Assembly: GCF_000312485.1 (NCBI RefSeq)
Contig: NZ_HE997645.1
Location: forward strand, 186,001-250,000
Length of the DNA: 64,000 nucleotides
From: Yersinia massiliensis CCUG 53443
Lineage (GTDB): Bacteria; Pseudomonadota; Gammaproteobacteria; Enterobacterales; Enterobacteriaceae
Reading direction: 5' to 3'
Shown here: positions 1 through 64,000 of the stretch, one piece after another
Position numbering within the stretch: the first letter of the stretch is position 1
Layout of the letters: every line of letters starts with the position of its first letter
Notes under the pieces: generated by a model
Told to the model about the DNA's origin: nothing
Databases searched by the model: none
Seen by the model: only the letters and a program-made list of their open reading frames with translations
Position numbers and translations under genes: made by a program

Positions 1-273
1 ACTTAAACACGCCGTTGGAAACACGACTGACAAAACACATTGAACAGAAAGGCAGGTCTATGAGCCCCCTCGCGGTCCAGTGGACTGACCCGCGAACAAT
101 ATGCGATCTTTACGGTACTCCTTTCAAATCACTGCGACGGTGGCCATAGGATGCAGCAAAGGGAGAACAGCGCGCAAAAACGTCAGAGGTTATTCCGAGT
201 AGTATTGCGACAGCATCGATGAGTATCGGATGTGCTGAGCGGTTGGCGCTCCTAACGACAACCGCTGACTAGA
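1..273. other. Left-edge stretch with no recognised gene
   Basis: No convincing coding region is seen. A short open frame from about 62 to 230 gives no family I recognise and has no clear start. Nothing here explains the neighbouring minus-strand gene, whose stop lies at 274. Confidence 0.5.
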
Positions 274-957
274 TCAGATGGCGACAACATTACCGTTTTC
301 ATCTAGCTTATATAGCTGATCTTTTTCAATCCCGTTTTCCCCCTCATAAACCACTGTGACACGGGCTCGAATACCATCGTGCCAAGCAATAGCAGCAACA
401 CCCTGCTCATTGAGGGTAAAATAACGCGGATTTTTTGCCGCGAAAATAATCACACCGTTTCCACCATCGGCGTAAATAGCGCTATCAGTCCCCCCCGAGA
501 AAAGCACGTTGTTGTGACCACGATCGGTAATTTGGCTTTCATCCCCTGCCGCGATTAAAATCGAGTCCGTTACATAAGCGGCGGTGGTAATAGCACCATT
601 AGTTCCCGCAGTACTGGCAATCGCTTGGCTTAATGTCAGTTGCTCGGCATTAGTGAAGTTATATTCAAGCAGGATAGAAGAAGAGTAACCGAGTGAGGAG
701 GTCCGTGATGCGTCGCCCCCCTGGATATGCGAATTCTCGCCCGTTGTGGCGATTCTCCCTCCAGAGTTGGGAAAATCCACGTCGCCAGTAGCAGAAACAA
801 CATCGTCATAGACCATTACGTTATTGCCACAATGAACGATATGAACCGGGGTGGATTTGCCAACGATGTTTTGGTTCTCTTGAGAAAAAGCAACCCCACC
901 ATACAGGGTGCCTGCGATCATGGTGGTGCCTTCGATAGGTGAATTAACACTAGACAT
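274..957 (-). CDS. Unrecognised 227-residue protein
   Basis: I do not recognise this family with confidence. The protein has no signal peptide or membrane segment. It is rich in Gly, Ala, Thr and Asn, with short beta-type segments carrying repeated Gly-Gly turns (for example SGGTDSAIYADGGNG around residues 155-170), which suggests a beta-solenoid or another repetitive beta fold. The last 40 residues, with VYEGENGIEKDQLYKLDENG, resemble C-terminal tails I have seen on hypothetical enterobacterial and pseudomonad proteins, but I cannot name one. A purine-rich stretch lies before the ATG at 957 on the minus strand. It stands alone, with an AraC-type fragment on the other side, so its role cannot be inferred from neighbours. 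Coding status is likely from length and composition; function is unknown. Confidence 0.6.
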   Translation of the reverse strand: MSSVNSPIEGTTMIAGTLYGGVAFSQENQNIVGKSTPVHIVHCGNNVMVYDDVVSATGDVDFPNSGGRIATTGENSHIQGGDASRTSSLGYSSSILLEYNFTNAEQLTLSQAIASTAGTNGAITTAAYVTDSILIAAGDESQITDRGHNNVLFSGGTDSAIYADGGNGVIIFAAKNPRYFTLNEQGVAAIAWHDGIRARVTVVYEGENGIEKDQLYKLDENGNVVAI

Positions 958-1020
958 AGTATTTCCCTTTTGCTGTTGGTGATTTTGGCATTCTTACTGC
1001 GTGGCTATTGGTCGAGTTGA

Positions 1021-1215
1021 ATGATAAAGCCGTCGCTATGGCTGACAAAAGCATCAGTGGGAATTTCAGAGCTTAAACAAACGATTGTTACTGCCGAAAA
1101 GGCCGCCATTAATGCAGTCACCAAATCGAACTTTCATCGCGAGTTTCTCCGTATTAGCGGTATGACCCCGACTGATTACTGCCGGACTGCGGTTGAAAAT
1201 CTAGAACCTGATTGA
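1021..1215 (+). pseudogene. Remnant of an AraC-family regulator (C-terminal HTH end)
   Basis: The last 30 residues of this 64-residue frame, beginning at SNFHREFLRISGMTPTDYCR, match the end of the second helix-turn-helix of AraC/XylS regulators, whose signature is SNF.R.F....G.TP..YR. The upstream residues do not extend into the rest of the HTH or into a ligand domain, and the frame is far shorter than the family's usual 250-300 residues. I read it as a decayed fragment rather than a working gene. Its original target is unknown. Confidence 0.6.
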
Positions 1216-1333
1216 GGAAGGTACTGATATCCCAGACGAGTTACCGATGAATAGCGGCCCGGCTACGGGTGCCTCCATCCCGGCAGACAATCTCTTCGCC
1301 CGGCTCTTTTTCCTCGATGAATGTTTGATGGGT

Positions 1334-3460
1334 CTACCAACCACCACCGCCACCACCACCGGCCCCTCCACCTGACGAACCTCTGCCAGAAGATCCTGAG
1401 CCACTCGAACTGGAGCTATAACTTGAACTGGAGCTTGAGCGGCTGACTGGACTGGGTGCCGACATCGATGATGTTCGGCACGATTGACCGAAATTATTTA
1501 TCTTATACCAATCAACATCATCGAAAACTTCAGACATAACGTTATGGTTAATAAGATATTGCGTAAAGGTATTCGCCCAAGTTTTACCGACATCTAATGC
1601 CAAAGCATAGGGCAGCATACTTTCAAAATGAGCCACCAACTTGTCCGGTGGATAAAGTGTTTCATAACGGTGCTCTTCCGCAGCACTGAGATACCTCTTC
1701 AGCCCGTTGACTATCGCCAAGCTATTCAGCCCTTTTTGGCTATAGCGTGGGACTTTGATAGCAAACAGCAAACATAGCAGCGCACAACCCAATAGTGCCC
1801 CTGGGTATCCTGCTGGGATCACCTGTGACGAATGTAGCGAGAATAGAGCAAAGCCGCACATAAGAGTGATAGGTGTGCCCACCAGCAGTGCAAAAAAGAT
1901 AGCGAAGCCATTCCAGCGATTTAAAGCGGCTCTTGGATTAAACAAAAATCTTAGTGGGAAAGAGAGCAATATGACGCCAAGCCAAAGAAATAGCAGGATA
2001 AATATTGTCACTATTGCCATTCCAACATCGAAAAACACGCCACAAAGTACCGGTGTCAGCAGTGTAATGAACAAACCTAACCAAAGGGTTTTCCCCCTGT
2101 TGCAAAACAGGGCGGCCTGTTGCTTCACACAACGATTCTCCAGTTCCCTGCGCGCATTTTGCATCGGTTTCTGGTGAGCTTTACTGAGATTAATTTTTCC
2201 ATTCTTACCGGGAAACAGCAAACTCAGTATTTTTCTATCATCGACAGTCAATGATTGAGAGGCATTTTCGGGCAGACGAGTGAGACATTGCTCTACCACC
2301 GAAGTACGGTTGAATAATCCGCGCGGCTTGGTTTGACTCACTTTTTGCGTAATTGCCATTCCTCGTTTGGCAATTAAATCCAACAGATCGCTAGTAAAAC
2401 CAGCATCATCATAATTACGCTGATTAACATAGCGGGCATAACCTGGCGAGAATCCCTTAGGAATTGCGTACAACGGCACCACTGTCGGCATCTTTAATTG
2501 AGGAGTGATAACATTTTTCCGCCACCAAGAAAGATAATAGAAAGCGAGCAATAACAATGGGATCCACAATACGCAGGTTTGCATCGTTGGCAGGAGCATA
2601 TGACGCCATGGAGAAACTGCTTGTGGTGCTGGGGCCGCGGCCAGTATGTCTCGTGGCCAGGTATAGGCAACGGTAAGCCCTTCTCCTTTGCCCATTGGTT
2701 GTATCGTCTCGACACTGCCATCGGCCAGAACCCGAGCATTATCCCCTTTCCAACCCACGGGTCCGGTATACACATCGATTGATTTCAAGCGACTATCTTT
2801 ACCGGTAGAGGTCAGAAATTTTGCTTGCTCAGGTAACTGCAAGCTAAAACGTATTTTATCAATTGGGTAATCCCACCCATTACCCGTGACATTCCAATAC
2901 AATTCATCCCAATTAGGAAAGCGACTGAAATGGTTACGGACTTTATATTGAATTTTATAGTGATAGATACCGGGCGAGAGAAGATGGTCAGCACTGCCAA
3001 TCTGTAATTTAAGCCGCTTACTATTTTTATCGACGATGAAAGGCTCAGAGACGCCGTCGCGTAGCACCTGCTTTATCTGATAGTCAACATTGAAAATCTT
3101 CTCATCAGGCCGTTGCCAACTCAGTGGTAACGTCCGGAAAATTCCGCGTTTAATTTGCTCCCCAGTTGATAAAACCTGAATATTTTCATCAACCAGCATT
3201 GTGCCATCTTCAGCAAAATAAACTTGTGAATCAAACAGTAAAATATGCTCACCCACACTCGGTGCCACCCACGGATCTTGAGGAAAATCAGGTTCAACCT
3301 CGTGCCCCCCTGCGGGTGCCACACTGACTTCACTCACCGAGATATTTTGTGTTTCAGCGAGTGATAAGGGGCTCCCCAGTATCAGAAGTAACCACCAACC
3401 TCGACGAATCACTGCAAGCAACGTTGCCATAACCTCACTCCATCCGTGGTAACTTAGCAT
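1334..3460 (-). CDS. DUF2207 membrane protein
   Basis: A 708-residue predicted membrane protein of the DUF2207 family. An N-terminal signal sequence (hydrophobic residues about 10-35, ending LAET) is followed by a large beta-rich extracytoplasmic domain with DGSVETIQPM and WDYPIDKIRFSLQLP motifs. A transmembrane segment lies near residue 300, a soluble middle domain follows, and then several hydrophobic helices (about residues 460-570). The C-terminus is a low-complexity tail of Ser then Gly (from about residue 670) ending in Trp, which is characteristic of this family. It overlaps the 3' end of the lemA-like gene by 26 bases, so the two are translated as one operon. LemA/DUF2207 pairs are common in bacteria; their biochemical role is not established. 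Confidence 0.9.
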   Translation of the reverse strand: MLSYHGWSEVMATLLAVIRRGWWLLLILGSPLSLAETQNISVSEVSVAPAGGHEVEPDFPQDPWVAPSVGEHILLFDSQVYFAEDGTMLVDENIQVLSTGEQIKRGIFRTLPLSWQRPDEKIFNVDYQIKQVLRDGVSEPFIVDKNSKRLKLQIGSADHLLSPGIYHYKIQYKVRNHFSRFPNWDELYWNVTGNGWDYPIDKIRFSLQLPEQAKFLTSTGKDSRLKSIDVYTGPVGWKGDNARVLADGSVETIQPMGKGEGLTVAYTWPRDILAAAPAPQAVSPWRHMLLPTMQTCVLWIPLLLLAFYYLSWWRKNVITPQLKMPTVVPLYAIPKGFSPGYARYVNQRNYDDAGFTSDLLDLIAKRGMAITQKVSQTKPRGLFNRTSVVEQCLTRLPENASQSLTVDDRKILSLLFPGKNGKINLSKAHQKPMQNARRELENRCVKQQAALFCNRGKTLWLGLFITLLTPVLCGVFFDVGMAIVTIFILLFLWLGVILLSFPLRFLFNPRAALNRWNGFAIFFALLVGTPITLMCGFALFSLHSSQVIPAGYPGALLGCALLCLLFAIKVPRYSQKGLNSLAIVNGLKRYLSAAEEHRYETLYPPDKLVAHFESMLPYALALDVGKTWANTFTQYLINHNVMSEVFDDVDWYKINNFGQSCRTSSMSAPSPVSRSSSSSSYSSSSSGSGSSGRGSSGGGAGGGGGGGW

Positions 3461-3995
3461 CCTCAGGATCCTCTAGCTCAAAGAATGCACCTGCCTTAAA
3501 ACCAAACAGTTTTGCTATCAATAAGCTGGGGAAGGACTCCACTGAAATAGTTAAATCTCGTACAGTTCCGTTGTAATAGCGGCGAGCCATCTGCAACTGC
3601 TCTTCAATATCCGCAAGTGATTGCTGCAAAGAAAGGAAGTTTTCATTGGCTTTCAGCTCTGGATAAGCTTCTGCCAAAGCAAAGACGCGGCCCAGAATGC
3701 CTGAATACGCGCGTTCATTTTGAGCTATTTGGCTGGTACTGCCTTGCATATGGCTACGTTGACGGGAGATCTCTTCCAACAATTCTTTTTCATGCTGCGC
3801 ATAGCGCTCAACAAGACTTAGCAGGTTGGGGGCCAAATCGTGGCGACGTTTTAATTGTACTGCAATCCCGCTCCAGGCTTCATCTTTATAGCGGCGCAGA
3901 GCAATAAAACGGTTGTAAGTGATAATAGCCCAGATAACAACTAAGCTCACCAGAGCTAAACCAAGATAAATTTCCATTTCAAATTGTCTCTCCAT
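3435..3995 (-). CDS. lemA: LemA family protein
   Basis: A 186-residue LemA family protein. It has a single N-terminal transmembrane helix (residues 5-25, short N-terminus outside) followed by a cytoplasmic helical bundle with the family signature around YNRFIALRRYKDEAWSGI, a region of RRHDLAPNLL, and the conserved YPELKANENF and ARRYYNGTVRDL motifs. The length is typical. It is the first gene of the pair with the DUF2207 protein downstream and overlaps it. The function is unknown in general; LemA proteins are often found beside membrane proteases or DUF2207 proteins. The family call is secure. Confidence 0.93.
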   Translation of the reverse strand: MERQFEMEIYLGLALVSLVVIWAIITYNRFIALRRYKDEAWSGIAVQLKRRHDLAPNLLSLVERYAQHEKELLEEISRQRSHMQGSTSQIAQNERAYSGILGRVFALAEAYPELKANENFLSLQQSLADIEEQLQMARRYYNGTVRDLTISVESFPSLLIAKLFGFKAGAFFELEDPEDAKLPRME

Positions 3996-4131
3996 AGCGA
4001 AATAGGGATAAAAAATACCTTTTTATTTATATGGATATTATCGCACTCTGTTACTTCGGTAAATTAGATAGGGTATACTCGACATTGCACACCAGACTGC
4101 CACTCTGGCGATACAGGTAAAACAGTTTGCC

Positions 4132-4157
4132 TGGTTTGATTCTGAGTTCGGGCACCC
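4132..4157 (+). other. Degenerate tRNA-Phe 3' end, possible island attachment scar
   Basis: The segment TGGTTTGATTCTGAGTTC followed by GGGCACCC closely resembles the T-arm and acceptor 3' end of bacterial tRNA-Phe, which from memory reads TTGGTTCGATTCCGAG then TCCGGGCACCA. The bases after it (TATTTAAAGAAACCAGC, then a hairpin) also match the usual downstream flank of an enterobacterial tRNA-Phe gene as I remember it. No 5' half of a tRNA can be made from the preceding bases, so this is not a functional tRNA. tRNA-Phe genes are common integration sites for islands, so this may be an old attachment scar. Confidence 0.5.
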
Positions 4158-4167
4158 TATTTAAAGA

Positions 4168-4192
4168 AACCAGCTTAAAAGCTGGTTTTTTG
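4168..4192 (+). terminator. Intrinsic terminator after the tRNA-like remnant
   Basis: AACCAGCT and AGCTGGTT form a perfect 8-bp stem with a four-base loop, followed directly by a run of T. It is oriented on the plus strand, as expected for the native terminator of a tRNA gene. Confidence 0.75.
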
Positions 4193-4295
4193 CTTTCTGG
4201 CGTGGGCTCTTCATCTTAATCCATCGGTGGGTATTCACCGCTTTGCGGCTGTGATGGCAAATTGGATTGTGGAGCGGCTCTGTCGCATTATCTCT

Positions 4296-4838
4296 TCAGA
4301 GGTAACTAAACTTGAAATGTGTCGTTGCCGTATAATCACCGGGTTGCAATGCGTGGTCTGCTATTTTCTCAATACGGGCAAGAAATGGGATTGTATTACC
4401 GCCAATCGTTAATGGGAGCCAATCTGAGGCGCTGTTAATAGCAAGCATATTATTACCATAGTAAATGCCTAAAGCCACACCTTTAGCCCCTGAGCTGCTG
4501 TCCAGAGCTAGGCGACCTGGAAGTCGCGTTTCTTCCGTACCTAAAAACTGAACGGATACATTCTGGAATGTATCCGTGTTGCACTCTGACAGGTTTAGAT
4601 TGAATGAATGCCAACGCCCATATTGTTGGGTTTGCAATTCTCGAGTTGATGTCTCGCCCATCTCAACGATAATGTTTTTATCGTCACCCAGAATGTTGCA
4701 AGCGGCACTTACCACTTGGACGTGGAACGTGACTGCCGTATCCGAGATTATCGTACCTTCCGCCCGTCCATTCCCTGACGCCAAAACAGCGATACAGAAC
4801 GCAGATAAACGCACTAAGTAGGAAAAATCTATTTTCAT
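4296..4838 (-). CDS. Minor fimbrial subunit, operon 1
   Basis: Last gene of fimbrial operon 1. It encodes a pilin-like protein of about 180 residues with a signal peptide ending near GNGRAEG, a conserved Cys pair (SAACNILG and LNLSECN) that would form the pilin disulfide, and an aromatic beta-zipper C-terminus (TTHFKFSYL) needed for chaperone binding. I prefer the ATG at 4838 over the one at 4853 because GAAGAG lies at a good distance before 4838. It follows the two-domain adhesin gene by some 45 bases on the same strand, so it is co-transcribed. It is probably an adaptor or terminator subunit; the exact place in the fibre cannot be told from sequence. Confidence 0.85.
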   Translation of the reverse strand: MKIDFSYLVRLSAFCIAVLASGNGRAEGTIISDTAVTFHVQVVSAACNILGDDKNIIVEMGETSTRELQTQQYGRWHSFNLNLSECNTDTFQNVSVQFLGTEETRLPGRLALDSSSGAKGVALGIYYGNNMLAINSASDWLPLTIGGNTIPFLARIEKIADHALQPGDYTATTHFKFSYL

Positions 4839-4882
4839 TTTGTGTCTCTTCATAAAACGTAGTGGTAAATGCGTGCAGTGGG

Positions 4883-5917
4883 TTAGTTGTAGTTAAAGCG
4901 CAAAATGATATTTTTCTCAGTATCACCAAGTACCGCCGGGCCTGAAGCATATAAACGTGCCGTATAAACTCGTTCAACAATACCGCTCAAAGGGGTCAGT
5001 TGATCGATAAAAGGGGCAAACTCATTAAAGTTCACACTGTTTGCAAAATCATCTTCTATTTTTAACGTTGAACCATTGCCCATATCCATTCCATCAAGGC
5101 CGAGCAGCGTATTTCCTGATGCTGCGGCATCGAAATTAATATTTAAATCAAATCCTCTATCGCAATCATCTCCACCGTCCGTTGAAGCGTTAACGTGAAA
5201 TGTTGACTCAGCCACAACGCCCGCACTGGCATCGTTCCAAGACTTTACTGGGCCAAATTCGACATAATTGTTGTGTGAAACCGTAATGATCGCTGAGCAC
5301 TGCATCACCTCAATATTATGTAAACCCGAAAGCGTTAAACCATAGTTACTATTCGGTATGCTGTTAACTCCACCCACGCCATCAATCTGAAACACTCTTA
5401 GTGAGTCAACACCTACGATACCCCCAGTAATATCGCCCGTCTTTTCCAGATAAAGTTGTACCGTGATGTTCAGCAAGGTGGGTTTTGCGGGAGGGGCGAT
5501 GCCACTTGGCCCTGGATTGACCCAGGAACCCGTACTAACACGTGAAGCGGTTGTACCACCATTAGCTATAACGCCTAAATCGAGGCCGTTATAAATAATC
5601 CCGATCCCGATACCTTCCCCAATAACACCGCCTGCTGGGTTAGGGTAAAAATAAGACATTTCACCGCTAGATTCGACGCTTTTATAAGCCCAGCAGGCTA
5701 GAGTACGGGTGAAGCTTTTGGAGGTCCACAACCGACTCCCCACCGGCAAAGTAGTGGGTATTTTTAGCGCGCCGATATCTTCATAATCATTCACTGTGCC
5801 AGTCACCGTACCCAGATGGCATTCCAGAGCCAGGGCATCGAACGACAACAGGCTACCAAGTAACAGGCCAGCGCCAGAAATAATGGCTCGTAGCCCCTCC
5901 GTGGGTAGAAAAAGCAT
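4883..5917 (-). CDS. Fimbrial tip adhesin, operon 1
   Basis: A 344-residue two-domain fimbrial adhesin. After a signal peptide (cleavage near ALALEC) comes an N-terminal lectin-like domain of about 190 residues with Gly-rich loops (GVIGEGIGIGIIYNG). A C-terminal pilin domain starts near residue 200 (IEVMQCSAIITV, SHNNYVEFGPV, DGGDDCDRG) and ends in the chaperone-recognition strand NIILRFNYN. Length and layout fit FimH-like tip adhesins. AAAGGAATGCCCT gives a good ribosome site before the ATG at 5917. The ligand is unknown; the receptor domain shows no specific resemblance I recognise. Confidence 0.85.
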   Translation of the reverse strand: MLFLPTEGLRAIISGAGLLLGSLLSFDALALECHLGTVTGTVNDYEDIGALKIPTTLPVGSRLWTSKSFTRTLACWAYKSVESSGEMSYFYPNPAGGVIGEGIGIGIIYNGLDLGVIANGGTTASRVSTGSWVNPGPSGIAPPAKPTLLNITVQLYLEKTGDITGGIVGVDSLRVFQIDGVGGVNSIPNSNYGLTLSGLHNIEVMQCSAIITVSHNNYVEFGPVKSWNDASAGVVAESTFHVNASTDGGDDCDRGFDLNINFDAAASGNTLLGLDGMDMGNGSTLKIEDDFANSVNFNEFAPFIDQLTPLSGIVERVYTARLYASGPAVLGDTEKNIILRFNYN

Positions 5918-5999
5918 AGGGCATTCCTTTATTTTTTGACTGAAACGAACATAGATAGCCTCAGAAAAAAACTGAAACTACAGGGTATCCATACCTGCA

Positions 6000-6746
6000 T
6001 CACAAAAGGGAGGGCTGGCAGAGATTTTGTGTGCAAGTAAAAGGTAACTCCGTGTGACCACCGAAATCATTAACGTAATACAGATAAAATTTATCCGTCC
6101 TGCCGTTAGTTACATCCACATTGATATTCCCCTGCGGGGGGACCATGAAAGCGTTGCCCTCTAACAGGCGTACCGGATTTGGGGTCGTATTCTTGGCTTG
6201 GCGCAAAATATTGCTCACCGTGACGTAATAAGGCGTTGGGTTTTCAATCCTGAATTGTTTGCCGGACTTTATAATTTTCAACCTGTGCTGCCAAACTTCA
6301 CCCTTCGCGGGTGTAATAGGTTGTGGTCGGTAAAAGACTTTAATTTCAGACTGAATGGCAATTTGTAATACATTGGCTTTATCCGGTTTCGGTGGGATTT
6401 CCCGCACATTTAAATAAAACAGTGACTCTCTGTCCTGTGGTAAATGTGCCAATTGCCCTGTTTTTACCAAACTGATCAAACTGTGCCCTTTGGGTTCAAT
6501 ACGCTGCAGCGCTGGAAGTGCCATCAAGGGCATTGATATTTTATTGCGGTTTTCATCCGTTAACCAAGATTGCGCAAGGAACGGGCTTTCAGCATTTTGA
6601 TTCGATAACATCACCGTTATAGATTGTTCATTGTCATTAAAAATGACGCGGGTACGATCGAGGTTGATAGCGCTGTTGGCATCAGCTAATACCAACAGGC
6701 TGCCAACCAATAAACTCACAGGGAGTAATGGTAAAGGGATCTTCAT
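6000..6746 (-). CDS. Periplasmic fimbrial chaperone, operon 1
   Basis: A 248-residue PapD-like chaperone that folds and caps fimbrial subunits in the periplasm. A signal peptide (about 25 residues, ending NSA) is followed by the first Ig domain with NLDRTRVIFNDNEQSITV (the G1-strand side) and the family signature FYLNVREIPPKP near residue 110, then LQIAIQSEIKVFYRP. The second Ig domain follows with the conserved NPTPYYVTVS. GGAG seven bases before the ATG is a good ribosome site. It lies between usher and adhesin in the operon. Confidence 0.95.
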   Translation of the reverse strand: MKIPLPLLPVSLLVGSLLVLADANSAINLDRTRVIFNDNEQSITVMLSNQNAESPFLAQSWLTDENRNKISMPLMALPALQRIEPKGHSLISLVKTGQLAHLPQDRESLFYLNVREIPPKPDKANVLQIAIQSEIKVFYRPQPITPAKGEVWQHRLKIIKSGKQFRIENPTPYYVTVSNILRQAKNTTPNPVRLLEGNAFMVPPQGNINVDVTNGRTDKFYLYYVNDFGGHTELPFTCTQNLCQPSLL

Positions 6747-6783
6747 ATTTATTCTCCAGGTACTGCGTGATGCTGCACTTGTT

Positions 6784-9276
6784 TTATTTACAAGGTAATA
6801 ATAATTGTTCTAAATAACCGACAGAGGCAGGTAGTGTGACTTGACACTGTGGCTTTCCGTCCCAGATAACAGATAATGTTTCGTTGCCAGAAATGCCGGT
6901 GATGTAGGCCACTCCTTGATCAGCAACCATCGCCACATCATGACCTTGACTATTTCTTACACGAGCGGAAAAAGGGGGTGATTGGCCGTTTTCAAGGGTA
7001 ATGGTCGCGAGAACTTTTTCCCCACTGACCACGTTGAACTTTCTATAACCAATAGCCCCCTCCGTCAGCGTCCCCTGCAATACAGTGGTGGTTGCCTCGA
7101 AATTTTTGGGCAGTTTTTGGAGGTCTATCCGCGTAGAAACATCATAATAGCTGCTTGTATTGGCAATAACGGCCAACCCTGACTGATTGGTAATGACGCG
7201 ACTTTGGGAAAAAGATACGCCAGGCTGCCCATCAGTATCGACCATGATACGGGTTCCACCGTAACGTCCTGGTGGATGAGCGGCCACGCCGTGCTCCGTG
7301 GCTGTTATTCCACCGCGTAATGAGCCACTCAAGAATGTGTAACGACTTTGTTGCCAAGCCATACTGATACTGGCATCCGTGGTAGATGCTTGATGATTGT
7401 AATTGCCGCTGAGATAGCTGTTTTCTTCGCTGTTATAGCGAGTGGCCAAGCTCCAATTAGCGTCAGGCCCACGATTATTCGAGTAAGTGAGCGTTTGATT
7501 AACATTATTGTTGAAGCTGCTTGCGCTGTAGCTCACTCGTTCTCTATCTCGCAGTGGAATAGAGAGACCCAAATAAACGCTGTCATCAGTACGCTGGTTA
7601 TACGTTGTCTTATAGGCGGAAAGGTTAGCGGTAACGCCTCTGATTTCCCCGAGATCAAAATATTTGTTTAAAGAGAGCCCGTAGCGATCCTGTTTAGCCA
7701 CATTCCAAAATGTGCTGTGGGTATAGGTCAGGTGAGTAGACATCCCGCTCAGCAGCGTGTTGTTTCCCTGCGAGGCAAAGTTTTTGGACACCGTTATGGT
7801 ATAGCGCTCTTTTTCATTTTGTTGGGAATAGTCGTGATTCAGCGCCGACAGAAACTGAGGCATGCTCATAAATGTCTTTTCAGAAAAACGGTACCCTGCA
7901 AAATTGACCTGGCTATCAATACTTTCAAAGAGTTTGGACCAGTTGAGAGAAAAAGAATGTCCCAGCAGTGTTGATGACTCTTGTGGCAACGAGGCACGAG
8001 ACTGTGTGACATCAGCGGACAAGGCTCCGAGTAAATAAAGGTTTTTTCCTACCCCTGTCGCCCAGGACTGATAACTTTCGGACAGTAACGACCCCCCATA
8101 GACTGACCATGAGTCACTGAGCCCCCAAGAAGCCTCGGCAGAAGAAAATACCGGTCCCTGAAAATGATGATCGGTATTCGATGGACGCCCGACTGACAGT
8201 TTGTACTGGACATGCCCAGGGCGTGTCAGGAAGGGAAGATTAGCCGCTTCCGTTTGAAAACGTGAAACGGAACCATCTTCTTCGGTGACGGCGACATCCA
8301 GAGTGCCGCTAATCCCACTTCTGAGATCCTGGATCGCGAAGGGGCCAGCCGGCACAGTCGTTTCACGTATCACGCGCCCGTTTTGGGTTATGGTTACTCT
8401 GGCATTCGATTGTGCAATGCCCCGCACTTCCGGTGCATAGCCCCGTAAGGAAGGAGGTAACATATTGTCATTATTTTCTAACGTAATCCCTGTAAAACGA
8501 TAGCTATCAAACAGGTTACTGCCGGAAAACATTTCGCCCAATCGCAGGTCTGCAGACATCATCGGCAGTGGACGATAGGCATAGTATTGCTCCCAAGAGA
8601 ACTGGTCCCGCTGAGTTGAACGGGATTGTTGCCGATAATACCGATAATCGGCACGATAACGCCAAGCACCGAGATTAAAGCCCGTCGTGCCATTGCTACT
8701 AAGGTAACGTTCTGATCCCATGTTATTGGCATTATGTCGTACCGTACCGACCAAGTTATAGTCCAGAAGGATACCCTTGATCCCCGAATCCCATTGTTCA
8801 GGCGGGGTCCAATTTTCATCGCTATAGCGCAGCCAAGCTTGAGGAACCGTAATATCCAAATTCCCCATACCGATACGGTTAGAAATCTTCACGCCAGGGA
8901 TGAAGGTGATATCGGCACATTCATTGTTATTCCACAGAACAATTTGGCTGCTAGCTTCTTTTTTTAATGCCAATTTGTCGGCAATATCAGGCGTAATGCA
9001 GACTGTCGACTTGTTATTATCGGGTCCCGAAGGCAGAAATCGCACCTTACGTTGCTGAATTTCTCGCGTGTTGACCCTGATAGACAACAGATACTCGCCT
9101 GGGGAAACATAATCAGGATCAGTAAAGTGACTTAGGTCAATTTGTTGGCGTTCATTTACATCCAGAACATTAATATTAAATTCTGTTGCATACAGCGTTG
9201 AAACACCCAGCGGAAAATAAGAAACGCTGAAATACAATAAGATCCACTTTTTTCTGCTGAACAGTAATTTCAACAT
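6784..9276 (-). CDS. Outer-membrane usher, operon 1
   Basis: A PapC/FimD-type usher of about 830 residues. After the signal peptide it has the N-terminal subunit-binding domain (DLSHFTDPDYVSPGEYLLSI), a beta-barrel region with the typical LRGYAPEVRGIAQSNARV and VPAGPFAIQDLR motifs of the plug/barrel boundary, and C-terminal domains with RGGITATEHGV and TDGQPGV, ending QLLLPCK. I place the start at 9276 because the upstream in-frame start at 9348 would add 24 residues before a normal signal sequence (MLKLLFSRKKW). It sits directly downstream of the pilin gene and forms the secretion pore for the fibre. Confidence 0.93.
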   Translation of the reverse strand: MLKLLFSRKKWILLYFSVSYFPLGVSTLYATEFNINVLDVNERQQIDLSHFTDPDYVSPGEYLLSIRVNTREIQQRKVRFLPSGPDNNKSTVCITPDIADKLALKKEASSQIVLWNNNECADITFIPGVKISNRIGMGNLDITVPQAWLRYSDENWTPPEQWDSGIKGILLDYNLVGTVRHNANNMGSERYLSSNGTTGFNLGAWRYRADYRYYRQQSRSTQRDQFSWEQYYAYRPLPMMSADLRLGEMFSGSNLFDSYRFTGITLENNDNMLPPSLRGYAPEVRGIAQSNARVTITQNGRVIRETTVPAGPFAIQDLRSGISGTLDVAVTEEDGSVSRFQTEAANLPFLTRPGHVQYKLSVGRPSNTDHHFQGPVFSSAEASWGLSDSWSVYGGSLLSESYQSWATGVGKNLYLLGALSADVTQSRASLPQESSTLLGHSFSLNWSKLFESIDSQVNFAGYRFSEKTFMSMPQFLSALNHDYSQQNEKERYTITVSKNFASQGNNTLLSGMSTHLTYTHSTFWNVAKQDRYGLSLNKYFDLGEIRGVTANLSAYKTTYNQRTDDSVYLGLSIPLRDRERVSYSASSFNNNVNQTLTYSNNRGPDANWSLATRYNSEENSYLSGNYNHQASTTDASISMAWQQSRYTFLSGSLRGGITATEHGVAAHPPGRYGGTRIMVDTDGQPGVSFSQSRVITNQSGLAVIANTSSYYDVSTRIDLQKLPKNFEATTTVLQGTLTEGAIGYRKFNVVSGEKVLATITLENGQSPPFSARVRNSQGHDVAMVADQGVAYITGISGNETLSVIWDGKPQCQVTLPASVGYLEQLLLPCK

Positions 9277-9456
9277 AATAATGGCACCAAAATTTAAATT
9301 ATGTACACATAATATTATTGATAGGGAATGGCGAAATTTATAAATCAATAAAAAACTCTAATAAATCACCTAAATCTTTCATCATAAAAAATGAGTTCAT
9401 TCTTCTCTCCATAATTATTTCAGGGGCGTCCGTGCCATTAGGTTCCTGTTTATATT

Positions 9457-9993
9457 TTATATATAGGAAATAACAAAATTGGCGGTAGTTGAAAACTCAC
9501 CGACATTGATAGCAGTGGCACTTGGGAGTTTTTCTACATAGGTAGTGAAAGTGAAGTTATTATCCCCATTTGCCAGTACTGATTGATCGACAGCAGGTGT
9601 TTCGCCATCAAACTTAATTTTACTGCCTGCATATTCAACAGCAATGCCCGCACCGGTCGCGCCCCCGTTCAAAGCCAATCGATCATTCGTACCGGTAGCG
9701 GTACCACCGTTGAAAACAATCGTTGTCGTCGTGCTAACATCAAAGGTGCAATTCTTTAGTGTGATATCGAATGTTCGAATATTTGACGTTTCGCCACTTT
9801 CAAGAACGGCCTTGCTGATTTCACCGAACTCCACCGTTTGTTGTAAATCGTTTTGAGAAACAGAACATGGGGTCTCAAGAATTCTTCCGTTAAAAGTGAC
9901 AGTACCATTATGTGTACCATAATCAGCAGCATTAGTATTAAGAGCAAAAGCCATAGTGATGGCCGATGCCAGTATAATTTTTGATAGTTTCAT
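9457..9993 (-). CDS. Major fimbrial subunit, operon 1
   Basis: A 178-residue type-1-like pilin. A signal peptide ends at ALNTNAAD. The mature protein has the usual first-strand motif GTVTFNGRILETPCSV, a second Cys in LKNCTFDV for the disulfide, Gly-rich loops and a C-terminal beta strand ending NFVISYI. It is the first gene of operon 1 and is probably the most abundant product. GGA lies about seven bases before the ATG. The upstream region (9994-11360) is long and AT-rich and separates it from a divergent PapI/FaeA-type regulator, which suggests phase-variable control, although this is inferred from context. Confidence 0.93.
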   Translation of the reverse strand: MKLSKIILASAITMAFALNTNAADYGTHNGTVTFNGRILETPCSVSQNDLQQTVEFGEISKAVLESGETSNIRTFDITLKNCTFDVSTTTTIVFNGGTATGTNDRLALNGGATGAGIAVEYAGSKIKFDGETPAVDQSVLANGDNNFTFTTYVEKLPSATAINVGEFSTTANFVISYI

Positions 9994-11360
9994 AATTTAT
10001 TCCGTATCTGTTTTAATTTAAACATGTGCTTCTTAAACACACTTAACAAGGCTCTCTTTGCAAAGCCTAATATCGCTCAATTAGAATTTCGTCCATGAAT
10101 AAAACCTCCATTCCGAATATAAAAACATTGACTTATGACAGGCTTTATCCATGCCGCCCATTATCCCGAAATACAGAAACTATTCAATACAAACGTCTGG
10201 CTAACTAATGTTTTTCGATATAACACTTCAATCATTCAAATTTAATTAGACCAATGAACTTTGTAATTTGTAATTTGCGACCATTATGATTTTCATTGTT
10301 CGTAAATTTAGAGTAATCCACCGAACGTTAATCGGATAATTCTCATGATGAATTGCGCAAACGGGATAACATGAAAAACGGAACGGTTTTAAGATGAGAT
10401 ATCTGCATTAATTTATTGTTATAAAATCACTTTATAGATATTCAACTTTGGTTGTTCGAGCACCAAAAGATGGTGTGTGAATATAAGCCAATCCGAAAGC
10501 CACTCTCCTTGGCTTCGAGTTCGCTGGCTGCATCTACCATTACCACGCATCCTGAATATACTGAAAATCAGCCTTATCGGAAATTACGGCGACGACGACG
10601 TAGAACCCCATTATCACTGGTGTGACAGGGGTGGCTAATATTCATTCTTATTACCCTAATTTAATTGAAATTCCGTTACTTCAAGATCCTGTTTACATAT
10701 GAAATTATCATGATTGATTTTTTAATATGCGATCACTTTTTTTGTCAAACCAGTTTTTATTAAGAACAGGATTGAAAAATAGAATTTTTTAGAGGCAGTT
10801 CTATATCACACAAAAATAAAAAAATATAATACGCCAATTTGACCGAAAAACCTGAAGCATTAATTTAAAAACCAATTCATATGCGACCTAAAATACCAAT
10901 AAAAAATTACATCCGCGACTATTTGTATCGTAAAATTATTTACAGATGGTGTTAAAGGCTGAATAAAATAATTTATTCGGAATTTTAGATCGTGTATAGT
11001 CTCAACTCTGGCTGCTTTGATTGTGTTGCTGGTTTATGATTTTAGCTTAACTTCATCATTGTTTCGTGACAAAAATGACTCTACATGAGGGGGCATTTAA
11101 TTAGTTAATGGGAATAATCCAGTACAGGCTATTTTGATGGCAGAGTTGACACCCCTATTTTTAGCTTCTCAGCCTCGCCTAAGAAATAATAAGGTTATTA
11201 CAATGGGGCGTTATTTTGCGTCAGAGATGTAGATGCAATCAAGATAGTCTTAGCACCCTTCTCTCATATTATCGCAGGCCAGCTAAAAAATAATTGCCGC
11301 TCTTTCACTCAAATCACTTGATTTTAATGTGACAGAATTTTCGTTCCTCTTTTCTAGATT
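9994..11360. promoter_or_regulatory. Long AT-rich control region between pilin 1 and the FaeA-like gene
   Basis: This stretch of 1.37 kb has no gene I can support. It lies between the divergent regulator and pilin genes, where pap-type systems carry Lrp sites and Dam-methylated GATC sites. GATC occurs at 10685, 10731 and 10988 and not elsewhere in the gap as I read it. The 10731 site sits in an AT-rich box (GATCACTTTTTTTG). Spacing differs from the roughly 100 bp between the two sites in pap, so the analogy is partial. Confidence 0.4.
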
Positions 11361-11624
11361 GTGATTGACATGAAAAATAATGCCAGAGAATTACAGATGC
11401 TAATTCAACTACAGAAGCTATGTTTGGCCCGTATGGAGGCAACAGGCATACTACACGCCCCTCCTCCTGAACAGTGGCCAAAGACACGAGAACTGGCTGA
11501 TTTGTGTGATGAAAATATTTATGCCGCTCGTATCTTGTTGTTAAAACTACAGAAAGAGGGGGTTGTTCATTGTACACCTCGCTCTATCGATAATTCTCTT
11601 CGGTGGTTTATTAGTTTCAAGTAG
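11361..11624 (+). CDS. PapI/FaeA-type fimbrial regulator
   Basis: An 84-87-residue winged-helix protein of the FaeA/PapI type. The middle and end match the family pattern: TRELADLCDENIYAARILLLKLQKEG as recognition helix and following turn, then a wing ending in the aromatic RWFI. These small proteins act with Lrp to set the on/off state of fimbrial promoters. Start may be GTG at 11361 or ATG at 11370; neither has a strong ribosome site. It is divergent from fimbrial operon 1 across a 1.37-kb gap, the usual arrangement of a local regulator. The N-terminus (ELQMLIQLQKLCLARME) is longer than in PapI. Good match on pattern; the target is inferred. Confidence 0.7.
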   Translation: MIDMKNNARELQMLIQLQKLCLARMEATGILHAPPPEQWPKTRELADLCDENIYAARILLLKLQKEGVVHCTPRSIDNSLRWFISFK

Positions 11625-11814
11625 ACGTTAATTTCTATTGCAACAGGCCCTTATTATTTCTTAGCATGGAAATAATACATTTTTTTATCGATAATCTTAG
11701 TACGTAAGCTCTGCCGAAGTGGTGCTCAACGAGTCCTTATCCTAACGCTCTTTTTTCTCATAAAGGCCAGTAAAACAAAAAATCGTTATACATTTTCAAT
11801 GGTGATAAAGCGTA

Positions 11815-12271
11815 TGAAAATCAATATTGCTCAGGCTTTAGTCATGTTGTTGGAAAGTTGTCGAGTAAGGCTGCGTTTGGGGTGTCAGGCGGTTTTATTG
11901 TACCAATATGGCAAGCTCTTGAAGCTTCAACAACGATAGATACTTACCATTGTCGCCACGAATCCGGCGGTGTTTTTTCAGCGTCCGAATTTAGCCTATG
12001 TGAAGATGTCCCAGCCGTGGCATTTGCGACCGCAGGGCCAGGTATTACGAATGCTCTCACAGGATTGAAAGCCGCGAATATTGATGGTTCAACTTTAGAA
12101 ACGGGCTCATTTAATTACGCAAAATCAGCGGAGTACGACAATAGCGAGAATGTCCTCGTGATTAAAGACATGCCTAAGATAGTGTCACAGTATCAGGAGC
12201 ATTTCGCTTCCCGATGGGCAATATCTGAACCCTTCAAGTTAAAAAAGCGGGCTAGTCGCTCTCCACGATAA
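11815..12271 (+). pseudogene. Chimeric pseudogene: TPP-enzyme N-terminus joined to a PLD-nuclease C-terminus
   Basis: From the ATG at 11815 the frame reads MKINIAQALVMLLESCRV, the start of a thiamine-diphosphate enzyme. It continues in another frame (from about 11865) as AAFGVSGGFIVPIW, RHESGGVFSASEF and FATAGPGITNALTGLKAA, the TPP-binding N-terminal domain of acetolactate-synthase-like enzymes, so there is a frameshift. At about 12078 the similarity changes abruptly: NIDGSTLETGSFNYAKSAE and NSENVLVIKDMPKI match the C-terminal end of Nuc-type phospholipase D endonucleases (the ETGSFN motif follows the second HKD region). The join is in frame, so a 137-residue frame remains open from 11858. 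The product is most unlikely to be functional. Confidence 0.75.
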
Positions 12272-12359
12272 TGGCCTTTTCACCCGCTTCTCGCTCATAG
12301 GCGCTTTGATTACCTTCATAAGCGCCCCATCACTTCATTACACTCAACACAAAAATGAA

Positions 12360-13520
12360 TTAATAATAGTTGATCAAAAATACAACTTTGCCATCTGCCC
12401 TACCCGGCATGGCGCTCGCTTTTGTTTGAATAAAACGCGCTACCAGCGGAACTCGTATCGTAGAACTCCCGTCTTTTGGTAACGTCACCCTTTGTTCTGC
12501 CGAAAAGTTAAAGGGTGTCGGCGTTTGGCTGCTACTTCCCGAAGCAATCTGTATACCCACGCCCGATGCCGCACCAGATACCGACGAATCGATAGCCATA
12601 ATCCCATTCGCGGCATCGATCACTTCTGTTGTGGGCGTCAAACGTACACCAATGCTGTTATTTATGGAGGAGGAAATCGTACCCGCTCCCGTATCAAAGT
12701 TCATCATCTGTGTGGTATTAGTCTGATTATAAAAACCGTGGAACGTGGGGCAATTAATCAGCGAAATTGAGGCATCAATCCAAGGCGTGCTCGAATTTAT
12801 CCCACGAAAATTGTCACGTATATCATAGGATCCCAAGTTGACATTAACATCGGGAGTCGTACAGGTCTGCGTCGAGATGGTCAGATTCCCTTGGAACGTG
12901 ACGCGGTTTAATGCAATGGGTAACCCTAAAAGTGATGGACGAGAGCTCGTGGGAGAATTCACCATATTATCGCTAGCTACTGGTAGACTTGCTGCCGAAA
13001 GAGAATAATTACCTGGCGTCAATGAGCCTATTTTAATCAATGAGATATAGCGCGAGGCTTGTTCGAAAACAACCCCCCCGCTATCTTCAGAAACCACATC
13101 TTCATCACGATACCCGAAGTTGGTAAGCGTCGCTGGCGCATGATTGTTGTAACGTGATATGGCCACCCCAATCCCAGGGATGTTGGTTTGATAGATTGCC
13201 CCAGCAAAAGGCCCTGAATTCCACCCGCTGAGAGGAAGTGGTGCTTGTTCAATCCCGACCGCCCAGTTGAATACAATACCCGGTGCATTACACGCCACTT
13301 GTACAGATGGCGCATTCCTCCATACGCCTTGATAGATAATCGTTCCTAACGGCATATCAGCACCTGCAGAGATCACCGGCGGACTTAACGGCACAGTCAG
13401 TGATGTCGAACTTGAACCTGATGCGTATCCACAGGATATTTCCGCCCAACCATTGTGACTAACCGCAGCCAACAGCACGCCCCCCAGCAAAACCACTATC
13501 TTATTGATCGAGAACTTCAT
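12360..13520 (-). CDS. Fimbrial tip adhesin, operon 2
   Basis: A 386-residue two-domain fimbrial adhesin. A signal peptide ends at GWAEIS. The N-terminal receptor domain of about 210 residues contains CGYASGSSSTSLTVPL and a Cys in VQVACNAPG. The C-terminal pilin domain begins near TISTQTCTTPDVNVNLG, has a second Cys in LINCPTF, and ends in KVVFLINYY, the chaperone-binding strand. It is the last gene of operon 2, after the usher, as in several type-1-like operons. Receptor specificity is unknown. Confidence 0.85.
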   Translation of the reverse strand: MKFSINKIVVLLGGVLLAAVSHNGWAEISCGYASGSSSTSLTVPLSPPVISAGADMPLGTIIYQGVWRNAPSVQVACNAPGIVFNWAVGIEQAPLPLSGWNSGPFAGAIYQTNIPGIGVAISRYNNHAPATLTNFGYRDEDVVSEDSGGVVFEQASRYISLIKIGSLTPGNYSLSAASLPVASDNMVNSPTSSRPSLLGLPIALNRVTFQGNLTISTQTCTTPDVNVNLGSYDIRDNFRGINSSTPWIDASISLINCPTFHGFYNQTNTTQMMNFDTGAGTISSSINNSIGVRLTPTTEVIDAANGIMAIDSSVSGAASGVGIQIASGSSSQTPTPFNFSAEQRVTLPKDGSSTIRVPLVARFIQTKASAMPGRADGKVVFLINYY

Positions 13521-13576
13521 TGGTCATTCCCCATTTTTTACTCACGTTGTATGGCTGTCGCCCTGTGCTCTTCAAC

Positions 13577-16165
13577 TTAGTTCTGAGGCACACATGTCGA
13601 GGTAAAACGCATCATTTCACTGACTTTACCGTTAGCAGTTTGCGGCGGCAGAATATAGTTGAGGTAACATTGTTGGCCTGTGTCCTCACCCCAACTGACT
13701 TGCAAGCGACCCCGTTCTTCGCTGACCCGCGCATAAATCTGCCCACCCTGACCGACAGAACCCACCACCTGATTTTTCGCGTCTAAAACTTGTGCTCCAA
13801 AAGGCACCGGTTCGCCATCTGACTGAGTGGCATTCACTAATATTGGGTACCCTTTGGTGCTTTTATATTTCACCATCACCACCGCACCAGCATTCGGGGC
13901 CACTTTCTGACTTGTCGACTCCAGCTCTACGTCATAAGAGGTGCCTTTCGGATCGATGGTAATCTCATTCATCTGGTACGCCGTCAGATACGGCACCACG
14001 GCATAGCCCCGTGAATCAATTTTCACGCCGGAGTAGCCGGATACTTCCGCGCCTTCAGCCCCTTTGGCTTCCACCACCGCAAATGTTTCGCTACTGTACG
14101 GCGTTAATGTCACACCACCGGGATGAGCGATCATGCTGCCGGAAAGCCCGATAGAGCCACTTTGATAACTGCTGCTACCGCCATAAGAGGCCATCGTGGT
14201 GGCTTTAGAACCGCGGTACTGACCGTTGACACTGCCACTGGCTCCCGAACCACCGTTGCTGTTCATGGCGGTAGCCCCATAACTGAATTGGCTTTGCTCG
14301 CCGGCACTGCCTGAGACCGACGCTTGTTCGCCCCAGTCTCCCTGACCGTTGCGGTTCATTTCCAGTCGCATTTGCGGCACGTTAGCCTGGTCATTCCGCC
14401 CTAATGGGAAGCTCATACTGAGCAGATAAGTATTCTGCATCTCGCCAAATCCGGAGCGACTACGGTTAATGCTGACGCCATAGGTCATGCTTTTATAATT
14501 ATTGCTGTAACCCATCTGATACTGCTGGTCACTGCCGTCCTTATTCCAGTAATCCTGCAAAGAACCACTGATATACATCTGACCCCAACCGTCCGGTAAT
14601 CCCTGATTGGCCGTCACGGTTAAGCGATTTTTCGCGCGATAGATACGGCTGGCATCATAGCCCTGCCGTTCAGCATCAAGGGTTTGCATCGCCGTGGAAA
14701 AATCCAGATAGCCCTGAGTCGAAAAGCGGTGTGCCGCCACACTCAAATTACTGTTGGTTTCAGCAATCACTTTGCTGTAACTGACCTGATAGCTCTGGCC
14801 ACTTTCATTGCCGCCCCGCAGACGAGTATTGGCCTGCGTCACGTCAACCGCCACCGCCCCAATCGGGGTACTGAATGCCGTCCCGACCTGTACAGCCGCG
14901 TAATCTTCACTGGCCTGCACACCGGTATAACCGGTAATGCTGTTGTTCAGACCACGCTGATAGGTTCCCTGATAAAGACCAGGGGTAAAGGAGAGTGAAT
15001 CGTTACGCACTTTACCCACTGTCAGGCTGTAGCGCTGCGAACCAGGCCGCAGTAACTGCGCCACTGCCGCAAAGGGTACCTGAAAATTCTGTGTGCTACC
15101 GTCAGCTTCACGTACCGTCACATCCAAATTACCGCCGTAACCGGTAGGATAGAGGTCATCAATGATAAATTCGCCGGGAGAAACGGTGGTTTCATACAGC
15201 ACCTGACCGCTTTGGCGCACGGTAACCAATGCATTGGTGCGCGCAATCCCGCGGACTTCTGGTGCATAGCCACGCAATGATTCAGGCAACATGCGGTCGT
15301 CGGTACTGAATTGCGCGCCGGTAAACGGCACAGTATCGAACAACTGCCCAGTCGTGTTGGATTGCCCCAACAACACGCGCCCCTTGGCTGCCGGAATATC
15401 TCGCTGCACATAACTGTTAATACTGGTGTATTTGCTATCACCCTGTTCTTGCCAGTTATACGAGCCGTTATGACGGAAATACCATGAACCGAGGTTTAAT
15501 CCGGTGTTAATCCCAGCAAAAGCTGAGTTAAATGTCTGTCCATTGGATGAGCTGCTGTAGCCATTGAGTGAATAGCCCAACATCCCTGACGTCACTCCGC
15601 TGTCCCACAAAGCCGGATTCACTGTGCCACGGGCTGTCCGAAGCAACAGCGCTTGTGGAATAGCGATATCCAGTCGTTGTTCCCCACTGTCAAAGGTCAC
15701 CTGAGCATTAGGGAGCAATGACGCCAAATCGACACAGCCCGCTTCTTTTTTTAGCGGGGCCAATGATTCAGACGGTAAAGCTTCAGTCTTGAGATTAAGA
15801 CTGGCAATGACCGATGAAGATAAGCAGGCATGGACACTTTTATCATCACGGGCCTTAAATTCCACATTCTCATTGCCAATCAGGGTATTGTTTAAATAAA
15901 TATCAGCGCGATAATTACCGGGTAGCACGCTGCCCCCTTTCGAGAAGCGGCTTAAATCAATACCGGAGCCACCGTACTCGGTATTGAGAAAGATACCGTC
16001 AAACTCAGCAGACTGGGGAGAACTAGTTTGAAGGACGTTGGTTTCCCCGTCACTATCGCTATGCTCAACAGCAAAAATAGTCGGTGATAAAAAAGCAGTA
16101 ATAAGCGCAGCCGCCACGGGCGTTAAACGACCACTACGGGAAAATGTCATTGCCGGGTGTTTCAT
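13577..16165 (-). CDS. Outer-membrane usher, operon 2
   Basis: An 862-residue FimD/PapC-type usher. The signal sequence ends near IFAVEH; the N-terminal domain has FLNTEYGGSGIDLSRFSKGG and LPGNYRADIYLN. The barrel and plug carry LRGYAPEVRGIARTNALV and VSPGEFIIDDLYPTGYGG. The C-terminal domains include GGVTLTPYSSETFAVVEAKGA and VSEERGRLQVSWGED, with the terminal Cys pair (QQCYLNY and TSTCVPQN). Length is typical. It lies between chaperone and adhesin genes with gaps of 100 and 57 bases. It is more GC-rich than the surrounding intergenic DNA. Confidence 0.95.
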   Translation of the reverse strand: MKHPAMTFSRSGRLTPVAAALITAFLSPTIFAVEHSDSDGETNVLQTSSPQSAEFDGIFLNTEYGGSGIDLSRFSKGGSVLPGNYRADIYLNNTLIGNENVEFKARDDKSVHACLSSSVIASLNLKTEALPSESLAPLKKEAGCVDLASLLPNAQVTFDSGEQRLDIAIPQALLLRTARGTVNPALWDSGVTSGMLGYSLNGYSSSSNGQTFNSAFAGINTGLNLGSWYFRHNGSYNWQEQGDSKYTSINSYVQRDIPAAKGRVLLGQSNTTGQLFDTVPFTGAQFSTDDRMLPESLRGYAPEVRGIARTNALVTVRQSGQVLYETTVSPGEFIIDDLYPTGYGGNLDVTVREADGSTQNFQVPFAAVAQLLRPGSQRYSLTVGKVRNDSLSFTPGLYQGTYQRGLNNSITGYTGVQASEDYAAVQVGTAFSTPIGAVAVDVTQANTRLRGGNESGQSYQVSYSKVIAETNSNLSVAAHRFSTQGYLDFSTAMQTLDAERQGYDASRIYRAKNRLTVTANQGLPDGWGQMYISGSLQDYWNKDGSDQQYQMGYSNNYKSMTYGVSINRSRSGFGEMQNTYLLSMSFPLGRNDQANVPQMRLEMNRNGQGDWGEQASVSGSAGEQSQFSYGATAMNSNGGSGASGSVNGQYRGSKATTMASYGGSSSYQSGSIGLSGSMIAHPGGVTLTPYSSETFAVVEAKGAEGAEVSGYSGVKIDSRGYAVVPYLTAYQMNEITIDPKGTSYDVELESTSQKVAPNAGAVVMVKYKSTKGYPILVNATQSDGEPVPFGAQVLDAKNQVVGSVGQGGQIYARVSEERGRLQVSWGEDTGQQCYLNYILPPQTANGKVSEMMRFTSTCVPQN

Positions 16166-16264
16166 TATTCAATTATTCCGTAGTGTACAGACGTATTCCG
16201 CCCCCACGAAATAGATGTGGTCATTAGCGAATGCTCTGTATGGCTGTTATCTGTTATATATAAA

Positions 16265-16984
16265 TTAAGGCTTAATGGGCTGACTCAATTTATTGAGTGC
16301 GCCATAATCATTAACAAATTCAAAATCAACGCTATTTCCGGCTGTATTACCCGGTAATAAAAAGGTCAATGAATTATTAGGACTAATCATTTGTCCTTCA
16401 ACCGGCGCGGTTTTACTGCCGGTAATACCTACTGTGACCAATGAAATATGAAACTGGGTCGGATTAGTCGCTTTGAGTCCTCCGGGGACTTTGGTCCAGA
16501 CCAAAGATTTTGCGGCATCATTGGGATTACCCACTAACCCCGTGGGACGGAAGAATAATTTAATGCGGGAGCGGAATGCCATCTGTAAATAATTCTGGTT
16601 ACTACCCGCATCTGCTTTAGCCGGTATTTCCAACACATTCAGCCAGAAAACAGATTCTTTATCTTTTGGTAAAGTATCACCGGTATAACTGATACGCAGT
16701 GTCTGACTTTTATTCGGCTCAACCCGATTGATTGGTGGCGTCAGTACAAAAGGCACTTTTAACGTTTCAGGACGGGCATTGACATCACCATTGTCAATCC
16801 AGCTTTGTAATACGACTGGCCCAGTGCCGGTGTTATTAACCTTGACCGTCACTTCTTTTTGTTTCTCCGGATAAATCACCCGCGTTCCGGTAATAACTAC
16901 ACTGGCCTGAACAGAGTATCCAGTCAATAAAATCAAGAGTAAGGTTGAGAAGGCAGTGAAAAAAAGACGGTTAATGCTGTTCAT
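16265..16984 (-). CDS. Periplasmic fimbrial chaperone, operon 2
   Basis: A 239-residue PapD-like chaperone. After a signal peptide (ending VQASVV) it has the conserved GTRVIYPEKQKEVTVKVNN in the first Ig domain, the signature FWLNVLEIPAK near residue 120, then LQMAFRSRIKLFFRP, and NPTQFHISLV in the second domain. It ends with FVNDYGALNKLSQPIKP. It follows the pilin gene after a strong hairpin that probably lowers its transcription relative to pilin. Confidence 0.95.
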   Translation of the reverse strand: MNSINRLFFTAFSTLLLILLTGYSVQASVVITGTRVIYPEKQKEVTVKVNNTGTGPVVLQSWIDNGDVNARPETLKVPFVLTPPINRVEPNKSQTLRISYTGDTLPKDKESVFWLNVLEIPAKADAGSNQNYLQMAFRSRIKLFFRPTGLVGNPNDAAKSLVWTKVPGGLKATNPTQFHISLVTVGITGSKTAPVEGQMISPNNSLTFLLPGNTAGNSVDFEFVNDYGALNKLSQPIKP

Positions 16985-17042
16985 AACAACCTCGACACTT
17001 AATCAAAGAGTGCATATCTTAATTCTAGCGCTTGCCATCAAA

Positions 17043-17062
17043 AAGGGCAGATATCTGCCCTT
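17043..17062 (-). terminator. Hairpin between pilin and chaperone of operon 2
   Basis: AAGGGCAGATATCTGCCCTT is a perfect palindrome. Read on the minus strand it is followed by TTTGATGG, so with its last bases it makes a five-T run. Placed between the first and second genes of the operon, it fits a partial terminator that gives more pilin than assembly proteins. Confidence 0.75.
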
Positions 17063-17089
17063 ATATATTTCTACGTGGCTCGTTAATAC

Positions 17090-17632
17090 TTATTTGTACT
17101 GGATAGAATAAACCACGTTGCTGACTACAGTACCGGGAGTGGTTGCGCCATCAGCATAATATTGAACCGCATACGGCAATGAAGCAGAGCCTGTAGAAGC
17201 ATCAATATACGTGGTGCTGGTCGTCTGATTGCTGTTGCCTGCTTTAATTGGTGTCATGGCGTTAGAAGCATCCAGAAGCTCTAAGCTAACCAGACCCGCA
17301 GTACCGCTCACGTTCTTCAGGTGGCCAGTAACCACATCGACACTCGGACCCGCTTCAAAGAAAGCAGAAACTGTTTTCAGCGTGCCAGTACAATTGCTCA
17401 GCGCCATGCTAAAACCGGTGTTGCCAGCAACCTGATTAGCAGAAGTCAATTGGCTGGTACCCACAGTTGGCAGTACAACTGTTGCATCTGCACCCTGGCC
17501 GTCGACAGAAACATCACAAGTAGAAGCGGTCAGTTCACCGTTAAAAGTAATGGTACCGGTAGAAGCGGCTTGAGCAGCGTTAACACCAGCGAATGCAGCA
17601 ACGATTGAGGCAATAATAGCTAACTTTTTCAT
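17090..17632 (-). CDS. Major fimbrial subunit, operon 2
   Basis: A 180-residue type-1-like pilin. The signal peptide ends AAQAAST. The mature part starts with GTITFNGELTASTCDVSVDG (first Cys of the disulfide) and has the second Cys in LSNCTG. It ends SNVVYSIQYK, the chaperone-binding strand. It is the first gene of operon 2, with GGA eight bases before the ATG on the minus strand and the hairpin at 17043-17062 downstream. High Ala, Thr and Ser content is typical of abundant pilins. Confidence 0.94.
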   Translation of the reverse strand: MKKLAIIASIVAAFAGVNAAQAASTGTITFNGELTASTCDVSVDGQGADATVVLPTVGTSQLTSANQVAGNTGFSMALSNCTGTLKTVSAFFEAGPSVDVVTGHLKNVSGTAGLVSLELLDASNAMTPIKAGNSNQTTSTTYIDASTGSASLPYAVQYYADGATTPGTVVSNVVYSIQYK

Positions 17633-18860
17633 TTAAATTTCCAATTAGTAATAGATGTATGAGTTAAATAACTCAGTACTGATGTTTGTTCATTCGATTG
17701 TGGTAATGCCACAAGAATCCATTAGATATTTATCGCTGCTGGGCAATAAGAACAGTTAATGAGTTCTTTCAAAAACCCAGTAAATTTAGAAAATAAATAT
17801 ATGTATTGGGTAGCGAAATGACATCTTAAATATCTTTTATAGTAGGAGTAAAGCGAGGCTTTAATATTCACAATTTCCGTACTGTATATAAACCACCTTG
17901 GAATCCCTGAAACATCCTATTCACTGTACTCGCTGGCTATGAATTGAAGTATACACGATCAATTCATCTGGTAAATACCGATATTACAGATCAATGACCT
18001 GCAATCAATATTAATTCAAAGGATATTATTCTAAATTAGTCCTGCCAGAAGGTTTTTTAGATCGTACGAACACAAAAAGGTAATCGTAAATATTGGTTTA
18101 GATCATTTTGGTAGCTTATTATGTTTTAAATTTAAAACTTAAATTAATCCTTTTCCATATAACAACAAGAATAATCTTATTATTCCGACGATTAACACTA
18201 CAAATTAAAATAAAACTCCTACTCAAATGTAGGAATTGGATCATTATTTGATCTTTTTTTAAAAAAATCCGCCTATATTTTTTATACTTATTTTCTATCA
18301 AAGACAAACTAACACAATGATTATTAATAAGTTAATTAACACCACAGTGTCAGAATTCATCTTAGGAAACTTTTGAATGTAAAGAACCGAGCACAAGCCA
18401 TCCTGAATAGATAACTTCCCCTCTTACGCAGCCAATATAACTTTATAAGTTATTGTTTGCGGGGTAAAACACCATAAATTACATAATAATCATTTTTAAG
18501 CGCTAGAGTATTATCCTTAATTTATTAAAAACCCCACTTATTGATAATGATTATTATTAATAAATGGAGGCGATGATTATTATTAACAAATGAGCATCGA
18601 ATAGTATAAATAAGGATAACAAAAAGACAGAATGTAAAATACGGGATTTATCTTGATACCTTTTCACTTAATATACGTTAAATCTCATTCCGTGATATGG
18701 GCTTTCGGCTGAGATTAATCATGACCCTGAGGGTATACCGAGACCACTTATCAAACAGAATACATCCTACGCATGGCCTATATTAGGCAGGCTACTATCC
18801 GCTGAGCGTAATGAACGAACTAGTTGCAAATATTGATTCGATTGTAGTGCTATAAAATTA
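17633..18860. other. AT-rich gap upstream of operon 2, no gene seen
   Basis: About 1.2 kb of very AT-rich sequence lies between the start of operon 2 and the end of tauC. No supported gene is present. It should contain the operon 2 promoter near its left end. It also holds a Fur-box-like element at 18543-18561. The usual tauD gene is not found here. Confidence 0.6.
18543..18561. promoter_or_regulatory. Fur-box-like sequence
   Basis: GATAATGATTATTATTAAT matches the 19-base Fur consensus at 15 positions by my count. A second, weaker copy-like stretch (GATGATTATTATTAAC) follows at 18572. Neither is next to an obvious iron gene: the nearest plausible target is fimbrial operon 2, some 900 bases away. 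AT-rich DNA can give such matches by chance. Confidence 0.35.
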
Positions 18861-19694
18861 TCATACCTGCTCATACCATGGCGTTATTTTTCGCTGCAAT
18901 ACGCGCAGCCCCAACTCTAATCCTGCGGCAACGAAAGCAATCACGATGATACCTGCGATGACTACGTCTGTAGCGAGGAACTCACTAGCCGACTGCACCA
19001 TAAAACCCAGACCTCGGGTCGCAGCTATCAGCTCCGCTGCAACCAGAGTCGACCAACCAACGCCCAAACCAATACGAATCCCCGTAAGGATTGCAGGTAG
19101 CGCATTGGGGAGTACCACGAAGCGTAACACTTGCCAGCGTGTTGCCCCTAGGGCTTGAGCTGCACGGACTTTCACCTGTTCAATACTGCGTACGCCAACC
19201 ACTGTTGCAAGTGTAACCGGGGCAAAAATAGCCAAATAAATCAATAGAATCTTCGAAGTTTCCCCAATACCGAACCAAATCACTATTAATGGCAAATATG
19301 CCAATGGGGGGATAGGACGATAGATTTCAATCAATGGATCCAGTATCGCCCGTAAACGGTTATTGATGCCCATAGCAATCCCGACAGGAATACCAATGCT
19401 TACCGCAGCCAATAATGCGACCAGAATACGCCCTAAGCTGGCGGATAAATGCTGCCATAATGTGGCATTCATAAAACCTTGCGGGCTGGTAATAACCATC
19501 AACTGATGTAGCACCTGCTGCGGAGAAGGCAGAAAAAGGGGATTGATTAACTCGCACGCGGTGACTACCCACCAAATAATCAAAACCACTAATAATGTGG
19601 CACCGCTCAGTAATAGATTAAGGGAAATGTACCTGTATTTCTTCCGTTCCCCATGTGCAGCGACTCTATTTTTCAGGCCATAATCCCGTTTCAT
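18861..19694 (-). CDS. tauC: Taurine ABC transporter permease TauC
   Basis: A 277-residue inner-membrane permease of the taurine/sulfonate importer. It has six or so hydrophobic helices, the first at residues 28-48, and the cytoplasmic coupling motif of these permeases ([25 protein letters not shown], near residues 185-210). [21 protein letters not shown] and the ending match TauC. The start overlaps the stop of tauB by four bases, so the two are translationally coupled. It is the last gene of the operon; tauD, which normally follows in E. coli, is missing. Confidence 0.93.
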
Positions 19695-20458
19695 AATAAC
19701 CCCTCGCGCTGTTCAAAAAATTTTCCGAGAACATATTCACGTGTACTAATAAATTTTGGATCAGACTTGATGGCGCGGCAGGCTTCGCCACTCGCGTAAC
19801 GACGACCAAAATCAAGTGATAAGCTCTCCACTACCTGACCCGGTCCAGGGGAAAGTAATAGAAGTTTGCTAGCCAGAAAAATAGCCTCTTCAATATCGTG
19901 GGTTATCAGCAATATTTGTTTCCCTGTGTCACACCAAATATTGAGTAGTAACTCTTGCATCTGTTCGCGGGTGAATGCATCGAGCGCACCAAAAGGTTCA
20001 TCCAGCAACAGCATTCGTGGGTTTGCAGCCAAAGCGCGGGCAATACCAACACGCTGACGCATTCCTCCGGAAAGTTGCCAAATGTGGTAGTTTTCAAAAT
20101 CAGCCAACCCCACCTGCATTAATATTTGTCGTGATATTGTGTCGCGTTGTATTTTATTTATCCCTGCCAGTTGCAGTCCAAACCCTACGTTATTCAGGAC
20201 ATTACGCCAAGGTAGCAAACCTTCTGATTGGAAAACTACGCATCGTTCAGCGCCTGGAGATCTAACCCGCGCGCCATCAAGAGTAATATCCCCCGCAGAA
20301 GGGGTAATAAAACCAGCAACCAAGTTTAATAGCGTTGTTTTCCCACAGCCAGATGGCCCCAATATCACTACCAGTTCCCCATGACTAATTTGCAATGACA
20401 CGTCATCAAGCACTTTCAGCCCGTTATATTCCGCACTAATGTGGCTAACATTCAACAT
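19691..20458 (-). CDS. tauB: Taurine ABC transporter ATPase TauB
   Basis: A 255-residue ABC ATPase energising taurine import. Walker A is [11 protein letters not shown] (near residue 34), Q-loop FQSEGLLPW, signature [15 protein letters not shown], Walker [13 protein letters not shown], and the switch His in [10 protein letters not shown]. These and the C-terminal FGRRYASGE are close to TauB/SsuB; the partner TauA decides for taurine. It lies between tauA and tauC on the same strand, 13 bases after tauA. Confidence 0.95.
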
Positions 20459-20471
20459 ACTGCGTCCTTAA

Positions 20472-21464
20472 TTACTTCTGCATGACCTGAGCTTGTTGTA
20501 CAAAGCGGTTGGTTACAAAGGCGCTGTAATCGTGCTCAACCTGAGATATTTTTCCCTCTTTTTGCAGAAACTTAGCGGTGTCTTGGATATTTTTTTCGAC
20601 CGGTTTACCCAACTGTACAATCTGCTCTGCCAATGGGAGGTAGCGACTTCCTTTGACCAACCCCGGTACTTGGTCTTCACTTGCCCCACTTAATCGGGCT
20701 AGAGTGCTGATGTTGATTTTATTCTCAAGCCACGCATCCGGAGCCGTTAAATAGGCTTTCTGTGCAGCTAATGTACTCCTGACAAAAGCGGTTACCACGT
20801 CAGGATGACTCTGTGCAAAATCCTTACGCACGACCCAAACATCCAGTGTTGGGGCCCCCCAAAGTCCAACTTGCTCAGAGTCGGTCAACACTTTGCCAGT
20901 CTTAGCGAGTTCATTGACCACTGGAGCCCAGACGTAAGCTCCATCAATATCGCCTCGCTGCCATGCCGCCGCTATCGCAGCTGGCTGCATATTCAGGATA
21001 TGAACATCTTGTTGCTCAATATCCCAATGTTGAAGGGCAGATAATAAACTGTAATGCGGAGTAGAAATGAACGGCACGGCGATTCGTTTTCCGATGAGAT
21101 CTTGGGGCGTATTGATTGATTTTTTTACCACCAATGCTTCGGATGAACCTAACTGCGAGGCAATAAGAAACACTTCAATGGGCAGCTTTTGGCTTGCACC
21201 AACAGCCAGCGGACTGGAACCAAGATTACCAATCTGTACATCGCCGGAGGCAAGTGCACGTAACACACCCGAACCACTATCGAACTTGCGCCAATCCACT
21301 GTAGCGCCCGACATTTTGGCAAAGCTGTTTTCCGCCTGTGCAACCTTTGCTGGCTCGGCTTCAGTCTGATATGCGACGATCACATTGACTGCTTGAAGAT
21401 CAGTTGTTGTCAGTGCTAAAACAAATATGGCTGAATATACAGATATAAAAAAATTACGTGTCAT
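20472..21464 (-). CDS. tauA: Taurine-binding periplasmic protein TauA
   Basis: A 330-residue periplasmic binding protein. A signal peptide ends near DLQAVNV. The mature sequence is very close to E. coli TauA as I remember it: VAYQTEAEPAKVAQAENSFA, DWRKFDSGSGVLRALASGD, QIGNLGSSPLAVGASQ, WQRGDIDGAYVWAPVV and SEQVGLWGAPTLDVWVVRKD. It delivers taurine to TauBC. It is the first gene of the operon. Taurine systems are normally under Cbl/CysB control during sulfate limitation; I did not identify a site. The identity of the binding protein is strong; the absence of tauD leaves the use of the taurine open. Confidence 0.96.
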   Translation of the reverse strand: MTRNFFISVYSAIFVLALTTTDLQAVNVIVAYQTEAEPAKVAQAENSFAKMSGATVDWRKFDSGSGVLRALASGDVQIGNLGSSPLAVGASQKLPIEVFLIASQLGSSEALVVKKSINTPQDLIGKRIAVPFISTPHYSLLSALQHWDIEQQDVHILNMQPAAIAAAWQRGDIDGAYVWAPVVNELAKTGKVLTDSEQVGLWGAPTLDVWVVRKDFAQSHPDVVTAFVRSTLAAQKAYLTAPDAWLENKINISTLARLSGASEDQVPGLVKGSRYLPLAEQIVQLGKPVEKNIQDTAKFLQKEGKISQVEHDYSAFVTNRFVQQAQVMQK

Positions 21465-21627
21465 TAACGCCTACCCTAAATAAATTTCTTATTAAAAATC
21501 CAATGTTAGAAATATAATTTTTACGCTTGATTACCTATTATTAGGTTTACATCACCTATTCACTTAAATACTCGCATGACAAAACTCATGAGAAAAAAGC
21601 CATGCTCACCAACTAGAATAATGAAAT

Positions 21628-23931
21628 CTAATTCATAACACTCACCTCCCCACTGTCAAGGCACATAATTACTTGATCTCCAGATTGTATTCTTTGGGTT
21701 GATAAACCTGTACCGACAATACAAGGAATACCATATTCTCTTGCAATAATAGCCGCATGGCTTAACACCCCGCCTTCATCGGTTACAATTCCGACTGACT
21801 TGACAATAACGTCCAAGGAATTAAATTGAGTCATAGACGTTATAATTATTTTTCCTGGCGTCATCACCGCCAGTCTCGCTTCTTTCAGACTCAGCGCATC
21901 ATTACAACGCAAAATAACAGCCTCACCCTTTATTTTATTCTCACTACCACGACAAGCGACACTCCCGCTTAATTTTTCTTGTTTGTCAGTATATAACTTA
22001 TGATATTCATCAACCGCCGAGTCACCAAACTTCACGCGACTGGAACCATTTGAAAATATAAAAATCATTTTTTCATTTCGGGAGATCTTTTCTTTCAGAG
22101 ATAATTTCTTTTTATCATTAATCAAACTTAAAATCTCATTAATTAAGTAATATTGATTTATATCCTTCACCTTCTCCCCTGTTAATTTACTTACCGCCAT
22201 GAAGAATGGCATCAAGATATAGTCAAAACTTGCCCAACACTGTTTTATCTCATTTCTGAATTTTTTAATTAGCCTGTATGTTTTAAAATGATTAGCTGGC
22301 AATTTATCAATACAGTCTGGTGGAGTATGAACCTCTACAGGATTCTCGAGCTGATGGTGGTGACTATTTTTGTCAATCCTATCTAATAAAGAATCGCAGG
22401 CATCATTATAGGTATAATGGTTTATCATCAACCATGGATATTTATCGAGATGACTCTTTATACTCGTTGTATCGATCATAGATTCTTCATTACATAGCGC
22501 TCGAAAGTCACGAGATTCATCAATTAAAGCCTCATGAGAAAGCCATTGATCAATCAGCTCAATCTCCTGATTATTAAGATAGTAATTGATATCCTCTCCG
22601 AACAATGCCGTAAACTCATTCCCAGTGGAACGGTAGTGACTTGTTAATTCACCATACAAATCCATAGTTTTCTGGAAGAAATCAGATAGCTTAGAGCAAT
22701 TCATTTTTTCAAAATTTAAATTAGAAGTTTGTTCTTTAAAATTAGAAAATGAAATCAACAAACCTTCAAGCATCGATTCTTGAATAGATATATTTTTCTC
22801 TTCAAAAAAGAAATCCCCTATCATTACTTGGTTTTTTACATCATTATCAGATAGATAAGCGTATGTCATTCCCTTTTCCACATACATAAAAAAGTCATAT
22901 AAGCCATTCCAAATAATGTCACTTCTATTACTTATTGCTAAATTTCGCGCATCTGTTCGCCAGCAAGGCTCACAATCTGACCACCATGGGTGGTATACCT
23001 TTTCATTCGTGGCCTCCATCATCGAATCTTTCGTTCCCAAGGCCGTTATGGGCCTAGATTGAAATATATAGGTCACACCATCACATACCCCCCATTCTAA
23101 ATCCAAACCATTAATGACCATGATTTTTTCAATCTGAGAGATTAGAACTGCAAGATTCTTTAAGATATTTACGCTTATTTTTGCAACACCCGGTTGTGTC
23201 AAATATCTTTCTATAATTCTGTGTTCATTTTTATCAATAATATATCTATCTGGTGTATCTCTGCCTGAAACTAGATTTTCACAGGTGCCTTTTACTACTT
23301 CTATAATGATTTTATCTTTATGACCAGAGACAGGATCAGCAGAAAAAATAACACCTGAAACATCAGGTACTATTAACTCTTGAACAATGACGGACATACG
23401 CTGAATAGCATTAGTCTTTTTGTTATTTAGATAATAGATTGCATTCTCATTAAATATTGAAGCCCAGCACGATTTTACCTTCATAGGTAAATCGTCTAAA
23501 GTTTCACAGACATAACTGTCGTACAAACCTGCTGAAGACTCACTTTCGCCATCTTCAGATACAGCACTGGATCTGACTATAAATCCATTTCTCCCATCCA
23601 AAGAGTGAGCATGCTCTAGGATGTCCTCCAATAAGTCATCGTGAATATCACCCTTCATTATTTTATTTTTTATATCAAGTAAACCCGCTACACTGACCTG
23701 TCCTTTCATTGCAGCTAATGTTGCCATCTCATCCAAATGATTTGATTTTATGAATGATAAATACTCATCCGCAGTAATAACAAATCCATTGGGAACCTTA
23801 ATTCCATTTAATCTAAGTATCCCAAGTGATTTTGCTTTTGGGCCAACCTTATCTACTTCCAAAAAGCCCGCCGATGACAGTGAATACACACCACTAACTG
23901 ATTTATTTTTTGTATTGGAGAAATAACTCAT
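21628..23931 (-). CDS. PEP-synthase-like phosphotransferase (first copy)
   Basis: A 767-residue protein of the PEP synthase/pyruvate phosphate dikinase/rifampin phosphotransferase group. The N-terminal ATP-grasp domain shows VPNGFVITADEY, FIVRSSAVSEDGESESSAGLYDSY, VIVQELIVPDVSGVIFSADP and an end at LEWGVCDGVTYIFQSRPI (about residue 295). The middle 350 residues are helical and unlike PEP synthase. The C-terminal swivelling domain has the phosphohistidine motif GGVLSHAAIIAREYGIPCIVG (His about 725). There is no C-terminal PEP/pyruvate barrel, so it is unlikely to make PEP; the layout is that of rifampin-phosphotransferase-like enzymes that phosphorylate a small molecule. It is markedly AT-rich. 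A 78-base gap separates it from the amidinotransferase gene upstream, so one transcript is likely. The substrate is unknown. Confidence 0.82.
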   Translation of the reverse strand: MSYFSNTKNKSVSGVYSLSSAGFLEVDKVGPKAKSLGILRLNGIKVPNGFVITADEYLSFIKSNHLDEMATLAAMKGQVSVAGLLDIKNKIMKGDIHDDLLEDILEHAHSLDGRNGFIVRSSAVSEDGESESSAGLYDSYVCETLDDLPMKVKSCWASIFNENAIYYLNNKKTNAIQRMSVIVQELIVPDVSGVIFSADPVSGHKDKIIIEVVKGTCENLVSGRDTPDRYIIDKNEHRIIERYLTQPGVAKISVNILKNLAVLISQIEKIMVINGLDLEWGVCDGVTYIFQSRPITALGTKDSMMEATNEKVYHPWWSDCEPCWRTDARNLAISNRSDIIWNGLYDFFMYVEKGMTYAYLSDNDVKNQVMIGDFFFEEKNISIQESMLEGLLISFSNFKEQTSNLNFEKMNCSKLSDFFQKTMDLYGELTSHYRSTGNEFTALFGEDINYYLNNQEIELIDQWLSHEALIDESRDFRALCNEESMIDTTSIKSHLDKYPWLMINHYTYNDACDSLLDRIDKNSHHHQLENPVEVHTPPDCIDKLPANHFKTYRLIKKFRNEIKQCWASFDYILMPFFMAVSKLTGEKVKDINQYYLINEILSLINDKKKLSLKEKISRNEKMIFIFSNGSSRVKFGDSAVDEYHKLYTDKQEKLSGSVACRGSENKIKGEAVILRCNDALSLKEARLAVMTPGKIIITSMTQFNSLDVIVKSVGIVTDEGGVLSHAAIIAREYGIPCIVGTGLSTQRIQSGDQVIMCLDSGEVSVMN

Positions 23932-24009
23932 CGCTAGATATAGTCCTTTATTATTAATGTTTTTATATTTTCGGGGCCTAGCTATTAATCGTGGTCGGCA
24001 CAGAAAAAG

Positions 24010-25140
24010 TTAGAAATAAGATTTCAATAGACCTTTTCGGCGAATATCACTGGTTGCACAGTGGATACCACCGCCAAAAACGTAGTGATCTTTAAAATCT
24101 ACAGGGATAGGCTGAATACCAATTTTTCGAAAAAAATCAATCGTTGGCTGTTCAGATGCCTCAACAATCACCCTTTGGGAATCGAGCATCAAAATGTTCA
24201 TAGAAAGCCAAGCACTCGACATATGAAATTCTGCTTTAGCTATGCCTCTAGGCGGATAAAAAATTTCCCAACCTCCACGTTGAAACATGTCAAGAATCTC
24301 TGGAGAGAGGCAGGGACGGTCAGGGCAGGAAAGAACTTTTCCTTCACCAATAGGCACCCAAGTCGCATCCATATGCACTGGGCCTGGATCATGAAATTTC
24401 ACTCGGTGAATACGATATTCAGGAGCAAGATGACGTTCCACCCATTGGATCCCGAGTTCATTCGTCACTTGGCTACGTTGTGCGAGTATATCCCGCCCAA
24501 AACGCGTGAAATCTGCAGCATCAAAGCAAGGTTCTGCCTCAGTGGTAATAAAACGACCGACTAAAGGGCCAACAGTAGCAGGAACTCCTGATTCACCACG
24601 AAACCAAGACATATCTTCTTCAGGATAATCCCAATCGTAAAGCGCATCAGGCATTCCTGACTTAGGGGCAGCCGTCCATTTCGCACCTTTCTTCCAATAT
24701 TCCATGACTAACGGACGATAGCGAAGATACTCAAAATAGCGGCAACGTTGCGACATCGGTGCTTCAATAATTTGATCACCCACGACAAGAAGAACATCGC
24801 GAACATCTGCATTACAAAATCCAGATGCAGTGAAATACGGTGTTTTTGCTTCCATTGAGCCAAAATCAATTGGACCTGGACGGCGAACCGTGACCCCTTC
24901 CCTTTCTAAAACACATTGCAGGTTATCCAGTGCAGTAGCCGCTTTTCGCACCATCTCTGCAGGATAGGGTTTTCCGGCATTTTTTTGATAAAAACCCCAA
25001 TATTCCTTTCTGATAAACGCTTTCATCTCATGAGTTAACGCTGGGATAGAAACCCCTTCAATGCTACCTACGATAACCTCTTCCAATGGGTCCCATTCGT
25101 TATAACTGCATACAGGAGAGGATTGTGAAATTTCTTCCAT
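24010..25140 (-). CDS. Arginine:glycine-type amidinotransferase
   Basis: A 376-residue member of the amidinotransferase family that moves the amidino group of arginine to an amine acceptor. The catalytic triad is intact: Asp 207 in CFDAADFTRFGRD, His 256 in VHMDATWVPIGEG and Cys 361 in GGGIHCATSDIRR. Spacing agrees closely with vertebrate glycine amidinotransferase. EPCFDAADFTRFGRDILAQ and SQVTNELG are diagnostic. Relatives in natural-product pathways include AmtA (phaseolotoxin), CyrA (cylindrospermopsin) and SxtG (saxitoxin), so the acceptor could be glycine, lysine, another amine or taurine. It sits between the PEP-synthase-like gene and an unrecognised gene on the same strand. The family call is secure; the acceptor is not known. 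Confidence 0.93.
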   Translation of the reverse strand: MEEISQSSPVCSYNEWDPLEEVIVGSIEGVSIPALTHEMKAFIRKEYWGFYQKNAGKPYPAEMVRKAATALDNLQCVLEREGVTVRRPGPIDFGSMEAKTPYFTASGFCNADVRDVLLVVGDQIIEAPMSQRCRYFEYLRYRPLVMEYWKKGAKWTAAPKSGMPDALYDWDYPEEDMSWFRGESGVPATVGPLVGRFITTEAEPCFDAADFTRFGRDILAQRSQVTNELGIQWVERHLAPEYRIHRVKFHDPGPVHMDATWVPIGEGKVLSCPDRPCLSPEILDMFQRGGWEIFYPPRGIAKAEFHMSSAWLSMNILMLDSQRVIVEASEQPTIDFFRKIGIQPIPVDFKDHYVFGGGIHCATSDIRRKGLLKSYF

Positions 25141-25672
25141 CGGGTAGTTCCTTAGTGAAGTAAGTCGGCTTATTACTATAAAAATTCGTAATGTCTAATA
25201 TTAAAATGCATAACGTCGAAATAGTGCTGAATATTTAGGCATTGCCGTTTTTGGGACTAATCAAATAAGATATGATCCAACTTAAATTAATGAAGTAGTT
25301 AATGGCAATAGGGGAAATAAAGAGGAATGGTGATATTAACAATTCACATATCTGTATAAAAAAACGTGCCAGACCTAGGTGTTAGCGGTTCTTTTAAAAA
25401 CACAAAAAACATGCCATGTAATAAAATGAAATTGACTACGTATTTTTTTACTTTCCCAAACTAACAAGTAATAAATTACGCATGAAAATTCATTTTCCTT
25501 CAAAGGAAATGGAATCAATACCACTACACGGTCATATTTCTTACTAAGATTTTATTGTGGTTGACTATTTAAGCGTGGTTTGGTGTCGTTGCCTTAGCTG
25601 TTGAAACACCGTAATGCAAACACCAAATCCATATTAACTGCTATTTTCCGTTGAAGTACGGTTATTTGGAAT
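25141..25672. other. AT-rich gap between the amidinotransferase and the unknown gene
   Basis: About 530 bases without a supported gene. An inverted pair TTTGGTGT (about 25580) and ACACCAAA (about 25621) could form a hairpin with a loop of some 30 bases. A promoter for the amidinotransferase operon may lie here, but I cannot point to clear -35 and -10 boxes. Confidence 0.45.
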
Positions 25673-26533
25673 TCATTTAACCGGATAAACAACTACATCC
25701 ATGTATCCACTAGATGGATGATATGGATATGATAAATTAGGTGCCGTTCTTAGTTTTTTCGAAAAGCAATTATTTTCAAAATTCGACCGTCCAAACGAAG
25801 AGTATATTGGATTGCCAAACAGGTTATTAATTTCATTACGAACATCATTACACCTTGTATTAGTTAGCAACTTACCCCCATAGTGAAAAATAAAACTCAC
25901 ACTAGTCAATTGATTGATTTCGGCAACTTTCTTAACAGCCTGAATATCATTAACAAATTCATTTAAAGAATTACCTTTTACATTATAAACAATGTCCTTT
26001 AATTTAACCCTACCTGTTTTATGGACACCTTTAACAATTAACAACTCAGGCTTACAAACAACAAGTATCTCATTGTGACAATCAGGATCCATCATTTGGA
26101 TAAAACGCTTGAAATATTCTAATTTATTATATGGACTACCTAAAGCAACATTACCTACTCCTTGACCATTAAGGATTCTATCAACTAGTTCATAGGAATT
26201 TATTATTCTCCCCGTTGGTTGCTCTTCAAATTTACCGGCATGATTAGGAAAATAAACATCAGATAAATGTGTTCCGATAATATTTTGATAAGGAACATCA
26301 AGAACAAGATGTGTTGGGAAAGCCCCTACCCCTTTCCCTTTAGAATAAGAGAGTAAAGAACAAGACATAATATCCCATGAAGATATTACATCTTCAAACC
26401 TTTCCCCTAAAAAACGAGATGCACACCTTCTATTACCTAAGCCACCCGTGGATGAAATAGTATGGATAATTTGAAATTCATTATTCATCAAACCTTGTTG
26501 CCACGATAATAATTTATTTTTCTTCTTATTCAT
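25673..26533 (-). CDS. Unrecognised 286-residue protein in the biosynthetic-looking cluster
   Basis: I do not recognise this protein. It has no signal peptide or membrane helix and is mixed alpha/beta with high Asn and Lys. Visible features are a conserved-looking Gly-rich start (HTISSTGGLGNRRCASRFLG), GVGAFPTHLVLDVPYQNIIGTHLSDV, a patch with FPNHAGKFEEQPTGRI, and a C-terminal VSFIFHYGGKLLTN followed by a Cys-containing segment and a Tyr/Pro-rich end. Cys residues are spaced through the chain without a metal-binding pattern. The gene is AT-rich like the PEP-synthase-like genes and unlike the aminotransferase next to it. Its position between amidinotransferase and aminotransferase suggests a pathway enzyme or tailoring protein, but this is only context. 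Confidence 0.6.
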   Translation of the reverse strand: MNKKKNKLLSWQQGLMNNEFQIIHTISSTGGLGNRRCASRFLGERFEDVISSWDIMSCSLLSYSKGKGVGAFPTHLVLDVPYQNIIGTHLSDVYFPNHAGKFEEQPTGRIINSYELVDRILNGQGVGNVALGSPYNKLEYFKRFIQMMDPDCHNEILVVCKPELLIVKGVHKTGRVKLKDIVYNVKGNSLNEFVNDIQAVKKVAEINQLTSVSFIFHYGGKLLTNTRCNDVRNEINNLFGNPIYSSFGRSNFENNCFSKKLRTAPNLSYPYHPSSGYMDVVVYPVK

Positions 26534-26761
26534 ATCCGTATTTACACTCCATATTTTAACATTAAAGAACCTAGTTTATTTCTACTATATAAGAATTTTA
26601 TTTTTATAAAATAAATAGAAAAATGAGTAGGTAATATAAGGAAAAGACTACATCTTTATACGATATTTCTAATACCGTATTCATATCGATACGCATTTTC
26701 TTTACTTCAGCAACTTTTGTTCCATCAGTCCTAGTGCAGAACCTTTAGTAGCACTAGCTGT

Positions 26762-27985
26762 TCAGACAGCACCAGTCGTAACTCGCCATTTGTGTAGCCG
26801 ATGCAATGCCTCATCAAGTACCTCGTCGGATTGTACCAGTGCAATGCGTACCCGACCCGCGCCACCCGTTCCGAAACCGCTACCGGGAGCCAGCAATACA
26901 CCAGTTGCCTCAAGTAATGTTTCAACAAAGTGCAAATCATCACCTGCAAAACCAGGTGGTAGCGGTGCCCATAGAAAGAAAGTGCCTTGCGAGGGAGGAA
27001 TGTTCCAGCCTAAAGATTTCGCACCAGCAATAAATCGACGCATACGCGCGGCATAAATTATACTGTTGCGTGCCGCGATGGTTTCCAGTTCGTCGAGTAT
27101 CTCTGCCGCCACGCACTGTAGCGGTAGGAAAGTTCCAAAGTCGGTATTAAACTTTGCGCTACGAATCTTTTCTACTAGCTCAGGCGCGCCGACGGCGAAC
27201 CCAATGCGCCAACCTGCAATACCGCATGATTTGCTCAAACTATGCAGCTCCAGTACACGTGATAATGCCCCCTGCCCCAGCAACGCTGAACCACCCAGAG
27301 TGCCATTACACCGAAACTCAAAGTTAATCTCGGCATAGGCCCGATCAATCACCACCCAAAGCGCATGGCGCTGAGCAAAATCCAGTACCTCTTGCAGCTT
27401 ACTTGGCGATAGTTCCCTACCTGTCGGATTACTTGGCGAGCAGATCACCAGTACTCGAGCTCCCGCTAATTGTTCATCTCGGATAGACTCCAGCTTTGGT
27501 TGCCCCAATTCATCACAGGCGAATAACTCCACACGAGCACCTATCAGCCGGGCACAACTTTGGTAGACGGTATAGGAAGGGTCTGGCATAAGCACCGCCT
27601 CGCCAGGGGAGAGGCAAGCTAACAGACTGTGAAATATGCCCTCTTTGGAGCCGAGTAGATCAACAACATGGCGTTCAGGATCAAGCAAAACAGGTGCACT
27701 GGGCGGTAAAAATCTACGCTGATAATAGGCAGCGAAGCGTTCGCGTAAATGACGATTGATGTCAGGACGGAACTCGCCATAACCATGTAGATCTTCACGA
27801 CCAACAAAGTGTTGCAGTCGCTGGCGCCAGCGCGGCTCAGGTGCTAAATCTGGATTACCAATGGATAAATCCAGCAGGGAGGAGCCAGCGAAATTAGGCA
27901 TATTTGGATGAGGGTAGTAGCGCTCGACCATTTTCTTAAGCAAGGTAAAAACGTCATTCGATGTATGGTCGGTCATCTGATTCAT
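26762..27985 (-). CDS. Class I/II PLP-dependent aminotransferase
   Basis: A fold-type I aminotransferase of about 407 residues. The PLP lysine is in SLSKSCGIAGWRIGFAVG; other marks are SPSNPTGRELSP (Asn contacting the cofactor), DRAYAEINFE (Asp and Tyr), and the substrate Arg in GGAGRVRIALVQ near the end. It resembles LL-DAP/succinyl-DAP and aspartate-type aminotransferases; the substrate is not evident. I prefer the ATG at 27985; a TTG at 28021 would add 12 residues and overlap the decarboxylase by 20 bases. Coupling with the decarboxylase is likely either way. It is more GC-rich than the unknown gene downstream, suggesting a separate origin for this pair. Confidence 0.9.
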   Translation of the reverse strand: MNQMTDHTSNDVFTLLKKMVERYYPHPNMPNFAGSSLLDLSIGNPDLAPEPRWRQRLQHFVGREDLHGYGEFRPDINRHLRERFAAYYQRRFLPPSAPVLLDPERHVVDLLGSKEGIFHSLLACLSPGEAVLMPDPSYTVYQSCARLIGARVELFACDELGQPKLESIRDEQLAGARVLVICSPSNPTGRELSPSKLQEVLDFAQRHALWVVIDRAYAEINFEFRCNGTLGGSALLGQGALSRVLELHSLSKSCGIAGWRIGFAVGAPELVEKIRSAKFNTDFGTFLPLQCVAAEILDELETIAARNSIIYAARMRRFIAGAKSLGWNIPPSQGTFFLWAPLPPGFAGDDLHFVETLLEATGVLLAPGSGFGTGGAGRVRIALVQSDEVLDEALHRLHKWRVTTGAV

Positions 27986-28001
27986 GGTTGCAGATCTCAG
28001 T

Positions 28002-29687
28002 TCAGCGGATTGGTTTTTCAAACTTCACCACGGTGAGTTCACTTGGCTGTAGACGCAAGCGGGCTTGAAAATGGTGAAACTGTGTAGCGATGAGTGCTAC
28101 GGCTTCGTCCCACTCGTGATCCGCACGCTGTTGCATCGGATAAAGTAAGAAGCCGGTAGTGACAGCGTCAGGATCATTGTCAATACGGTAGTCTGGAACA
28201 ACACTGAAAAGCGGCAGGTCATAACCTGCATTGACACGCGCCCAACACTCTTGCATGAAACTCATGGCAAGGTCTTGATAGGAAGATGCCAAGGAGATTA
28301 AGTCTGCTCCAAAGGGCGCTTCAAAAACCAGTTCCCAGCCCATACTCGATTTGTTCAACACCTGAAACAAACCTTGGCGTTCAAGAGCGTTAGCAAGCGA
28401 ATTGCGAGCATCATGTAAGGTAGTGAGATAGTCAGCATAACCGTTGCGGCCTAATTGGCGAAGATTGACCCAAGCGGACAAAATTCCTTGGCTCTGTCTG
28501 GAGTTTTCAAAAGTGTAACGATAGGCTCGAAACTGGCCGAACTGAAAATCCTTGTCACTGTAACGGTAGGTTCCGTCTCCCAGTTCATCCATAAAGCGAC
28601 GGTCTCGGGCGACAAAAAAGCTGCTCGCGTAGGGACACAAACCGTTTTTATGGAAATCAACGCCGAGAGAATCGAAACCGTCGATGCCGCGTAGCAGTTG
28701 CAGTACTCTAGCGATCCGTTCTCTACTGCGCAGATCAGGGACTCGTTGGCGCAGTTCCGCACTATCTGCATTGAGCAAGGTCAGATATAACCAGCCGATA
28801 ACACTGTCCAGATGTAGGTAGGGACGTTCTTTCAATTGATGTTCATTGGCGAACGCTTCGGCGATGGCGCGTACTTGGTGGGTATCTTCACAATTAAAGT
28901 TGATGGTGGTTCCACCACAACACACGATTGCCGCAACCCGGCGTCCGAGAGCATGCTGCTCATTGAGTATGTCCCGCAATGTGTCGGCCTGCATGCGCCC
29001 ATTACTGTTACTGGGTACACGCAGGCAGTTGTCTGAACCGAGTCCGAGCAGGCTGGCGGCATGTTCGACGCAGTAATGCGATCCTTCACTGCACAGAACG
29101 ACCAAATCACGGGGCAAACCTGTACGTAACGATCCGGGAGCGATTCGGCTCAATGCCGACTTGAGGGCATACATGATAGTGGACTTGCCACCACTGCAGG
29201 CTATACCCATAGCTTGCGGCCAGCCAGCCCACCCCCCGATGCGCCGCGCCACCTTTTGCTCTATGAGTAATGCTTCTCCACCGAATGTATCCATCAAGCT
29301 GTTGGTGTTGTAGGCAGTGGCTAGCCATGCGGCCGCCGTAGCTTCCATACTCGGCTTGGGCACCATGTTAAACAGGGAATATCGTGACTGTGGACGGATT
29401 GCCCCCTGGAAATAGGCCGCAACGTCGTCAAACAGTTCAAGATCGTCTACAGGTGCATTGCTTTGGTCACGCTCAAGCTCATCAAAGTAGGAGAAGGCTC
29501 GCGATGGGTACTTTGGACCAAGATTGGCGAGGGCTGCTGGGGCGAAAGCCAGATCCGGCAGTTTAAGCTGGTTGGCACGAGCACTTCTCTGCACGTAGGC
29601 ATCCAACTCCATCGTATAATCGACAAGGGCTTGTAGACTCTCTGGCTGGGCAGATGAAATAGACAATGGTTCAAGATATTTCCGCAT
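28002..29687 (-). CDS. Group II PLP-dependent decarboxylase
   Basis: A 561-residue fold-type I amino-acid decarboxylase of the group II family (relatives decarboxylate glutamate, aromatic amino acids, diaminobutyrate, cysteine sulfinate). The PLP Lys is Lys 347 in GVDFHKNGLCPYASSFF; the Asp that contacts the pyridine ring is in LHLDSVIGWLYL; ACSGGKSTIMYALK and CSEGSHYCVEHAASLLGLG form the cofactor phosphate and ring sites. The usual VDAHKW is replaced by VDFHKN, so it is a divergent branch. It comes immediately upstream of the aminotransferase, and the two overlap or abut. Its amine product could feed the amidinotransferase or be oxidised by the neighbouring amine dehydrogenase, both inferences. 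The substrate cannot be read from sequence. Confidence 0.88.
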   Translation of the reverse strand: MRKYLEPLSISSAQPESLQALVDYTMELDAYVQRSARANQLKLPDLAFAPAALANLGPKYPSRAFSYFDELERDQSNAPVDDLELFDDVAAYFQGAIRPQSRYSLFNMVPKPSMEATAAAWLATAYNTNSLMDTFGGEALLIEQKVARRIGGWAGWPQAMGIACSGGKSTIMYALKSALSRIAPGSLRTGLPRDLVVLCSEGSHYCVEHAASLLGLGSDNCLRVPSNSNGRMQADTLRDILNEQHALGRRVAAIVCCGGTTINFNCEDTHQVRAIAEAFANEHQLKERPYLHLDSVIGWLYLTLLNADSAELRQRVPDLRSRERIARVLQLLRGIDGFDSLGVDFHKNGLCPYASSFFVARDRRFMDELGDGTYRYSDKDFQFGQFRAYRYTFENSRQSQGILSAWVNLRQLGRNGYADYLTTLHDARNSLANALERQGLFQVLNKSSMGWELVFEAPFGADLISLASSYQDLAMSFMQECWARVNAGYDLPLFSVVPDYRIDNDPDAVTTGFLLYPMQQRADHEWDEAVALIATQFHHFQARLRLQPSELTVVKFEKPIR

Positions 29688-30423
29688 TCTAATGGCTTTT
29701 CCTATTAGTTAGATGTTTCAATAAAGCGCTAACCTGTCCGTTGCGTTGCCATCGAACTGAGACGCAAGGTTAATCCTGCCAAATAAAAGCCGACCAGATT
29801 GTTGTTACCTCATAACGAAACCAGCAGATTCTGCGGAGGGTATTTGCAATTATTTTCATTGTTTTTGGCACATCTTATTATCTGAATTTTTGTTCATTCT
29901 ATTTAAGATGGGCTATACAAGTACGCTATTATTTTCAAATATCCTCGGCGCAGAGCGTCGATAAAAAGGTATTAACATCTCAATAGTTTTCTGTCATTGA
30001 AATCGTACAGCTACAAGTCGTTATCCAACCCTACATTTTAAAAAAACTTAAGTTTTCCAATCAGTTTTCGGCACAATTATACGGATGAAAATATGAGAGG
30101 ATAGTTGCACTAAGGTGCAATAACGGATTGTACTTTAAGGGAGTGAATGTAGAAGGTTAGTTATTGGGGCTAATTGCAAGAAATAGCCATCCTCGAAAAC
30201 CCATGACTACTCATCAGTTTTCGAGGACAAATAAAATACAAATAATTTAAGTGGAAACATTTTGCCACCGAAAGCAGCCATTGACACTCACGCTGATAGA
30301 ATCTGACACCAACGAGTTATACCAATATCAGTGATATACTCACTGAGTTATGCCGTTGGCTAAACATTCAAATTGATATTAAAAACCATCATTTAAACTC
30401 ATAGATAATATGCACGAATAAAG
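29688..30423. other. Gap with palindromic elements between the decarboxylase and the TS-like gene
   Basis: About 735 bases without a gene. It should hold the decarboxylase promoter. A strong hairpin lies at 30190-30227, and a short palindrome ATATCA-G-TGATAT at 30325-30337 resembles an operator half-site pair. No coding frame is convincing. Confidence 0.5.
30190..30227. terminator. Perfect 11-bp hairpin, likely terminator of the TS-like gene
   Basis: TCCTCGAAAAC and GTTTTCGAGGA are exact inverse complements separated by 16 bases. It lies some 200 bases past the end of the thymidylate-synthase-like gene. On neither strand is there a clean T run, so a role as a binding site or mRNA stabiliser is also possible. 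Confidence 0.5.
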
Positions 30424-31497
30424 CTATTCATTTTTTTGATCGGCTTGCATGACCAAGTAATAATTAAAAAACTCTGATATAACCTTATCAGCAGAATAAA
30501 ATAAGCCCTCATCTCTCCACTTTCGGCTAAAATACTCAATAGCTGCGACACGAAAATCACTTTGCTTTAGGTCTTCAAGATATTTTATGACTGTATTATG
30601 GCTTAGACCTTTTAACTCAGCATTATAGACCCTCAACATAATAGCTATCGATTGGAAGAACGGGTCAGTCAATTTTTTTTCTAAAACCATAGCATCTTGA
30701 AATTTTCCCTCACGGCAGAGTGACTCCGCGTGAAACAAAATATCAAGTGTACTATCCAAATTATTTAAAGTTGTCTTAATTGGAGTTGGTTCTATACCGC
30801 ATTCATATGGGCTTCTAGGTTTCTTAATCCGTAATAGATCACGAGAAGTATCATAGTGCCTGCTATAGATATGGAATGTCCCCACATACCAAGATAAGGT
30901 TCCCATCTGGTAACCTAATGTTGTCGCGACAATTTCGTGGAGAACGCTCCACTCAAAGAAGTTAATACCACTGAATCCCCAAATTGCATCATTTGCTCGA
31001 ATAGTGACATGCAAATATAATATATTATCTCTCTGTATAAATTGCAGCCAATTATTGCATGGCACATCTTTTGTATCTGAATAATCACTCATAGGATCAA
31101 ATAAAGACATCACTGCGCGTTTAGTATTCGGATCCTCTCGCAACCTGCTAACGATACAAGAAACCTGATCAACCTTACCCATCCAATTTCTCAGACGCGG
31201 CCCGTAAGCGGCACGCCATGTCTTGTTATCATCAGAAAAGTCTATTGATCGCGGCAGGTAATGCTGTAGAAACTCAAGATCTCCTCTGCCAGCAAGTACC
31301 CAGATAGTTTCTGCAACTTGGGCAAATACATTATTTTTACGTCCGGGTAAGACAAGAAAACGTTCCTGAGGATTAGCAATTTTCGTTAATGTTGATAATA
31401 CCTCTTTTTGTGTCTGGCCCCTTGCGACCATTTCAGTGCCTACGCTGTCAATACTCCTAAGAACATCGAGCAGTGCATGAGTGATATTCCTATTCAT
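30424..31497 (-). CDS. Thymidylate-synthase-family enzyme with C-terminal extension
   Basis: A 357-residue member of the thymidylate synthase fold. Key residues fall at nearly the E. coli ThyA positions: catalytic Cys 147 (DVPCNNW), Arg 167 and Asp 170 (RANDAIWG, phosphate loop), Asn 179 (GINFFEW), His 209 and Tyr 211 (GTFHIYSRH); AAYGPRLRNW and AETIWVLAG match the N-terminal half. Asn 179 corresponds to the residue that selects uracil over cytosine in ThyA (Asp in dCMP hydroxymethylase). It differs from housekeeping ThyA in having Asn after the catalytic Cys, Ala for the Ser of RSxD and about 90 extra C-terminal residues of helical character. Homologues act in modified-nucleotide and nucleoside-antibiotic pathways. 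It is probably a pathway enzyme using a pyrimidine nucleotide and methylene-tetrahydrofolate. Confidence 0.85.
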   Translation of the reverse strand: MNRNITHALLDVLRSIDSVGTEMVARGQTQKEVLSTLTKIANPQERFLVLPGRKNNVFAQVAETIWVLAGRGDLEFLQHYLPRSIDFSDDNKTWRAAYGPRLRNWMGKVDQVSCIVSRLREDPNTKRAVMSLFDPMSDYSDTKDVPCNNWLQFIQRDNILYLHVTIRANDAIWGFSGINFFEWSVLHEIVATTLGYQMGTLSWYVGTFHIYSRHYDTSRDLLRIKKPRSPYECGIEPTPIKTTLNNLDSTLDILFHAESLCREGKFQDAMVLEKKLTDPFFQSIAIMLRVYNAELKGLSHNTVIKYLEDLKQSDFRVAAIEYFSRKWRDEGLFYSADKVISEFFNYYLVMQADQKNE

Positions 31498-32125
31498 TTT
31501 AATTTATCCAAGCCATTTCTATTTAATCACACTCACTCTAAAAGCGTGAGTTATTTTTTTTTAACAATATAACTTAATGCCAATGATATTGGCAATCGAC
31601 CAAAAAAAGTAGATTTAATATACTAGAAATTAATACAGCTGTAAAAATTCATGCGTTCACCTTAGACATACGGATACATTCAACGAATTCGATAAAAATT
31701 CCCATTAAAAAAATGAAATATACTACGCTATATTTTTAACTTACTTTTAAAATAAGTAAAAGCGCCATATCCTTGCTGTTATAAACATCATCTGCTTGAG
31801 TCTGAGAACCACGGACATAGATAAGATAGTGATCTTTCAACGTAGCATGGGATGCTGAACACTCTCTACCATTGAGGGAAATCTATATTCTCAGTGATTA
31901 GATTACTAGAACAAAGCCAAAACATCCTACAAACAAAACACATTTGACCTACATACTATTGGCAGACGATATTTTATTATAAAAAATAATCACTTTAAAA
32001 TTATTATGTAAAATAACTCTTCATAAGGTTATCGATATTCTAATACCAATACTAACTCCTTGGTGTCGGTAAATATGGCATTCCATTTTCAAATTTTTGA
32101 AATACTTCTAATAAAAGGTAGCGTT
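31498..32125. other. Divergent intergenic region between the TS-like gene and aauB
   Basis: About 630 AT-rich bases between divergent genes; both promoters should be here. ATCCTACAAAC at 31925 resembles the repeated TTTCCTACA element found upstream of other genes. No gene is seen. Confidence 0.5.
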
Positions 32126-33292
32126 ATGAAAATGAATATTCATTCCTCCTGTCTGTTCGCCATGTTGTTCCCTATGATCCTGATTTCCTCCGTCCAAGCT
32201 GAAACACCTTTCAAACCCGAACGAATCAGTGTTGAAAAAGAGCTTCGGGCGGGACCAAATCTGTTTGTTATAGATCAAAGCTGGAGTGGCACGAGTAACA
32301 TTACTGTTCTTTCTGCGGATGATTTGAAAACAAAAGGCAGCATCTCCACTGGCCTCCTAGCACAATTCCTTCTATCAAAGGACAACAAGCAACTCTATAC
32401 CGCCTCAGTTTACCCAAAACGTATCGTCTGGGGGCCAACAGAAGCAGTCATCCAGCAATTCGATGTAAAAACACTGTCGCTGACTAAAGAGATGCAAACG
32501 TCGCCGAAAATGGCGCAAGTATCAGCCAATATCAATAACTTCAGGCTGTCCGCTAACGAAAAATACGCCTTTGTGCAAAATGCTACCCCTGCTGCTTCTG
32601 TCAATGTTATCGATATCGCCAGCGGCAATACACTGTTGGAAATTCCAACGCCAGGATGCTGGGGCATTTATCCATCTGCTGATGATAATCGCTTTAGCTC
32701 GTTATGCGGCGATGGCACGGTTGCCAGCTATCAAATCGCGACCGATCAGAAAAATTATAACATTATCAAAAGTGACAATATTTTTGACGCCGATAAAGAC
32801 GCTTTGTTTATCAGCTCACAACGAGATGGCGATACGCTGATGTTCACCTCTTTCAACGGCAACATGTATTTGCTGAATGACAAAGAGGCAAAAGTGACAC
32901 TGACCGATAAGTTCAGTTACACCAAAGGGATCAAAAGCCATTGGGTACCCACTGGCTTTGAAATTCTTGCCTTCAATAAACCCAATAATCTGATGTTCGT
33001 CACCATGCACCCAAATGGCAAGGAAGGCAGCCATAAAGATGGGGCAAAAGAGATCTGGGGAATTGATATGGTCAGCCACAAGGTTGTGACCCGCGTGAAA
33101 ACGGCCAATACGATCTCACTGGCCGTTTCACAAACGAAAAATCCAGTGCTATTCGCCCTGAGCGGAGGAGACGGTAGTACAAGCGGCACAGTGCTGAAAT
33201 ATACCTTCAAAGGCCCACAATTTACAGGTAAGCCTGCTGGAAAGGCCACCAGATTGGGTCTGTTTAACCAATTGCTGATGGTGGATTATTAG
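32126..33292 (+). CDS. aauB: Aromatic amine dehydrogenase large subunit
   Basis: The 388-residue heavy subunit of a quinoprotein amine dehydrogenase (AauB/MauB type), a periplasmic seven-bladed beta-propeller that holds the TTQ-containing small subunit. The start at 32126 is chosen because AAAAGG lies at a good distance and a signal peptide follows directly (MKMNIHSSCLFAMLF to VQAETPF); a TTG at 32060 would add 22 residues. Family marks include AEDLKTKGS-like blade repeats, IWGIDMVSHKVVTRV near the end, and KGIKSHWVPTGFE. It is the first gene of an operon with mauE-, mauD- and mauA-like genes, which fixes the identity; the aauA partner points to aromatic amines as substrate. Confidence 0.88.
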   Translation: MKMNIHSSCLFAMLFPMILISSVQAETPFKPERISVEKELRAGPNLFVIDQSWSGTSNITVLSADDLKTKGSISTGLLAQFLLSKDNKQLYTASVYPKRIVWGPTEAVIQQFDVKTLSLTKEMQTSPKMAQVSANINNFRLSANEKYAFVQNATPAASVNVIDIASGNTLLEIPTPGCWGIYPSADDNRFSSLCGDGTVASYQIATDQKNYNIIKSDNIFDADKDALFISSQRDGDTLMFTSFNGNMYLLNDKEAKVTLTDKFSYTKGIKSHWVPTGFEILAFNKPNNLMFVTMHPNGKEGSHKDGAKEIWGIDMVSHKVVTRVKTANTISLAVSQTKNPVLFALSGGDGSTSGTVLKYTFKGPQFTGKPAGKATRLGLFNQLLMVDY

Positions 33293-33293
33293 T

Positions 33294-33851
33294 ATGATTT
33301 CCCAATTTATGGCCCCATGTCATTTCATGTTGATGACATTCATGGCTCTGTTGTTTATTCAAGCTGCCTTGCATAAAGGAAGCGATATTCACCGTTTTTC
33401 AGGTTATGTGGCTAATTATCACCGCTTTCTACAACCCTTCAGTATGGTGATTGCTTATCTGCTGCTCACGCTGGAAATTATGGCGACTGTGCTGGCGATA
33501 GTTCCTGCAACATCCGTGTTTGGACAGGGTTTATTCCTCCTGATTTTGGCGCTGTACACTCTTGCAATAACCCTTAGCGTTATCTGGGGCAAAAGTACGA
33601 TTGACTGCGGTTGCGGTGGTCCTTCAGTTAAGGTATCGCCGCAAACCGTAGCACGTAACCTCTGTCTACTAATGCTGTGTGTACTGATGATTACGCTACC
33701 AGCAGAATCTATCAGCCGCCCCATGCTGATCGCCGCTATTTTCGCCGGTTTCACTCTATGGATGGGATATATCCTCGCTGAACAGCTAATGCGTAATAGC
33801 GATCTGATAAATCGTTTCAGATATTCGCTTCATACTCAGGAGCAACGATGA
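33294..33851 (+). CDS. aauE: MauE/AauE membrane protein for small-subunit maturation
   Basis: A 185-residue inner-membrane protein with four to five hydrophobic helices. It contains the conserved MauE Cys-x-Cys element GKSTIDCGCGGPSVKVS between helices, thought to work with MauD in disulfide formation of the small subunit. It starts one base after the aauB stop and overlaps aauD by four bases, so it is translationally coupled. Length and order match mau and aau operons. Confidence 0.88.
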   Translation: MISQFMAPCHFMLMTFMALLFIQAALHKGSDIHRFSGYVANYHRFLQPFSMVIAYLLLTLEIMATVLAIVPATSVFGQGLFLLILALYTLAITLSVIWGKSTIDCGCGGPSVKVSPQTVARNLCLLMLCVLMITLPAESISRPMLIAAIFAGFTLWMGYILAEQLMRNSDLINRFRYSLHTQEQR

Positions 33852-34453
33852 ATACAGTTATTTTATTTGTCCTTGGAACTCTGTCCCTTTTAGTTCTGTT
33901 ATTAATTGTCGCTTTTATTGCGCTATCACGTCAGGTAGGTGTTCTTTTTGAGCGTATTACGCCTGTGGGTGCAATGATAAATAATAATGGCCCAAGGACT
34001 GGAGAAATAACATCAACCTACCAGTTACTTTCACTCAATAGCGGTGAGGTAACCATTGGTGGTAAGAAAAATAAGCATCAACTGGTGCTTTTTATTGCTC
34101 CTACCTGCCCAATTTGCAAAGTGTTATATCCCGTCATTAATAGCATCAAAAAATCCGAATCGAAATGGCTTGATATTGTACTGGCCAGCGATGGTGATGA
34201 GCAGGAGCATCGTACATTTATCGAGCAACAGCAGTTGGGAGATATTCCCTATGTGCTATCAGCGGAACTGGGCATGGCTTGGCACGTTGCCAAATTGCCG
34301 TTCTCAGTATTGCTGGATGAACAGGGAAAGATTATTTCAAAAGGGTTGATCAATAGTCGGGAGCAGTTGGAGAGCCTATTCAACGCCAAAGAAACTGGCT
34401 TCGCTTCCTTACAGGACTATGCGCAAAAAGGCGCTGTTAACATCAATAATTAA
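33848..34453 (+). CDS. aauD: MauD/AauD thioredoxin-like disulfide protein
   Basis: A 201-residue membrane-anchored thioredoxin-fold protein. An N-terminal helix (residues 4-26) is followed by a periplasmic domain with the active site in LFIAPTCPICKVLYPVI (Cys-Pro-Ile-Cys) and a cis-Pro region in LPFSVLLDEQGKI. MauD is needed for correct disulfides in the amine dehydrogenase small subunit, which has many Cys. It overlaps aauE by four bases and precedes aauA by 18. Confidence 0.92.
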   Translation: MNTVILFVLGTLSLLVLLLIVAFIALSRQVGVLFERITPVGAMINNNGPRTGEITSTYQLLSLNSGEVTIGGKKNKHQLVLFIAPTCPICKVLYPVINSIKKSESKWLDIVLASDGDEQEHRTFIEQQQLGDIPYVLSAELGMAWHVAKLPFSVLLDEQGKIISKGLINSREQLESLFNAKETGFASLQDYAQKGAVNINN

Positions 34454-34471
34454 TAACATTGGAAAACTACG

Positions 34472-35005
34472 ATGAAACTATTCTCACAAATTTTAAGTTT
34501 ACTGGACAGACTGTCTGAAAGAAGTGTTCGCCATTCCGCACGCCAGATTGGTCGTCGCCACTTTCTGACTAAAACCGGTGCCTTTCTTGTCGGCGCGGGT
34601 GTATTACCGCTGTTGCCTTTCGATCGTTCATCAGGCACAGCCTTTGCCGCCGATAAACCAGCAGACATCAATGAATGCAGCTACTGGCGCTACTGCGCAC
34701 TGGACGGTAATCTTTGTTCCTCTTCTGGCGGCAGCATGACGACATGTCCGGTTGGTTCTGAAACGTCAAAAACATCTTGGGTCGGGACTTGCCATAACCC
34801 ACACGACAACAAAAACTACTTGGTTTCCTATAACGATTGTTGCGGTAAGACAACGGTAGCGAACTCTGTAACCTGTTTCGGCAACCAAGGGGAGCGCCCC
34901 GGTTACCGCATGGGATTACATAACGACATCAACTGGTGTATGGCTAATACCAATAAAGGCTATCACTGTACGGTCGCAACGTTGGTCGGACTGGCTAATG
35001 AGTAA
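34472..35005 (+). CDS. aauA: Aromatic amine dehydrogenase small (TTQ) subunit
   Basis: The 177-residue TTQ subunit. A long twin-arginine-type leader (GRRHFLTKTGAFLVGAG) is cleaved after about residue 60. The two tryptophans that become tryptophan tryptophylquinone are present: Trp 103 (KTSWVGTCHNPHD) and Trp 155 (HNDINWCMAN), 52 apart as in the family. The Asp residues needed for cofactor formation are in CALDGN and SYNDCCGK. GTCHNPHD, RPGY and NDINWCMAN are closer to Alcaligenes aromatic amine dehydrogenase than to methylamine dehydrogenase. The mature chain has 10 Cys, where methylamine dehydrogenase has 12; those lost appear to be one disulfide pair (see findings). It overlaps the next cytochrome gene by eight bases. 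Confidence 0.95.
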   Translation: MKLFSQILSLLDRLSERSVRHSARQIGRRHFLTKTGAFLVGAGVLPLLPFDRSSGTAFAADKPADINECSYWRYCALDGNLCSSSGGSMTTCPVGSETSKTSWVGTCHNPHDNKNYLVSYNDCCGKTTVANSVTCFGNQGERPGYRMGLHNDINWCMANTNKGYHCTVATLVGLANE

Positions 35006-35447
35006 AAAAATGCTGCGCTCGACGGTAGTCTGTTTTCTTGTCGCAACATGCTATGCCTTTCCAGCCACTGCGCTTGATGGGTATGACAAGTTCGTCGCCA
35101 ACTGTTCAGGGTGTCATGGTGAAAATGCTGAAGGTATCGAGGGCATGGCTCCACCGCTCTATAACCCAGAGCTATGGGCCAAGCTGGGAGACAAGCGCAA
35201 TGACTATATTGCTGGTGTGATCACCGGTGGTTTAAGCGGCACACTAAACAACAGTGACAACAGATTTGATGGCATGGTAATGCCACCACAAGACTTTATT
35301 GACACAGCAGATTTGGTCGCGATCACTCACTATATTCTCAATGAGCTAAATCACGTCACTGGTGGGCCAGATGCTGCGTTGTTCGATAAGCTGAAAAGCG
35401 CCCCACATTCCCACAAGGATTTGCAGAAATTGCGTAATGGTAACTGA
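34998..35447 (+). CDS. Monohaem cytochrome c, amine dehydrogenase operon
   Basis: A 149-residue periplasmic class I cytochrome c. The signal peptide ends near ATALDGY; the haem motif is Cys-Ser-Gly-Cys-His in VANCSGCHGENAEG, and the likely axial Met is in GMVMPPQDF. It probably takes electrons from the amine dehydrogenase. The aau cluster of Alcaligenes also carries a small monohaem cytochrome after aauA. It overlaps aauA by eight bases and is four bases from the second cytochrome. Confidence 0.9.
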   Translation: MSKKMLRSTVVCFLVATCYAFPATALDGYDKFVANCSGCHGENAEGIEGMAPPLYNPELWAKLGDKRNDYIAGVITGGLSGTLNNSDNRFDGMVMPPQDFIDTADLVAITHYILNELNHVTGGPDAALFDKLKSAPHSHKDLQKLRNGN

Positions 35448-35450
35448 CAG

Positions 35451-35909
35451 ATGGCGATCAGATTATTCAATACAAATGCATTGCGAATCGCTTTTACGCT
35501 GGTGTTATTCATCAGCCCGCTATGCCATACCAAAGGTAATACACCTGAACAGAATTACATCCTGAAGTGCTCAGGTTGTCATGATCTGGATGGTTCAGGC
35601 TCGGTGCAGGGGGGGATACCTCCTCTGCCGGGCTATTTAGGTGCATTTGTCAACGATGCAGATGGTCGCCTGTATTTAATGCACGTCCCTGGTATTGTCG
35701 CCTCTGGGCTCGATGATCAGCAAATCGCACAGCTGATGAATTTTCTCAATCAAAAATGGGGTGATGCGCAGCAGGGCACGCCTTTTACTGAAGCTGAAGT
35801 TAAGCAATTACGCGCCATACCTATGACCGATGTGGTCAAGTTGCGCCGCCAAATAGTACAACGCTTCCTCAGAGAAGGTATTGCGACTGGGGATTACCCT
35901 TGGCCCTGA
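35451..35909 (+). CDS. Second monohaem cytochrome c, amine dehydrogenase operon
   Basis: A 152-residue cytochrome c with an N-terminal signal (ending near CHTKGN) and a single haem site in LKCSGCHDLDGSG; the axial Met is probably in LYLMHVPGIV. The C-terminal third (TEAEVKQLRAIPMTDVVKLRRQI and RFLREGIATGDYPWP) is an extension beyond a minimal cytochrome. It is placed between the first cytochrome and the multicopper oxidase, so it may pass electrons to that oxidase. No di-haem MauG is encoded nearby. Confidence 0.88.
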   Translation: MAIRLFNTNALRIAFTLVLFISPLCHTKGNTPEQNYILKCSGCHDLDGSGSVQGGIPPLPGYLGAFVNDADGRLYLMHVPGIVASGLDDQQIAQLMNFLNQKWGDAQQGTPFTEAEVKQLRAIPMTDVVKLRRQIVQRFLREGIATGDYPWP

Positions 35910-35936
35910 TGCAACCCAATATAGATAGGTACGGTC

Positions 35937-37412
35937 ATGGAAAGGCGTCAATTTTTTAAATATTCTCTGTCGTCACTGGTACTCGGAAGCTTGTTTCATC
36001 AGGCGAAAGCTGTAGAGACTCCGCATATTCATGTGCCAAATGTTGATCTATTGCCAGAAAATGCCTTGGTATCCGGTCAACCCTTTAAGCCATTGGCGAA
36101 ACTGACTAATGAATCAACCAACAAAGGTGAATTCGTCGCGGAACTGACCGCCGAAGAATGCGCGGTACAACTCACGCACAACACCGCCCCCACCACATGC
36201 TACACCTACAATCAACAGGTACCTGGCCCGCTGATAGAGCTGGAGGCCGGCATGAAAGTCCGCATCACCTTTATCAACAATCTCAAGGTACCCAGTACCA
36301 TTCACTGGCATGGGCTGCCGGTGCCGCCCGATCAGGACGGAGGCCCAGATGATCCGGTCGCACCAGGTACCACAAAAGTCTATACGTTCCAATTGCCTGA
36401 TTCGATCTCAGGTACCTATTGGTATCACCCGCATCCGCTTGAGGGAGCTGCAGAACAAGTCGCAAAAGGCCTAGTCGGACCGATCGTTATTCGTGATCCG
36501 CAGGAATCTTTAGGCCATTTACCAGAAGTTCATTGGGTAATCAGCGACCTGCGGCTGGATAGCTCCGGGAAGGTACCGCCACATAATTACGCCGACTGGG
36601 TCGATGGTCGCGAAGGCGAGCATGTGTTGCTGAATGGCCAACATAAACCGCACATGACACTAACCAGCCAACAGCGAGTTCGTATCTGGAATATGTGCAG
36701 CGCACGTTATCTTAATCTCTCGTTACCGGGTTGCCAGTTGATACAAATTGGCTCAGATGGTGGACTGATAGAAAAAGCGTTGCCACCCCAACATGACATA
36801 TTGCTGTCACCTGCTGAACGTATGGAGGTGCTGATAACCGGCGAAAGCGGCGAATATGCCATCAACCTACTGCCCTACAACCGCCATCCAATGATGAGTA
36901 AACCACCGGAAATTGCACAACTCATCGCTAAGGTCAATTTCAAAAATGAGGCTGCACCTATCGCTGCAAATACTACGCTGCGGGTCATTGAGCCATTGCA
37001 AGAAGGCACTAATGTACTGCGTGTCATCATGAGTGAAAAAATGGCAGATATTATGAAAAACAAGGGGGGCATTCCGCCACGAGCGTTTCTTATCAACGGC
37101 AAAGACTTTGATCTTAAACGCATGGACCTGCACAGCCAGGTAGGGAAAGTGGATCATTGGCAGATTATTAATGCTACAACGATGGATCACCCATTCCATA
37201 TTCATGGTGGACAGTTTCAGGTCGTGCAGCGAGCTTATCGCGGCCAGAAAACCGCGCCAGAGTGCCTCGCCTGGAAAGATACAATTAATGTACGTCCCGG
37301 TGAAACCGTGCATGTGTTGATGATACAAGATAAGCCAGGAATGCGTATGTTCCACTGTCACATCATTGAACACGAAGAACTTGGCATGATGGGGAATTTA
37401 ATGGTGATATAA
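35937..37412 (+). CDS. Periplasmic multicopper oxidase
   Basis: A 491-residue three-domain multicopper oxidase. It starts with a twin-arginine leader (RRQFFKYSLSSLVLG). All four copper motifs are present: HWHG at His 123, YWYHPHP at His 164, DHPFHIHGG at His 418 and FHCHIIEHEELGMMG at His 473 with the axial Met four residues after the last His. It should oxidise a substrate while reducing oxygen to water. It is the last gene of the amine dehydrogenase operon, 27 bases after the second cytochrome, so it may be the terminal electron acceptor or may act on the aldehyde or amine products; no such arrangement is known to me from classical mau or aau clusters. Confidence 0.93.
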   Translation: MERRQFFKYSLSSLVLGSLFHQAKAVETPHIHVPNVDLLPENALVSGQPFKPLAKLTNESTNKGEFVAELTAEECAVQLTHNTAPTTCYTYNQQVPGPLIELEAGMKVRITFINNLKVPSTIHWHGLPVPPDQDGGPDDPVAPGTTKVYTFQLPDSISGTYWYHPHPLEGAAEQVAKGLVGPIVIRDPQESLGHLPEVHWVISDLRLDSSGKVPPHNYADWVDGREGEHVLLNGQHKPHMTLTSQQRVRIWNMCSARYLNLSLPGCQLIQIGSDGGLIEKALPPQHDILLSPAERMEVLITGESGEYAINLLPYNRHPMMSKPPEIAQLIAKVNFKNEAAPIAANTTLRVIEPLQEGTNVLRVIMSEKMADIMKNKGGIPPRAFLINGKDFDLKRMDLHSQVGKVDHWQIINATTMDHPFHIHGGQFQVVQRAYRGQKTAPECLAWKDTINVRPGETVHVLMIQDKPGMRMFHCHIIEHEELGMMGNLMVI

Positions 37413-37810
37413 GCTAAACAGAGATAGTAACAAGCACGGCTGGAGGGGATACATTTCACATGCATGCGCCATACTGATTAAATCATTTTTCCTACATAAT
37501 AACTTCAATTGGACTACATTATTTATTTTCCTAGGATGATAAAGTTGTAGTCAATAATAGTAAAAAATATGAAACATTAATATTGACGTTTATACACAAC
37601 ATATTTAATTAAGTTAAATTCATGGCTTATTTTTAGTAAAACCCGTAGCTAGCTTAAATAAAAACACTTAATTATTTTTGTATATTACATTTTTCCATTT
37701 CAACGAAACACCAGCCTTCATTTACTCTTAATGGGGGTGCTGATTTACATTCCCCTTTGCTGTTTGAGTTGTTAATTAAAAGTGAGTGAGTTCTTAATTT
37801 AAGGCGATAT
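37413..37810. other. AT-rich gap upstream of the second PEP-synthase-like gene
   Basis: About 400 bases without a gene. It contains the repeated element TTTCCTACATAA at 37488. No clear terminator for the amine operon is seen. Confidence 0.5.
37488..37499 (+). promoter_or_regulatory. Repeated TTTCCTACATAA element, copy 1
   Basis: Identical over 12 bases to a site at 41349 and nearly identical to one at 48307. It lies about 310 bases before the second PEP-synthase-like gene. A shared regulator site is an inference. Confidence 0.4.
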
Positions 37811-39991
37811 ATGATTTTATTTTTAAATGAAATTACAGAAGATTTACATCCTCACATTGGCAAAAAAGCTAGAGGATTAGCTATTTTATATCAACAGTAT
37901 CGCTATTATATACCCTCAAGTTTTGTTATTACTAATGGCATTGACCTAACCTCTGAAAGGGCAAAGAAAAGTATCCTGGCAGCATTTGACTTATTTCAAG
38001 TTGATTCAGTTGCTGTTCGTTCGAGTCCAGTAGTGGAAGATGAAAAGATACATTCATTGCCAGGAAAATTTATAACAGTCTTAGATACGCCAAGAGATAA
38101 GTTATTATCAACAATCCAATCAGTGCTAACTAGCAGTCCTGTAGGCTACCCTGTAAATATGATAGTTCAACCCATGGTGTATGGGATTTTTTCTGGTGTT
38201 TGCTATAGCTGGGATCCACTTAAGAATAATGGGCAGTTACTTGTAGAAATGGTTGCTGGAATGGGGCATGAAAAACTTGAAAATCAGTTGTCACCTATTT
38301 CTATTAATCTCAATAGATCTGATGAGGATTTTAAAGATCAAATACATAAAATAGATAATAAATTAAGTTTTAGCAAAATAAAAAATAAAGAATTGATTAC
38401 AACTTTATTGAAAGAATTACATAGAAACTCACTTGAATTGGAAGTCATTTTCGGCTCTCCAGTTAATATCGAATGGGCATGGAGTCAAGATAAGTTATTT
38501 ATTTTAAAATGCCAATCAATGAGCTCCGTAAAAGAAGAAATATCAAACGGTATTAGTACTGAAAAAAAAGAAAGTAAATTAAAACGGGTTGTTAATAGTA
38601 AGTTAGATAAGAACACCAAAGGGAATTTCAATTACAACTGGTCAGCCAAGGACCCTTTATGGATGATGGAATATGATTTCAATGTAAAATCGTCCGCGAA
38701 AAATGTAGCAGACTACCCTTATTTTTTAAATAATACAGACAAGTTTCTCAAAAGGAATAATAACACCTATAAATTTTTTACACGGCGTAATAACTTGAAT
38801 GGTATGTCCATCCGTAAAATTGAAAAAATGATGGACTATGCAGAACATTGTTATAGTCAGCAGCGCGATTACTTTGACTATTTAGCGGGTTGTGATTTTG
38901 ATAATATGAAGCCTAAAGTATTACTTAATCATTTTGAACAAGCTTTGAATTTTTATGCCAATCATATCGCACTCTACTCTGCTACAGAATCGGAAGTTTT
39001 AGACTTCGTTTGCCATCCATTATTAGAGAAGATATCTCATGATGAGTTGTTACTATTGTTTAAACCAAATGAACAAGATCTTCTCGTTCAGGAACAAAAT
39101 GATTGGCAACAATTAATAACAGAACCCTTATCAACAGAGAAAATTTTAACACACATCAGAATGTACCCATTTTTGACTTTCAGATATCATTCTATTGAAC
39201 AACTAATTATCAGCTTTAGTGAGTTATATAAGCAACACCAAGGCATGAATAATGTATCTCCTCTGGTTGCTAACATTAATGAAAAAGAGTGTTATAAAAC
39301 AAAACTTTTATCGCAATATCCAGAATTTAAAAATAGAATCTCATTGATAAATAGAATGTCAACAAATAGAATTAAAATGAGAAATGGTTGGGTAGGCATT
39401 AACTATTTCCTAAATCCTTTTTTTTACAGTCTCGCTAAAAAGCATAATGAACATATTGAAGATATCATTAAATCCTATAGAATCAATGATATTAAGAATT
39501 TGATTATGCATGGCGACAAATTAAATCCATATATCAAAATGCAACGTTGCGATGCAATGGTTTGGCTGAGTATTAATGGGTTAGTTAGCATATCTCAAGG
39601 TATTGCGGCCAAGAAGATAATCTATCGTCTTGAAAGAATGACACAAATTTCGACTGAACTTTCTGGCGTTGTGGCGAGCAAAGGGAACGCGAGAGGGAAG
39701 GCAGTTATTATTCATTGTAATGATGTTAAAAACTATCAGCTAATAAATGAAAGATTCCAGTCGGGAGATATTTTAGTCTCTGATATGATTCAACCAGAGA
39801 TGTATGACCTTATTAAACGTAGTGCTGCAGTGATTACCAATGAAGGAGGGCTACTCTCCCATGCAGCAATCATTTGCCGTGAGAGTAATATTCCTTGCAT
39901 GGTGCAAGTATCAGAAGCAACAAGATTAATAAACGACGGGCAGATAGTAGAACTGACTGATGGTGAACTAAAGATAGTCTCCGGTTGGTAA
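37811..39991 (+). CDS. PEP-synthase-like phosphotransferase (second copy)
   Basis: A 726-residue protein with the same layout as the first copy: an N-terminal ATP-grasp domain (GKKARGLAIL, IPSSFVITNG, VAVRSSPVVEDEKIHSLPGKF, MIVQPMVYGIFSGVCYSWDP, NIEWAWSQDKLFILK), a helical middle region of about 330 residues and a C-terminal swivelling domain with phosphohistidine His 684 in GGLLSHAAIICRESNIPCMVQ. The nucleotide-binding part is more divergent than in copy one, but key Arg and acidic residues remain. It is very AT-rich. It is encoded on the plus strand after the amine dehydrogenase operon, apart from copy one. The two proteins are clearly homologous but not a recent duplication. A role in the same pathway is an inference. 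Confidence 0.8.
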   Translation: MILFLNEITEDLHPHIGKKARGLAILYQQYRYYIPSSFVITNGIDLTSERAKKSILAAFDLFQVDSVAVRSSPVVEDEKIHSLPGKFITVLDTPRDKLLSTIQSVLTSSPVGYPVNMIVQPMVYGIFSGVCYSWDPLKNNGQLLVEMVAGMGHEKLENQLSPISINLNRSDEDFKDQIHKIDNKLSFSKIKNKELITTLLKELHRNSLELEVIFGSPVNIEWAWSQDKLFILKCQSMSSVKEEISNGISTEKKESKLKRVVNSKLDKNTKGNFNYNWSAKDPLWMMEYDFNVKSSAKNVADYPYFLNNTDKFLKRNNNTYKFFTRRNNLNGMSIRKIEKMMDYAEHCYSQQRDYFDYLAGCDFDNMKPKVLLNHFEQALNFYANHIALYSATESEVLDFVCHPLLEKISHDELLLLFKPNEQDLLVQEQNDWQQLITEPLSTEKILTHIRMYPFLTFRYHSIEQLIISFSELYKQHQGMNNVSPLVANINEKECYKTKLLSQYPEFKNRISLINRMSTNRIKMRNGWVGINYFLNPFFYSLAKKHNEHIEDIIKSYRINDIKNLIMHGDKLNPYIKMQRCDAMVWLSINGLVSISQGIAAKKIIYRLERMTQISTELSGVVASKGNARGKAVIIHCNDVKNYQLINERFQSGDILVSDMIQPEMYDLIKRSAAVITNEGGLLSHAAIICRESNIPCMVQVSEATRLINDGQIVELTDGELKIVSGW

Positions 39992-40052
39992 TAGCGGTAT
40001 TGAATATCACTTATGCCAGCCTGGCGAAAGAGATCTACATAAACAAACCAAA

Positions 40053-40079
40053 GACACGGGCTTTTTCAAAACTCGTGTC
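40053..40079 (+). terminator. Hairpin after the second PEP-synthase-like gene
   Basis: GACACG and CGTGTC can pair across a loop of 15 bases, some 60 bases past the stop codon. The following bases (GAATTTAAT) are AT-rich but not a T run. A weak call. Confidence 0.35.
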
Positions 40080-40191
40080 GAATTTAATCTAAACTACGTT
40101 GATTATTATTCAATATAAATAAGACCTGCCATATAGAACTTTACTCTCCCCCCTTGAATATCAATAATTAAGCATTACTCTCTTCTATTTT

Positions 40192-40962
40192 TTATAATAA
40201 CTTCGGGTGCGGTTGGCGTAGTTCATCCAGCTCATCCAGAGATAACGTCGGCCAGAGAAACCCCTGCAAACCTAATACTGGCCAGTGTTGAACTTGCCGT
40301 TGCACTTCTGTAGTTGCAACACCTTCAATGATTAAGCCAAAACAGTGTTCCTGTATTAAGTTGAGTAGCGCTGGCATAAATATACGGCCACTCTCTCCAG
40401 CCATAAACACATCGAAAATATCATGATCCAGTTTGACAACCTCAAACAAACCAGAAAACAGCATAGAAAAATTAGCCCCACCACTACCAAAATCATCCAA
40501 CCATAAAGGTGAACACTGCGACAATGCCATTAGCAAGGGATCATCACTCACTTTCCCTCCCAGCAGAAGGAAACATTCATTTATTTCTAACCGAACCCAA
40601 GGTGCCAAGATTTTTAGCAACCGATACGCAGGTGGGTTGGACAGAATATCTTGGGCCTGCATCCGATCGATATTGATACTGGCAACAATATGGTGCTCAG
40701 CCAACCAAGGCAGACAACCATGCAATATCGCCAATTGGTGTGCTGTCACCCGACGTTTAGTTGCGGTGTGAGCGTGGCGGAAGAAATGTGCCGGCTGTAG
40801 TATCTGCTGAATATTATTTTGCTGATAAAAACGAGATAACAGTTCAACAGCCAATAATCGACCTTCTAAATCGTATATTGGCTGAAACACACTGTGAACG
40901 ATGTAAGTAACCTGATTAAATTTTACAACTAGCGGAGGGGGGTTAACAAGCTGTAGTGTCAT
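40192..40962 (-). CDS. EAL-domain c-di-GMP phosphodiesterase-like protein
   Basis: A 256-residue stand-alone EAL domain with no signal, membrane helix or GGDEF domain. Conserved elements are visible: AVELLSR (the EAL position, Glu kept), SINID, RLEINE, LDDFGSGGANFS, VKLDHDIF, IIEGVAT and LQGFLWP. Most metal and base-catalyst residues appear to be present, but EAL is EVL/ELL-like and KxD is KLD, so activity is plausible and not certain. It is convergent with the second PEP-synthase-like gene and divergent from fimbrial operon 3. Small EAL proteins beside fimbrial genes often act on fimbrial expression, directly or as degenerate binding proteins. Confidence 0.88.
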   Translation of the reverse strand: MTLQLVNPPPLVVKFNQVTYIVHSVFQPIYDLEGRLLAVELLSRFYQQNNIQQILQPAHFFRHAHTATKRRVTAHQLAILHGCLPWLAEHHIVASINIDRMQAQDILSNPPAYRLLKILAPWVRLEINECFLLLGGKVSDDPLLMALSQCSPLWLDDFGSGGANFSMLFSGLFEVVKLDHDIFDVFMAGESGRIFMPALLNLIQEHCFGLIIEGVATTEVQRQVQHWPVLGLQGFLWPTLSLDELDELRQPHPKLL

Positions 40963-41586
40963 TGTTCCAATACCTTATTCCATAGAAGGAGTTATGGGGG
41001 CTATAACTCATATTTACTGCCACTTCTGGCGAATATTTTCTATGTCAAAAAAATAGCGCTCAGCTTACCGACTATTGCAATATCCACCCAGATTTATCAA
41101 AGCAGTTAAAGTTTTGCCACTGTTATAACAACGATACAAGCTAGCAGGGCATCGTCATAATTGTCTGTAGGTAAAGGTTAATTTTGGGGTAGGGAGTTTC
41201 TCGTTATAGTTATTGCACCCAATATCGGTAACGCAGAGGATTCAACCAGCGAAAAATCAGGAACCGCAAGCTCTAGCTCCCTCCTCACAAACCACGCGCA
41301 GAGAGATAAAGTCACATGTATCATTATTTTCGCGTGAAAAAATGGAAATTTCCTACATAAAAGGGTAACTATCCCGACATAGATACCTAACTATTCTTGC
41401 TATTATATTCCCATAACATCAATGCTACGTAATTATTCCTAAACGCCGTACATTGATAGTGTGTTGCAATATACTCACTAGTAAAAAATAATGGTTAACA
41501 AAAACAAGCCAGCACATTGAATAAGCAATGTCGCTGTTAATGTAGAGTACAAACCATGCTCATCAATGTCGAATAAGGTTTAGATA
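40963..41586. promoter_or_regulatory. Control region between the EAL gene and fimbrial operon 3
   Basis: About 620 bases between divergent genes, without a supported coding frame. It contains a second exact copy of TTTCCTACATAA at 41349, and a TTATTCCTAAAC-like stretch further on. Promoters for both sides are expected. Confidence 0.5.
41349..41360 (+). promoter_or_regulatory. Repeated TTTCCTACATAA element, copy 2
   Basis: Identical to the element at 37488. It lies about 230 bases before the first pilin gene of fimbrial operon 3. Confidence 0.4.
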
Positions 41587-42261
41587 ATGAATAATAAGCT
41601 ATTAAGTTTAATATTACTCAGTAGTATTACATCCACATTTGTACAGGCAACAGAATCTCAAGTATTCACAGTTAAAGGTAAGATTAAGCCTGTTGCCTGT
41701 AAAATAGCAGTTAATAATAATAACATAGAGTTACCTGCAATTACTGCGAATGCATTCAAAGCGCAGGAGAGTAAAATAGCCAGCGATATTGAATATAACT
41801 TCTCAGTTGACTGTGAAGCAGACAATGCTATCAGCATTACATTTTCTGATGGCAAAGCAGGAACTGCTTTTGGTAACGATAATTATCGTTTTGGCTTAGG
41901 TCATGTGACTGGGAAAGATAACAAAGAGACACCCGTTGGCAATTGGCGGATAAAGTTAGCTGAATTAATTGCAGAGACATCGAGTGGCACTGTTGGTAAT
42001 GAAAAGCTCTCACGTATTCATCGTAATGCAAGCATCAAAGGCAATTGGGTAGGTCTGGGTAAAGATGACTACATTCTCGTGAATCACGAAGTCTCTATGA
42101 ATCAAGGCACCGTGTTGAATGTTAATCAGCACATACAAACAATTAAAAAACTCAATGGAAAGTTAATTGGTGAAATTTATGGCGCTCCCCGTGTTAATTT
42201 GCCCTTATCAGAACAAATGCCAATTACAGGGAATATAGTATTAAGCATCAACTATTTATAG
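41587..42261 (+). CDS. DUF1120-type fimbrial subunit 1, operon 3
   Basis: A 224-residue secreted pilin-like protein. The signal peptide ends near FVQATES; the mature part starts with VKGKIKPVACKIAV and has a second Cys in FSVDCEADN. The internal pattern YRFGLGHV followed by GNWRIKL and a C-terminal strand NIVLSINYL fits the DUF1120 pilins of beta-type fimbriae as I know them. AAGG precedes the ATG at a good spacing. It is the first gene of the operon. Three more pilins of related design are encoded in the same operon, so several of them may build one fibre. Confidence 0.82.
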   Translation: MNNKLLSLILLSSITSTFVQATESQVFTVKGKIKPVACKIAVNNNNIELPAITANAFKAQESKIASDIEYNFSVDCEADNAISITFSDGKAGTAFGNDNYRFGLGHVTGKDNKETPVGNWRIKLAELIAETSSGTVGNEKLSRIHRNASIKGNWVGLGKDDYILVNHEVSMNQGTVLNVNQHIQTIKKLNGKLIGEIYGAPRVNLPLSEQMPITGNIVLSINYL

Positions 42262-42307
42262 TTTATTGGTTGCTATCACTATTTCATTACTTTTAGAGTA
42301 TTATTTT

Positions 42308-43009
42308 ATGAAACTTAATTTATTGGTTATTGCATTACTCCCCGCACTGGTTACTTCGCAAGTATTTGCCGGCCCTGAAAGTTTTGGCCCACAACAGGCA
42401 AACATCAATGTTACAGGTACAGTCATGCCAGCGACCTGTCAGGTTATGATGGAAACTAAAGATCATGCTATTGATGATGTCGCACATGGTGCGTTAACCA
42501 ACACAGAAATAAATCTAACCTCTGGCAAAACTCTGGATTACCCATTTTCTATTGTATGTGAAGATACCGCGCTGGTCGGTTTTACCTTAAAAGATAACCA
42601 AGAGGGAACAGCTTATAACGCGTCAAATAGACATGCTGGTCGCTTCGGTTTAGGAAAAATTGACAAAAAAACCTCCACGGGTACGGATTATAAAATTGGC
42701 GCCTGGGAAATGAAAATATCGGCATTGACGTTGGACGGCAAGTCTGAAGAGAATAGTTTACTTCAGTGGCGTCCTACTAACGTACCGGAGAGCCAAGCCT
42801 TTGAGTCTATGCATACAATATCTTTTAACCCCGACCATGATTACGCATTTATCCGCGCAGGCTCTGGCCAGCAACATCATATATTAGCATTTAAAAAAAT
42901 GACAGGCACAATTAAAACCCAGATATTCCTTGCACCTAAATCACTAGAGCATGTTGCTGATGAAATTGATATTTCTGGAAGTGCCACTATCACGATTAAA
43001 TATTATTAA
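42308..43009 (+). CDS. DUF1120-type fimbrial subunit 2, operon 3
   Basis: A 233-residue pilin-like protein. I choose the ATG at 42308 because a normal signal peptide follows (MKLNLLVIALLPALVTS, cleaved near VFAGPE); an earlier start at 42266 would add 14 unrelated residues. The mature domain has INVTGTVMPATCQVMM, a second Cys in SIVCEDTAL, RFGLGKIDKKT and a C-terminal ATITIKYY strand. It is related to the first subunit and separated from it by 46 bases. Confidence 0.82.
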   Translation: MKLNLLVIALLPALVTSQVFAGPESFGPQQANINVTGTVMPATCQVMMETKDHAIDDVAHGALTNTEINLTSGKTLDYPFSIVCEDTALVGFTLKDNQEGTAYNASNRHAGRFGLGKIDKKTSTGTDYKIGAWEMKISALTLDGKSEENSLLQWRPTNVPESQAFESMHTISFNPDHDYAFIRAGSGQQHHILAFKKMTGTIKTQIFLAPKSLEHVADEIDISGSATITIKYY

Positions 43010-43039
43010 CTTAATGCACGACTACTAATTAAATTTTAA

Positions 43040-43060
43040 TGCCATTTACTAAAAATGGCA
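43040..43060 (+). terminator. Intra-operon hairpin before the operon 3 chaperone
   Basis: TGCCATTT and AAATGGCA form an 8-bp stem with a five-base loop, between the second pilin and the chaperone gene. No T run follows, so it is more likely an mRNA-stability or attenuation element than a full terminator. Confidence 0.45.
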
Positions 43061-43097
43061 CTAATACTCTGTTAATTTATAATAAAGTTGAATTTTT

Positions 43098-43814
43098 ATG
43101 CCTATTTATACTAAAACTACTGCTGCTATCTTCTTTTCATTAAATTCATTTCTGATCAGTAACTCAGTGCTAGCCACCGGTGTAATACCTGAAACCACGG
43201 TATTACTCGTAAAAGAATCCGAAGGTTCCGCAACGATGAATGTCACTAATTCAGATGCTGTGCCAACTATTCTTACCACCAGCATTGAAAGTATTCCCGA
43301 AGATAAAGAGCCATTACTTGTCACGACTAACCCGTTATCATTTGTTGATGCCGGCGGTAAACAGATGGTACGTTTTGTATTAACAAATAAGAAACCACTA
43401 ACAGTACAACGCTTAGTTCGCGTTAATTTTGTTGGTGTGCCAGGCCGCAATAAAGGCGAAGCCAAGAAAAACAGCATTGGTATGAATGTGGGCCAAAATA
43501 TCCCAGCAATCATCCACCCCGCTGGTTTGAAAGAAGAAAAAGCTCCATGGGAAAAACTTAGTTGGTCGATAAAAGGTGACCAACTGACGGTTTCCAACGA
43601 CTCGCCCTATATTGTGCGCATGTCGCAAAAAATTGATTTACTACCTCAAGGTGGCCTGGCGTCATTACCAAAAACGTATATTTTGCCAGGAGAGAAATTC
43701 ACACTGAATATAACGAGTAAAGAAAAATCACAAAGCTTAACCTATCAGAACCTACGGATTTATCCTGCGACCGTATATGGTTTCATGGTTAATCACTATG
43801 ATGTGAAACTGTAA
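43098..43814 (+). CDS. Periplasmic fimbrial chaperone, operon 3
   Basis: A 238-residue PapD-like chaperone of a branch different from those in operons 1 and 2. Signal peptide ends near VLATGV; conserved pieces include PETTVLLVKESEGSATMNV, VRFVLTNKKPLTVQRLVRV, the NVGQNIPAIIHP stretch in place of the usual FRSRIKLFYRP, and SNDSPYIVRMS in the second domain. It lies between pilins and usher, as in beta-type systems. Confidence 0.9.
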   Translation: MPIYTKTTAAIFFSLNSFLISNSVLATGVIPETTVLLVKESEGSATMNVTNSDAVPTILTTSIESIPEDKEPLLVTTNPLSFVDAGGKQMVRFVLTNKKPLTVQRLVRVNFVGVPGRNKGEAKKNSIGMNVGQNIPAIIHPAGLKEEKAPWEKLSWSIKGDQLTVSNDSPYIVRMSQKIDLLPQGGLASLPKTYILPGEKFTLNITSKEKSQSLTYQNLRIYPATVYGFMVNHYDVKL

Positions 43815-43907
43815 ATATCAGGATTTTATTTACTAGACAATACCATGGAGGTTAATTGACATTATTAATAATTTATCATTTATTTGAAAATATAAAATAG
43901 GCCATTA

Positions 43908-46334
43908 TTGAATAGTATGTCACTCCGCCACTTTGCAATAAATACCTTGCCGCTAGCTATAATGCTTTTTAGTGGAGCGTCGCAATCAAATAGCGATGGT
44001 TGGGAATTTGATACTAATGCACTCAAACAGATGGGGTATAACCCAACAGTGGCTGAATTCTATCAACATGGCTCACGTTTTCAGCCCGGTACTCACGAGG
44101 TATTGGTAAGTGTAAATGGCAGCAAGGCAATTAACGTTGAAATATTGTTTGGATCTGAAGGTGAAAGCTGTTTTACCACAGCAATATTAGAAAAACTGGC
44201 GATAAAAAACAGTAAGGATGGCGTGGTTGGTCAGTGCCCTAATTTAAAGAGCATCTATCCATCAGCCATTGTAAATGTTGATCCAGCAACCTATAAAATA
44301 GAAATTATCATACCACCAGAAGCCATGATTCATCAGGCAGACCAGAGTAAAGCCAACGCGCCAATGGGTGGCTGGGCCGGTGTCGTTAATTATTCAATAA
44401 ATAGTATGCGCAGCACCAGCGGTTCCAATAATAGTAGTAACCAAAATACATCGGCTAATACAGAAGTGGGTTTTAATCTGGCGAACTGGATTGTCCGCAG
44501 TAACCAGAGTTATTCCCATAATAAAGGTCAGCAGCAATTTTCGATGTTATCAGCCTACGCACAACGCAGTTTCGCTTCGCAAGCAGCAGTGGTGCAGTTT
44601 GGGGATATTAGTCTGCGGGATTCAGTTTTTTCCGGGCCAGGGTTTATTGGCGCGCAGTGGTTCCCTGAAGCAGCATTATATCAATCAACCGGTGCCACGG
44701 TTTCAGGTATTGCGCAAACTCAGGCGAAGGTCGAAGTGCGTCAATCTGGGGTATTGATTTATTCAATGTTGGTGCCACCCGGCCCTTTTACGCTGGACAA
44801 TATCCCGGTAGTGGATACTCGCAATGACTTGCAGGTGACGATAGATGAAACACATAGTCAACAGCAATACGTGGTACCGATTAATGCCAGTATTGCCAAC
44901 ATTGCTCCACCGATCGGTAAAGGATTTGCCTACGCAGCGGGCCAAACCAAAGGCAATAATACTAAAACACTGGTGAGTGCTACTGGCAACTGGGTTCCAT
45001 TCAATCAAATAGGGGTCAGCGCCGGTATATTAGCCGCTTCAGATTATTATGCTGTCGGTTGGGCAGCGAATACTTCGCTGATCCCAGGCGGCTCACTGAG
45101 TTTCAATCAAAACTTGGCGCAAACATCAGGTAACGCGCAGTCACTGCAAGGCATCGAAAATCGGATTTCTGTGGGATTACCGATCACGAGTAACCTAAAC
45201 AGCAACTTTTCAGTTACGCAGCGCAACGCCGGTTATCGTAACTTTGGCGATGATGATGGCAACACCATGAACACCCCTCAAGGTGCCAGGCTGCAATATA
45301 CTGCGGGTTTGGGCTGGACAGCACCACTAATCGGTGGAGGCGTGTTTTCATATTCACGAGCAGAGAACTTTAGTGGTGCGGCCAGTCATGGTGTTTCTGC
45401 CAGTTGGGGACGTAGCTTCGACTTTGCGACTATCAACCTTAATGTGCAAAAAAACTTACAAAATATACAGCGCAGTGAGAAGGGAATATCCGTTACTAAC
45501 AAAGCTCAAGTCTATGCTTCGATAAGCATTCCATTGGGTAAAAATGCCAATTTACGCAGCTATAATAATCGCCGACAAGACGGTGGAATACAGCAAGGTG
45601 CCAGCTACAACCAACAGGTTAGCGAACAACTGAGTTACGGATTGTCTTGGGCCAGAGAAGGCAACAGCGGTACTAACAGTTATTCAGCCAGCATAAATGC
45701 CGTGCCTTATTACACTCGCACCAGTGCAAATTATTCGCAAAGTTCAGGCAGTAACAGTATGTCAGGTTCGCTAAATGGCGGCATTGTGATTCACAATAAA
45801 GGCGTAACCTTCTCGCCTTATCCGGTACAAAACACCATCGGCATCGTCTCTGTCGGTGACTTGTCTGGCATTCCCATTAGTACCCCGAGTGGCACAGTAT
45901 GGACCGATGCCTGGGGCCAAGCTGTCGTCCCACAATTGGCGCCCTACGGCAGTAGCAATATTCAGATTAACGCACAAGCCTTACCAAAAAATATTGATGT
46001 CAAAAATGGGGTTGAGGTGAAATCTGCCGCCGGCACCGTGCAGCGGATTTCATTAGAAGCCTCACTCGTGCAGCGTTTCCTGCTGGATACCGTAGACAGT
46101 AACGGTTTACCACTAAACGCAGGTGGGGAAGTGACCAATAACGACGGGGATTTACTGGCTTTTGTGACCGCCGGTGGCCAGATATTTATTTCCGGCAGCG
46201 AGATAAAATTGCCACTCATCGTCAGTGATGCTGATGAAAACCGCTGTCAGCTTGACTTCACCCCACCGAAAACAGTGGACACAGACAGTTATTTCACCAC
46301 CGTCGCGGCACAGTGCCACCCGGTAAGCGCTTAA
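43908..46334 (+). CDS. Outer-membrane usher, operon 3
   Basis: An 808-residue usher. The start is either TTG at 43908, which has AGG at a good spacing, or ATG at 43917, where the spacing is long. The N-terminal domain has FDTNALKQMGYNPTVAEFY and FQPGTHEVLVSVNG; the barrel and plug carry VSGIAQTQAKVEVRQSG and VPPGPFTLDNIPV; C-terminal domains include GVTFSPYPVQNTIGIVSV and NRCQLDFTPP. It lacks the LRGYAPEVRG motif of operons 1 and 2, consistent with a distant clade. It ends seven bases before the next pilin gene. Confidence 0.92.
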   Translation: MNSMSLRHFAINTLPLAIMLFSGASQSNSDGWEFDTNALKQMGYNPTVAEFYQHGSRFQPGTHEVLVSVNGSKAINVEILFGSEGESCFTTAILEKLAIKNSKDGVVGQCPNLKSIYPSAIVNVDPATYKIEIIIPPEAMIHQADQSKANAPMGGWAGVVNYSINSMRSTSGSNNSSNQNTSANTEVGFNLANWIVRSNQSYSHNKGQQQFSMLSAYAQRSFASQAAVVQFGDISLRDSVFSGPGFIGAQWFPEAALYQSTGATVSGIAQTQAKVEVRQSGVLIYSMLVPPGPFTLDNIPVVDTRNDLQVTIDETHSQQQYVVPINASIANIAPPIGKGFAYAAGQTKGNNTKTLVSATGNWVPFNQIGVSAGILAASDYYAVGWAANTSLIPGGSLSFNQNLAQTSGNAQSLQGIENRISVGLPITSNLNSNFSVTQRNAGYRNFGDDDGNTMNTPQGARLQYTAGLGWTAPLIGGGVFSYSRAENFSGAASHGVSASWGRSFDFATINLNVQKNLQNIQRSEKGISVTNKAQVYASISIPLGKNANLRSYNNRRQDGGIQQGASYNQQVSEQLSYGLSWAREGNSGTNSYSASINAVPYYTRTSANYSQSSGSNSMSGSLNGGIVIHNKGVTFSPYPVQNTIGIVSVGDLSGIPISTPSGTVWTDAWGQAVVPQLAPYGSSNIQINAQALPKNIDVKNGVEVKSAAGTVQRISLEASLVQRFLLDTVDSNGLPLNAGGEVTNNDGDLLAFVTAGGQIFISGSEIKLPLIVSDADENRCQLDFTPPKTVDTDSYFTTVAAQCHPVSA

Positions 46335-46340
46335 AACGAG

Positions 46341-46910
46341 ATGATCATGCTTAGAAAATCGATAACACCTCGACAGTATCGAATGTTAATACTGCTACTC
46401 ACCATTTGGAGTGGTTATTCGCTGGGGGGCTGCGACATTAACATTTCGCAATCAGAACTGAATTTTGCCACCTTCACGCCACAAAAGACGGACCAAATAC
46501 AAAATGGCTATCGCAAAATTAATGAGCCACAACAACTGACACTTACCGTTAATTGCGATCCCTCGGAGCCAGCACAAGCGATAGCGCTCAGCTTTAGCGG
46601 TATGCCTGCAGATAACCAATTGTATAGTCTTACCAGCTCAGAAGGCTCGATCGGGGTATATCAACTGACACTGCATAATGTCACTCTGGATGGTAAAAGC
46701 GTCATGTTACAGGCGACTGATGAAACCAACAGCAACAGTGCTGCGGTATTTTCGAACCATCGGAAATTACAACCCGTCATCAACGGCATTGTCACTAAAG
46801 GCCACCAATTGACTGGGCAAGTCACTGCACAGATCTGGGCTGACGATAAGCGAGCACTCCCACACAGCGGTGAGACATGGTCAGGCAATGGTCGCTTTAG
46901 CTGGTATTAA
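46341..46910 (+). CDS. Fimbrial subunit 3, operon 3
   Basis: A 189-residue pilin-like protein with a signal peptide ending near SLGGCDI, a Cys pair (GGCDINIS and TVNCDPSEP), and a C-terminal strand SGNGRFSWY. It is related to, but shorter than, the other operon 3 subunits. It may be an adaptor or tip component. Start at 46341, or the second ATG at 46347. The stop precedes the next gene by 46 bases. Confidence 0.8.
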   Translation: MIMLRKSITPRQYRMLILLLTIWSGYSLGGCDINISQSELNFATFTPQKTDQIQNGYRKINEPQQLTLTVNCDPSEPAQAIALSFSGMPADNQLYSLTSSEGSIGVYQLTLHNVTLDGKSVMLQATDETNSNSAAVFSNHRKLQPVINGIVTKGHQLTGQVTAQIWADDKRALPHSGETWSGNGRFSWY

Positions 46911-46956
46911 TTCGATAAGGCGAATAATTTTCGCCCTAAAGATATAAGAGTATTTC

Positions 46957-47640
46957 ATGTTAAAAATCAATATGGTCAGAGCGATGATACTGGTCGCTAC
47001 ATTTTCCGTTCTTCAATCTGCTATGGCGGCCGACAGTGCGCCTTTGACCCTAAAAGTCAATTATCAGCCGGCAGCCTGTAGCGTTAATTTATCAAACCAA
47101 CAAGCAGATTTTGGCGACATTTCCCCCCAAAGCCTAAGTAACAATGCGGCTGGAACGCCACTGCCCCCCCCCAACCCGGTGGATATTAGTGTCATTTGTA
47201 GTGGTGAGGTCGCCGCAGCTATCATGTTTGTTGACCACCGTAAAAATAGTATCGCCGAGGGATTGAATTATATCGGGCCACAAGGAAAACTGGGCAATCT
47301 GGGCAAACAGCAGGTGTTTGGTTTAGGAACGGATAGTCAGGGAACAGCCATTGGTGGATGGGTTCCCTATCTAAGTCAGATTATTGCAAATGGTGCGCCC
47401 ACTAATTTTGGTTTGATTAATCATGACGGTCAACTTGATGCAACTGTCAGCCAACCTAGTGGAAAAATAATGCCCAGCCACGGCTTTACTCCGGTCAATC
47501 ATCTGGCACAGGTCCAAAAATTTACTCAACTTAATGCCAGTATGTATGCTGTCAGCAGCATAAATCCAGTATCTAAACTCTCTTTGCGAGATGAGGTTAG
47601 AATTGATGGCAATATAACGGTACAAATAATTTATTTATAA
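46957..47640 (+). CDS. DUF1120-type fimbrial subunit 4, operon 3
   Basis: A 227-residue pilin-like protein. The signal peptide ends SAMAADS. The mature part has VNYQPAACSVNLSNQQADFGDI, a second Cys in SVICSGEVAAA, a FGLGTDSQGTAIGGWVP core like the other subunits and a C-terminal ITVQIIYL strand. A Pro-rich LPPPNPV loop is unusual for a pilin. It is the last gene of the operon, followed by an IS3-family remnant. Confidence 0.82.
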   Translation: MLKINMVRAMILVATFSVLQSAMAADSAPLTLKVNYQPAACSVNLSNQQADFGDISPQSLSNNAAGTPLPPPNPVDISVICSGEVAAAIMFVDHRKNSIAEGLNYIGPQGKLGNLGKQQVFGLGTDSQGTAIGGWVPYLSQIIANGAPTNFGLINHDGQLDATVSQPSGKIMPSHGFTPVNHLAQVQKFTQLNASMYAVSSINPVSKLSLRDEVRIDGNITVQIIYL

Positions 47641-47721
47641 AATTGGGTTGCCCTATGACCAAAGCGCCGTAATAACGCCTGATTAAAAAGGCAACACTGG
47701 GGGCTATTGACTCACCGCTGG

Positions 47722-47860
47722 CTATTCTGTCTCCGACGGTGGAGTGAATTCGAATTTTCGCCAAGCATAGTAACCACTAGGATGTACTTTAAGTGCCTCG
47801 CACAAACGACGTACTGGATAACGATCTAACATCCGATAGATAAACTCATACCTTACCCGG
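47722..47860 (-). pseudogene. IS3-family orfB fragment
   Basis: On the minus strand the frame reads YEFIYRMLDRYPVRRLCEA then LKVHPSGYYAWRKFEFTPPS, the typical N-terminal end of IS3-family OrfB (the LCEAL, PSGYYAW motif), and ends at a stop at 47722-47724. It lacks the catalytic domain. It overlaps the end of orfA in another frame, as expected for programmed frameshifting. Confidence 0.8.
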
Positions 47861-48131
47861 ATGTTTGGGCAAAGTATGCCGCGGCCTTTTTTAGAATATC
47901 TCGCTCGTCAGTTATGCGCTTAAGCTCTTGGCGCAGCCATTTAATTTCGGATTCTAAAGCATCATCAAGGTTACGTTGATAAGGAGATTTTTGATGGCGT
48001 TTCAACCAAACATAGAGACTATTTGCAGATACTCCTAACTGTGCAGCTACACCCGATACAGGATGCCCCTGCTCGGTAATACGTTTAACAGCTTCATACT
48101 TAAATTCGTCAGTAAATTCTTTAACGGGCAT
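47853..48131 (-). CDS. IS3-family transposase OrfA
   Basis: A 92-residue transposase subunit with an N-terminal helix-turn-helix (FKYEAVKRITEQGHPVSGVA, LGVSANSLYVWLKRH) and a C-terminal leucine-zipper-like helix (ALESEIKWLRQELKRI). This is typical of IS3-family OrfA. GGAGG precedes the ATG on the minus strand at a good spacing. Alone it should not support transposition. Confidence 0.9.
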   Translation of the reverse strand: MPVKEFTDEFKYEAVKRITEQGHPVSGVAAQLGVSANSLYVWLKRHQKSPYQRNLDDALESEIKWLRQELKRITDERDILKKAAAYFAQTSG

Positions 48132-48169
48132 ATATCCTCCTTATTTAATACTAATTATAGGAAGCTACA

Positions 48170-48624
48170 CCCTGTATTTATCTGCTATGGATCAATATTT
48201 CACAAAAATATAACACTAGAAAAAAATTGAATTATGTCTCTGCCACAAACCATCTTGATGATTATAGAAGCTTATTTTATAAAGATAATATTAGTGACAA
48301 TTGAATTTTCCTACACAAGTCACACCAAATGAGTACGGAAAACAAGGATTTTAGCTACATAAAAAGTACAGTGTCTGATGTAAGATTCGCTGCGCTGTGT
48401 TATTAAACACCGGATACGTAGCAGCATCTTCTAAAGAGGCTTGATTAACAATTTACCTGATAATCTACGACCAACTAGAGGTTAATGTATTAAATTACAT
48501 ACTATAATTATAAAAAATTTATCGGCACTTACTCTCAGATTTACACTGGCTGTGCGGTCAGAAAAATATAGATCTGTGTAAGACCTACTTCGTATCTTTT
48601 TTTACGTCTTATCCTGAGGTTTAA
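48170..48624. promoter_or_regulatory. Control region upstream of the response regulator
   Basis: About 450 AT-rich bases without a gene. It contains TTTCCTACACAA at 48307 and a related TTTTAGCTACATAAAAAG at 48350, both resembling the repeated element. The promoter of the BvgA/BvgS-like pair should lie here. Confidence 0.5.
48307..48318 (+). promoter_or_regulatory. Repeated TTTCCTACAYAA element, copy 3
   Basis: TTTCCTACACAA differs in one base from the copies at 37488 and 41349. It is about 310 bases before the response-regulator gene, so autoregulation is possible. Confidence 0.4.
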
Positions 48625-49251
48625 ATGTATAAAGTACTCGTCGTAGACGATCATCCCTTCATTCGCGAAACCGTTAAAATGGTGCTGGAGCAGGATAATT
48701 TTCGAGTTATCGCGGAAGCAGACTGTGGCTTAACTGCGATGAAACTCGCACGACTACACCATCCTGATCTTATCGTGTTAGATATATCGATTCCAAAAAT
48801 GGACGGTTTGGAAGTAATTAGTCGCCTACATGACATCGGGCTATCACAGCGTATTCTGGTACTGACCTCTCAACTATCTGATTATTATGCCGTGCGTTGC
48901 ATGCGTTTAGGTGCAACTGGCTTTGTTTCCAAGACCGAAGGGCTGAACGAATTAAGTAAAGCAGCCAATGCCATTATGTCCGGTTATACCTACTTCCCTA
49001 ATTTAAGTATCAATGCCATTACCCGAAGTGATGTTGGCATGCAGGAAAGTGATGCTATCAAGCTGCTATCAAACCGTGAAATCTCTATTTTGCAATATCT
49101 CGCGATGGGGATGACCAATAAAGAAATCAGTGATCTGATGCTATTAAGCAATAAAACCATCAGCACATTTAAAACCCGGTTAATCGAAAAGCTTAACGTA
49201 AAATCCGTGGTACATCTGGCTGAATTAGCAAAACGTAACAACTTGATTTAA
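48625..49251 (+). CDS. BvgA/EvgA/FimZ-like response regulator
   Basis: A 208-residue NarL/FixJ-type response regulator. The receiver has VVDDHPF, the phosphoacceptor Asp 53 in LIVLDISIPKMDG, LTSQ and the Lys in FVSKTEG. A LuxR-type helix-turn-helix follows from residue 148: LSNREISILQYLAMGMTNKEI and SNKTISTFKTRLIEKLNVKS. It precedes a BvgS-like sensor by 12 bases, so the pair is an operon and should form a phosphorelay. Targets are likely fimbrial operons nearby. Confidence 0.94.
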   Translation: MYKVLVVDDHPFIRETVKMVLEQDNFRVIAEADCGLTAMKLARLHHPDLIVLDISIPKMDGLEVISRLHDIGLSQRILVLTSQLSDYYAVRCMRLGATGFVSKTEGLNELSKAANAIMSGYTYFPNLSINAITRSDVGMQESDAIKLLSNREISILQYLAMGMTNKEISDLMLLSNKTISTFKTRLIEKLNVKSVVHLAELAKRNNLI

Positions 49252-49262
49252 CAGGGATCGCA

Positions 49263-52200
49263 ATGACATTACGTAAAGCTATTTTGATGCTTTCGTTGCT
49301 TTTACTGGCGGTAATATGTCATCACGCTGCCGCCAATGGAGAGCCCTTGCATTTGCAGGGGCGTTCGCATGTCGACGGTTACAAACTTGACCTTACTGAG
49401 AACGACTGGCGTTTCCTGCGGGAACACAAAATTTTACGGTTGGGTACGGCATTATCCGATTACCCACCACTCGATATTTCACTAAATAATAATTATGAGG
49501 GCATTTCTGCTGACTACGCTGCATTGTTGGCGGACCTGCTGCATGTGAAAATTGAAGTTCTACAATTCCCAACCAGGGCGCAAGCGGTTCAAGCGCTAAA
49601 AGAGGGAAAGATTGATCTACTCAGTAGTTCCAGCACATTTGAGGCTAAAAAAAATTCACTAATTCTTTCAGGCGCATACGTTGAAAGTGAGCCTGTACTG
49701 GTCACTCGAGTTGATGATAACCAACACCCTGAACCGGAACCTAAAGCAGATTTAGCCGGACAAGTCGTTGCCATGTCCTACGATGACCCACTGACAGAAA
49801 TCGTGCGCAAAGTCTATCCACAGGCTGATGTGCAACTTTTCCCTAACCAGCAGAGCGCACTGGGTGCAGTCGCCTTCGGGCAGGCTGATGCTTATATGGG
49901 AGATATGATCGGTGCTGATTACATGGCTGACAATATTTATCTGAATAGCGTCAACCTGATTTATGTCACTTCGTTGGGGGAATATAATTTCGCTTTTGCT
50001 TTAGCTCCGGAAAATACCCATTTACAAAGTTTGATCAATATCGCGCTTAAAGCCATTCCATCCCATGAGAAAGACAACATCCTGCGTAATTGGGCAGCTG
50101 ACGTCAGTATCATTGATAAAGAAAGGCTGAATCTCAGCCCGGCAGAGAAACGTTGGATAGAAAAGCATCCACAGGTTGATGTCACCGTATCGCCTAATCT
50201 GGCACCGCTGACCTTTTTCGACAGTGAGGGCAGTTTCCGTGGTATTACCGCCAATTTGCTGACCGAAATCACTGCCCGCACTGGGCTGAAGTTTGATATC
50301 TCGCAAGCGGAAAACTCTCTGGGCATGATAGAGCAGATCAAAAAGGGCGATGCCGGAATGAGCGGCGGGATACTGTCCAGCACAGCACTAAATAATGAGC
50401 TAAGTGTCACCCGCCCCTATCTGACCAGCCCGATAGTGCTAATCAGTTCAATCAATAACAGAGACATACAAACGCTGGCAGATATGGATGGTAAACGTCT
50501 GGCAATAGCGCGCAGCTATCCTTGGATTGATTATATTCAGACTAATTATCCGAAAATCATTATTGTTAAAGTCGATAGCTTGAAGGCCGGCATGGACTCA
50601 GTGGTTAATGGTCAAAGTGATGCCACTCTCAATTTACTCCTTACCGGCAGCTATCTTATTTCCAATCAATATCGCAATAAATTGCAGGTCGTCGCCACCG
50701 TTGGCACCGATATGGAGCAGATAGCCTTTGCGATGAGTCGCAGTTCGGTTGAATTACAGTCGATAATGAATAAGGCATTACTGAGTATTACGCCGGAGGA
50801 AATGCATCGCCTAACGACACGCTGGCATACTAAAGTGTTTGTTGACGACAGTTATTGGTTTAAGAACCGGACCTTTATCACTAATAGCTTTGCCATTACC
50901 GTTTTACTTTTGGTATTTACTTTGGTGTGGGTAAGCTATTTATATCGTCGCCACCGTATTCAATTGCGGTCTAATATGTTATTGCAAGAGCAAGCCAGCT
51001 TTTGGCATAGCTTGATTGACTCTCTTCCCTACCCTATTTACTTGTTTAATAACCAAGGTCAACTGCTTGCTACCAATCAAGCGTTTCAGGCATGCAATAG
51101 TGCCCTTAACCAAGACGGCCAGCAGAGTATCGCGGAAGTAACCCATTTCAACGACGAATGCCAGCAGGTAATAAGTTCTGGGCAAAGTACCATGACCGAT
51201 CGTGTTTTAGCGCTAGCAACGGGTGAGCAAGTAACCTTCAGTCATTGGATGGTGCCATTTTACGATGCCGAAAAGAAAATCATCGGCGTGATGGGCGGCT
51301 TAATTGACGTCAGTCAGCGGCAACAGCAATATCATGAATTAGCGTTGGCAAAATCCTTGGCTGATGATGCCAGCCGAGCGAAAACCACCTTCCTTGCAAC
51401 AATGAGTCACGAGATTCGGACCCCAATCAATGCCATTATTGGGATGCTTGAATTGGCGCTGAAAAAGGCAGAAAAAGGCTTACTGGACCGCCTTGCGATC
51501 GAAGTTGCCTCAGGTGCGGCTAACAATTTATTGGGTTTACTTGGTGATATTCTTGATATTGCACGTATTGAGTCGGGTCGCCTCTCTCTACAGCCTGAAC
51601 GAGCTAACCTGCGCGTACTGGTTGAATCGGTTGTGAGTCTCTTTGAACAACCGGCTCGCCAAAAAGGTATTCGCTTTGTTCTCGATATCGATTTTAACTT
51701 CAATACCAATAATGACGTGCTGATTGATCCGGTGCGCTTTAAGCAAGTGATGTCTAACCTATTAAGCAACGCCATTAAGTTTACGACTGAAGGCGAGGTT
51801 AGAGTCAGTCTCAAATCACTACCGCAAAAAAACGATCAACGACTCACTATCTGGTTACAGATTGAAGACTCAGGAATTGGTATTTCAAAGCAAGATCAAG
51901 CAGAGTTGTTCACCCCTTTCCATCAAGCACTTAATCATGGCCAGTCTGCTCGTAACAGTACCGGTTTGGGCTTGAGTATCTGCAAAGTACTTTGTGAAAT
52001 GATGGGGGGAAAACTGGAACTGCACAGCCAGTTGGGGAAAGGGACTCAAGTTGAAGCTACTTTTGAGATGCAAATTCTGCAACCATTGAATTTGCCCGAG
52101 ACTTTTGAAACTGTCGTCGCAGAACCAAAGACACTCAATATATTGGTTGTGGATGACTATCTACCAAATCGCATGTTGATGTTGCAGCAATTAAGCTATT

Positions 52201-52862
52201 TGGGCCATGAAGTGATGGACGCCGAAAATGGAGCCGCGGGCTTGAAACTTTGGCAAAGCGAACGTTTTGACGTGGTGATTACGGATTGTAATATGCCCGT
52301 AATGGATGGCTATCAGTTAGCCAGAGAAATTCGGCAGGCGGAAAATGAACAAGGGCTAGCACCTTGTTTGATATTTGGTTTTACTGCGAACGTGCAACCC
52401 GAAGAACGCGCAAATTGCCTAGCAGCAGGCATGGATGATTGCCTGTTCAAACCCATCAGTCTGAAGGAGCTCAATACCCGCTTAACAGGCATAGAACCCG
52501 AAGAAGCGCTGAGTTCGGAGATTCAGGAAGATGACGATATTGATGTTAGCGAGTTATTACAATCGGCCAAAGGTAATGATGCCGCAGTGCAGAAACTGCT
52601 CGGGTATCTGGCGAGTAGTACGGCGAGTGATCTGGTATTGATTAACGAGCTGTTAGGGAAAAAAGATAGGCGAGGCTTGTCGCAGTTGGCCCACAAAGTT
52701 AAAGGTGGCGGTCGTATGATCCATGCTCAGTTCTTGATTACTGCCTGTGAACAACTGGAAACAGCTTGTGCCCAGCCTGATGAAGATGAGATGTTAGCTG
52801 CGGGACAAAGGCTACAACAGGCAATGAAAAAACTAACAGAAATACTGGTATCACGTGGGTAA
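49263..52862 (+). CDS. BvgS/EvgS-like hybrid sensor kinase
   Basis: A 1199-residue unorthodox sensor kinase. A signal sequence is followed by two tandem periplasmic Venus-flytrap domains (LRLGTALSDYPPLDIS near residue 58, and VDVTVSPNLAPLTFFDSEG near 310), then a transmembrane helix near residue 545, a PAS-like domain, a kinase domain with His 716 in ATMSHEIRTPINAII, ATPase boxes (VMSNLLSNAIKFT, DSGIGIS, STGLGLSICK), a receiver with Asp 1008 in VVITDCNMPVMDGY and an HPt domain with His 1144 in LAHKVKGGG. All four relay residues are present. It is translated right after the response regulator. The input ligand is unknown. Confidence 0.95.
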   Translation: MTLRKAILMLSLLLLAVICHHAAANGEPLHLQGRSHVDGYKLDLTENDWRFLREHKILRLGTALSDYPPLDISLNNNYEGISADYAALLADLLHVKIEVLQFPTRAQAVQALKEGKIDLLSSSSTFEAKKNSLILSGAYVESEPVLVTRVDDNQHPEPEPKADLAGQVVAMSYDDPLTEIVRKVYPQADVQLFPNQQSALGAVAFGQADAYMGDMIGADYMADNIYLNSVNLIYVTSLGEYNFAFALAPENTHLQSLINIALKAIPSHEKDNILRNWAADVSIIDKERLNLSPAEKRWIEKHPQVDVTVSPNLAPLTFFDSEGSFRGITANLLTEITARTGLKFDISQAENSLGMIEQIKKGDAGMSGGILSSTALNNELSVTRPYLTSPIVLISSINNRDIQTLADMDGKRLAIARSYPWIDYIQTNYPKIIIVKVDSLKAGMDSVVNGQSDATLNLLLTGSYLISNQYRNKLQVVATVGTDMEQIAFAMSRSSVELQSIMNKALLSITPEEMHRLTTRWHTKVFVDDSYWFKNRTFITNSFAITVLLLVFTLVWVSYLYRRHRIQLRSNMLLQEQASFWHSLIDSLPYPIYLFNNQGQLLATNQAFQACNSALNQDGQQSIAEVTHFNDECQQVISSGQSTMTDRVLALATGEQVTFSHWMVPFYDAEKKIIGVMGGLIDVSQRQQQYHELALAKSLADDASRAKTTFLATMSHEIRTPINAIIGMLELALKKAEKGLLDRLAIEVASGAANNLLGLLGDILDIARIESGRLSLQPERANLRVLVESVVSLFEQPARQKGIRFVLDIDFNFNTNNDVLIDPVRFKQVMSNLLSNAIKFTTEGEVRVSLKSLPQKNDQRLTIWLQIEDSGIGISKQDQAELFTPFHQALNHGQSARNSTGLGLSICKVLCEMMGGKLELHSQLGKGTQVEATFEMQILQPLNLPETFETVVAEPKTLNILVVDDYLPNRMLMLQQLSYLGHEVMDAENGAAGLKLWQSERFDVVITDCNMPVMDGYQLAREIRQAENEQGLAPCLIFGFTANVQPEERANCLAAGMDDCLFKPISLKELNTRLTGIEPEEALSSEIQEDDDIDVSELLQSAKGNDAAVQKLLGYLASSTASDLVLINELLGKKDRRGLSQLAHKVKGGGRMIHAQFLITACEQLETACAQPDEDEMLAAGQRLQQAMKKLTEILVSRG

Positions 52863-52863
52863 T

Positions 52864-52901
52864 CTCCTATTTAGGCCCCGATGAGGGGCCTGAATAGGGA
52901 G
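52864..52901. terminator. Terminator between convergent bvgS-like and operon 4 genes
   Basis: AGGCCCC and AGGGGCCT bracket a four-base loop, extended by CTCCTATT and AATAGGGAG with one mismatch. The long stem lies in the 43 bases between the convergent stop codons and can serve both strands; no clear T run follows. Confidence 0.65.
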
Positions 52902-52905
52902 TCAC

Positions 52906-53565
52906 TCAACAACTTTGGTTGAGACTAATAAACTTACTGTCAAAAATAATAAATTGTTCGCTCTTGTATTTAATTCGTGGGTCGCGAAATGTCTCGCCTG
53001 GGCGAATATAAACGGTGGTTCCCTGTTCATCAGTCGCACCACAACCCGGTTTAATCAGGTATTTAAAGAAGGTATTACCACTATTGGTTATTGCACCTTG
53101 TTCCCTGTCTAAACGGTAATCAAAGTGAGTATCTCTCGGTCTAACCACCAAAATAGTATCAAGAACGATAACGGGCTCTAGCTCAACATCATGTTTTCTT
53201 TCTTCCAAATCAGAGGTGGGTACTTCGCGAAATGAAACCCGATAGTAGCGTTCATGCTGATCCTTTGGTCCATGATAAAAGAATTTGTAATATTCCGATT
53301 TTCCCGCAGCCAATACTAATTGCTTTGGTGAAAACAGTAATTCCCCCCCAGCCGGTCGGCTGACAACCTCCTTGCTACCAGGTCGATCAAGAGCAGAAAT
53401 ATTGACCTGATAGATACGCGCTGTCGGGTTATCGTTATATATCCGTTTGGCAATAAATACCTGATCCTGATTCATTGTAAAGGTCAGCGGCCCCACACTT
53501 ATAGCCTGGGAAAAAAAGGGGCACATTAGTGCCACAATTACCCATAGTTGCAACTTTATACCCAT
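52906..53565 (-). CDS. Fimbrial chaperone 2, operon 4 (alpha type)
   Basis: A 219-residue chaperone of the CS1/alpha-fimbrial type. A signal peptide (ending QAISVG) is followed by PLTFTMNQDQVFIAKRIYND, RVSFREVPTSDLEER and VVRPRD. It ends with a Cys pair (KPGCGATD and LNQSC). It is the last gene of operon 4, after the tip protein, and is the second chaperone of that operon. Confidence 0.85.
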   Translation of the reverse strand: MGIKLQLWVIVALMCPFFSQAISVGPLTFTMNQDQVFIAKRIYNDNPTARIYQVNISALDRPGSKEVVSRPAGGELLFSPKQLVLAAGKSEYYKFFYHGPKDQHERYYRVSFREVPTSDLEERKHDVELEPVIVLDTILVVRPRDTHFDYRLDREQGAITNSGNTFFKYLIKPGCGATDEQGTTVYIRPGETFRDPRIKYKSEQFIIFDSKFISLNQSC

Positions 53566-53588
53566 AAACTCACTCGAATCCTTTCTCT

Positions 53589-55190
53589 CTAATAACTATC
53601 ATTCCAAGTTGCTTGTACGTGAATTTCCCCAGAGGCACTGACTTCTCCCAACCAACTGTCGCCACTGACTGTTTTCAAAGATACAGGTGCGTCCATTGGA
53701 ATGACAAAACTCACATTTGCACTGTCTCGGGTGCCGATAACTGCGGGATTATCCTTAGCGCGAGAAGTCCCCCAACCAATATTGGTAATGTCGAACCATT
53801 GGCTATTACAACTGGCAGAAAAGCGACTCGCCGCACCACGGGTACCACTGACATTCAATTGCGCAGGGAAAGGGACCTGAATACTGTTATCTGCTGAAGA
53901 GAAAATACAGTAATCGATACCACCAATTTTTTGAGAAGGGCCACTGACCATAATTTTTACGCTATCCGCCTGCGTCATGCCACTAGTGCTCAGGTTATAA
54001 TCAAACACCAGTGGAGCATGACCCACCCCCACACTACCTTGCCGCTGAGGATTGGCGCTACCGTCTGTCGAGGTAATAGTCAATTCAAAATCACGTGGCT
54101 GAATAATCAGTTCATTGCTACTCGAAATATCATAATAGCCAGCCCCTACTGAGGCATTATTCACAAAACGGAAATGCAATAAATCACGAGTTTGTAAATT
54201 ACCCTGTTTTAGCATTTGTTTGAAAAATTGACTGGAAAAATAAACGTAAATTCCTTGATTACCTTTCATTTCATTAAAGGTAAAATAATCATTGCTGCCC
54301 GAGGTCGATTTCCAGTCATTACCATTGAGGCTAAACTTAATGTCATTGGCGGCAGTAGCCGAGACTAATAATGGATTATTAATGACTGGATAGAGATGAA
54401 TGGCCGAATTATTAATGTTCGCACTGGCATTTAAATCATAACTCAGCATTTTACACATGATGCCCGTCTGCCCCGCCAGCGAATGATTGCGGCAGTCAGC
54501 GCTGTCTTGCCCGACAACTGGGATACCATCGGTATTAATGAGTATCTGAGAAACAGCATTGACCTCTTTCAGCCGTAAATGTGCCACTTTCTGGTGGGAT
54601 ACACTACGTTTACTCCAATTAGCCAGTTCCCGATCCTTGCAACGAGCGCCATTGCTAGCATCATACTCTTCCGCAGTTGAGCACAAATTGATGTCCATTC
54701 TTAGCACATCACCAACGGGTCGTTGAGCCAAATAATAATAGAAACTGTCTGACATCATTCCCTGCGCTCCGCGACTGCCGCTGACTGGGAGTGTTACACC
54801 ATAAAAACCTTTCTCATCAATCGACTGCGGCAATCCACTACAAACAGCCCCCCCTCCACAACGAAAACCGGTTAGCGGCCGCTGGATATTGCTATTTTCC
54901 AGCCACATATCTAGGCGATTATTAGCCGCTAATTCGGTCATCTGGCCGTTATCGATATAACCGAGCGTCAGCCCGTTATTACCCCGTGCACCTGAGGATT
55001 TCACCCCTGCCATATGGGGTAAAACTGCAGCCGTTGGGGTCACAAAATAATTACTATCGGCACTATTCTCAATAAAAATATATTGGGTCTGTTCAGCATC
55101 CGGTAATACAGTCACCTGTGCAGAAATGGCTACGGGCTGATAAAAAGCCGCGGTAAATACCACCAACGGAATGACTTTATTCGTCAACAT
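53589..55190 (-). CDS. CS1-type tip adhesin, operon 4
   Basis: A 533-residue tip protein of the CooD/CblD-like type of alpha fimbriae. After a signal peptide (ending AISAQVTV) come repeated beta segments with Cys pairs (RCGGGAVCSGLPQS, DSADCRNHSL to GIMCKMLS, DYCIFSSAD to SASCNSQW), and a C-terminal pilin-like strand region (IHVQATWNDSY). It overlaps the usher stop by one base. Such minor tip proteins initiate assembly and bind host receptors. Receptor unknown. Confidence 0.82.
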   Translation of the reverse strand: MLTNKVIPLVVFTAAFYQPVAISAQVTVLPDAEQTQYIFIENSADSNYFVTPTAAVLPHMAGVKSSGARGNNGLTLGYIDNGQMTELAANNRLDMWLENSNIQRPLTGFRCGGGAVCSGLPQSIDEKGFYGVTLPVSGSRGAQGMMSDSFYYYLAQRPVGDVLRMDINLCSTAEEYDASNGARCKDRELANWSKRSVSHQKVAHLRLKEVNAVSQILINTDGIPVVGQDSADCRNHSLAGQTGIMCKMLSYDLNASANINNSAIHLYPVINNPLLVSATAANDIKFSLNGNDWKSTSGSNDYFTFNEMKGNQGIYVYFSSQFFKQMLKQGNLQTRDLLHFRFVNNASVGAGYYDISSSNELIIQPRDFELTITSTDGSANPQRQGSVGVGHAPLVFDYNLSTSGMTQADSVKIMVSGPSQKIGGIDYCIFSSADNSIQVPFPAQLNVSGTRGAASRFSASCNSQWFDITNIGWGTSRAKDNPAVIGTRDSANVSFVIPMDAPVSLKTVSGDSWLGEVSASGEIHVQATWNDSY

Positions 55191-57715
55191 TAACTCACTC
55201 CTTGGTTTGTTAAGCCATCACATATCACATCGCCCACCCATGCCGCACCCTTTGCTTCAGAGAGATTCAATTCAACCACACAACTTCGATTATCATTATT
55301 CTTCAACTTTATTACTGGCGAGTGTTTATCTATATCCATAATAAATTCTCCGTTTTTGTCTGTCGTCGTCTGGCTGATGCTATTGGTAATACTCATATTA
55401 TCTAATCGATTCCCCTCCTTATTTTTAATAACACCGGATACTGTCACCATCTGCTTTATTTGTGGTTCAATCACTGCCACATTACCGGGATATAGAATAA
55501 ATTTATTCTCAGCTTGACTTCCGATATCAAAATTGTCCGACGATTTATTATTATTAATAATTTGCACCTCATACTGAGCATAAGGTGGTAACGGAATATA
55601 ATTGCGCTGCCCGGTTAGCTCGATATTGCGATCATTGACTTTGGCTGTTAGCCGTCCTTCCTTACCAAGACCATTACCGGTATCAATGATCACACCGGCA
55701 CTGCCATCAGAACGGCCACTCGCCGCGATATACTTCCCTTGCCAGCCGATACTGCCCTCACCATTCAAGGTGGCGTTGATTGATCCATCGTCACTACTGC
55801 TGGCATTAGCATTACCGGAGAGATATTTACTTTCATAGCGGCTGGAGAAACCACCATTGAACGCACGCTGCCCATCATCCTTGCCTTTTACCGTATGGGA
55901 GACATTGCCGCCAATACTGCGGATAATGCCCATATCCACCTGCTGGCGTGCGGCCAGATTAGCCGTGGTGCGGCCATTTTGATGTGACATGCCCGCGCTG
56001 AACCAATGGCCGGTCGGCATACTAAAATCTAACGCAACATATTTACCCGAATCGTTATTTTCGTTCTCACGGTTAGCCCTCTGCTGCATCCCAAGGCGCA
56101 GACCTAATCTACCGTAGCGATTGGTCATGACATTCTGGCTATAACTGGCATTGTAGTAACGATTGTTATTGCGTCTATCGTTGTTATAACTGACGGAGAG
56201 ATTACCCAGGCTGGACACCAACGGCGTGAAATTTACATTCACACCGAGGCTATAACTGTCATTGGGTGCTTGTCGTAGCTTGTCACCAATATCACTGCGC
56301 TGCTGACTCAACCACACAGAGCTGAAATTTCCCGGTAAGGAGGAATTGATACTGTTAATTACCCCCCAAGAATTATCTGCGGACAGCATATTCTGCATGC
56401 TGATATTGACGCTTTCGCTAGCAGGAAAATTCAAGCGCGTTTCTATAACGGGGTTATTATCAAATGAATACGCTGAGCCTCCCCAGCTCAGAGTACGGAA
56501 ATTACCCGCAGCAGATGCCCCCACCAGATACGTTTTCTGCGCAGCAACTTTCTGCGTGTAATCGCGCTCATAGGTATGGCTATCGTTATAGCGTTGCCAT
56601 TCGTCGAAGTGGATAGCCCCACCCCAAAGTTGCCATAATGTCTTGCCACCGTTACCGATTGTTGGCGTAAAGAGTTTATTCACTGACTGAGTGCGTTTCT
56701 CAACCACCTGACCATTGACAATAATTTCCATCTCAACGTCATACATGCCATAAGGCAGAGAGGCGGTATTAAGCTCATGATTGCCCATCTCAAACTGTTG
56801 TACTGATAATAAACGGCCATCACGAAATAAGCGGACTTCACCGGCTGAGGGTAAAAAAGCAATAATAGGGGTCAGAGACTGGCTATTATCGAATACCGTT
56901 GAATTTGCCTCACTACCATAGGATAAGCCATAAATCTGGCTAGCGTTCAGGCCAGTGACTGGGCCAATGGATTGCAAATTCCAACTATCCACCATACCAG
57001 CGGCAAAGCGGCGTCCGTTAGTATCCCGCTCATACATGGCCTTGTATAATTTACCTTGCCGGTTATCATCATCAGTTAATCCATACAACGCACCTGTGAC
57101 GTCAAAATGATGTTCACGATATCCGGTCATACTGTTCAGCGATAAATAACTGGAGCTATTACCGCTATTGCCTCCATTAATACGATTACTCAAGCTACCA
57201 GTATAATTAAGTGTACTGCTCAGGTTCTCGATGGATGAACGGCCAATATCTTCACTACGTTGAATGGCCTCCAGGCCCAAAGCATTTTTTTGTACCGTTA
57301 ACTGTAATGTTAACTGTTTTAGTTGCAGATCTAGCGAAGCAACGTCGGAAACAGGAATAGTTTTGTTATCGATAAATACCTGACCATCTATTTTTGCCAG
57401 TAATTTTAGGGTCTCATCTGATAATCTGGCACCATTTTTACTGTGTTCAATATTAACTTGCCTAATAACTAAATTATTCCCCTCTAATTGCAATAACGCG
57501 GTACCAATTTTTTGATCCTGCTCACTGCCATTATTTTGCTTATAGCGCAGCAGCAAAGGTAAAGTCATACCGCCACGCAAGGCCTGCGCAAAAGCATGAG
57601 GAATAACAACACCTTCAATCTGTGTTTTATTTTCTGCTGATAAAGATAAAGATGGAATAAAGCATAAGGGTATAGCGGCGACACTGACATATCGACTATT
57701 TAATATATACTCCAC
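55190..57715 (-). CDS. CS1-type outer-membrane usher, operon 4
   Basis: An usher of about 841 residues of the alpha (CooC-like) type. I prefer the GTG at 57715 because GGAG lies at a good spacing before it and a signal sequence follows (EYILNSRYVSVAAIPLCFI). A start at 57748 gives 852 residues. The sequence is unlike the LRGYAPEVRG ushers: it has LPSAGEVRLFRDGRLLSVQQF, ASLPYGMYDVEMEIIVNG, RLGLRLGMQQR and C-terminal IPLPPYAQYEVQIINNNKSSDNFDIG. The end carries NRSCVVELNLSE and VGDVICDGL. It forms the pore for the operon 4 fibre. Confidence 0.88.
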   Translation of the reverse strand: MEYILNSRYVSVAAIPLCFIPSLSLSAENKTQIEGVVIPHAFAQALRGGMTLPLLLRYKQNNGSEQDQKIGTALLQLEGNNLVIRQVNIEHSKNGARLSDETLKLLAKIDGQVFIDNKTIPVSDVASLDLQLKQLTLQLTVQKNALGLEAIQRSEDIGRSSIENLSSTLNYTGSLSNRINGGNSGNSSSYLSLNSMTGYREHHFDVTGALYGLTDDDNRQGKLYKAMYERDTNGRRFAAGMVDSWNLQSIGPVTGLNASQIYGLSYGSEANSTVFDNSQSLTPIIAFLPSAGEVRLFRDGRLLSVQQFEMGNHELNTASLPYGMYDVEMEIIVNGQVVEKRTQSVNKLFTPTIGNGGKTLWQLWGGAIHFDEWQRYNDSHTYERDYTQKVAAQKTYLVGASAAGNFRTLSWGGSAYSFDNNPVIETRLNFPASESVNISMQNMLSADNSWGVINSINSSLPGNFSSVWLSQQRSDIGDKLRQAPNDSYSLGVNVNFTPLVSSLGNLSVSYNNDRRNNNRYYNASYSQNVMTNRYGRLGLRLGMQQRANRENENNDSGKYVALDFSMPTGHWFSAGMSHQNGRTTANLAARQQVDMGIIRSIGGNVSHTVKGKDDGQRAFNGGFSSRYESKYLSGNANASSSDDGSINATLNGEGSIGWQGKYIAASGRSDGSAGVIIDTGNGLGKEGRLTAKVNDRNIELTGQRNYIPLPPYAQYEVQIINNNKSSDNFDIGSQAENKFILYPGNVAVIEPQIKQMVTVSGVIKNKEGNRLDNMSITNSISQTTTDKNGEFIMDIDKHSPVIKLKNNDNRSCVVELNLSEAKGAAWVGDVICDGLTNQGVS

Positions 57716-57764
57716 ATTTCCACTCCGGGCTATTACAAATAATAGCAAGTAGGTTTAATCGTGA

Positions 57765-58484
57765 TCATTTAACTTTGGTATAAGTGTTATTATGCCAAAT
57801 GGAGATATGCGAAGCAGGATCTTCCACATCGACTAATTTGAAACTCCAGCGTTGCCCAGGCAAAACAAAATAGTCTTCTTTACAGATCTCTTTTTTACTT
57901 TTATCACGACAAGTGCCATAGCTATCTATTTTATACGCTGCATTTCCGTTATTAGTTAATTTTCCATCAGCATAATGATATGAGACATTTTCTTGTCGTG
58001 GCGACACCACCAAAATAGTTTGTAATTGTATAGTAGTATTCGCAGTCGCACTCTTTTTTGCCGGGTTAGGATTGCGGCTACTTAATGACTCTTCAGTCCA
58101 TTTCAGGCGATAGTAACGTTCTTGTGCATCCTTTGGGCCATTATAAATAAATGTCACCAAATTATCCCCCATCGCGGGGAGCAACATATTTGCGGGAGTA
58201 AAAAGCAATTCATCTGGACTGGCCATCGCAATAATTTCACCATCCGGTAACGGGCTGGATATACGCGCCACTTCCACCCGAACAAAACGTCCACCATTGC
58301 TTTGATTCTTAATCTCTTTACTTATCTTATTAGTGTCACTGAGCATAAATGATGTGATATCACCCACATCCAGAGCATAAACTGAATAACTTTGGCATAA
58401 AAAAGCGGCAGCAATCAAGGTTAACAATCGCATAATAAAAACCCTAACAGAATAAAAAGCAGAAGTTATCTTCTGCTTAGACAA
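57765..58484 (-). CDS. Fimbrial chaperone 1, operon 4 (alpha type)
   Basis: A 239-residue chaperone of the CS1 type, with signal peptide (ending near VYALDVG), GDNLVTFIYNGPKDAQERYYRLKW and LQTILVVSPRQENVSYHYADGKL, TNNGNAAYKIDSYG, and a Cys pair in YGTCRDKSKKEICKEDY. It is related to the chaperone at the 3' end of this operon (same YNGPKDAQERYYR motif). It lies between the pilins and the usher. Confidence 0.88.
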   Translation of the reverse strand: MSKQKITSAFYSVRVFIMRLLTLIAAAFLCQSYSVYALDVGDITSFMLSDTNKISKEIKNQSNGGRFVRVEVARISSPLPDGEIIAMASPDELLFTPANMLLPAMGDNLVTFIYNGPKDAQERYYRLKWTEESLSSRNPNPAKKSATANTTIQLQTILVVSPRQENVSYHYADGKLTNNGNAAYKIDSYGTCRDKSKKEICKEDYFVLPGQRWSFKLVDVEDPASHISIWHNNTYTKVK

Positions 58485-58493
58485 TTAATAAAA

Positions 58494-59129
58494 TTAAGCT
58501 GGCACTGTCCAAGTTGCAACTAAATTAACAGTGACGTAACCTGACCAATCACCGTTTGGTAAGTTTTGAATGGGAACAGTAACACCATTAGATGTTCCAC
58601 TTACAATATTGAAGAGGAATACATCTGAAGCATTACTCTTGCCCTGGCTCTTATATTTAGGGACAGGGTGAGCAGTAGTAGTATTAATTAGCGTTCTCAT
58701 TGCATCTCTCATTACTGACTTTGTCACCGTAGAGTCAAGCAACGTAAATGAAGTGCCAGCAGTGGGAGTTATATCGTCATATAAATTATAAAGCATCCCT
58801 ACCTTTAATGTAGATACGCTAGCACCACTGGTATGAGTTAACGTGTTGTCACCCAAGGTAGCGACCAATTTAAATGCACTGGCGGAACCATCGCCACCAA
58901 TAGTGACAGTAAAAATGCTGTCTGTAGTATCAAATTTATTCGTGTCAGGATCAAAGTAAAATTCAATTTCACCATCATTTGCTACTTCAACAGCCAGAGA
59001 TGCCGTGGAGGTTTTCTTTGCAGATGTTTGCCAAGTTACCGTACTAGGGCTGGTTACATTTGCGGCCTGAGCTGCAGGGATAATAGAAAGTGCACTTATC
59101 ATTGCAGCAACTATCGATATTTTTTTCAT
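58494..59129 (-). CDS. CS1-type pilin 2, operon 4
   Basis: A 211-residue pilin of the CFA/I-CS1 family. The signal ends PAAQAAN; the mature part starts TSPSTVTWQTSAKKTSTASLAVEV, a family-like beginning, and ends WSGYVTVNLVATWTVPA. No Cys pair is present, which is normal for this type. It is a paralogue of the pilin directly upstream. It starts nine bases before the chaperone gene on the minus strand, so it is coupled. Confidence 0.88.
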   Translation of the reverse strand: MKKISIVAAMISALSIIPAAQAANVTSPSTVTWQTSAKKTSTASLAVEVANDGEIEFYFDPDTNKFDTTDSIFTVTIGGDGSASAFKLVATLGDNTLTHTSGASVSTLKVGMLYNLYDDITPTAGTSFTLLDSTVTKSVMRDAMRTLINTTTAHPVPKYKSQGKSNASDVFLFNIVSGTSNGVTVPIQNLPNGDWSGYVTVNLVATWTVPA

Positions 59130-59208
59130 TTATAGACTTCCATTAGCCAAAGGATTGGATGCTCTATCAGATAAGAATAAATAAAATATTTTTATATATT
59201 AATAAAAC

Positions 59209-59236
59209 AGCGGACGGCGTATTGCCGCCCGCTATG
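59209..59236 (-). terminator. Hairpin between the two operon 4 pilins
   Basis: Read on the minus strand, AGCGGGCGGC and GCCGTCCGCT pair with one G-T or mismatch, followed by GTTTTATT. Lying between the first pilin and the rest of the operon, it fits partial termination to favour pilin 1. Confidence 0.7.
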
Positions 59237-59295
59237 AACAGACACAGTTCCAAACCCAGTAATAGGAAAATACTGACCTGTTAAGTTAAATAGAA

Positions 59296-59910
59296 TTAAA
59301 CAGGTACAGTCCAGTTAGCCGTGAAGACGACTTTAACATCACCTGACCAAGTCGTATTTGGCATTGCGAAAGGCGCCACATTAGCACCACTGTCATTGGT
59401 AGAATTAATAACCTTTAATGTGAACTTGCTATTCACATCCCGATCGACATTATCGTTGTAAGAAGTAGACAGTGGATCGAAATCAGGATTATATGAACCT
59501 GGGGTTGCCGCATCGAAAATAATGGTATCAGCGGCTGCAAGCAGGGTTGTTGTGCCACTCATAACACCGACATTTAGGGTTGAAGTTCCAACAGCCGCAT
59601 GAAGGGTATTGCTACCTGTAGTTTTAGCCGCCAAGGTAAAAGCAGTCGCTGAACCTTCACCACTCACTGTCAACTTGAAAGGTGCATCAACAGTGCCAAA
59701 ACCATCAGTGTTATTATAGATAAACTCTGGATCTACTGTAGAATCAACGTCTACTGCTAATTTTGCTGTGGTGGTTTTAGACGCGTTTGCAGTCCAGGTT
59801 GCAGTTGCTGTCTCTTGATGTATAGCTGCATGTGCCACATTAGCTGCTGCGAAAATGGACATTACTGCAAGAGCTACAACTGTATTTTTTTTCATTGATG
59901 CGTTTTTCAT
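59296..59910 (-). CDS. CS1-type major pilin 1, operon 4
   Basis: A 204-residue pilin of the CFA/I-CS1 family. The signal ends near VAHAAIHQ; the mature part has TATATWTANASKTTTAKLAVDV and ends TWSGDVKVVFTANWTVPV. It is the first gene of operon 4 with a terminator-like hairpin after it, so it is probably the main fibre subunit. It shares its start and end motifs with pilin 2 but diverges in the middle, which suggests two functional subunits or antigenic variants. The ATG at 59910 or the second Met at residue 6 can start translation. Confidence 0.9.
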   Translation of the reverse strand: MKNASMKKNTVVALAVMSIFAAANVAHAAIHQETATATWTANASKTTTAKLAVDVDSTVDPEFIYNNTDGFGTVDAPFKLTVSGEGSATAFTLAAKTTGSNTLHAAVGTSTLNVGVMSGTTTLLAAADTIIFDAATPGSYNPDFDPLSTSYNDNVDRDVNSKFTLKVINSTNDSGANVAPFAMPNTTWSGDVKVVFTANWTVPV

Positions 59911-60573
59911 TTGTCATTTATTCCTATTATGTATATGAAACTAAATTAATTGTGAAAGCTACAGAGGATTTTCACTCAACTATCAAAACTCATCTTTAGA
60001 TAAGAGTAATATAGGAGAGCAACTAGATTAAAGCATAGGGTATAATGAATATATGTAGTTAAATACACCGTCATTCGTGGGAATTTTCATTATGCAGAAT
60101 TATTGTTACGTAGATCATAAAAATTAAAAAATTAAATGAACGAGAAAAGCACTTCATCAGTTTAGCTTCATGCCATCCTATTTTTGTTAAATATTTCTAT
60201 AGATGCCATCCCAGCCTTATCTTCCCAAAGATATCAATCGACATCTTCAACCCTCACTAAATAGATAAAAGCAAGATAAGAATAAGTAATAAAAAGCACA
60301 CATCCTTGCCAAACAATGGAAAAACAAAAGAAATTACAACAAGATAAATTCAACAGTTAAAGTAAAGGCTATATAAAAAGTCAGTAACTATTAATTTTAG
60401 AGTTGCGAAAAACTATAATATTCGTAGGAATATTCACTATATTAATGCGAAAAAAGTATATTCTACTTTTGCTATTGTCGTTCCCTAGGTAATTACATAA
60501 TCTGTGTTGGCGGTGAGTAGCCGAAAAACATTGTAGTAATTTGAAGTCTTATTTTAAAACCAGGAGTAATAAA
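59911..60573. promoter_or_regulatory. Control region between operon 4 and the microcin-like gene
   Basis: About 660 AT-rich bases without a supported gene. Two similar segments, ATTCGTGGGAATTTTCATT at 60073 and ATTCGTAGGAATATTCACT at 60420, look like repeated sites; the second contains the reverse complement of TTCCTAC. An immunity gene for the microcin was looked for here and not found. Confidence 0.5.
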
Positions 60574-60807
60574 ATGCGTACATTAGATATCCAAGAAGTA
60601 GAAATGGTTTCAGGTGGCCTGAATATCAACTTGGGCAACTTCGGCACGACTGGCTTGACCAGTGGCCTAGATATTGGTAACGGTATTTCCGGTATTCTTA
60701 ATGTGATTCCAGGTGTCCCAGTCATTAACCTTGGTGGCCTTTTGGGTGGTGCTGGTATGTTGGTTGGTACAATCATGGATATGGTCTTCCCAACAGCAAA
60801 ACATTAA
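60574..60807 (+). CDS. Double-glycine-leader microcin-like peptide precursor
   Basis: A 77-residue precursor. The leader MRTLDIQEVEMVSGG has the double-glycine cleavage site recognised by C39-peptidase exporters, leaving a 62-residue mature peptide (start LNINLGNFGTT) rich in Gly and hydrophobic residues, without Cys. I chose this ATG because AGGAG lies nine bases before it and the leader has the expected length; an upstream in-frame start at 60541 would add 11 residues. The next two genes encode an HlyD-type adaptor and a peptidase-containing ABC exporter, which makes a secreted bacteriocin likely. The C-terminus (MDMVFPTAKH) lacks the Ser-rich siderophore-attachment tail of class IIb microcins. 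No recognised immunity gene is visible. I do not recognise the peptide itself. Confidence 0.82.
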   Translation: MRTLDIQEVEMVSGGLNINLGNFGTTGLTSGLDIGNGISGILNVIPGVPVINLGGLLGGAGMLVGTIMDMVFPTAKH

Positions 60808-60827
60808 TCAAAATAATGTAGTCCACG

Positions 60828-60861
60828 GCACAACCTATCATGGGTTGTGCTGTTTTTTATT
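60828..60861 (+). terminator. Hairpin terminator after the microcin-like gene
   Basis: GCACAACC and GGTTGTGC form an 8-bp stem with a seven-base loop, followed by TGTTTTTTATTT. It should stop most transcription before the export genes and so favour the peptide. Confidence 0.85.
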
Positions 60862-60882
60862 TATAGATACTGAGAAAATAAC

Positions 60883-62130
60883 GTGTTATTCAGAAAAGAG
60901 GTTCTGGCAGCAAAAAGTGCCCGCGATATCGGACCCGTAGTGGTTATAAGCCCGATTCCTTTGCAGGTGGTTGCCATAACTGCATTTATCGTATTTATCA
61001 CCATCATCTTGTTCGCCTATTTCGCCAGCTACACCAAGAAAGCCACGTTACCGGGTTTTATCTTTCCCAAAGACGGTATTGTCAAAGTCTATGCTCCCCA
61101 ACCTTCCCGAGTGATTAAGCTATTGACCCATGAAGGGGCACAAGTCAATAAAGGTGACCTGCTCTATATCCTCAACCGGGAAAGTAGCTCCCAATTGGGA
61201 CAGACCGATATTCTGGTACGTACTGAGCTAGAAAATCAGCACAGCCGAATGGCAGATAACCATATCAATCTAACTAATCAATTGTTAGCGATAGAAAATA
61301 ATCTTAAAAATCAGATTGAAGAATCTGACAAAACGAGATCTATTCTGAATAAAAAAATCATTATACAAAAAAAGAAAATTGCACTATTGCTTGAGAAACA
61401 AACTCGTTTTAAAGAAATGCATAAATCTGGTTATGTTTCAAATCAGGAATTGGACGATAACCAACTGGTTGTCCTGTCAGAACAAACTAATCTAGACACC
61501 CTCTATCTAGAGGAAAAATCTCTCGATAAGCAACGACTGGACGCTATTTCCTATAAGAATGAACAAACAGCATCCTACAAAGACCGTATTAATCAGTTAG
61601 AAAATACTATTTCTGAGGTTAAAAATCAGTTAGTCAGGAATGAATCTAACGAAAACAGTTATATCTATGCCCCAATATCCGGTACGGCGACCAGTATTCT
61701 TTCTCAGGTTGGTCAATACGTTGATGCCAGTAAACCGCTGTTAGTTGTTATCCCTGAGCATGAACCCTTAGTGGCATTTTTGTATGCCACCAGCAAGAGT
61801 GTCGGTTTTATCAAACAGAATGACAGTGTACGTATTCGATATAAATCTTTTCCTTATGAGAAATTTGGCCAATATACCGGCACGGTTACCCATATATCGA
61901 AAACAGCAATGTCACTTAACGATGCGGTAGATTTCAACATCCCAGCCAGTAATGCGTCAGAAGGTTTATATAAAGTGACCATCTCACTGGATAAGCAGTA
62001 TGTGAATACCTATGGCAAGAAGACTGCGCTGGTGTCCGGTATGGAAATTGATGCTGATGTCTATCTAGAAACCAGAAGACTCTATGAATGGGTTCTGGAC
62101 CCTCTTTACAGTATTACAGGTAGAATTTAA
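60883..62130 (+). CDS. HlyD-family adaptor for peptide export
   Basis: A 415-residue periplasmic adaptor of the type I secretion/microcin group (CvaA/MchE-like). One N-terminal helix (residues 23-45) anchors it; FIFPKDGIVKVYAPQ and GDLLYILNRESS form the lipoyl-type half, a long coiled coil runs from about 110 to 240, and the second half has YAPISGTATSILSQVGQYVD and VRIRYKSFPYEKFGQ. The start is GTG at 60883 with GAGAAA upstream. It follows the microcin-like gene after the terminator and overlaps the exporter by one base. Confidence 0.9.
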   Translation: MLFRKEVLAAKSARDIGPVVVISPIPLQVVAITAFIVFITIILFAYFASYTKKATLPGFIFPKDGIVKVYAPQPSRVIKLLTHEGAQVNKGDLLYILNRESSSQLGQTDILVRTELENQHSRMADNHINLTNQLLAIENNLKNQIEESDKTRSILNKKIIIQKKKIALLLEKQTRFKEMHKSGYVSNQELDDNQLVVLSEQTNLDTLYLEEKSLDKQRLDAISYKNEQTASYKDRINQLENTISEVKNQLVRNESNENSYIYAPISGTATSILSQVGQYVDASKPLLVVIPEHEPLVAFLYATSKSVGFIKQNDSVRIRYKSFPYEKFGQYTGTVTHISKTAMSLNDAVDFNIPASNASEGLYKVTISLDKQYVNTYGKKTALVSGMEIDADVYLETRRLYEWVLDPLYSITGRI

Positions 62131-64000
62131 TGAACCCCTCTTCGCTATTGAATTTTAAGTTTTCTCACAAACTGCCGGTAATACTACAGAATGAAAATTC
62201 TGAATGCGCACTAGCCTGCCTCGCCATGGTGGCCAATTATCACCGTCATGTTATTGACCTTAACAGTTTACGCCAACGTTATCCGGCGTCGCTTAAAGGG
62301 ATGACGCTGGCCAGCCTGCTCAATATTGCACAAAAACTGAATTTCTCCTCCCGTCCGGTTCGCCTAGAACTGGAAGAATTGGGTGAGTTGAAAACCCCCT
62401 GTATCCTGCACTGGGAAATGAATCACTTTGTCGTGCTTAAGTCGGTTAAAAATAATACGATAGTGATTCATGATCCGGCAGTAGGTGAAAGGGTATTAAG
62501 CTTTAAAGACGTCAATAACAAATTCACTGGTGTGGCCGTTGAGCTATGGCCAGATAATAATTTCACCGTCAAAGATGAAAGCCGAAAAGTTACCTTTGGC
62601 TTATTGCTAGGCAAGTTGAACGGATTCTTTTCGTTCTCCAGCAAAATCATCGTAGTAGCAATGTGTATTGAAGTATTGGTGTTGTTATCGCCTTTCTATT
62701 TGCAATGGACCATCGACAATGTGATTGTGTCGGGAGATAAAAACTTATTACTGACACTGGCACTCGGCTTCGCCATGCTGGCGATATTACAATCGGCTCT
62801 CACTGCGGCGCGATCTTACGCACTGATTTATATGAATACGTCGATCAGTATCCAATGGCTAAATAATATTTTTTCTCATTTGATTAATTTGCCAGTGCAA
62901 TATTTTGAAAGCCGTCATGTCGGTGATGTGGTTTCACGCTTTGATTCAGTCAACGAGATACAAAGAACCCTCACCTCTTCATTGATGACAGCAGTCATCG
63001 ATGGCGTGATGACACTAGTTATTATTGTCGTGATGTATGTTTATAATCCCTTGTTGGCACTGGTTTCCGTTGTCACCATGCTGATTTATTGCATCACGCG
63101 GGTTTTACTCTTCCGCACACTAAAACATGCGACTGAAGAGCAGATAATCTTTCAGGCCAAACAGAAAAGTCACCTGCTGGAAAGTATCCGTGGGGCCAAA
63201 ACGATAAAGCTGTTTCAAAATCAAGAAATACGCCGCAGGAACTGGTTAACACTACTGGTTGAGCAAATTAATGCCGGTTTGAAGGTCCAAAAGATCCAAC
63301 TCTCTTATCAAACTGCCAACAGCCTTTTTTTCAGTGTCGAAAATATCATTATTATTTATCTTGGAGCCTCTGCGGTGCTGGGCGGTGTGTTTTCAGTCGG
63401 CGCATTAATGGCCTTTATATCGTATAAATCCACCTTTGGCTCACGCATTACCAAATTAATTGACTGTTACTTTGAAATAAAAATTATGCGAGTACAAATG
63501 GATCGCTTATCTGACATTGTGCTGGCTCAGCCGGAAGAGAAAGTCGAGGAATTAGCGGAGGAAAATCACCCGCCGCTGCAATCTATCTCGTTAAGAAATG
63601 TGAATTATCGTTATGCCGAGGGTGAACCTTGGGTATTGCAACAGCTTAACTTGGATATTACCGCGGGAGAGTCTGTTGCCATCGTCGGTGCTTCAGGCTG
63701 CGGTAAGACCACATTGTTTAATATTTTACTGGGTATTTTACCTATCAATTCCGGTGAGATAACCATCAACAATCAACCAGCCAACGGCCAAACGTTAATT
63801 AGAATGCGTAAGCGCAGTGGTGTCGTCACTCAAAGCGACCACCTATTTACTGGCTCTATTTTGGATAATATCTCATTCTTCGCCACTGAATGTGACCGGC
63901 TTCATGCAATGAATTGCGCAAACGTTGCAGCCGTTCATCAGGACATTATCAAAATGCCAATGCAATACGAAACTCTGGTCGGTGATATGGGGTCAGCTTT
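62130..64000 (+). CDS. C39-peptidase ABC exporter (3' end beyond the window)
   Basis: A partial coding region of 623 codons that runs off the right edge. The N-terminal C39 protease domain has the catalytic Cys in ENSECALACLAMV, His in MNHFVVLKSV and Asp in VIHDPAVG, so the leader-cleaving activity should be intact. A six-helix transmembrane region follows, and the nucleotide-binding domain starts near residue 490 with Walker A in [17 protein letters not shown] and the Q-loop in VVTQSDHLFTGSI. The signature and Walker B motifs lie beyond the end. This is CvaB/MchF-like. It starts in the overlap with the HlyD stop (TAATG). Confidence 0.93.
   Translation, partial: MNPSSLLNFKFSHKLPVILQNENSECALACLAMVANYHRHVIDLNSLRQRYPASLKGMTLASLLNIAQKLNFSSRPVRLELEELGELKTPCILHWEMNHFVVLKSVKNNTIVIHDPAVGERVLSFKDVNNKFTGVAVELWPDNNFTVKDESRKVTFGLLLGKLNGFFSFSSKIIVVAMCIEVLVLLSPFYLQWTIDNVIVSGDKNLLLTLALGFAMLAILQSALTAARSYALIYMNTSISIQWLNNIFSHLINLPVQYFESRHVGDVVSRFDSVNEIQRTLTSSLMTAVIDGVMTLVIIVVMYVYNPLLALVSVVTMLIYCITRVLLFRTLKHATEEQIIFQAKQKSHLLESIRGAKTIKLFQNQEIRRRNWLTLLVEQINAGLKVQKIQLSYQTANSLFFSVENIIIIYLGASAVLGGVFSVGALMAFISYKSTFGSRITKLIDCYFEIKIMRVQMDRLSDIVLAQPEEKVEELAEENHPPLQSISLRNVNYRYAEGEPWVLQQLNLDITAGESVAIVGASGCGKTTLFNILLGILPINSGEITINNQPANGQTLIRMRKRSGVVTQSDHLFTGSILDNISFFATECDRLHAMNCANVAAVHQDIIKMPMQYETLVGDMGSA

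What the first reader, a model, noticed from the sequence alone, without database searches (positions are those of the whole stretch)
21628..31497. Candidate undescribed biosynthetic cluster with an amidinotransferase and a PEP-synthase-like kinase
Six same-strand genes encode a phosphotransferase of the PEP synthase fold, an arginine-type amidinotransferase with intact triad, an unknown protein, an aminotransferase, a decarboxylase and a thymidylate-synthase-fold enzyme. The combination suggests a guanidino and possibly phosphorylated small molecule. Phaseolotoxin biosynthesis, as I recall it, also pairs an amidinotransferase (AmtA) with a PEP-synthase-like protein (PhtL), but I see no other match to it.
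Basis: partly seen in the sequence, partly recalled or inferred. Interest (0 to 1): 0.8.

Follow-up and report, generated by a model that had tools for sequence, protein, structure and literature searches.

The report
Taurine-linked amidinotransferase and kinase locus
A bacterium carries an enzyme that probably moves the guanidine group of arginine onto taurine, next to its own taurine importer and an unusual phosphate-transferring enzyme, which hints at a small sulfur- and perhaps phosphorus-containing guanidine compound not yet described from bacteria.

Summary
The six ORFs are real and correctly classified, but they are not one unit. In the only other genus genome found with these genes (G015), that five-gene block keeps its order. 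PPDK2-U286 lies about 8 kb beyond it, TS-DC-AT about 242 kb away and the mau operon about 1.1 Mb away. Close relatives of AGAT, PPDK1, PPDK2, U286, DC, TS and mauA are confined to the same 2 of 25 genus genomes, which are not sisters in a ppsA tree.

Two contexts point to taurine as the acceptor: the block holds a second taurine transporter lacking the usual tauD neighbour, and the closest amidinotransferases (74-76%) are cyanobacterial, one lying between cysteate synthase and a PRMT-like methyltransferase. Its acceptor flap (DPGPV) differs from glycine (DPNPM) and lysine (AmtA, DMHPM) enzymes.

PPDK1 is no PEP synthase: its catalytic His is C-terminal, as in rifampin phosphotransferase. Best reading: imported taurine becomes taurocyamine (reasonable inference), which PPDK1 phosphorylates or activates (weak inference). 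Phaseolotoxin kinship is superficial. TS resembles CMP hydroxymethylase; DC-AT also occurs as a plasmid pair without AGAT nearby.

The parts
18861..19694 (-). tauC2, permease of a second taurine ABC transporter
   Evidence: NCBIfam taurine permease equivalog 454 bits, cut-off 342; 91% identical and in the same order in G015
19691..20458 (-). tauB2, ATPase of the second taurine ABC transporter
   Evidence: NCBIfam equivalog 444 bits, cut-off 357; 93% in G015
20472..21464 (-). tauA2, taurine-binding protein; no tauD in this block
   Evidence: NCBIfam equivalogs 553 (cut-off 490) and 427 (cut-off 304) bits; 92% in G015; the genus's usual TauA is 72-74% identical
21628..23931 (-). PPDK1, RPH-type ATP-grasp/phosphohistidine phosphotransferase, 767 aa, His725 near the C-terminus
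   Evidence: PF01326 at 27-305 and PF00391 at 691-761; same domain order as rifampin phosphotransferase, not PEP synthase (PMC4844700 passages)
24010..25140 (-). AGAT-family amidinotransferase, probable arginine:taurine amidinotransferase, 376 aa
   Evidence: Human AGAT 406 bits; cyanobacterial relatives 74-76%; flap DPGPV and clade insert
25673..26533 (-). U286, protein of unknown function, with another copy elsewhere in both genomes
   Evidence: No Pfam, NCBIfam or PDB match; two copies each in G000 and G015 and none in the other 39 of 41 genomes
26762..28021 (-). Class I/II aminotransferase (AT), overlapping the decarboxylase gene; probably a separate module
   Evidence: PF00155; DC-AT adjacent in G015 and on three plasmids
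28002..29687 (-). PLP-dependent decarboxylase (DC), probably a separate module
   Evidence: PF00282 71 bits; 87% in G015 at another locus
30424..31497 (-). TS, pyrimidine-nucleotide hydroxymethylase-like enzyme of the thymidylate synthase fold; probably a separate module
   Evidence: Best PDB match CMP 5-hydroxymethylase 116 bits, thymidylate synthases 60 or less; no NCBIfam thymidylate synthase cut-off met
32060..37412 (+). Neighbouring mau-type operon (mauB, mauE, mauD-position thioredoxin-like gene, mauA, two c-type cytochromes, multicopper oxidase); same 2-of-25 distribution for mauA, role in the locus unknown
   Evidence: Pfam; mauA only in G000 and G015 of 41 genomes; seven genes in the same order in G015 at 1.69 Mb
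37811..39991 (+). PPDK2, diverged paralog of PPDK1 (24-27%), His kept, Q-x-R-P of the ATP-grasp domain lost
   Evidence: Pfam; alignments of PPDK1 and PPDK2

Best explanation
The core is a five-gene unit, AGAT-PPDK1-tauABC. TauABC imports taurine (inferred from equivalog scores). The amidinotransferase moves the amidino group of arginine to taurine, giving taurocyamine and ornithine (inferred from two independent gene contexts and a clade-specific acceptor flap). PPDK1 then uses ATP to phosphorylate its own C-terminal His725 and passes the phosphate to an acceptor held by its unique central domain; the likely acceptor is taurocyamine or something made from it (weak inference). U286 and PPDK2 probably belong to the same locus, because PPDK2 and a U286 copy stay within about 13 kb of the core in both genomes. 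PPDK2 looks degenerate as a kinase. AT-DC, TS and the mau operon are modules of their own, with uncertain or no role here. Shown: genes, domain order, conserved block, distribution. Inferred: substrates and products.
For: (1) AGAT-PPDK1-tauA-tauB-tauC keep order and close spacing in both genomes at 95, 81, 92, 93 and 91% identity. (2) The transporter is a second copy: 16 of the 19 genus genomes have a 72-74% identical TauA; all 16 of those loci have a 288-289-residue ORF directly after tauC, and the one tested is TauD (526.7 bits, cut-off 313). The block copy has no such ORF in either genome. The two transporter types split 100/100. (3) Of 11 loci that a scan for short peptide patterns found in the genome collection, 5 cyanobacterial ones are 74-76% identical, one alphaproteobacterial MAG is 62%, the other 5 are 41-43%. 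Nostocaceae L034 has cysteate synthase (517 bits, cut-off 325), AGAT and a PRMT-like methyltransferase in a row, 158 and 52 bp apart. Moorena L037 has cysteate synthase (536 bits) and L036 and L037 a PLP decarboxylase within 10 kb of AGAT. (4) The clade of 8 (100/100) shares an FRG(E/D) insert in 8 of 8 rows against 0 of the 12 other rows; Gly at flap position 3 is in 7 of 8 against 0 of 12. (5) Human GATM makes taurocyamine (PMC9772407, abstract).
Against: I found no assay of any enzyme of this clade in the searches. Cysteate synthase over the cut-off was found in 2 of the 5 clade genomes that could be searched (Nostocaceae and one Moorena); Okeania, Leptolyngbya and Aestuariivirgaceae had none. 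The window genome and G015 have none either, which fits import but does not prove it. The 62% relative (L038) sits beside a radical SAM gene and a nucleotidyltransferase, so the clade's acceptor may vary. No full-length PPDK1 relative was found outside the two genomes: only the own genome of 394 in the order at 1e-45, only the own genome of 369 in the class for a four-sequence profile at 1e-60, and only partial matches (8.2e-26 or weaker) in 8 of 9 genomes that hold AGAT relatives. PPDK1 is therefore not a usual partner of this amidinotransferase clade: none beside the five cyanobacterial AGATs; a 43% AGAT (L039) has a partial PPDK-like match (26%, 8e-10) about 5 kb away. Structure models of PPDK1 and U286 were too poor to use (pLDDT 35 and 39).
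Confidence: 0.5

Rival explanations
1. Six-gene (or larger) single biosynthetic cluster: all modules make one guanidino, possibly phosphorylated, compound.
For: AGAT, PPDK1, PPDK2 (as a hit of the PPDK1 query), U286, DC of 87% identity, mauA and a TS of at least 90% identity occur in the same 2 of 25 genus genomes. Those genomes' nearest kin in the ppsA tree, G024 and G005, lack them in the same searches (for the tree). In the window all lie within 21.2 kb.
Against: In G015 the modules are far apart (about 306, 553, 567 and 1,690 kb). DC-AT pairs occur on plasmids without AGAT in the stretch read. TS homologs elsewhere sit with DNPH1-like and ATP-grasp-like genes. AT was not searched in the genus. 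I had no search left to test whether other accessory genes are also shared by just these two genomes, so the co-occurrence has no control.
Confidence: 0.2
2. Taurocyamine itself is the end product, a compatible solute or a nitrogen and sulfur store; PPDK1 has an unrelated role.
For: Asterubine (a methylated taurocyamine; structure recalled) is suggested to act as a compatible solute in a sponge (PMC12903071, passages). Moorena loci carry ProX-like glycine-betaine-binding proteins beside AGAT.
Against: PPDK1 lies between AGAT and tauABC in both genomes, which suggests a shared pathway.
Confidence: 0.2
3. Acceptor other than taurine (glycine, a polyamine or an amino sugar), with the transporter present for another reason.
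For: AGAT-family enzymes vary in acceptor (one search lists glycine and inosamine-phosphate enzymes and relatives). L038 (62%) has a different neighbourhood. An Okeania locus holds a guanidinoacetate N-methyltransferase homolog (267 bits) beside a fragment of a second AGAT-like gene, so glycine-type chemistry is close by.
Against: The flap differs from the glycine and lysine enzymes; two taurine-related contexts agree.
Confidence: 0.25
4. A relative of the phaseolotoxin pathway.
For: An amidinotransferase is paired with a PEP-synthase-like protein; PhtL is postulated to be related to N-P bond formation (PMC11278893, passages).
Against: Flap DPGPV against AmtA's DMHPM. The nearest relatives found are cyanobacterial. 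No other Pht-type gene was recognised by the family scans of the locus, though I searched for none by name.
Confidence: 0.05

Closest known systems
Human/animal L-arginine:glycine amidinotransferase (AGAT/GATM)
   Same: Closest solved relative, 406 bits over residues 3-375; triad kept as D207/H256/C361
   Different: 300-flap DPGPV instead of DPNPM; a clade insert with FRGE where the human protein is shorter (alignment)
Cyanobacterial cysteate synthase-AGAT-PRMT-like gene row (Nostocaceae L034; related genes in Moorena and Leptolyngbya)
   Same: Amidinotransferase 74-76% identical, same flap type and insert
   Different: The cyanobacteria that hold cysteate synthase could make taurine and methylate the product; here taurine seems to be imported and an RPH-type enzyme lies where the methyltransferase would be. 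I found no paper on this gene row
Rifampin phosphotransferase (RPH)
   Same: ATP-grasp domain, other domain, C-terminal phosphohistidine domain; Lys22 and Arg117 equivalents K32 and R120 kept
   Different: Central domain not matched by sequence; 185 bits against a cut-off of 999
Phaseolotoxin AmtA/PhtL
   Same: Pairing of an amidinotransferase with a PPDK/PEPS-like protein
   Different: Different acceptor flap; PhtL not compared
CMP 5-hydroxymethylase (for the TS-like gene)
   Same: Best PDB match, 116 bits over residues 21-214
   Different: No nucleoside-antibiotic partner recognised beside it in the window; an Asn is aligned with an Asp of the hydroxymethylase at what I recall as the base-reading position

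Membership tests
AGAT-type amidinotransferase | Catalytic Asp-His-Cys triad | tested here: met
   D207, H256 and C361 align with the human residues (the human numbers D254, H303, C407 are recalled)
AGAT-type amidinotransferase, glycine acceptor | 300-flap DPNPM of human AGAT | tested here: not met
   DPGPV; flap letters of hAGAT, AmtA and CyrA from PMC4887976
Arginine:taurine amidinotransferase | Transfers the amidino group to taurine | not testable with these tools
   Context only
Phaseolotoxin AmtA | Flap DMHPM | tested here: not met
   DPGPV
Phaseolotoxin (Pht) cluster | Other pht genes (argK, phtU, desI) present | not tested
   No dedicated search; none recognised in the scanned proteins
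PEP synthase / PPDK | Central His domain; NCBIfam PEP synthase cut-offs | tested here: not met
   His domain at 691-761 of 767; 220 and 205 bits against 598 and 740
RPH-type phosphotransferase architecture | ATP-grasp at the N-terminus, His domain at the C-terminus | tested here: met
   PMC4844700 passages
Rifampin phosphotransferase proper | NCBIfam RPH cut-off 999 bits | tested here: not met
   185 bits
TauABC taurine transporter | NCBIfam equivalog cut-offs for TauA, TauB and TauC | tested here: met
   3 of 3 proteins over cut-off
Taurine utilisation operon tauABCD | tauD directly after tauC | tested here: not met
   No such ORF in the block in either genome; an ORF of TauD size at 16 of 16 usual loci, one of them tested
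Phosphagen kinase | ATP:guanido phosphotransferase domain | tested here: not met
   PPDK1 and PPDK2 hit only PPDK_N and PEP-utilizers in Pfam
Thymidylate synthase ThyA | NCBIfam thymidylate synthase cut-offs | tested here: not met
   88 bits or less against cut-offs of 108 to 576, none met; each genus genome also has a separate 23-26% match of ThyA size

The most novel reading that the evidence does not exclude
A bacterial pathway that turns imported taurine into a phosphorylated guanidino-sulfonate (for example N-phosphotaurocyamine or an N-P bonded derivative), made by an arginine:taurine amidinotransferase and an RPH-type dikinase rather than by a phosphagen kinase; the same amidinotransferase clade also serves a taurine-taurocyamine-methyltaurocyamine (asterubine-like) route in cyanobacteria.
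Probability: 0.25. Interest if true: 0.75.

Novelty: new variant of a known kind. Interest (0 to 1): 0.52.

Why it matters
If true, it gives bacteria a route to taurocyamine, which some lower animals use as a phosphate acceptor in place of creatine (PMC9772407, passages). It would assign a substrate to a clade of amidinotransferases and offer candidate genes for asterubine-type compounds, for which my searches found no biosynthetic paper. It would also suggest a new kind of acceptor for RPH-type phosphotransferases.

Tried and rejected
Single-cluster reading: set aside because the modules separate in G015 and DC-AT and TS have other neighbours elsewhere. PEP synthase reading of PPDK1: rejected on domain order and cut-offs. 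Thymidylate synthase reading of TS: rejected on scores.

Structure prediction of U286 (alone) and of PPDK1 (with PPDK2 only) gave pLDDT 38.6 and 35.1; I drew nothing from them and ran no fold search. Viral contig scans with PPDK1 and U286 found no relatives; with AGAT, 5 loci at 25-30%; the phage collection gave 4 records at 26-27%. Promoter and terminator scans gave no more sites than shuffles (36 against a mean of 41.2; 11 against 11.2), so they count for nothing. AGAT in 394 genomes of the order at 1e-40: 4 genomes, own included, the others 37-45% identical; their surroundings were not studied.

G019-G024 were not in the tauA search. Of the AGAT-like loci found, L043 (split match), the L033 fragment, L095 to L098 and the plasmid and phage hits that were not fetched were left out of the tree. 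That tree warns of long branches (L094 with L039), which lie outside the clade of interest. In one search rows L048-L050 were read on the wrong strand and L051 came out empty; they were replaced. The decarboxylase on the Kosakonia (L045) and Rhodococcus (L060) plasmids has no AT match in the stretch read. A protein over the YEM beta-lactamase cut-off in G015 (YEM is named for Yersinia mollaretii, PMC10740994, table entry) suggests that the genus is Yersinia; this is an inference.


Full report
OBSERVATION. Pfam and NCBIfam give a PPDK/PEPS-like protein (PPDK1), an aminotransferase (AT), a PLP decarboxylase (DC) and a thymidylate-synthase-fold protein (TS); the amidinotransferase and the 286-residue protein (U286) have no family hit at 0.001. 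The amidinotransferase is a clear AGAT relative (human AGAT 406 bits). Directly downstream of PPDK1 on the same strand are tauA, tauB and tauC, all over NCBIfam's taurine cut-offs. A second PPDK-like gene (PPDK2) lies at 37811-39991, beyond a mau-type operon, both on the other strand.

WHAT IS CONSERVED. Among the own genome and 24 genus relatives, AGAT is in 2 of 25: G000 (own) and G015. The same two, and no others of the 25, hold close relatives of PPDK1, with PPDK2 showing up as a weaker hit of the same query, of DC (87%; G001, G009 and G010 have only partial matches of about 30%), of U286 (two copies each) and of mauA. Only these two hold a TS of at least 90% identity; the other genus members show only a 23-26% match of ThyA size, and one genome of another family has a 58% TS. 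AT was not searched; it lies beside DC in both. In a ppsA tree of 24 of the 25 genomes, G000 pairs with G024 (95.3% DNA identity) and G015 with G005 (90.3%), while G000 and G015 are 85.6% identical. G024 and G005 lack the genes in the searches just named. So the genes seem to have come or gone together, against this one-gene species tree; whether other accessory genes do the same was not tested. Synonymous divergence of AGAT, tauA2 and TS (0.48-0.51) is below that of ppsA (0.98) and the usual tauB (0.84); PPDK1, tauB2, DC, AT and U286 (0.61-0.77) are nearer, mauA (0.83) and the oxidase gene (0.99) equal to it, and PPDK2 (1.39) above. This leans towards transfer for part of the set but is not uniform.

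In G015 the block AGAT-PPDK1-tauABC has the same order and close spacing (L004). U286-PPDK2 begins about 8 kb beyond it, and farther on comes an EAL-fimbria region matching the window's right flank (window 40192-48131). TS-DC-AT lies about 242 kb away and the mau operon about 1.1 Mb away. The window's U286 is 60% identical to the G015 copy next to PPDK2, while the other G000 copy is 67% identical to that G015 copy, so the copies by the locus may not be strict orthologs.

TAURINE. The genus has a usual tauABC followed by a TauD-sized ORF: 16 of the 19 genus genomes have the 72-74% TauA, 16 of 16 of those loci have a 288-289-residue ORF after tauC, and the one tested is TauD. The block's tauABC is a second, distinct copy (100/100 split) with no tauD. 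Taurine import thus sits beside an amidinotransferase rather than beside the desulfonating enzyme.

The amidinotransferase's closest relatives found by a pattern scan of the genome collection are cyanobacterial: Okeania, Nostocaceae, Leptolyngbya and two Moorena, 74-76% (the scan finds only genomes sharing one of six short peptides). In Nostocaceae L034 it sits between cysteate synthase (TIGR03844, 517 bits, cut-off 325) and a PRMT-like methyltransferase (PRMT_C domain; PDB PRMTs up to 219 bits). The methyltransferase also follows AGAT in Leptolyngbya L035 and Moorena L037; Leptolyngbya has a phosphoserine transaminase before it. Moorena L036 and L037 have a cysteate synthase homolog (79-81% to L034's; L037's scores 536 bits) and a PLP decarboxylase on the same stretch. 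Cysteate synthase plus a decarboxylase would give taurine, AGAT taurocyamine, and the methyltransferase a methylated taurocyamine such as asterubine. This is my inference from the gene set. Not all members fit: Okeania, Leptolyngbya and Aestuariivirgaceae genomes showed no cysteate synthase over the cut-off (2 of 5 searchable clade genomes did; L036's genome was not held), and the Aestuariivirgaceae locus has other neighbours. Human GATM can make taurocyamine (PMC9772407, abstract), so the chemistry is within the family's reach.

The acceptor flap of human AGAT is DPNPM, of AmtA DMHPM, of CyrA DIFPS (PMC4887976, passages). The window has DPGPV; the clade of 8 has DPGPV (2), DPGPI (4), DPSPI (1) and SSGPV (1), and all 8 share an FRG(E/D) insert, absent in the 12 other sequences of the tree.

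PPDK1. It has the ATP-grasp domain at 27-305 and the phosphohistidine domain at 691-761 of 767. In PEP synthase the catalytic His is central; in rifampin phosphotransferase it is C-terminal, and that enzyme turns drug and ATP into phospho-drug, AMP and phosphate (PMC4844700, abstract in the search listing and passages). PPDK1 follows the latter order and keeps the equivalents of RPH Lys22 and Arg117 and the His. PPDK2 (24-27%) keeps Lys, Arg and His but has lost the Q-x-R-P stretch of the ATP-grasp domain in both genomes, so it may not load phosphate from ATP by itself (inference). Apart from the own genome, no PPDK1 relative was found in 394 genomes of the order at 1e-45, nor any match of the four-sequence profile in 369 of the class at 1e-60. 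Plasmid matches cover at most 57% of it among the 20 rows listed, and none of 291 records has one place covering 80%. Genomes with AGAT relatives hold only partial matches. Its acceptor is unknown. Taurocyamine is the natural guess, since PPDK1 sits between AGAT and tauABC.

THE OTHER MODULES. DC-AT occurs as an adjacent pair on plasmids of Enterobacter cloacae (69 and 75% identical), Brevibacillus laterosporus and Melissococcus plutonius; I read 5 of the 223 plasmid records with a DC match, and two of them, Kosakonia and Rhodococcus, show DC without AT. TS is nearer to CMP 5-hydroxymethylase (116 bits) than to thymidylate synthase (60 or less); relatives in an Apilactobacillus plasmid and in one genome of the order (G028) sit beside DNPH1-like and ATP-grasp-like genes (the G028 gene names are my reading of the sequence starts). 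A Sinorhizobium relative has no such neighbours in its list. U286 has a distant, partial relative (31% over 56%) close to type VI secretion genes in Rahnella; its role is open.

KNOWN OR NEW. My literature searches showed no paper, by title and abstract start, on a bacterial or cyanobacterial taurocyamine or asterubine gene set; one search listed 20 of 295 papers and 20 of 70, and the library lacks most subscription journals. The parts are known families; the combination is, as far as I could see, undescribed. I rate it a new variant of a known kind. The taurine step is about as likely as not to be right as stated; the phosphorylation step is a guess with some support from domain order.

Noticed in passing
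L034 8559-12284; also L035 1317-3689, L036 1159-11116, L037 2098-12406: Cyanobacterial sets of cysteate synthase, AGAT-type amidinotransferase and PRMT-like methyltransferase (full set in L034 and L037, part in L035 and L036): candidate genes for taurine, taurocyamine and asterubine-like compounds.
   Followed up: partly
L033 2-1376: Okeania: fragment of a second AGAT beside a clear guanidinoacetate N-methyltransferase homolog (267 bits), as for creatine synthesis.
   Followed up: partly
window 32060-37412: mau-type operon with two c-type cytochromes and a multicopper oxidase; no MauG-like domain in its seven proteins by Pfam. mauA in 2 of 25 genus genomes.
   Followed up: partly
L044 11947-14883: DC-AT pair on an Enterobacter cloacae plasmid that also carries an IMI-5 carbapenemase gene.
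   Followed up: no
L004 7073-7813: Protein over the YEM-family subclass B2 metallo-beta-lactamase cut-off in G015, between the AGAT block and PPDK2.
   Followed up: no
L004 8092-14526: G015 only: amidohydrolase, type III PKS-like and Castor/Pollux-type channel genes between the AGAT block and U286-PPDK2.
   Followed up: no
L130 5671-10998 and L046 4905-11243: TS-like gene beside a DNPH1-like hydrolase and ATP-grasp-like genes in two distant bacteria: possible nucleoside-derived product cluster.
   Followed up: partly
L027 9911-10630: Distant U286 relative near type VI secretion genes and a YopT-type protease gene on a Rahnella plasmid.
   Followed up: no
L031 8942-9784 and L021 15440-16255: Unknown 271-280-residue protein, about 74% identical, beside the second U286 copy in G000 and near TS-DC-AT in G015.
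   Followed up: no
window 43098-46910 and 13577-16984: Chaperone-usher fimbrial genes on both sides of the locus (right side by Pfam; left side by similarity).
   Followed up: no
L039 4662-11083: A 43% AGAT relative has a partial PPDK-like match (26%, 8e-10) about 5 kb away.
   Followed up: no
Phage records MT932329, NC_027997, FN667788, PQ898602: Amidinotransferase homologs (26-27%) in Campylobacter and Synechococcus phages.
   Followed up: no
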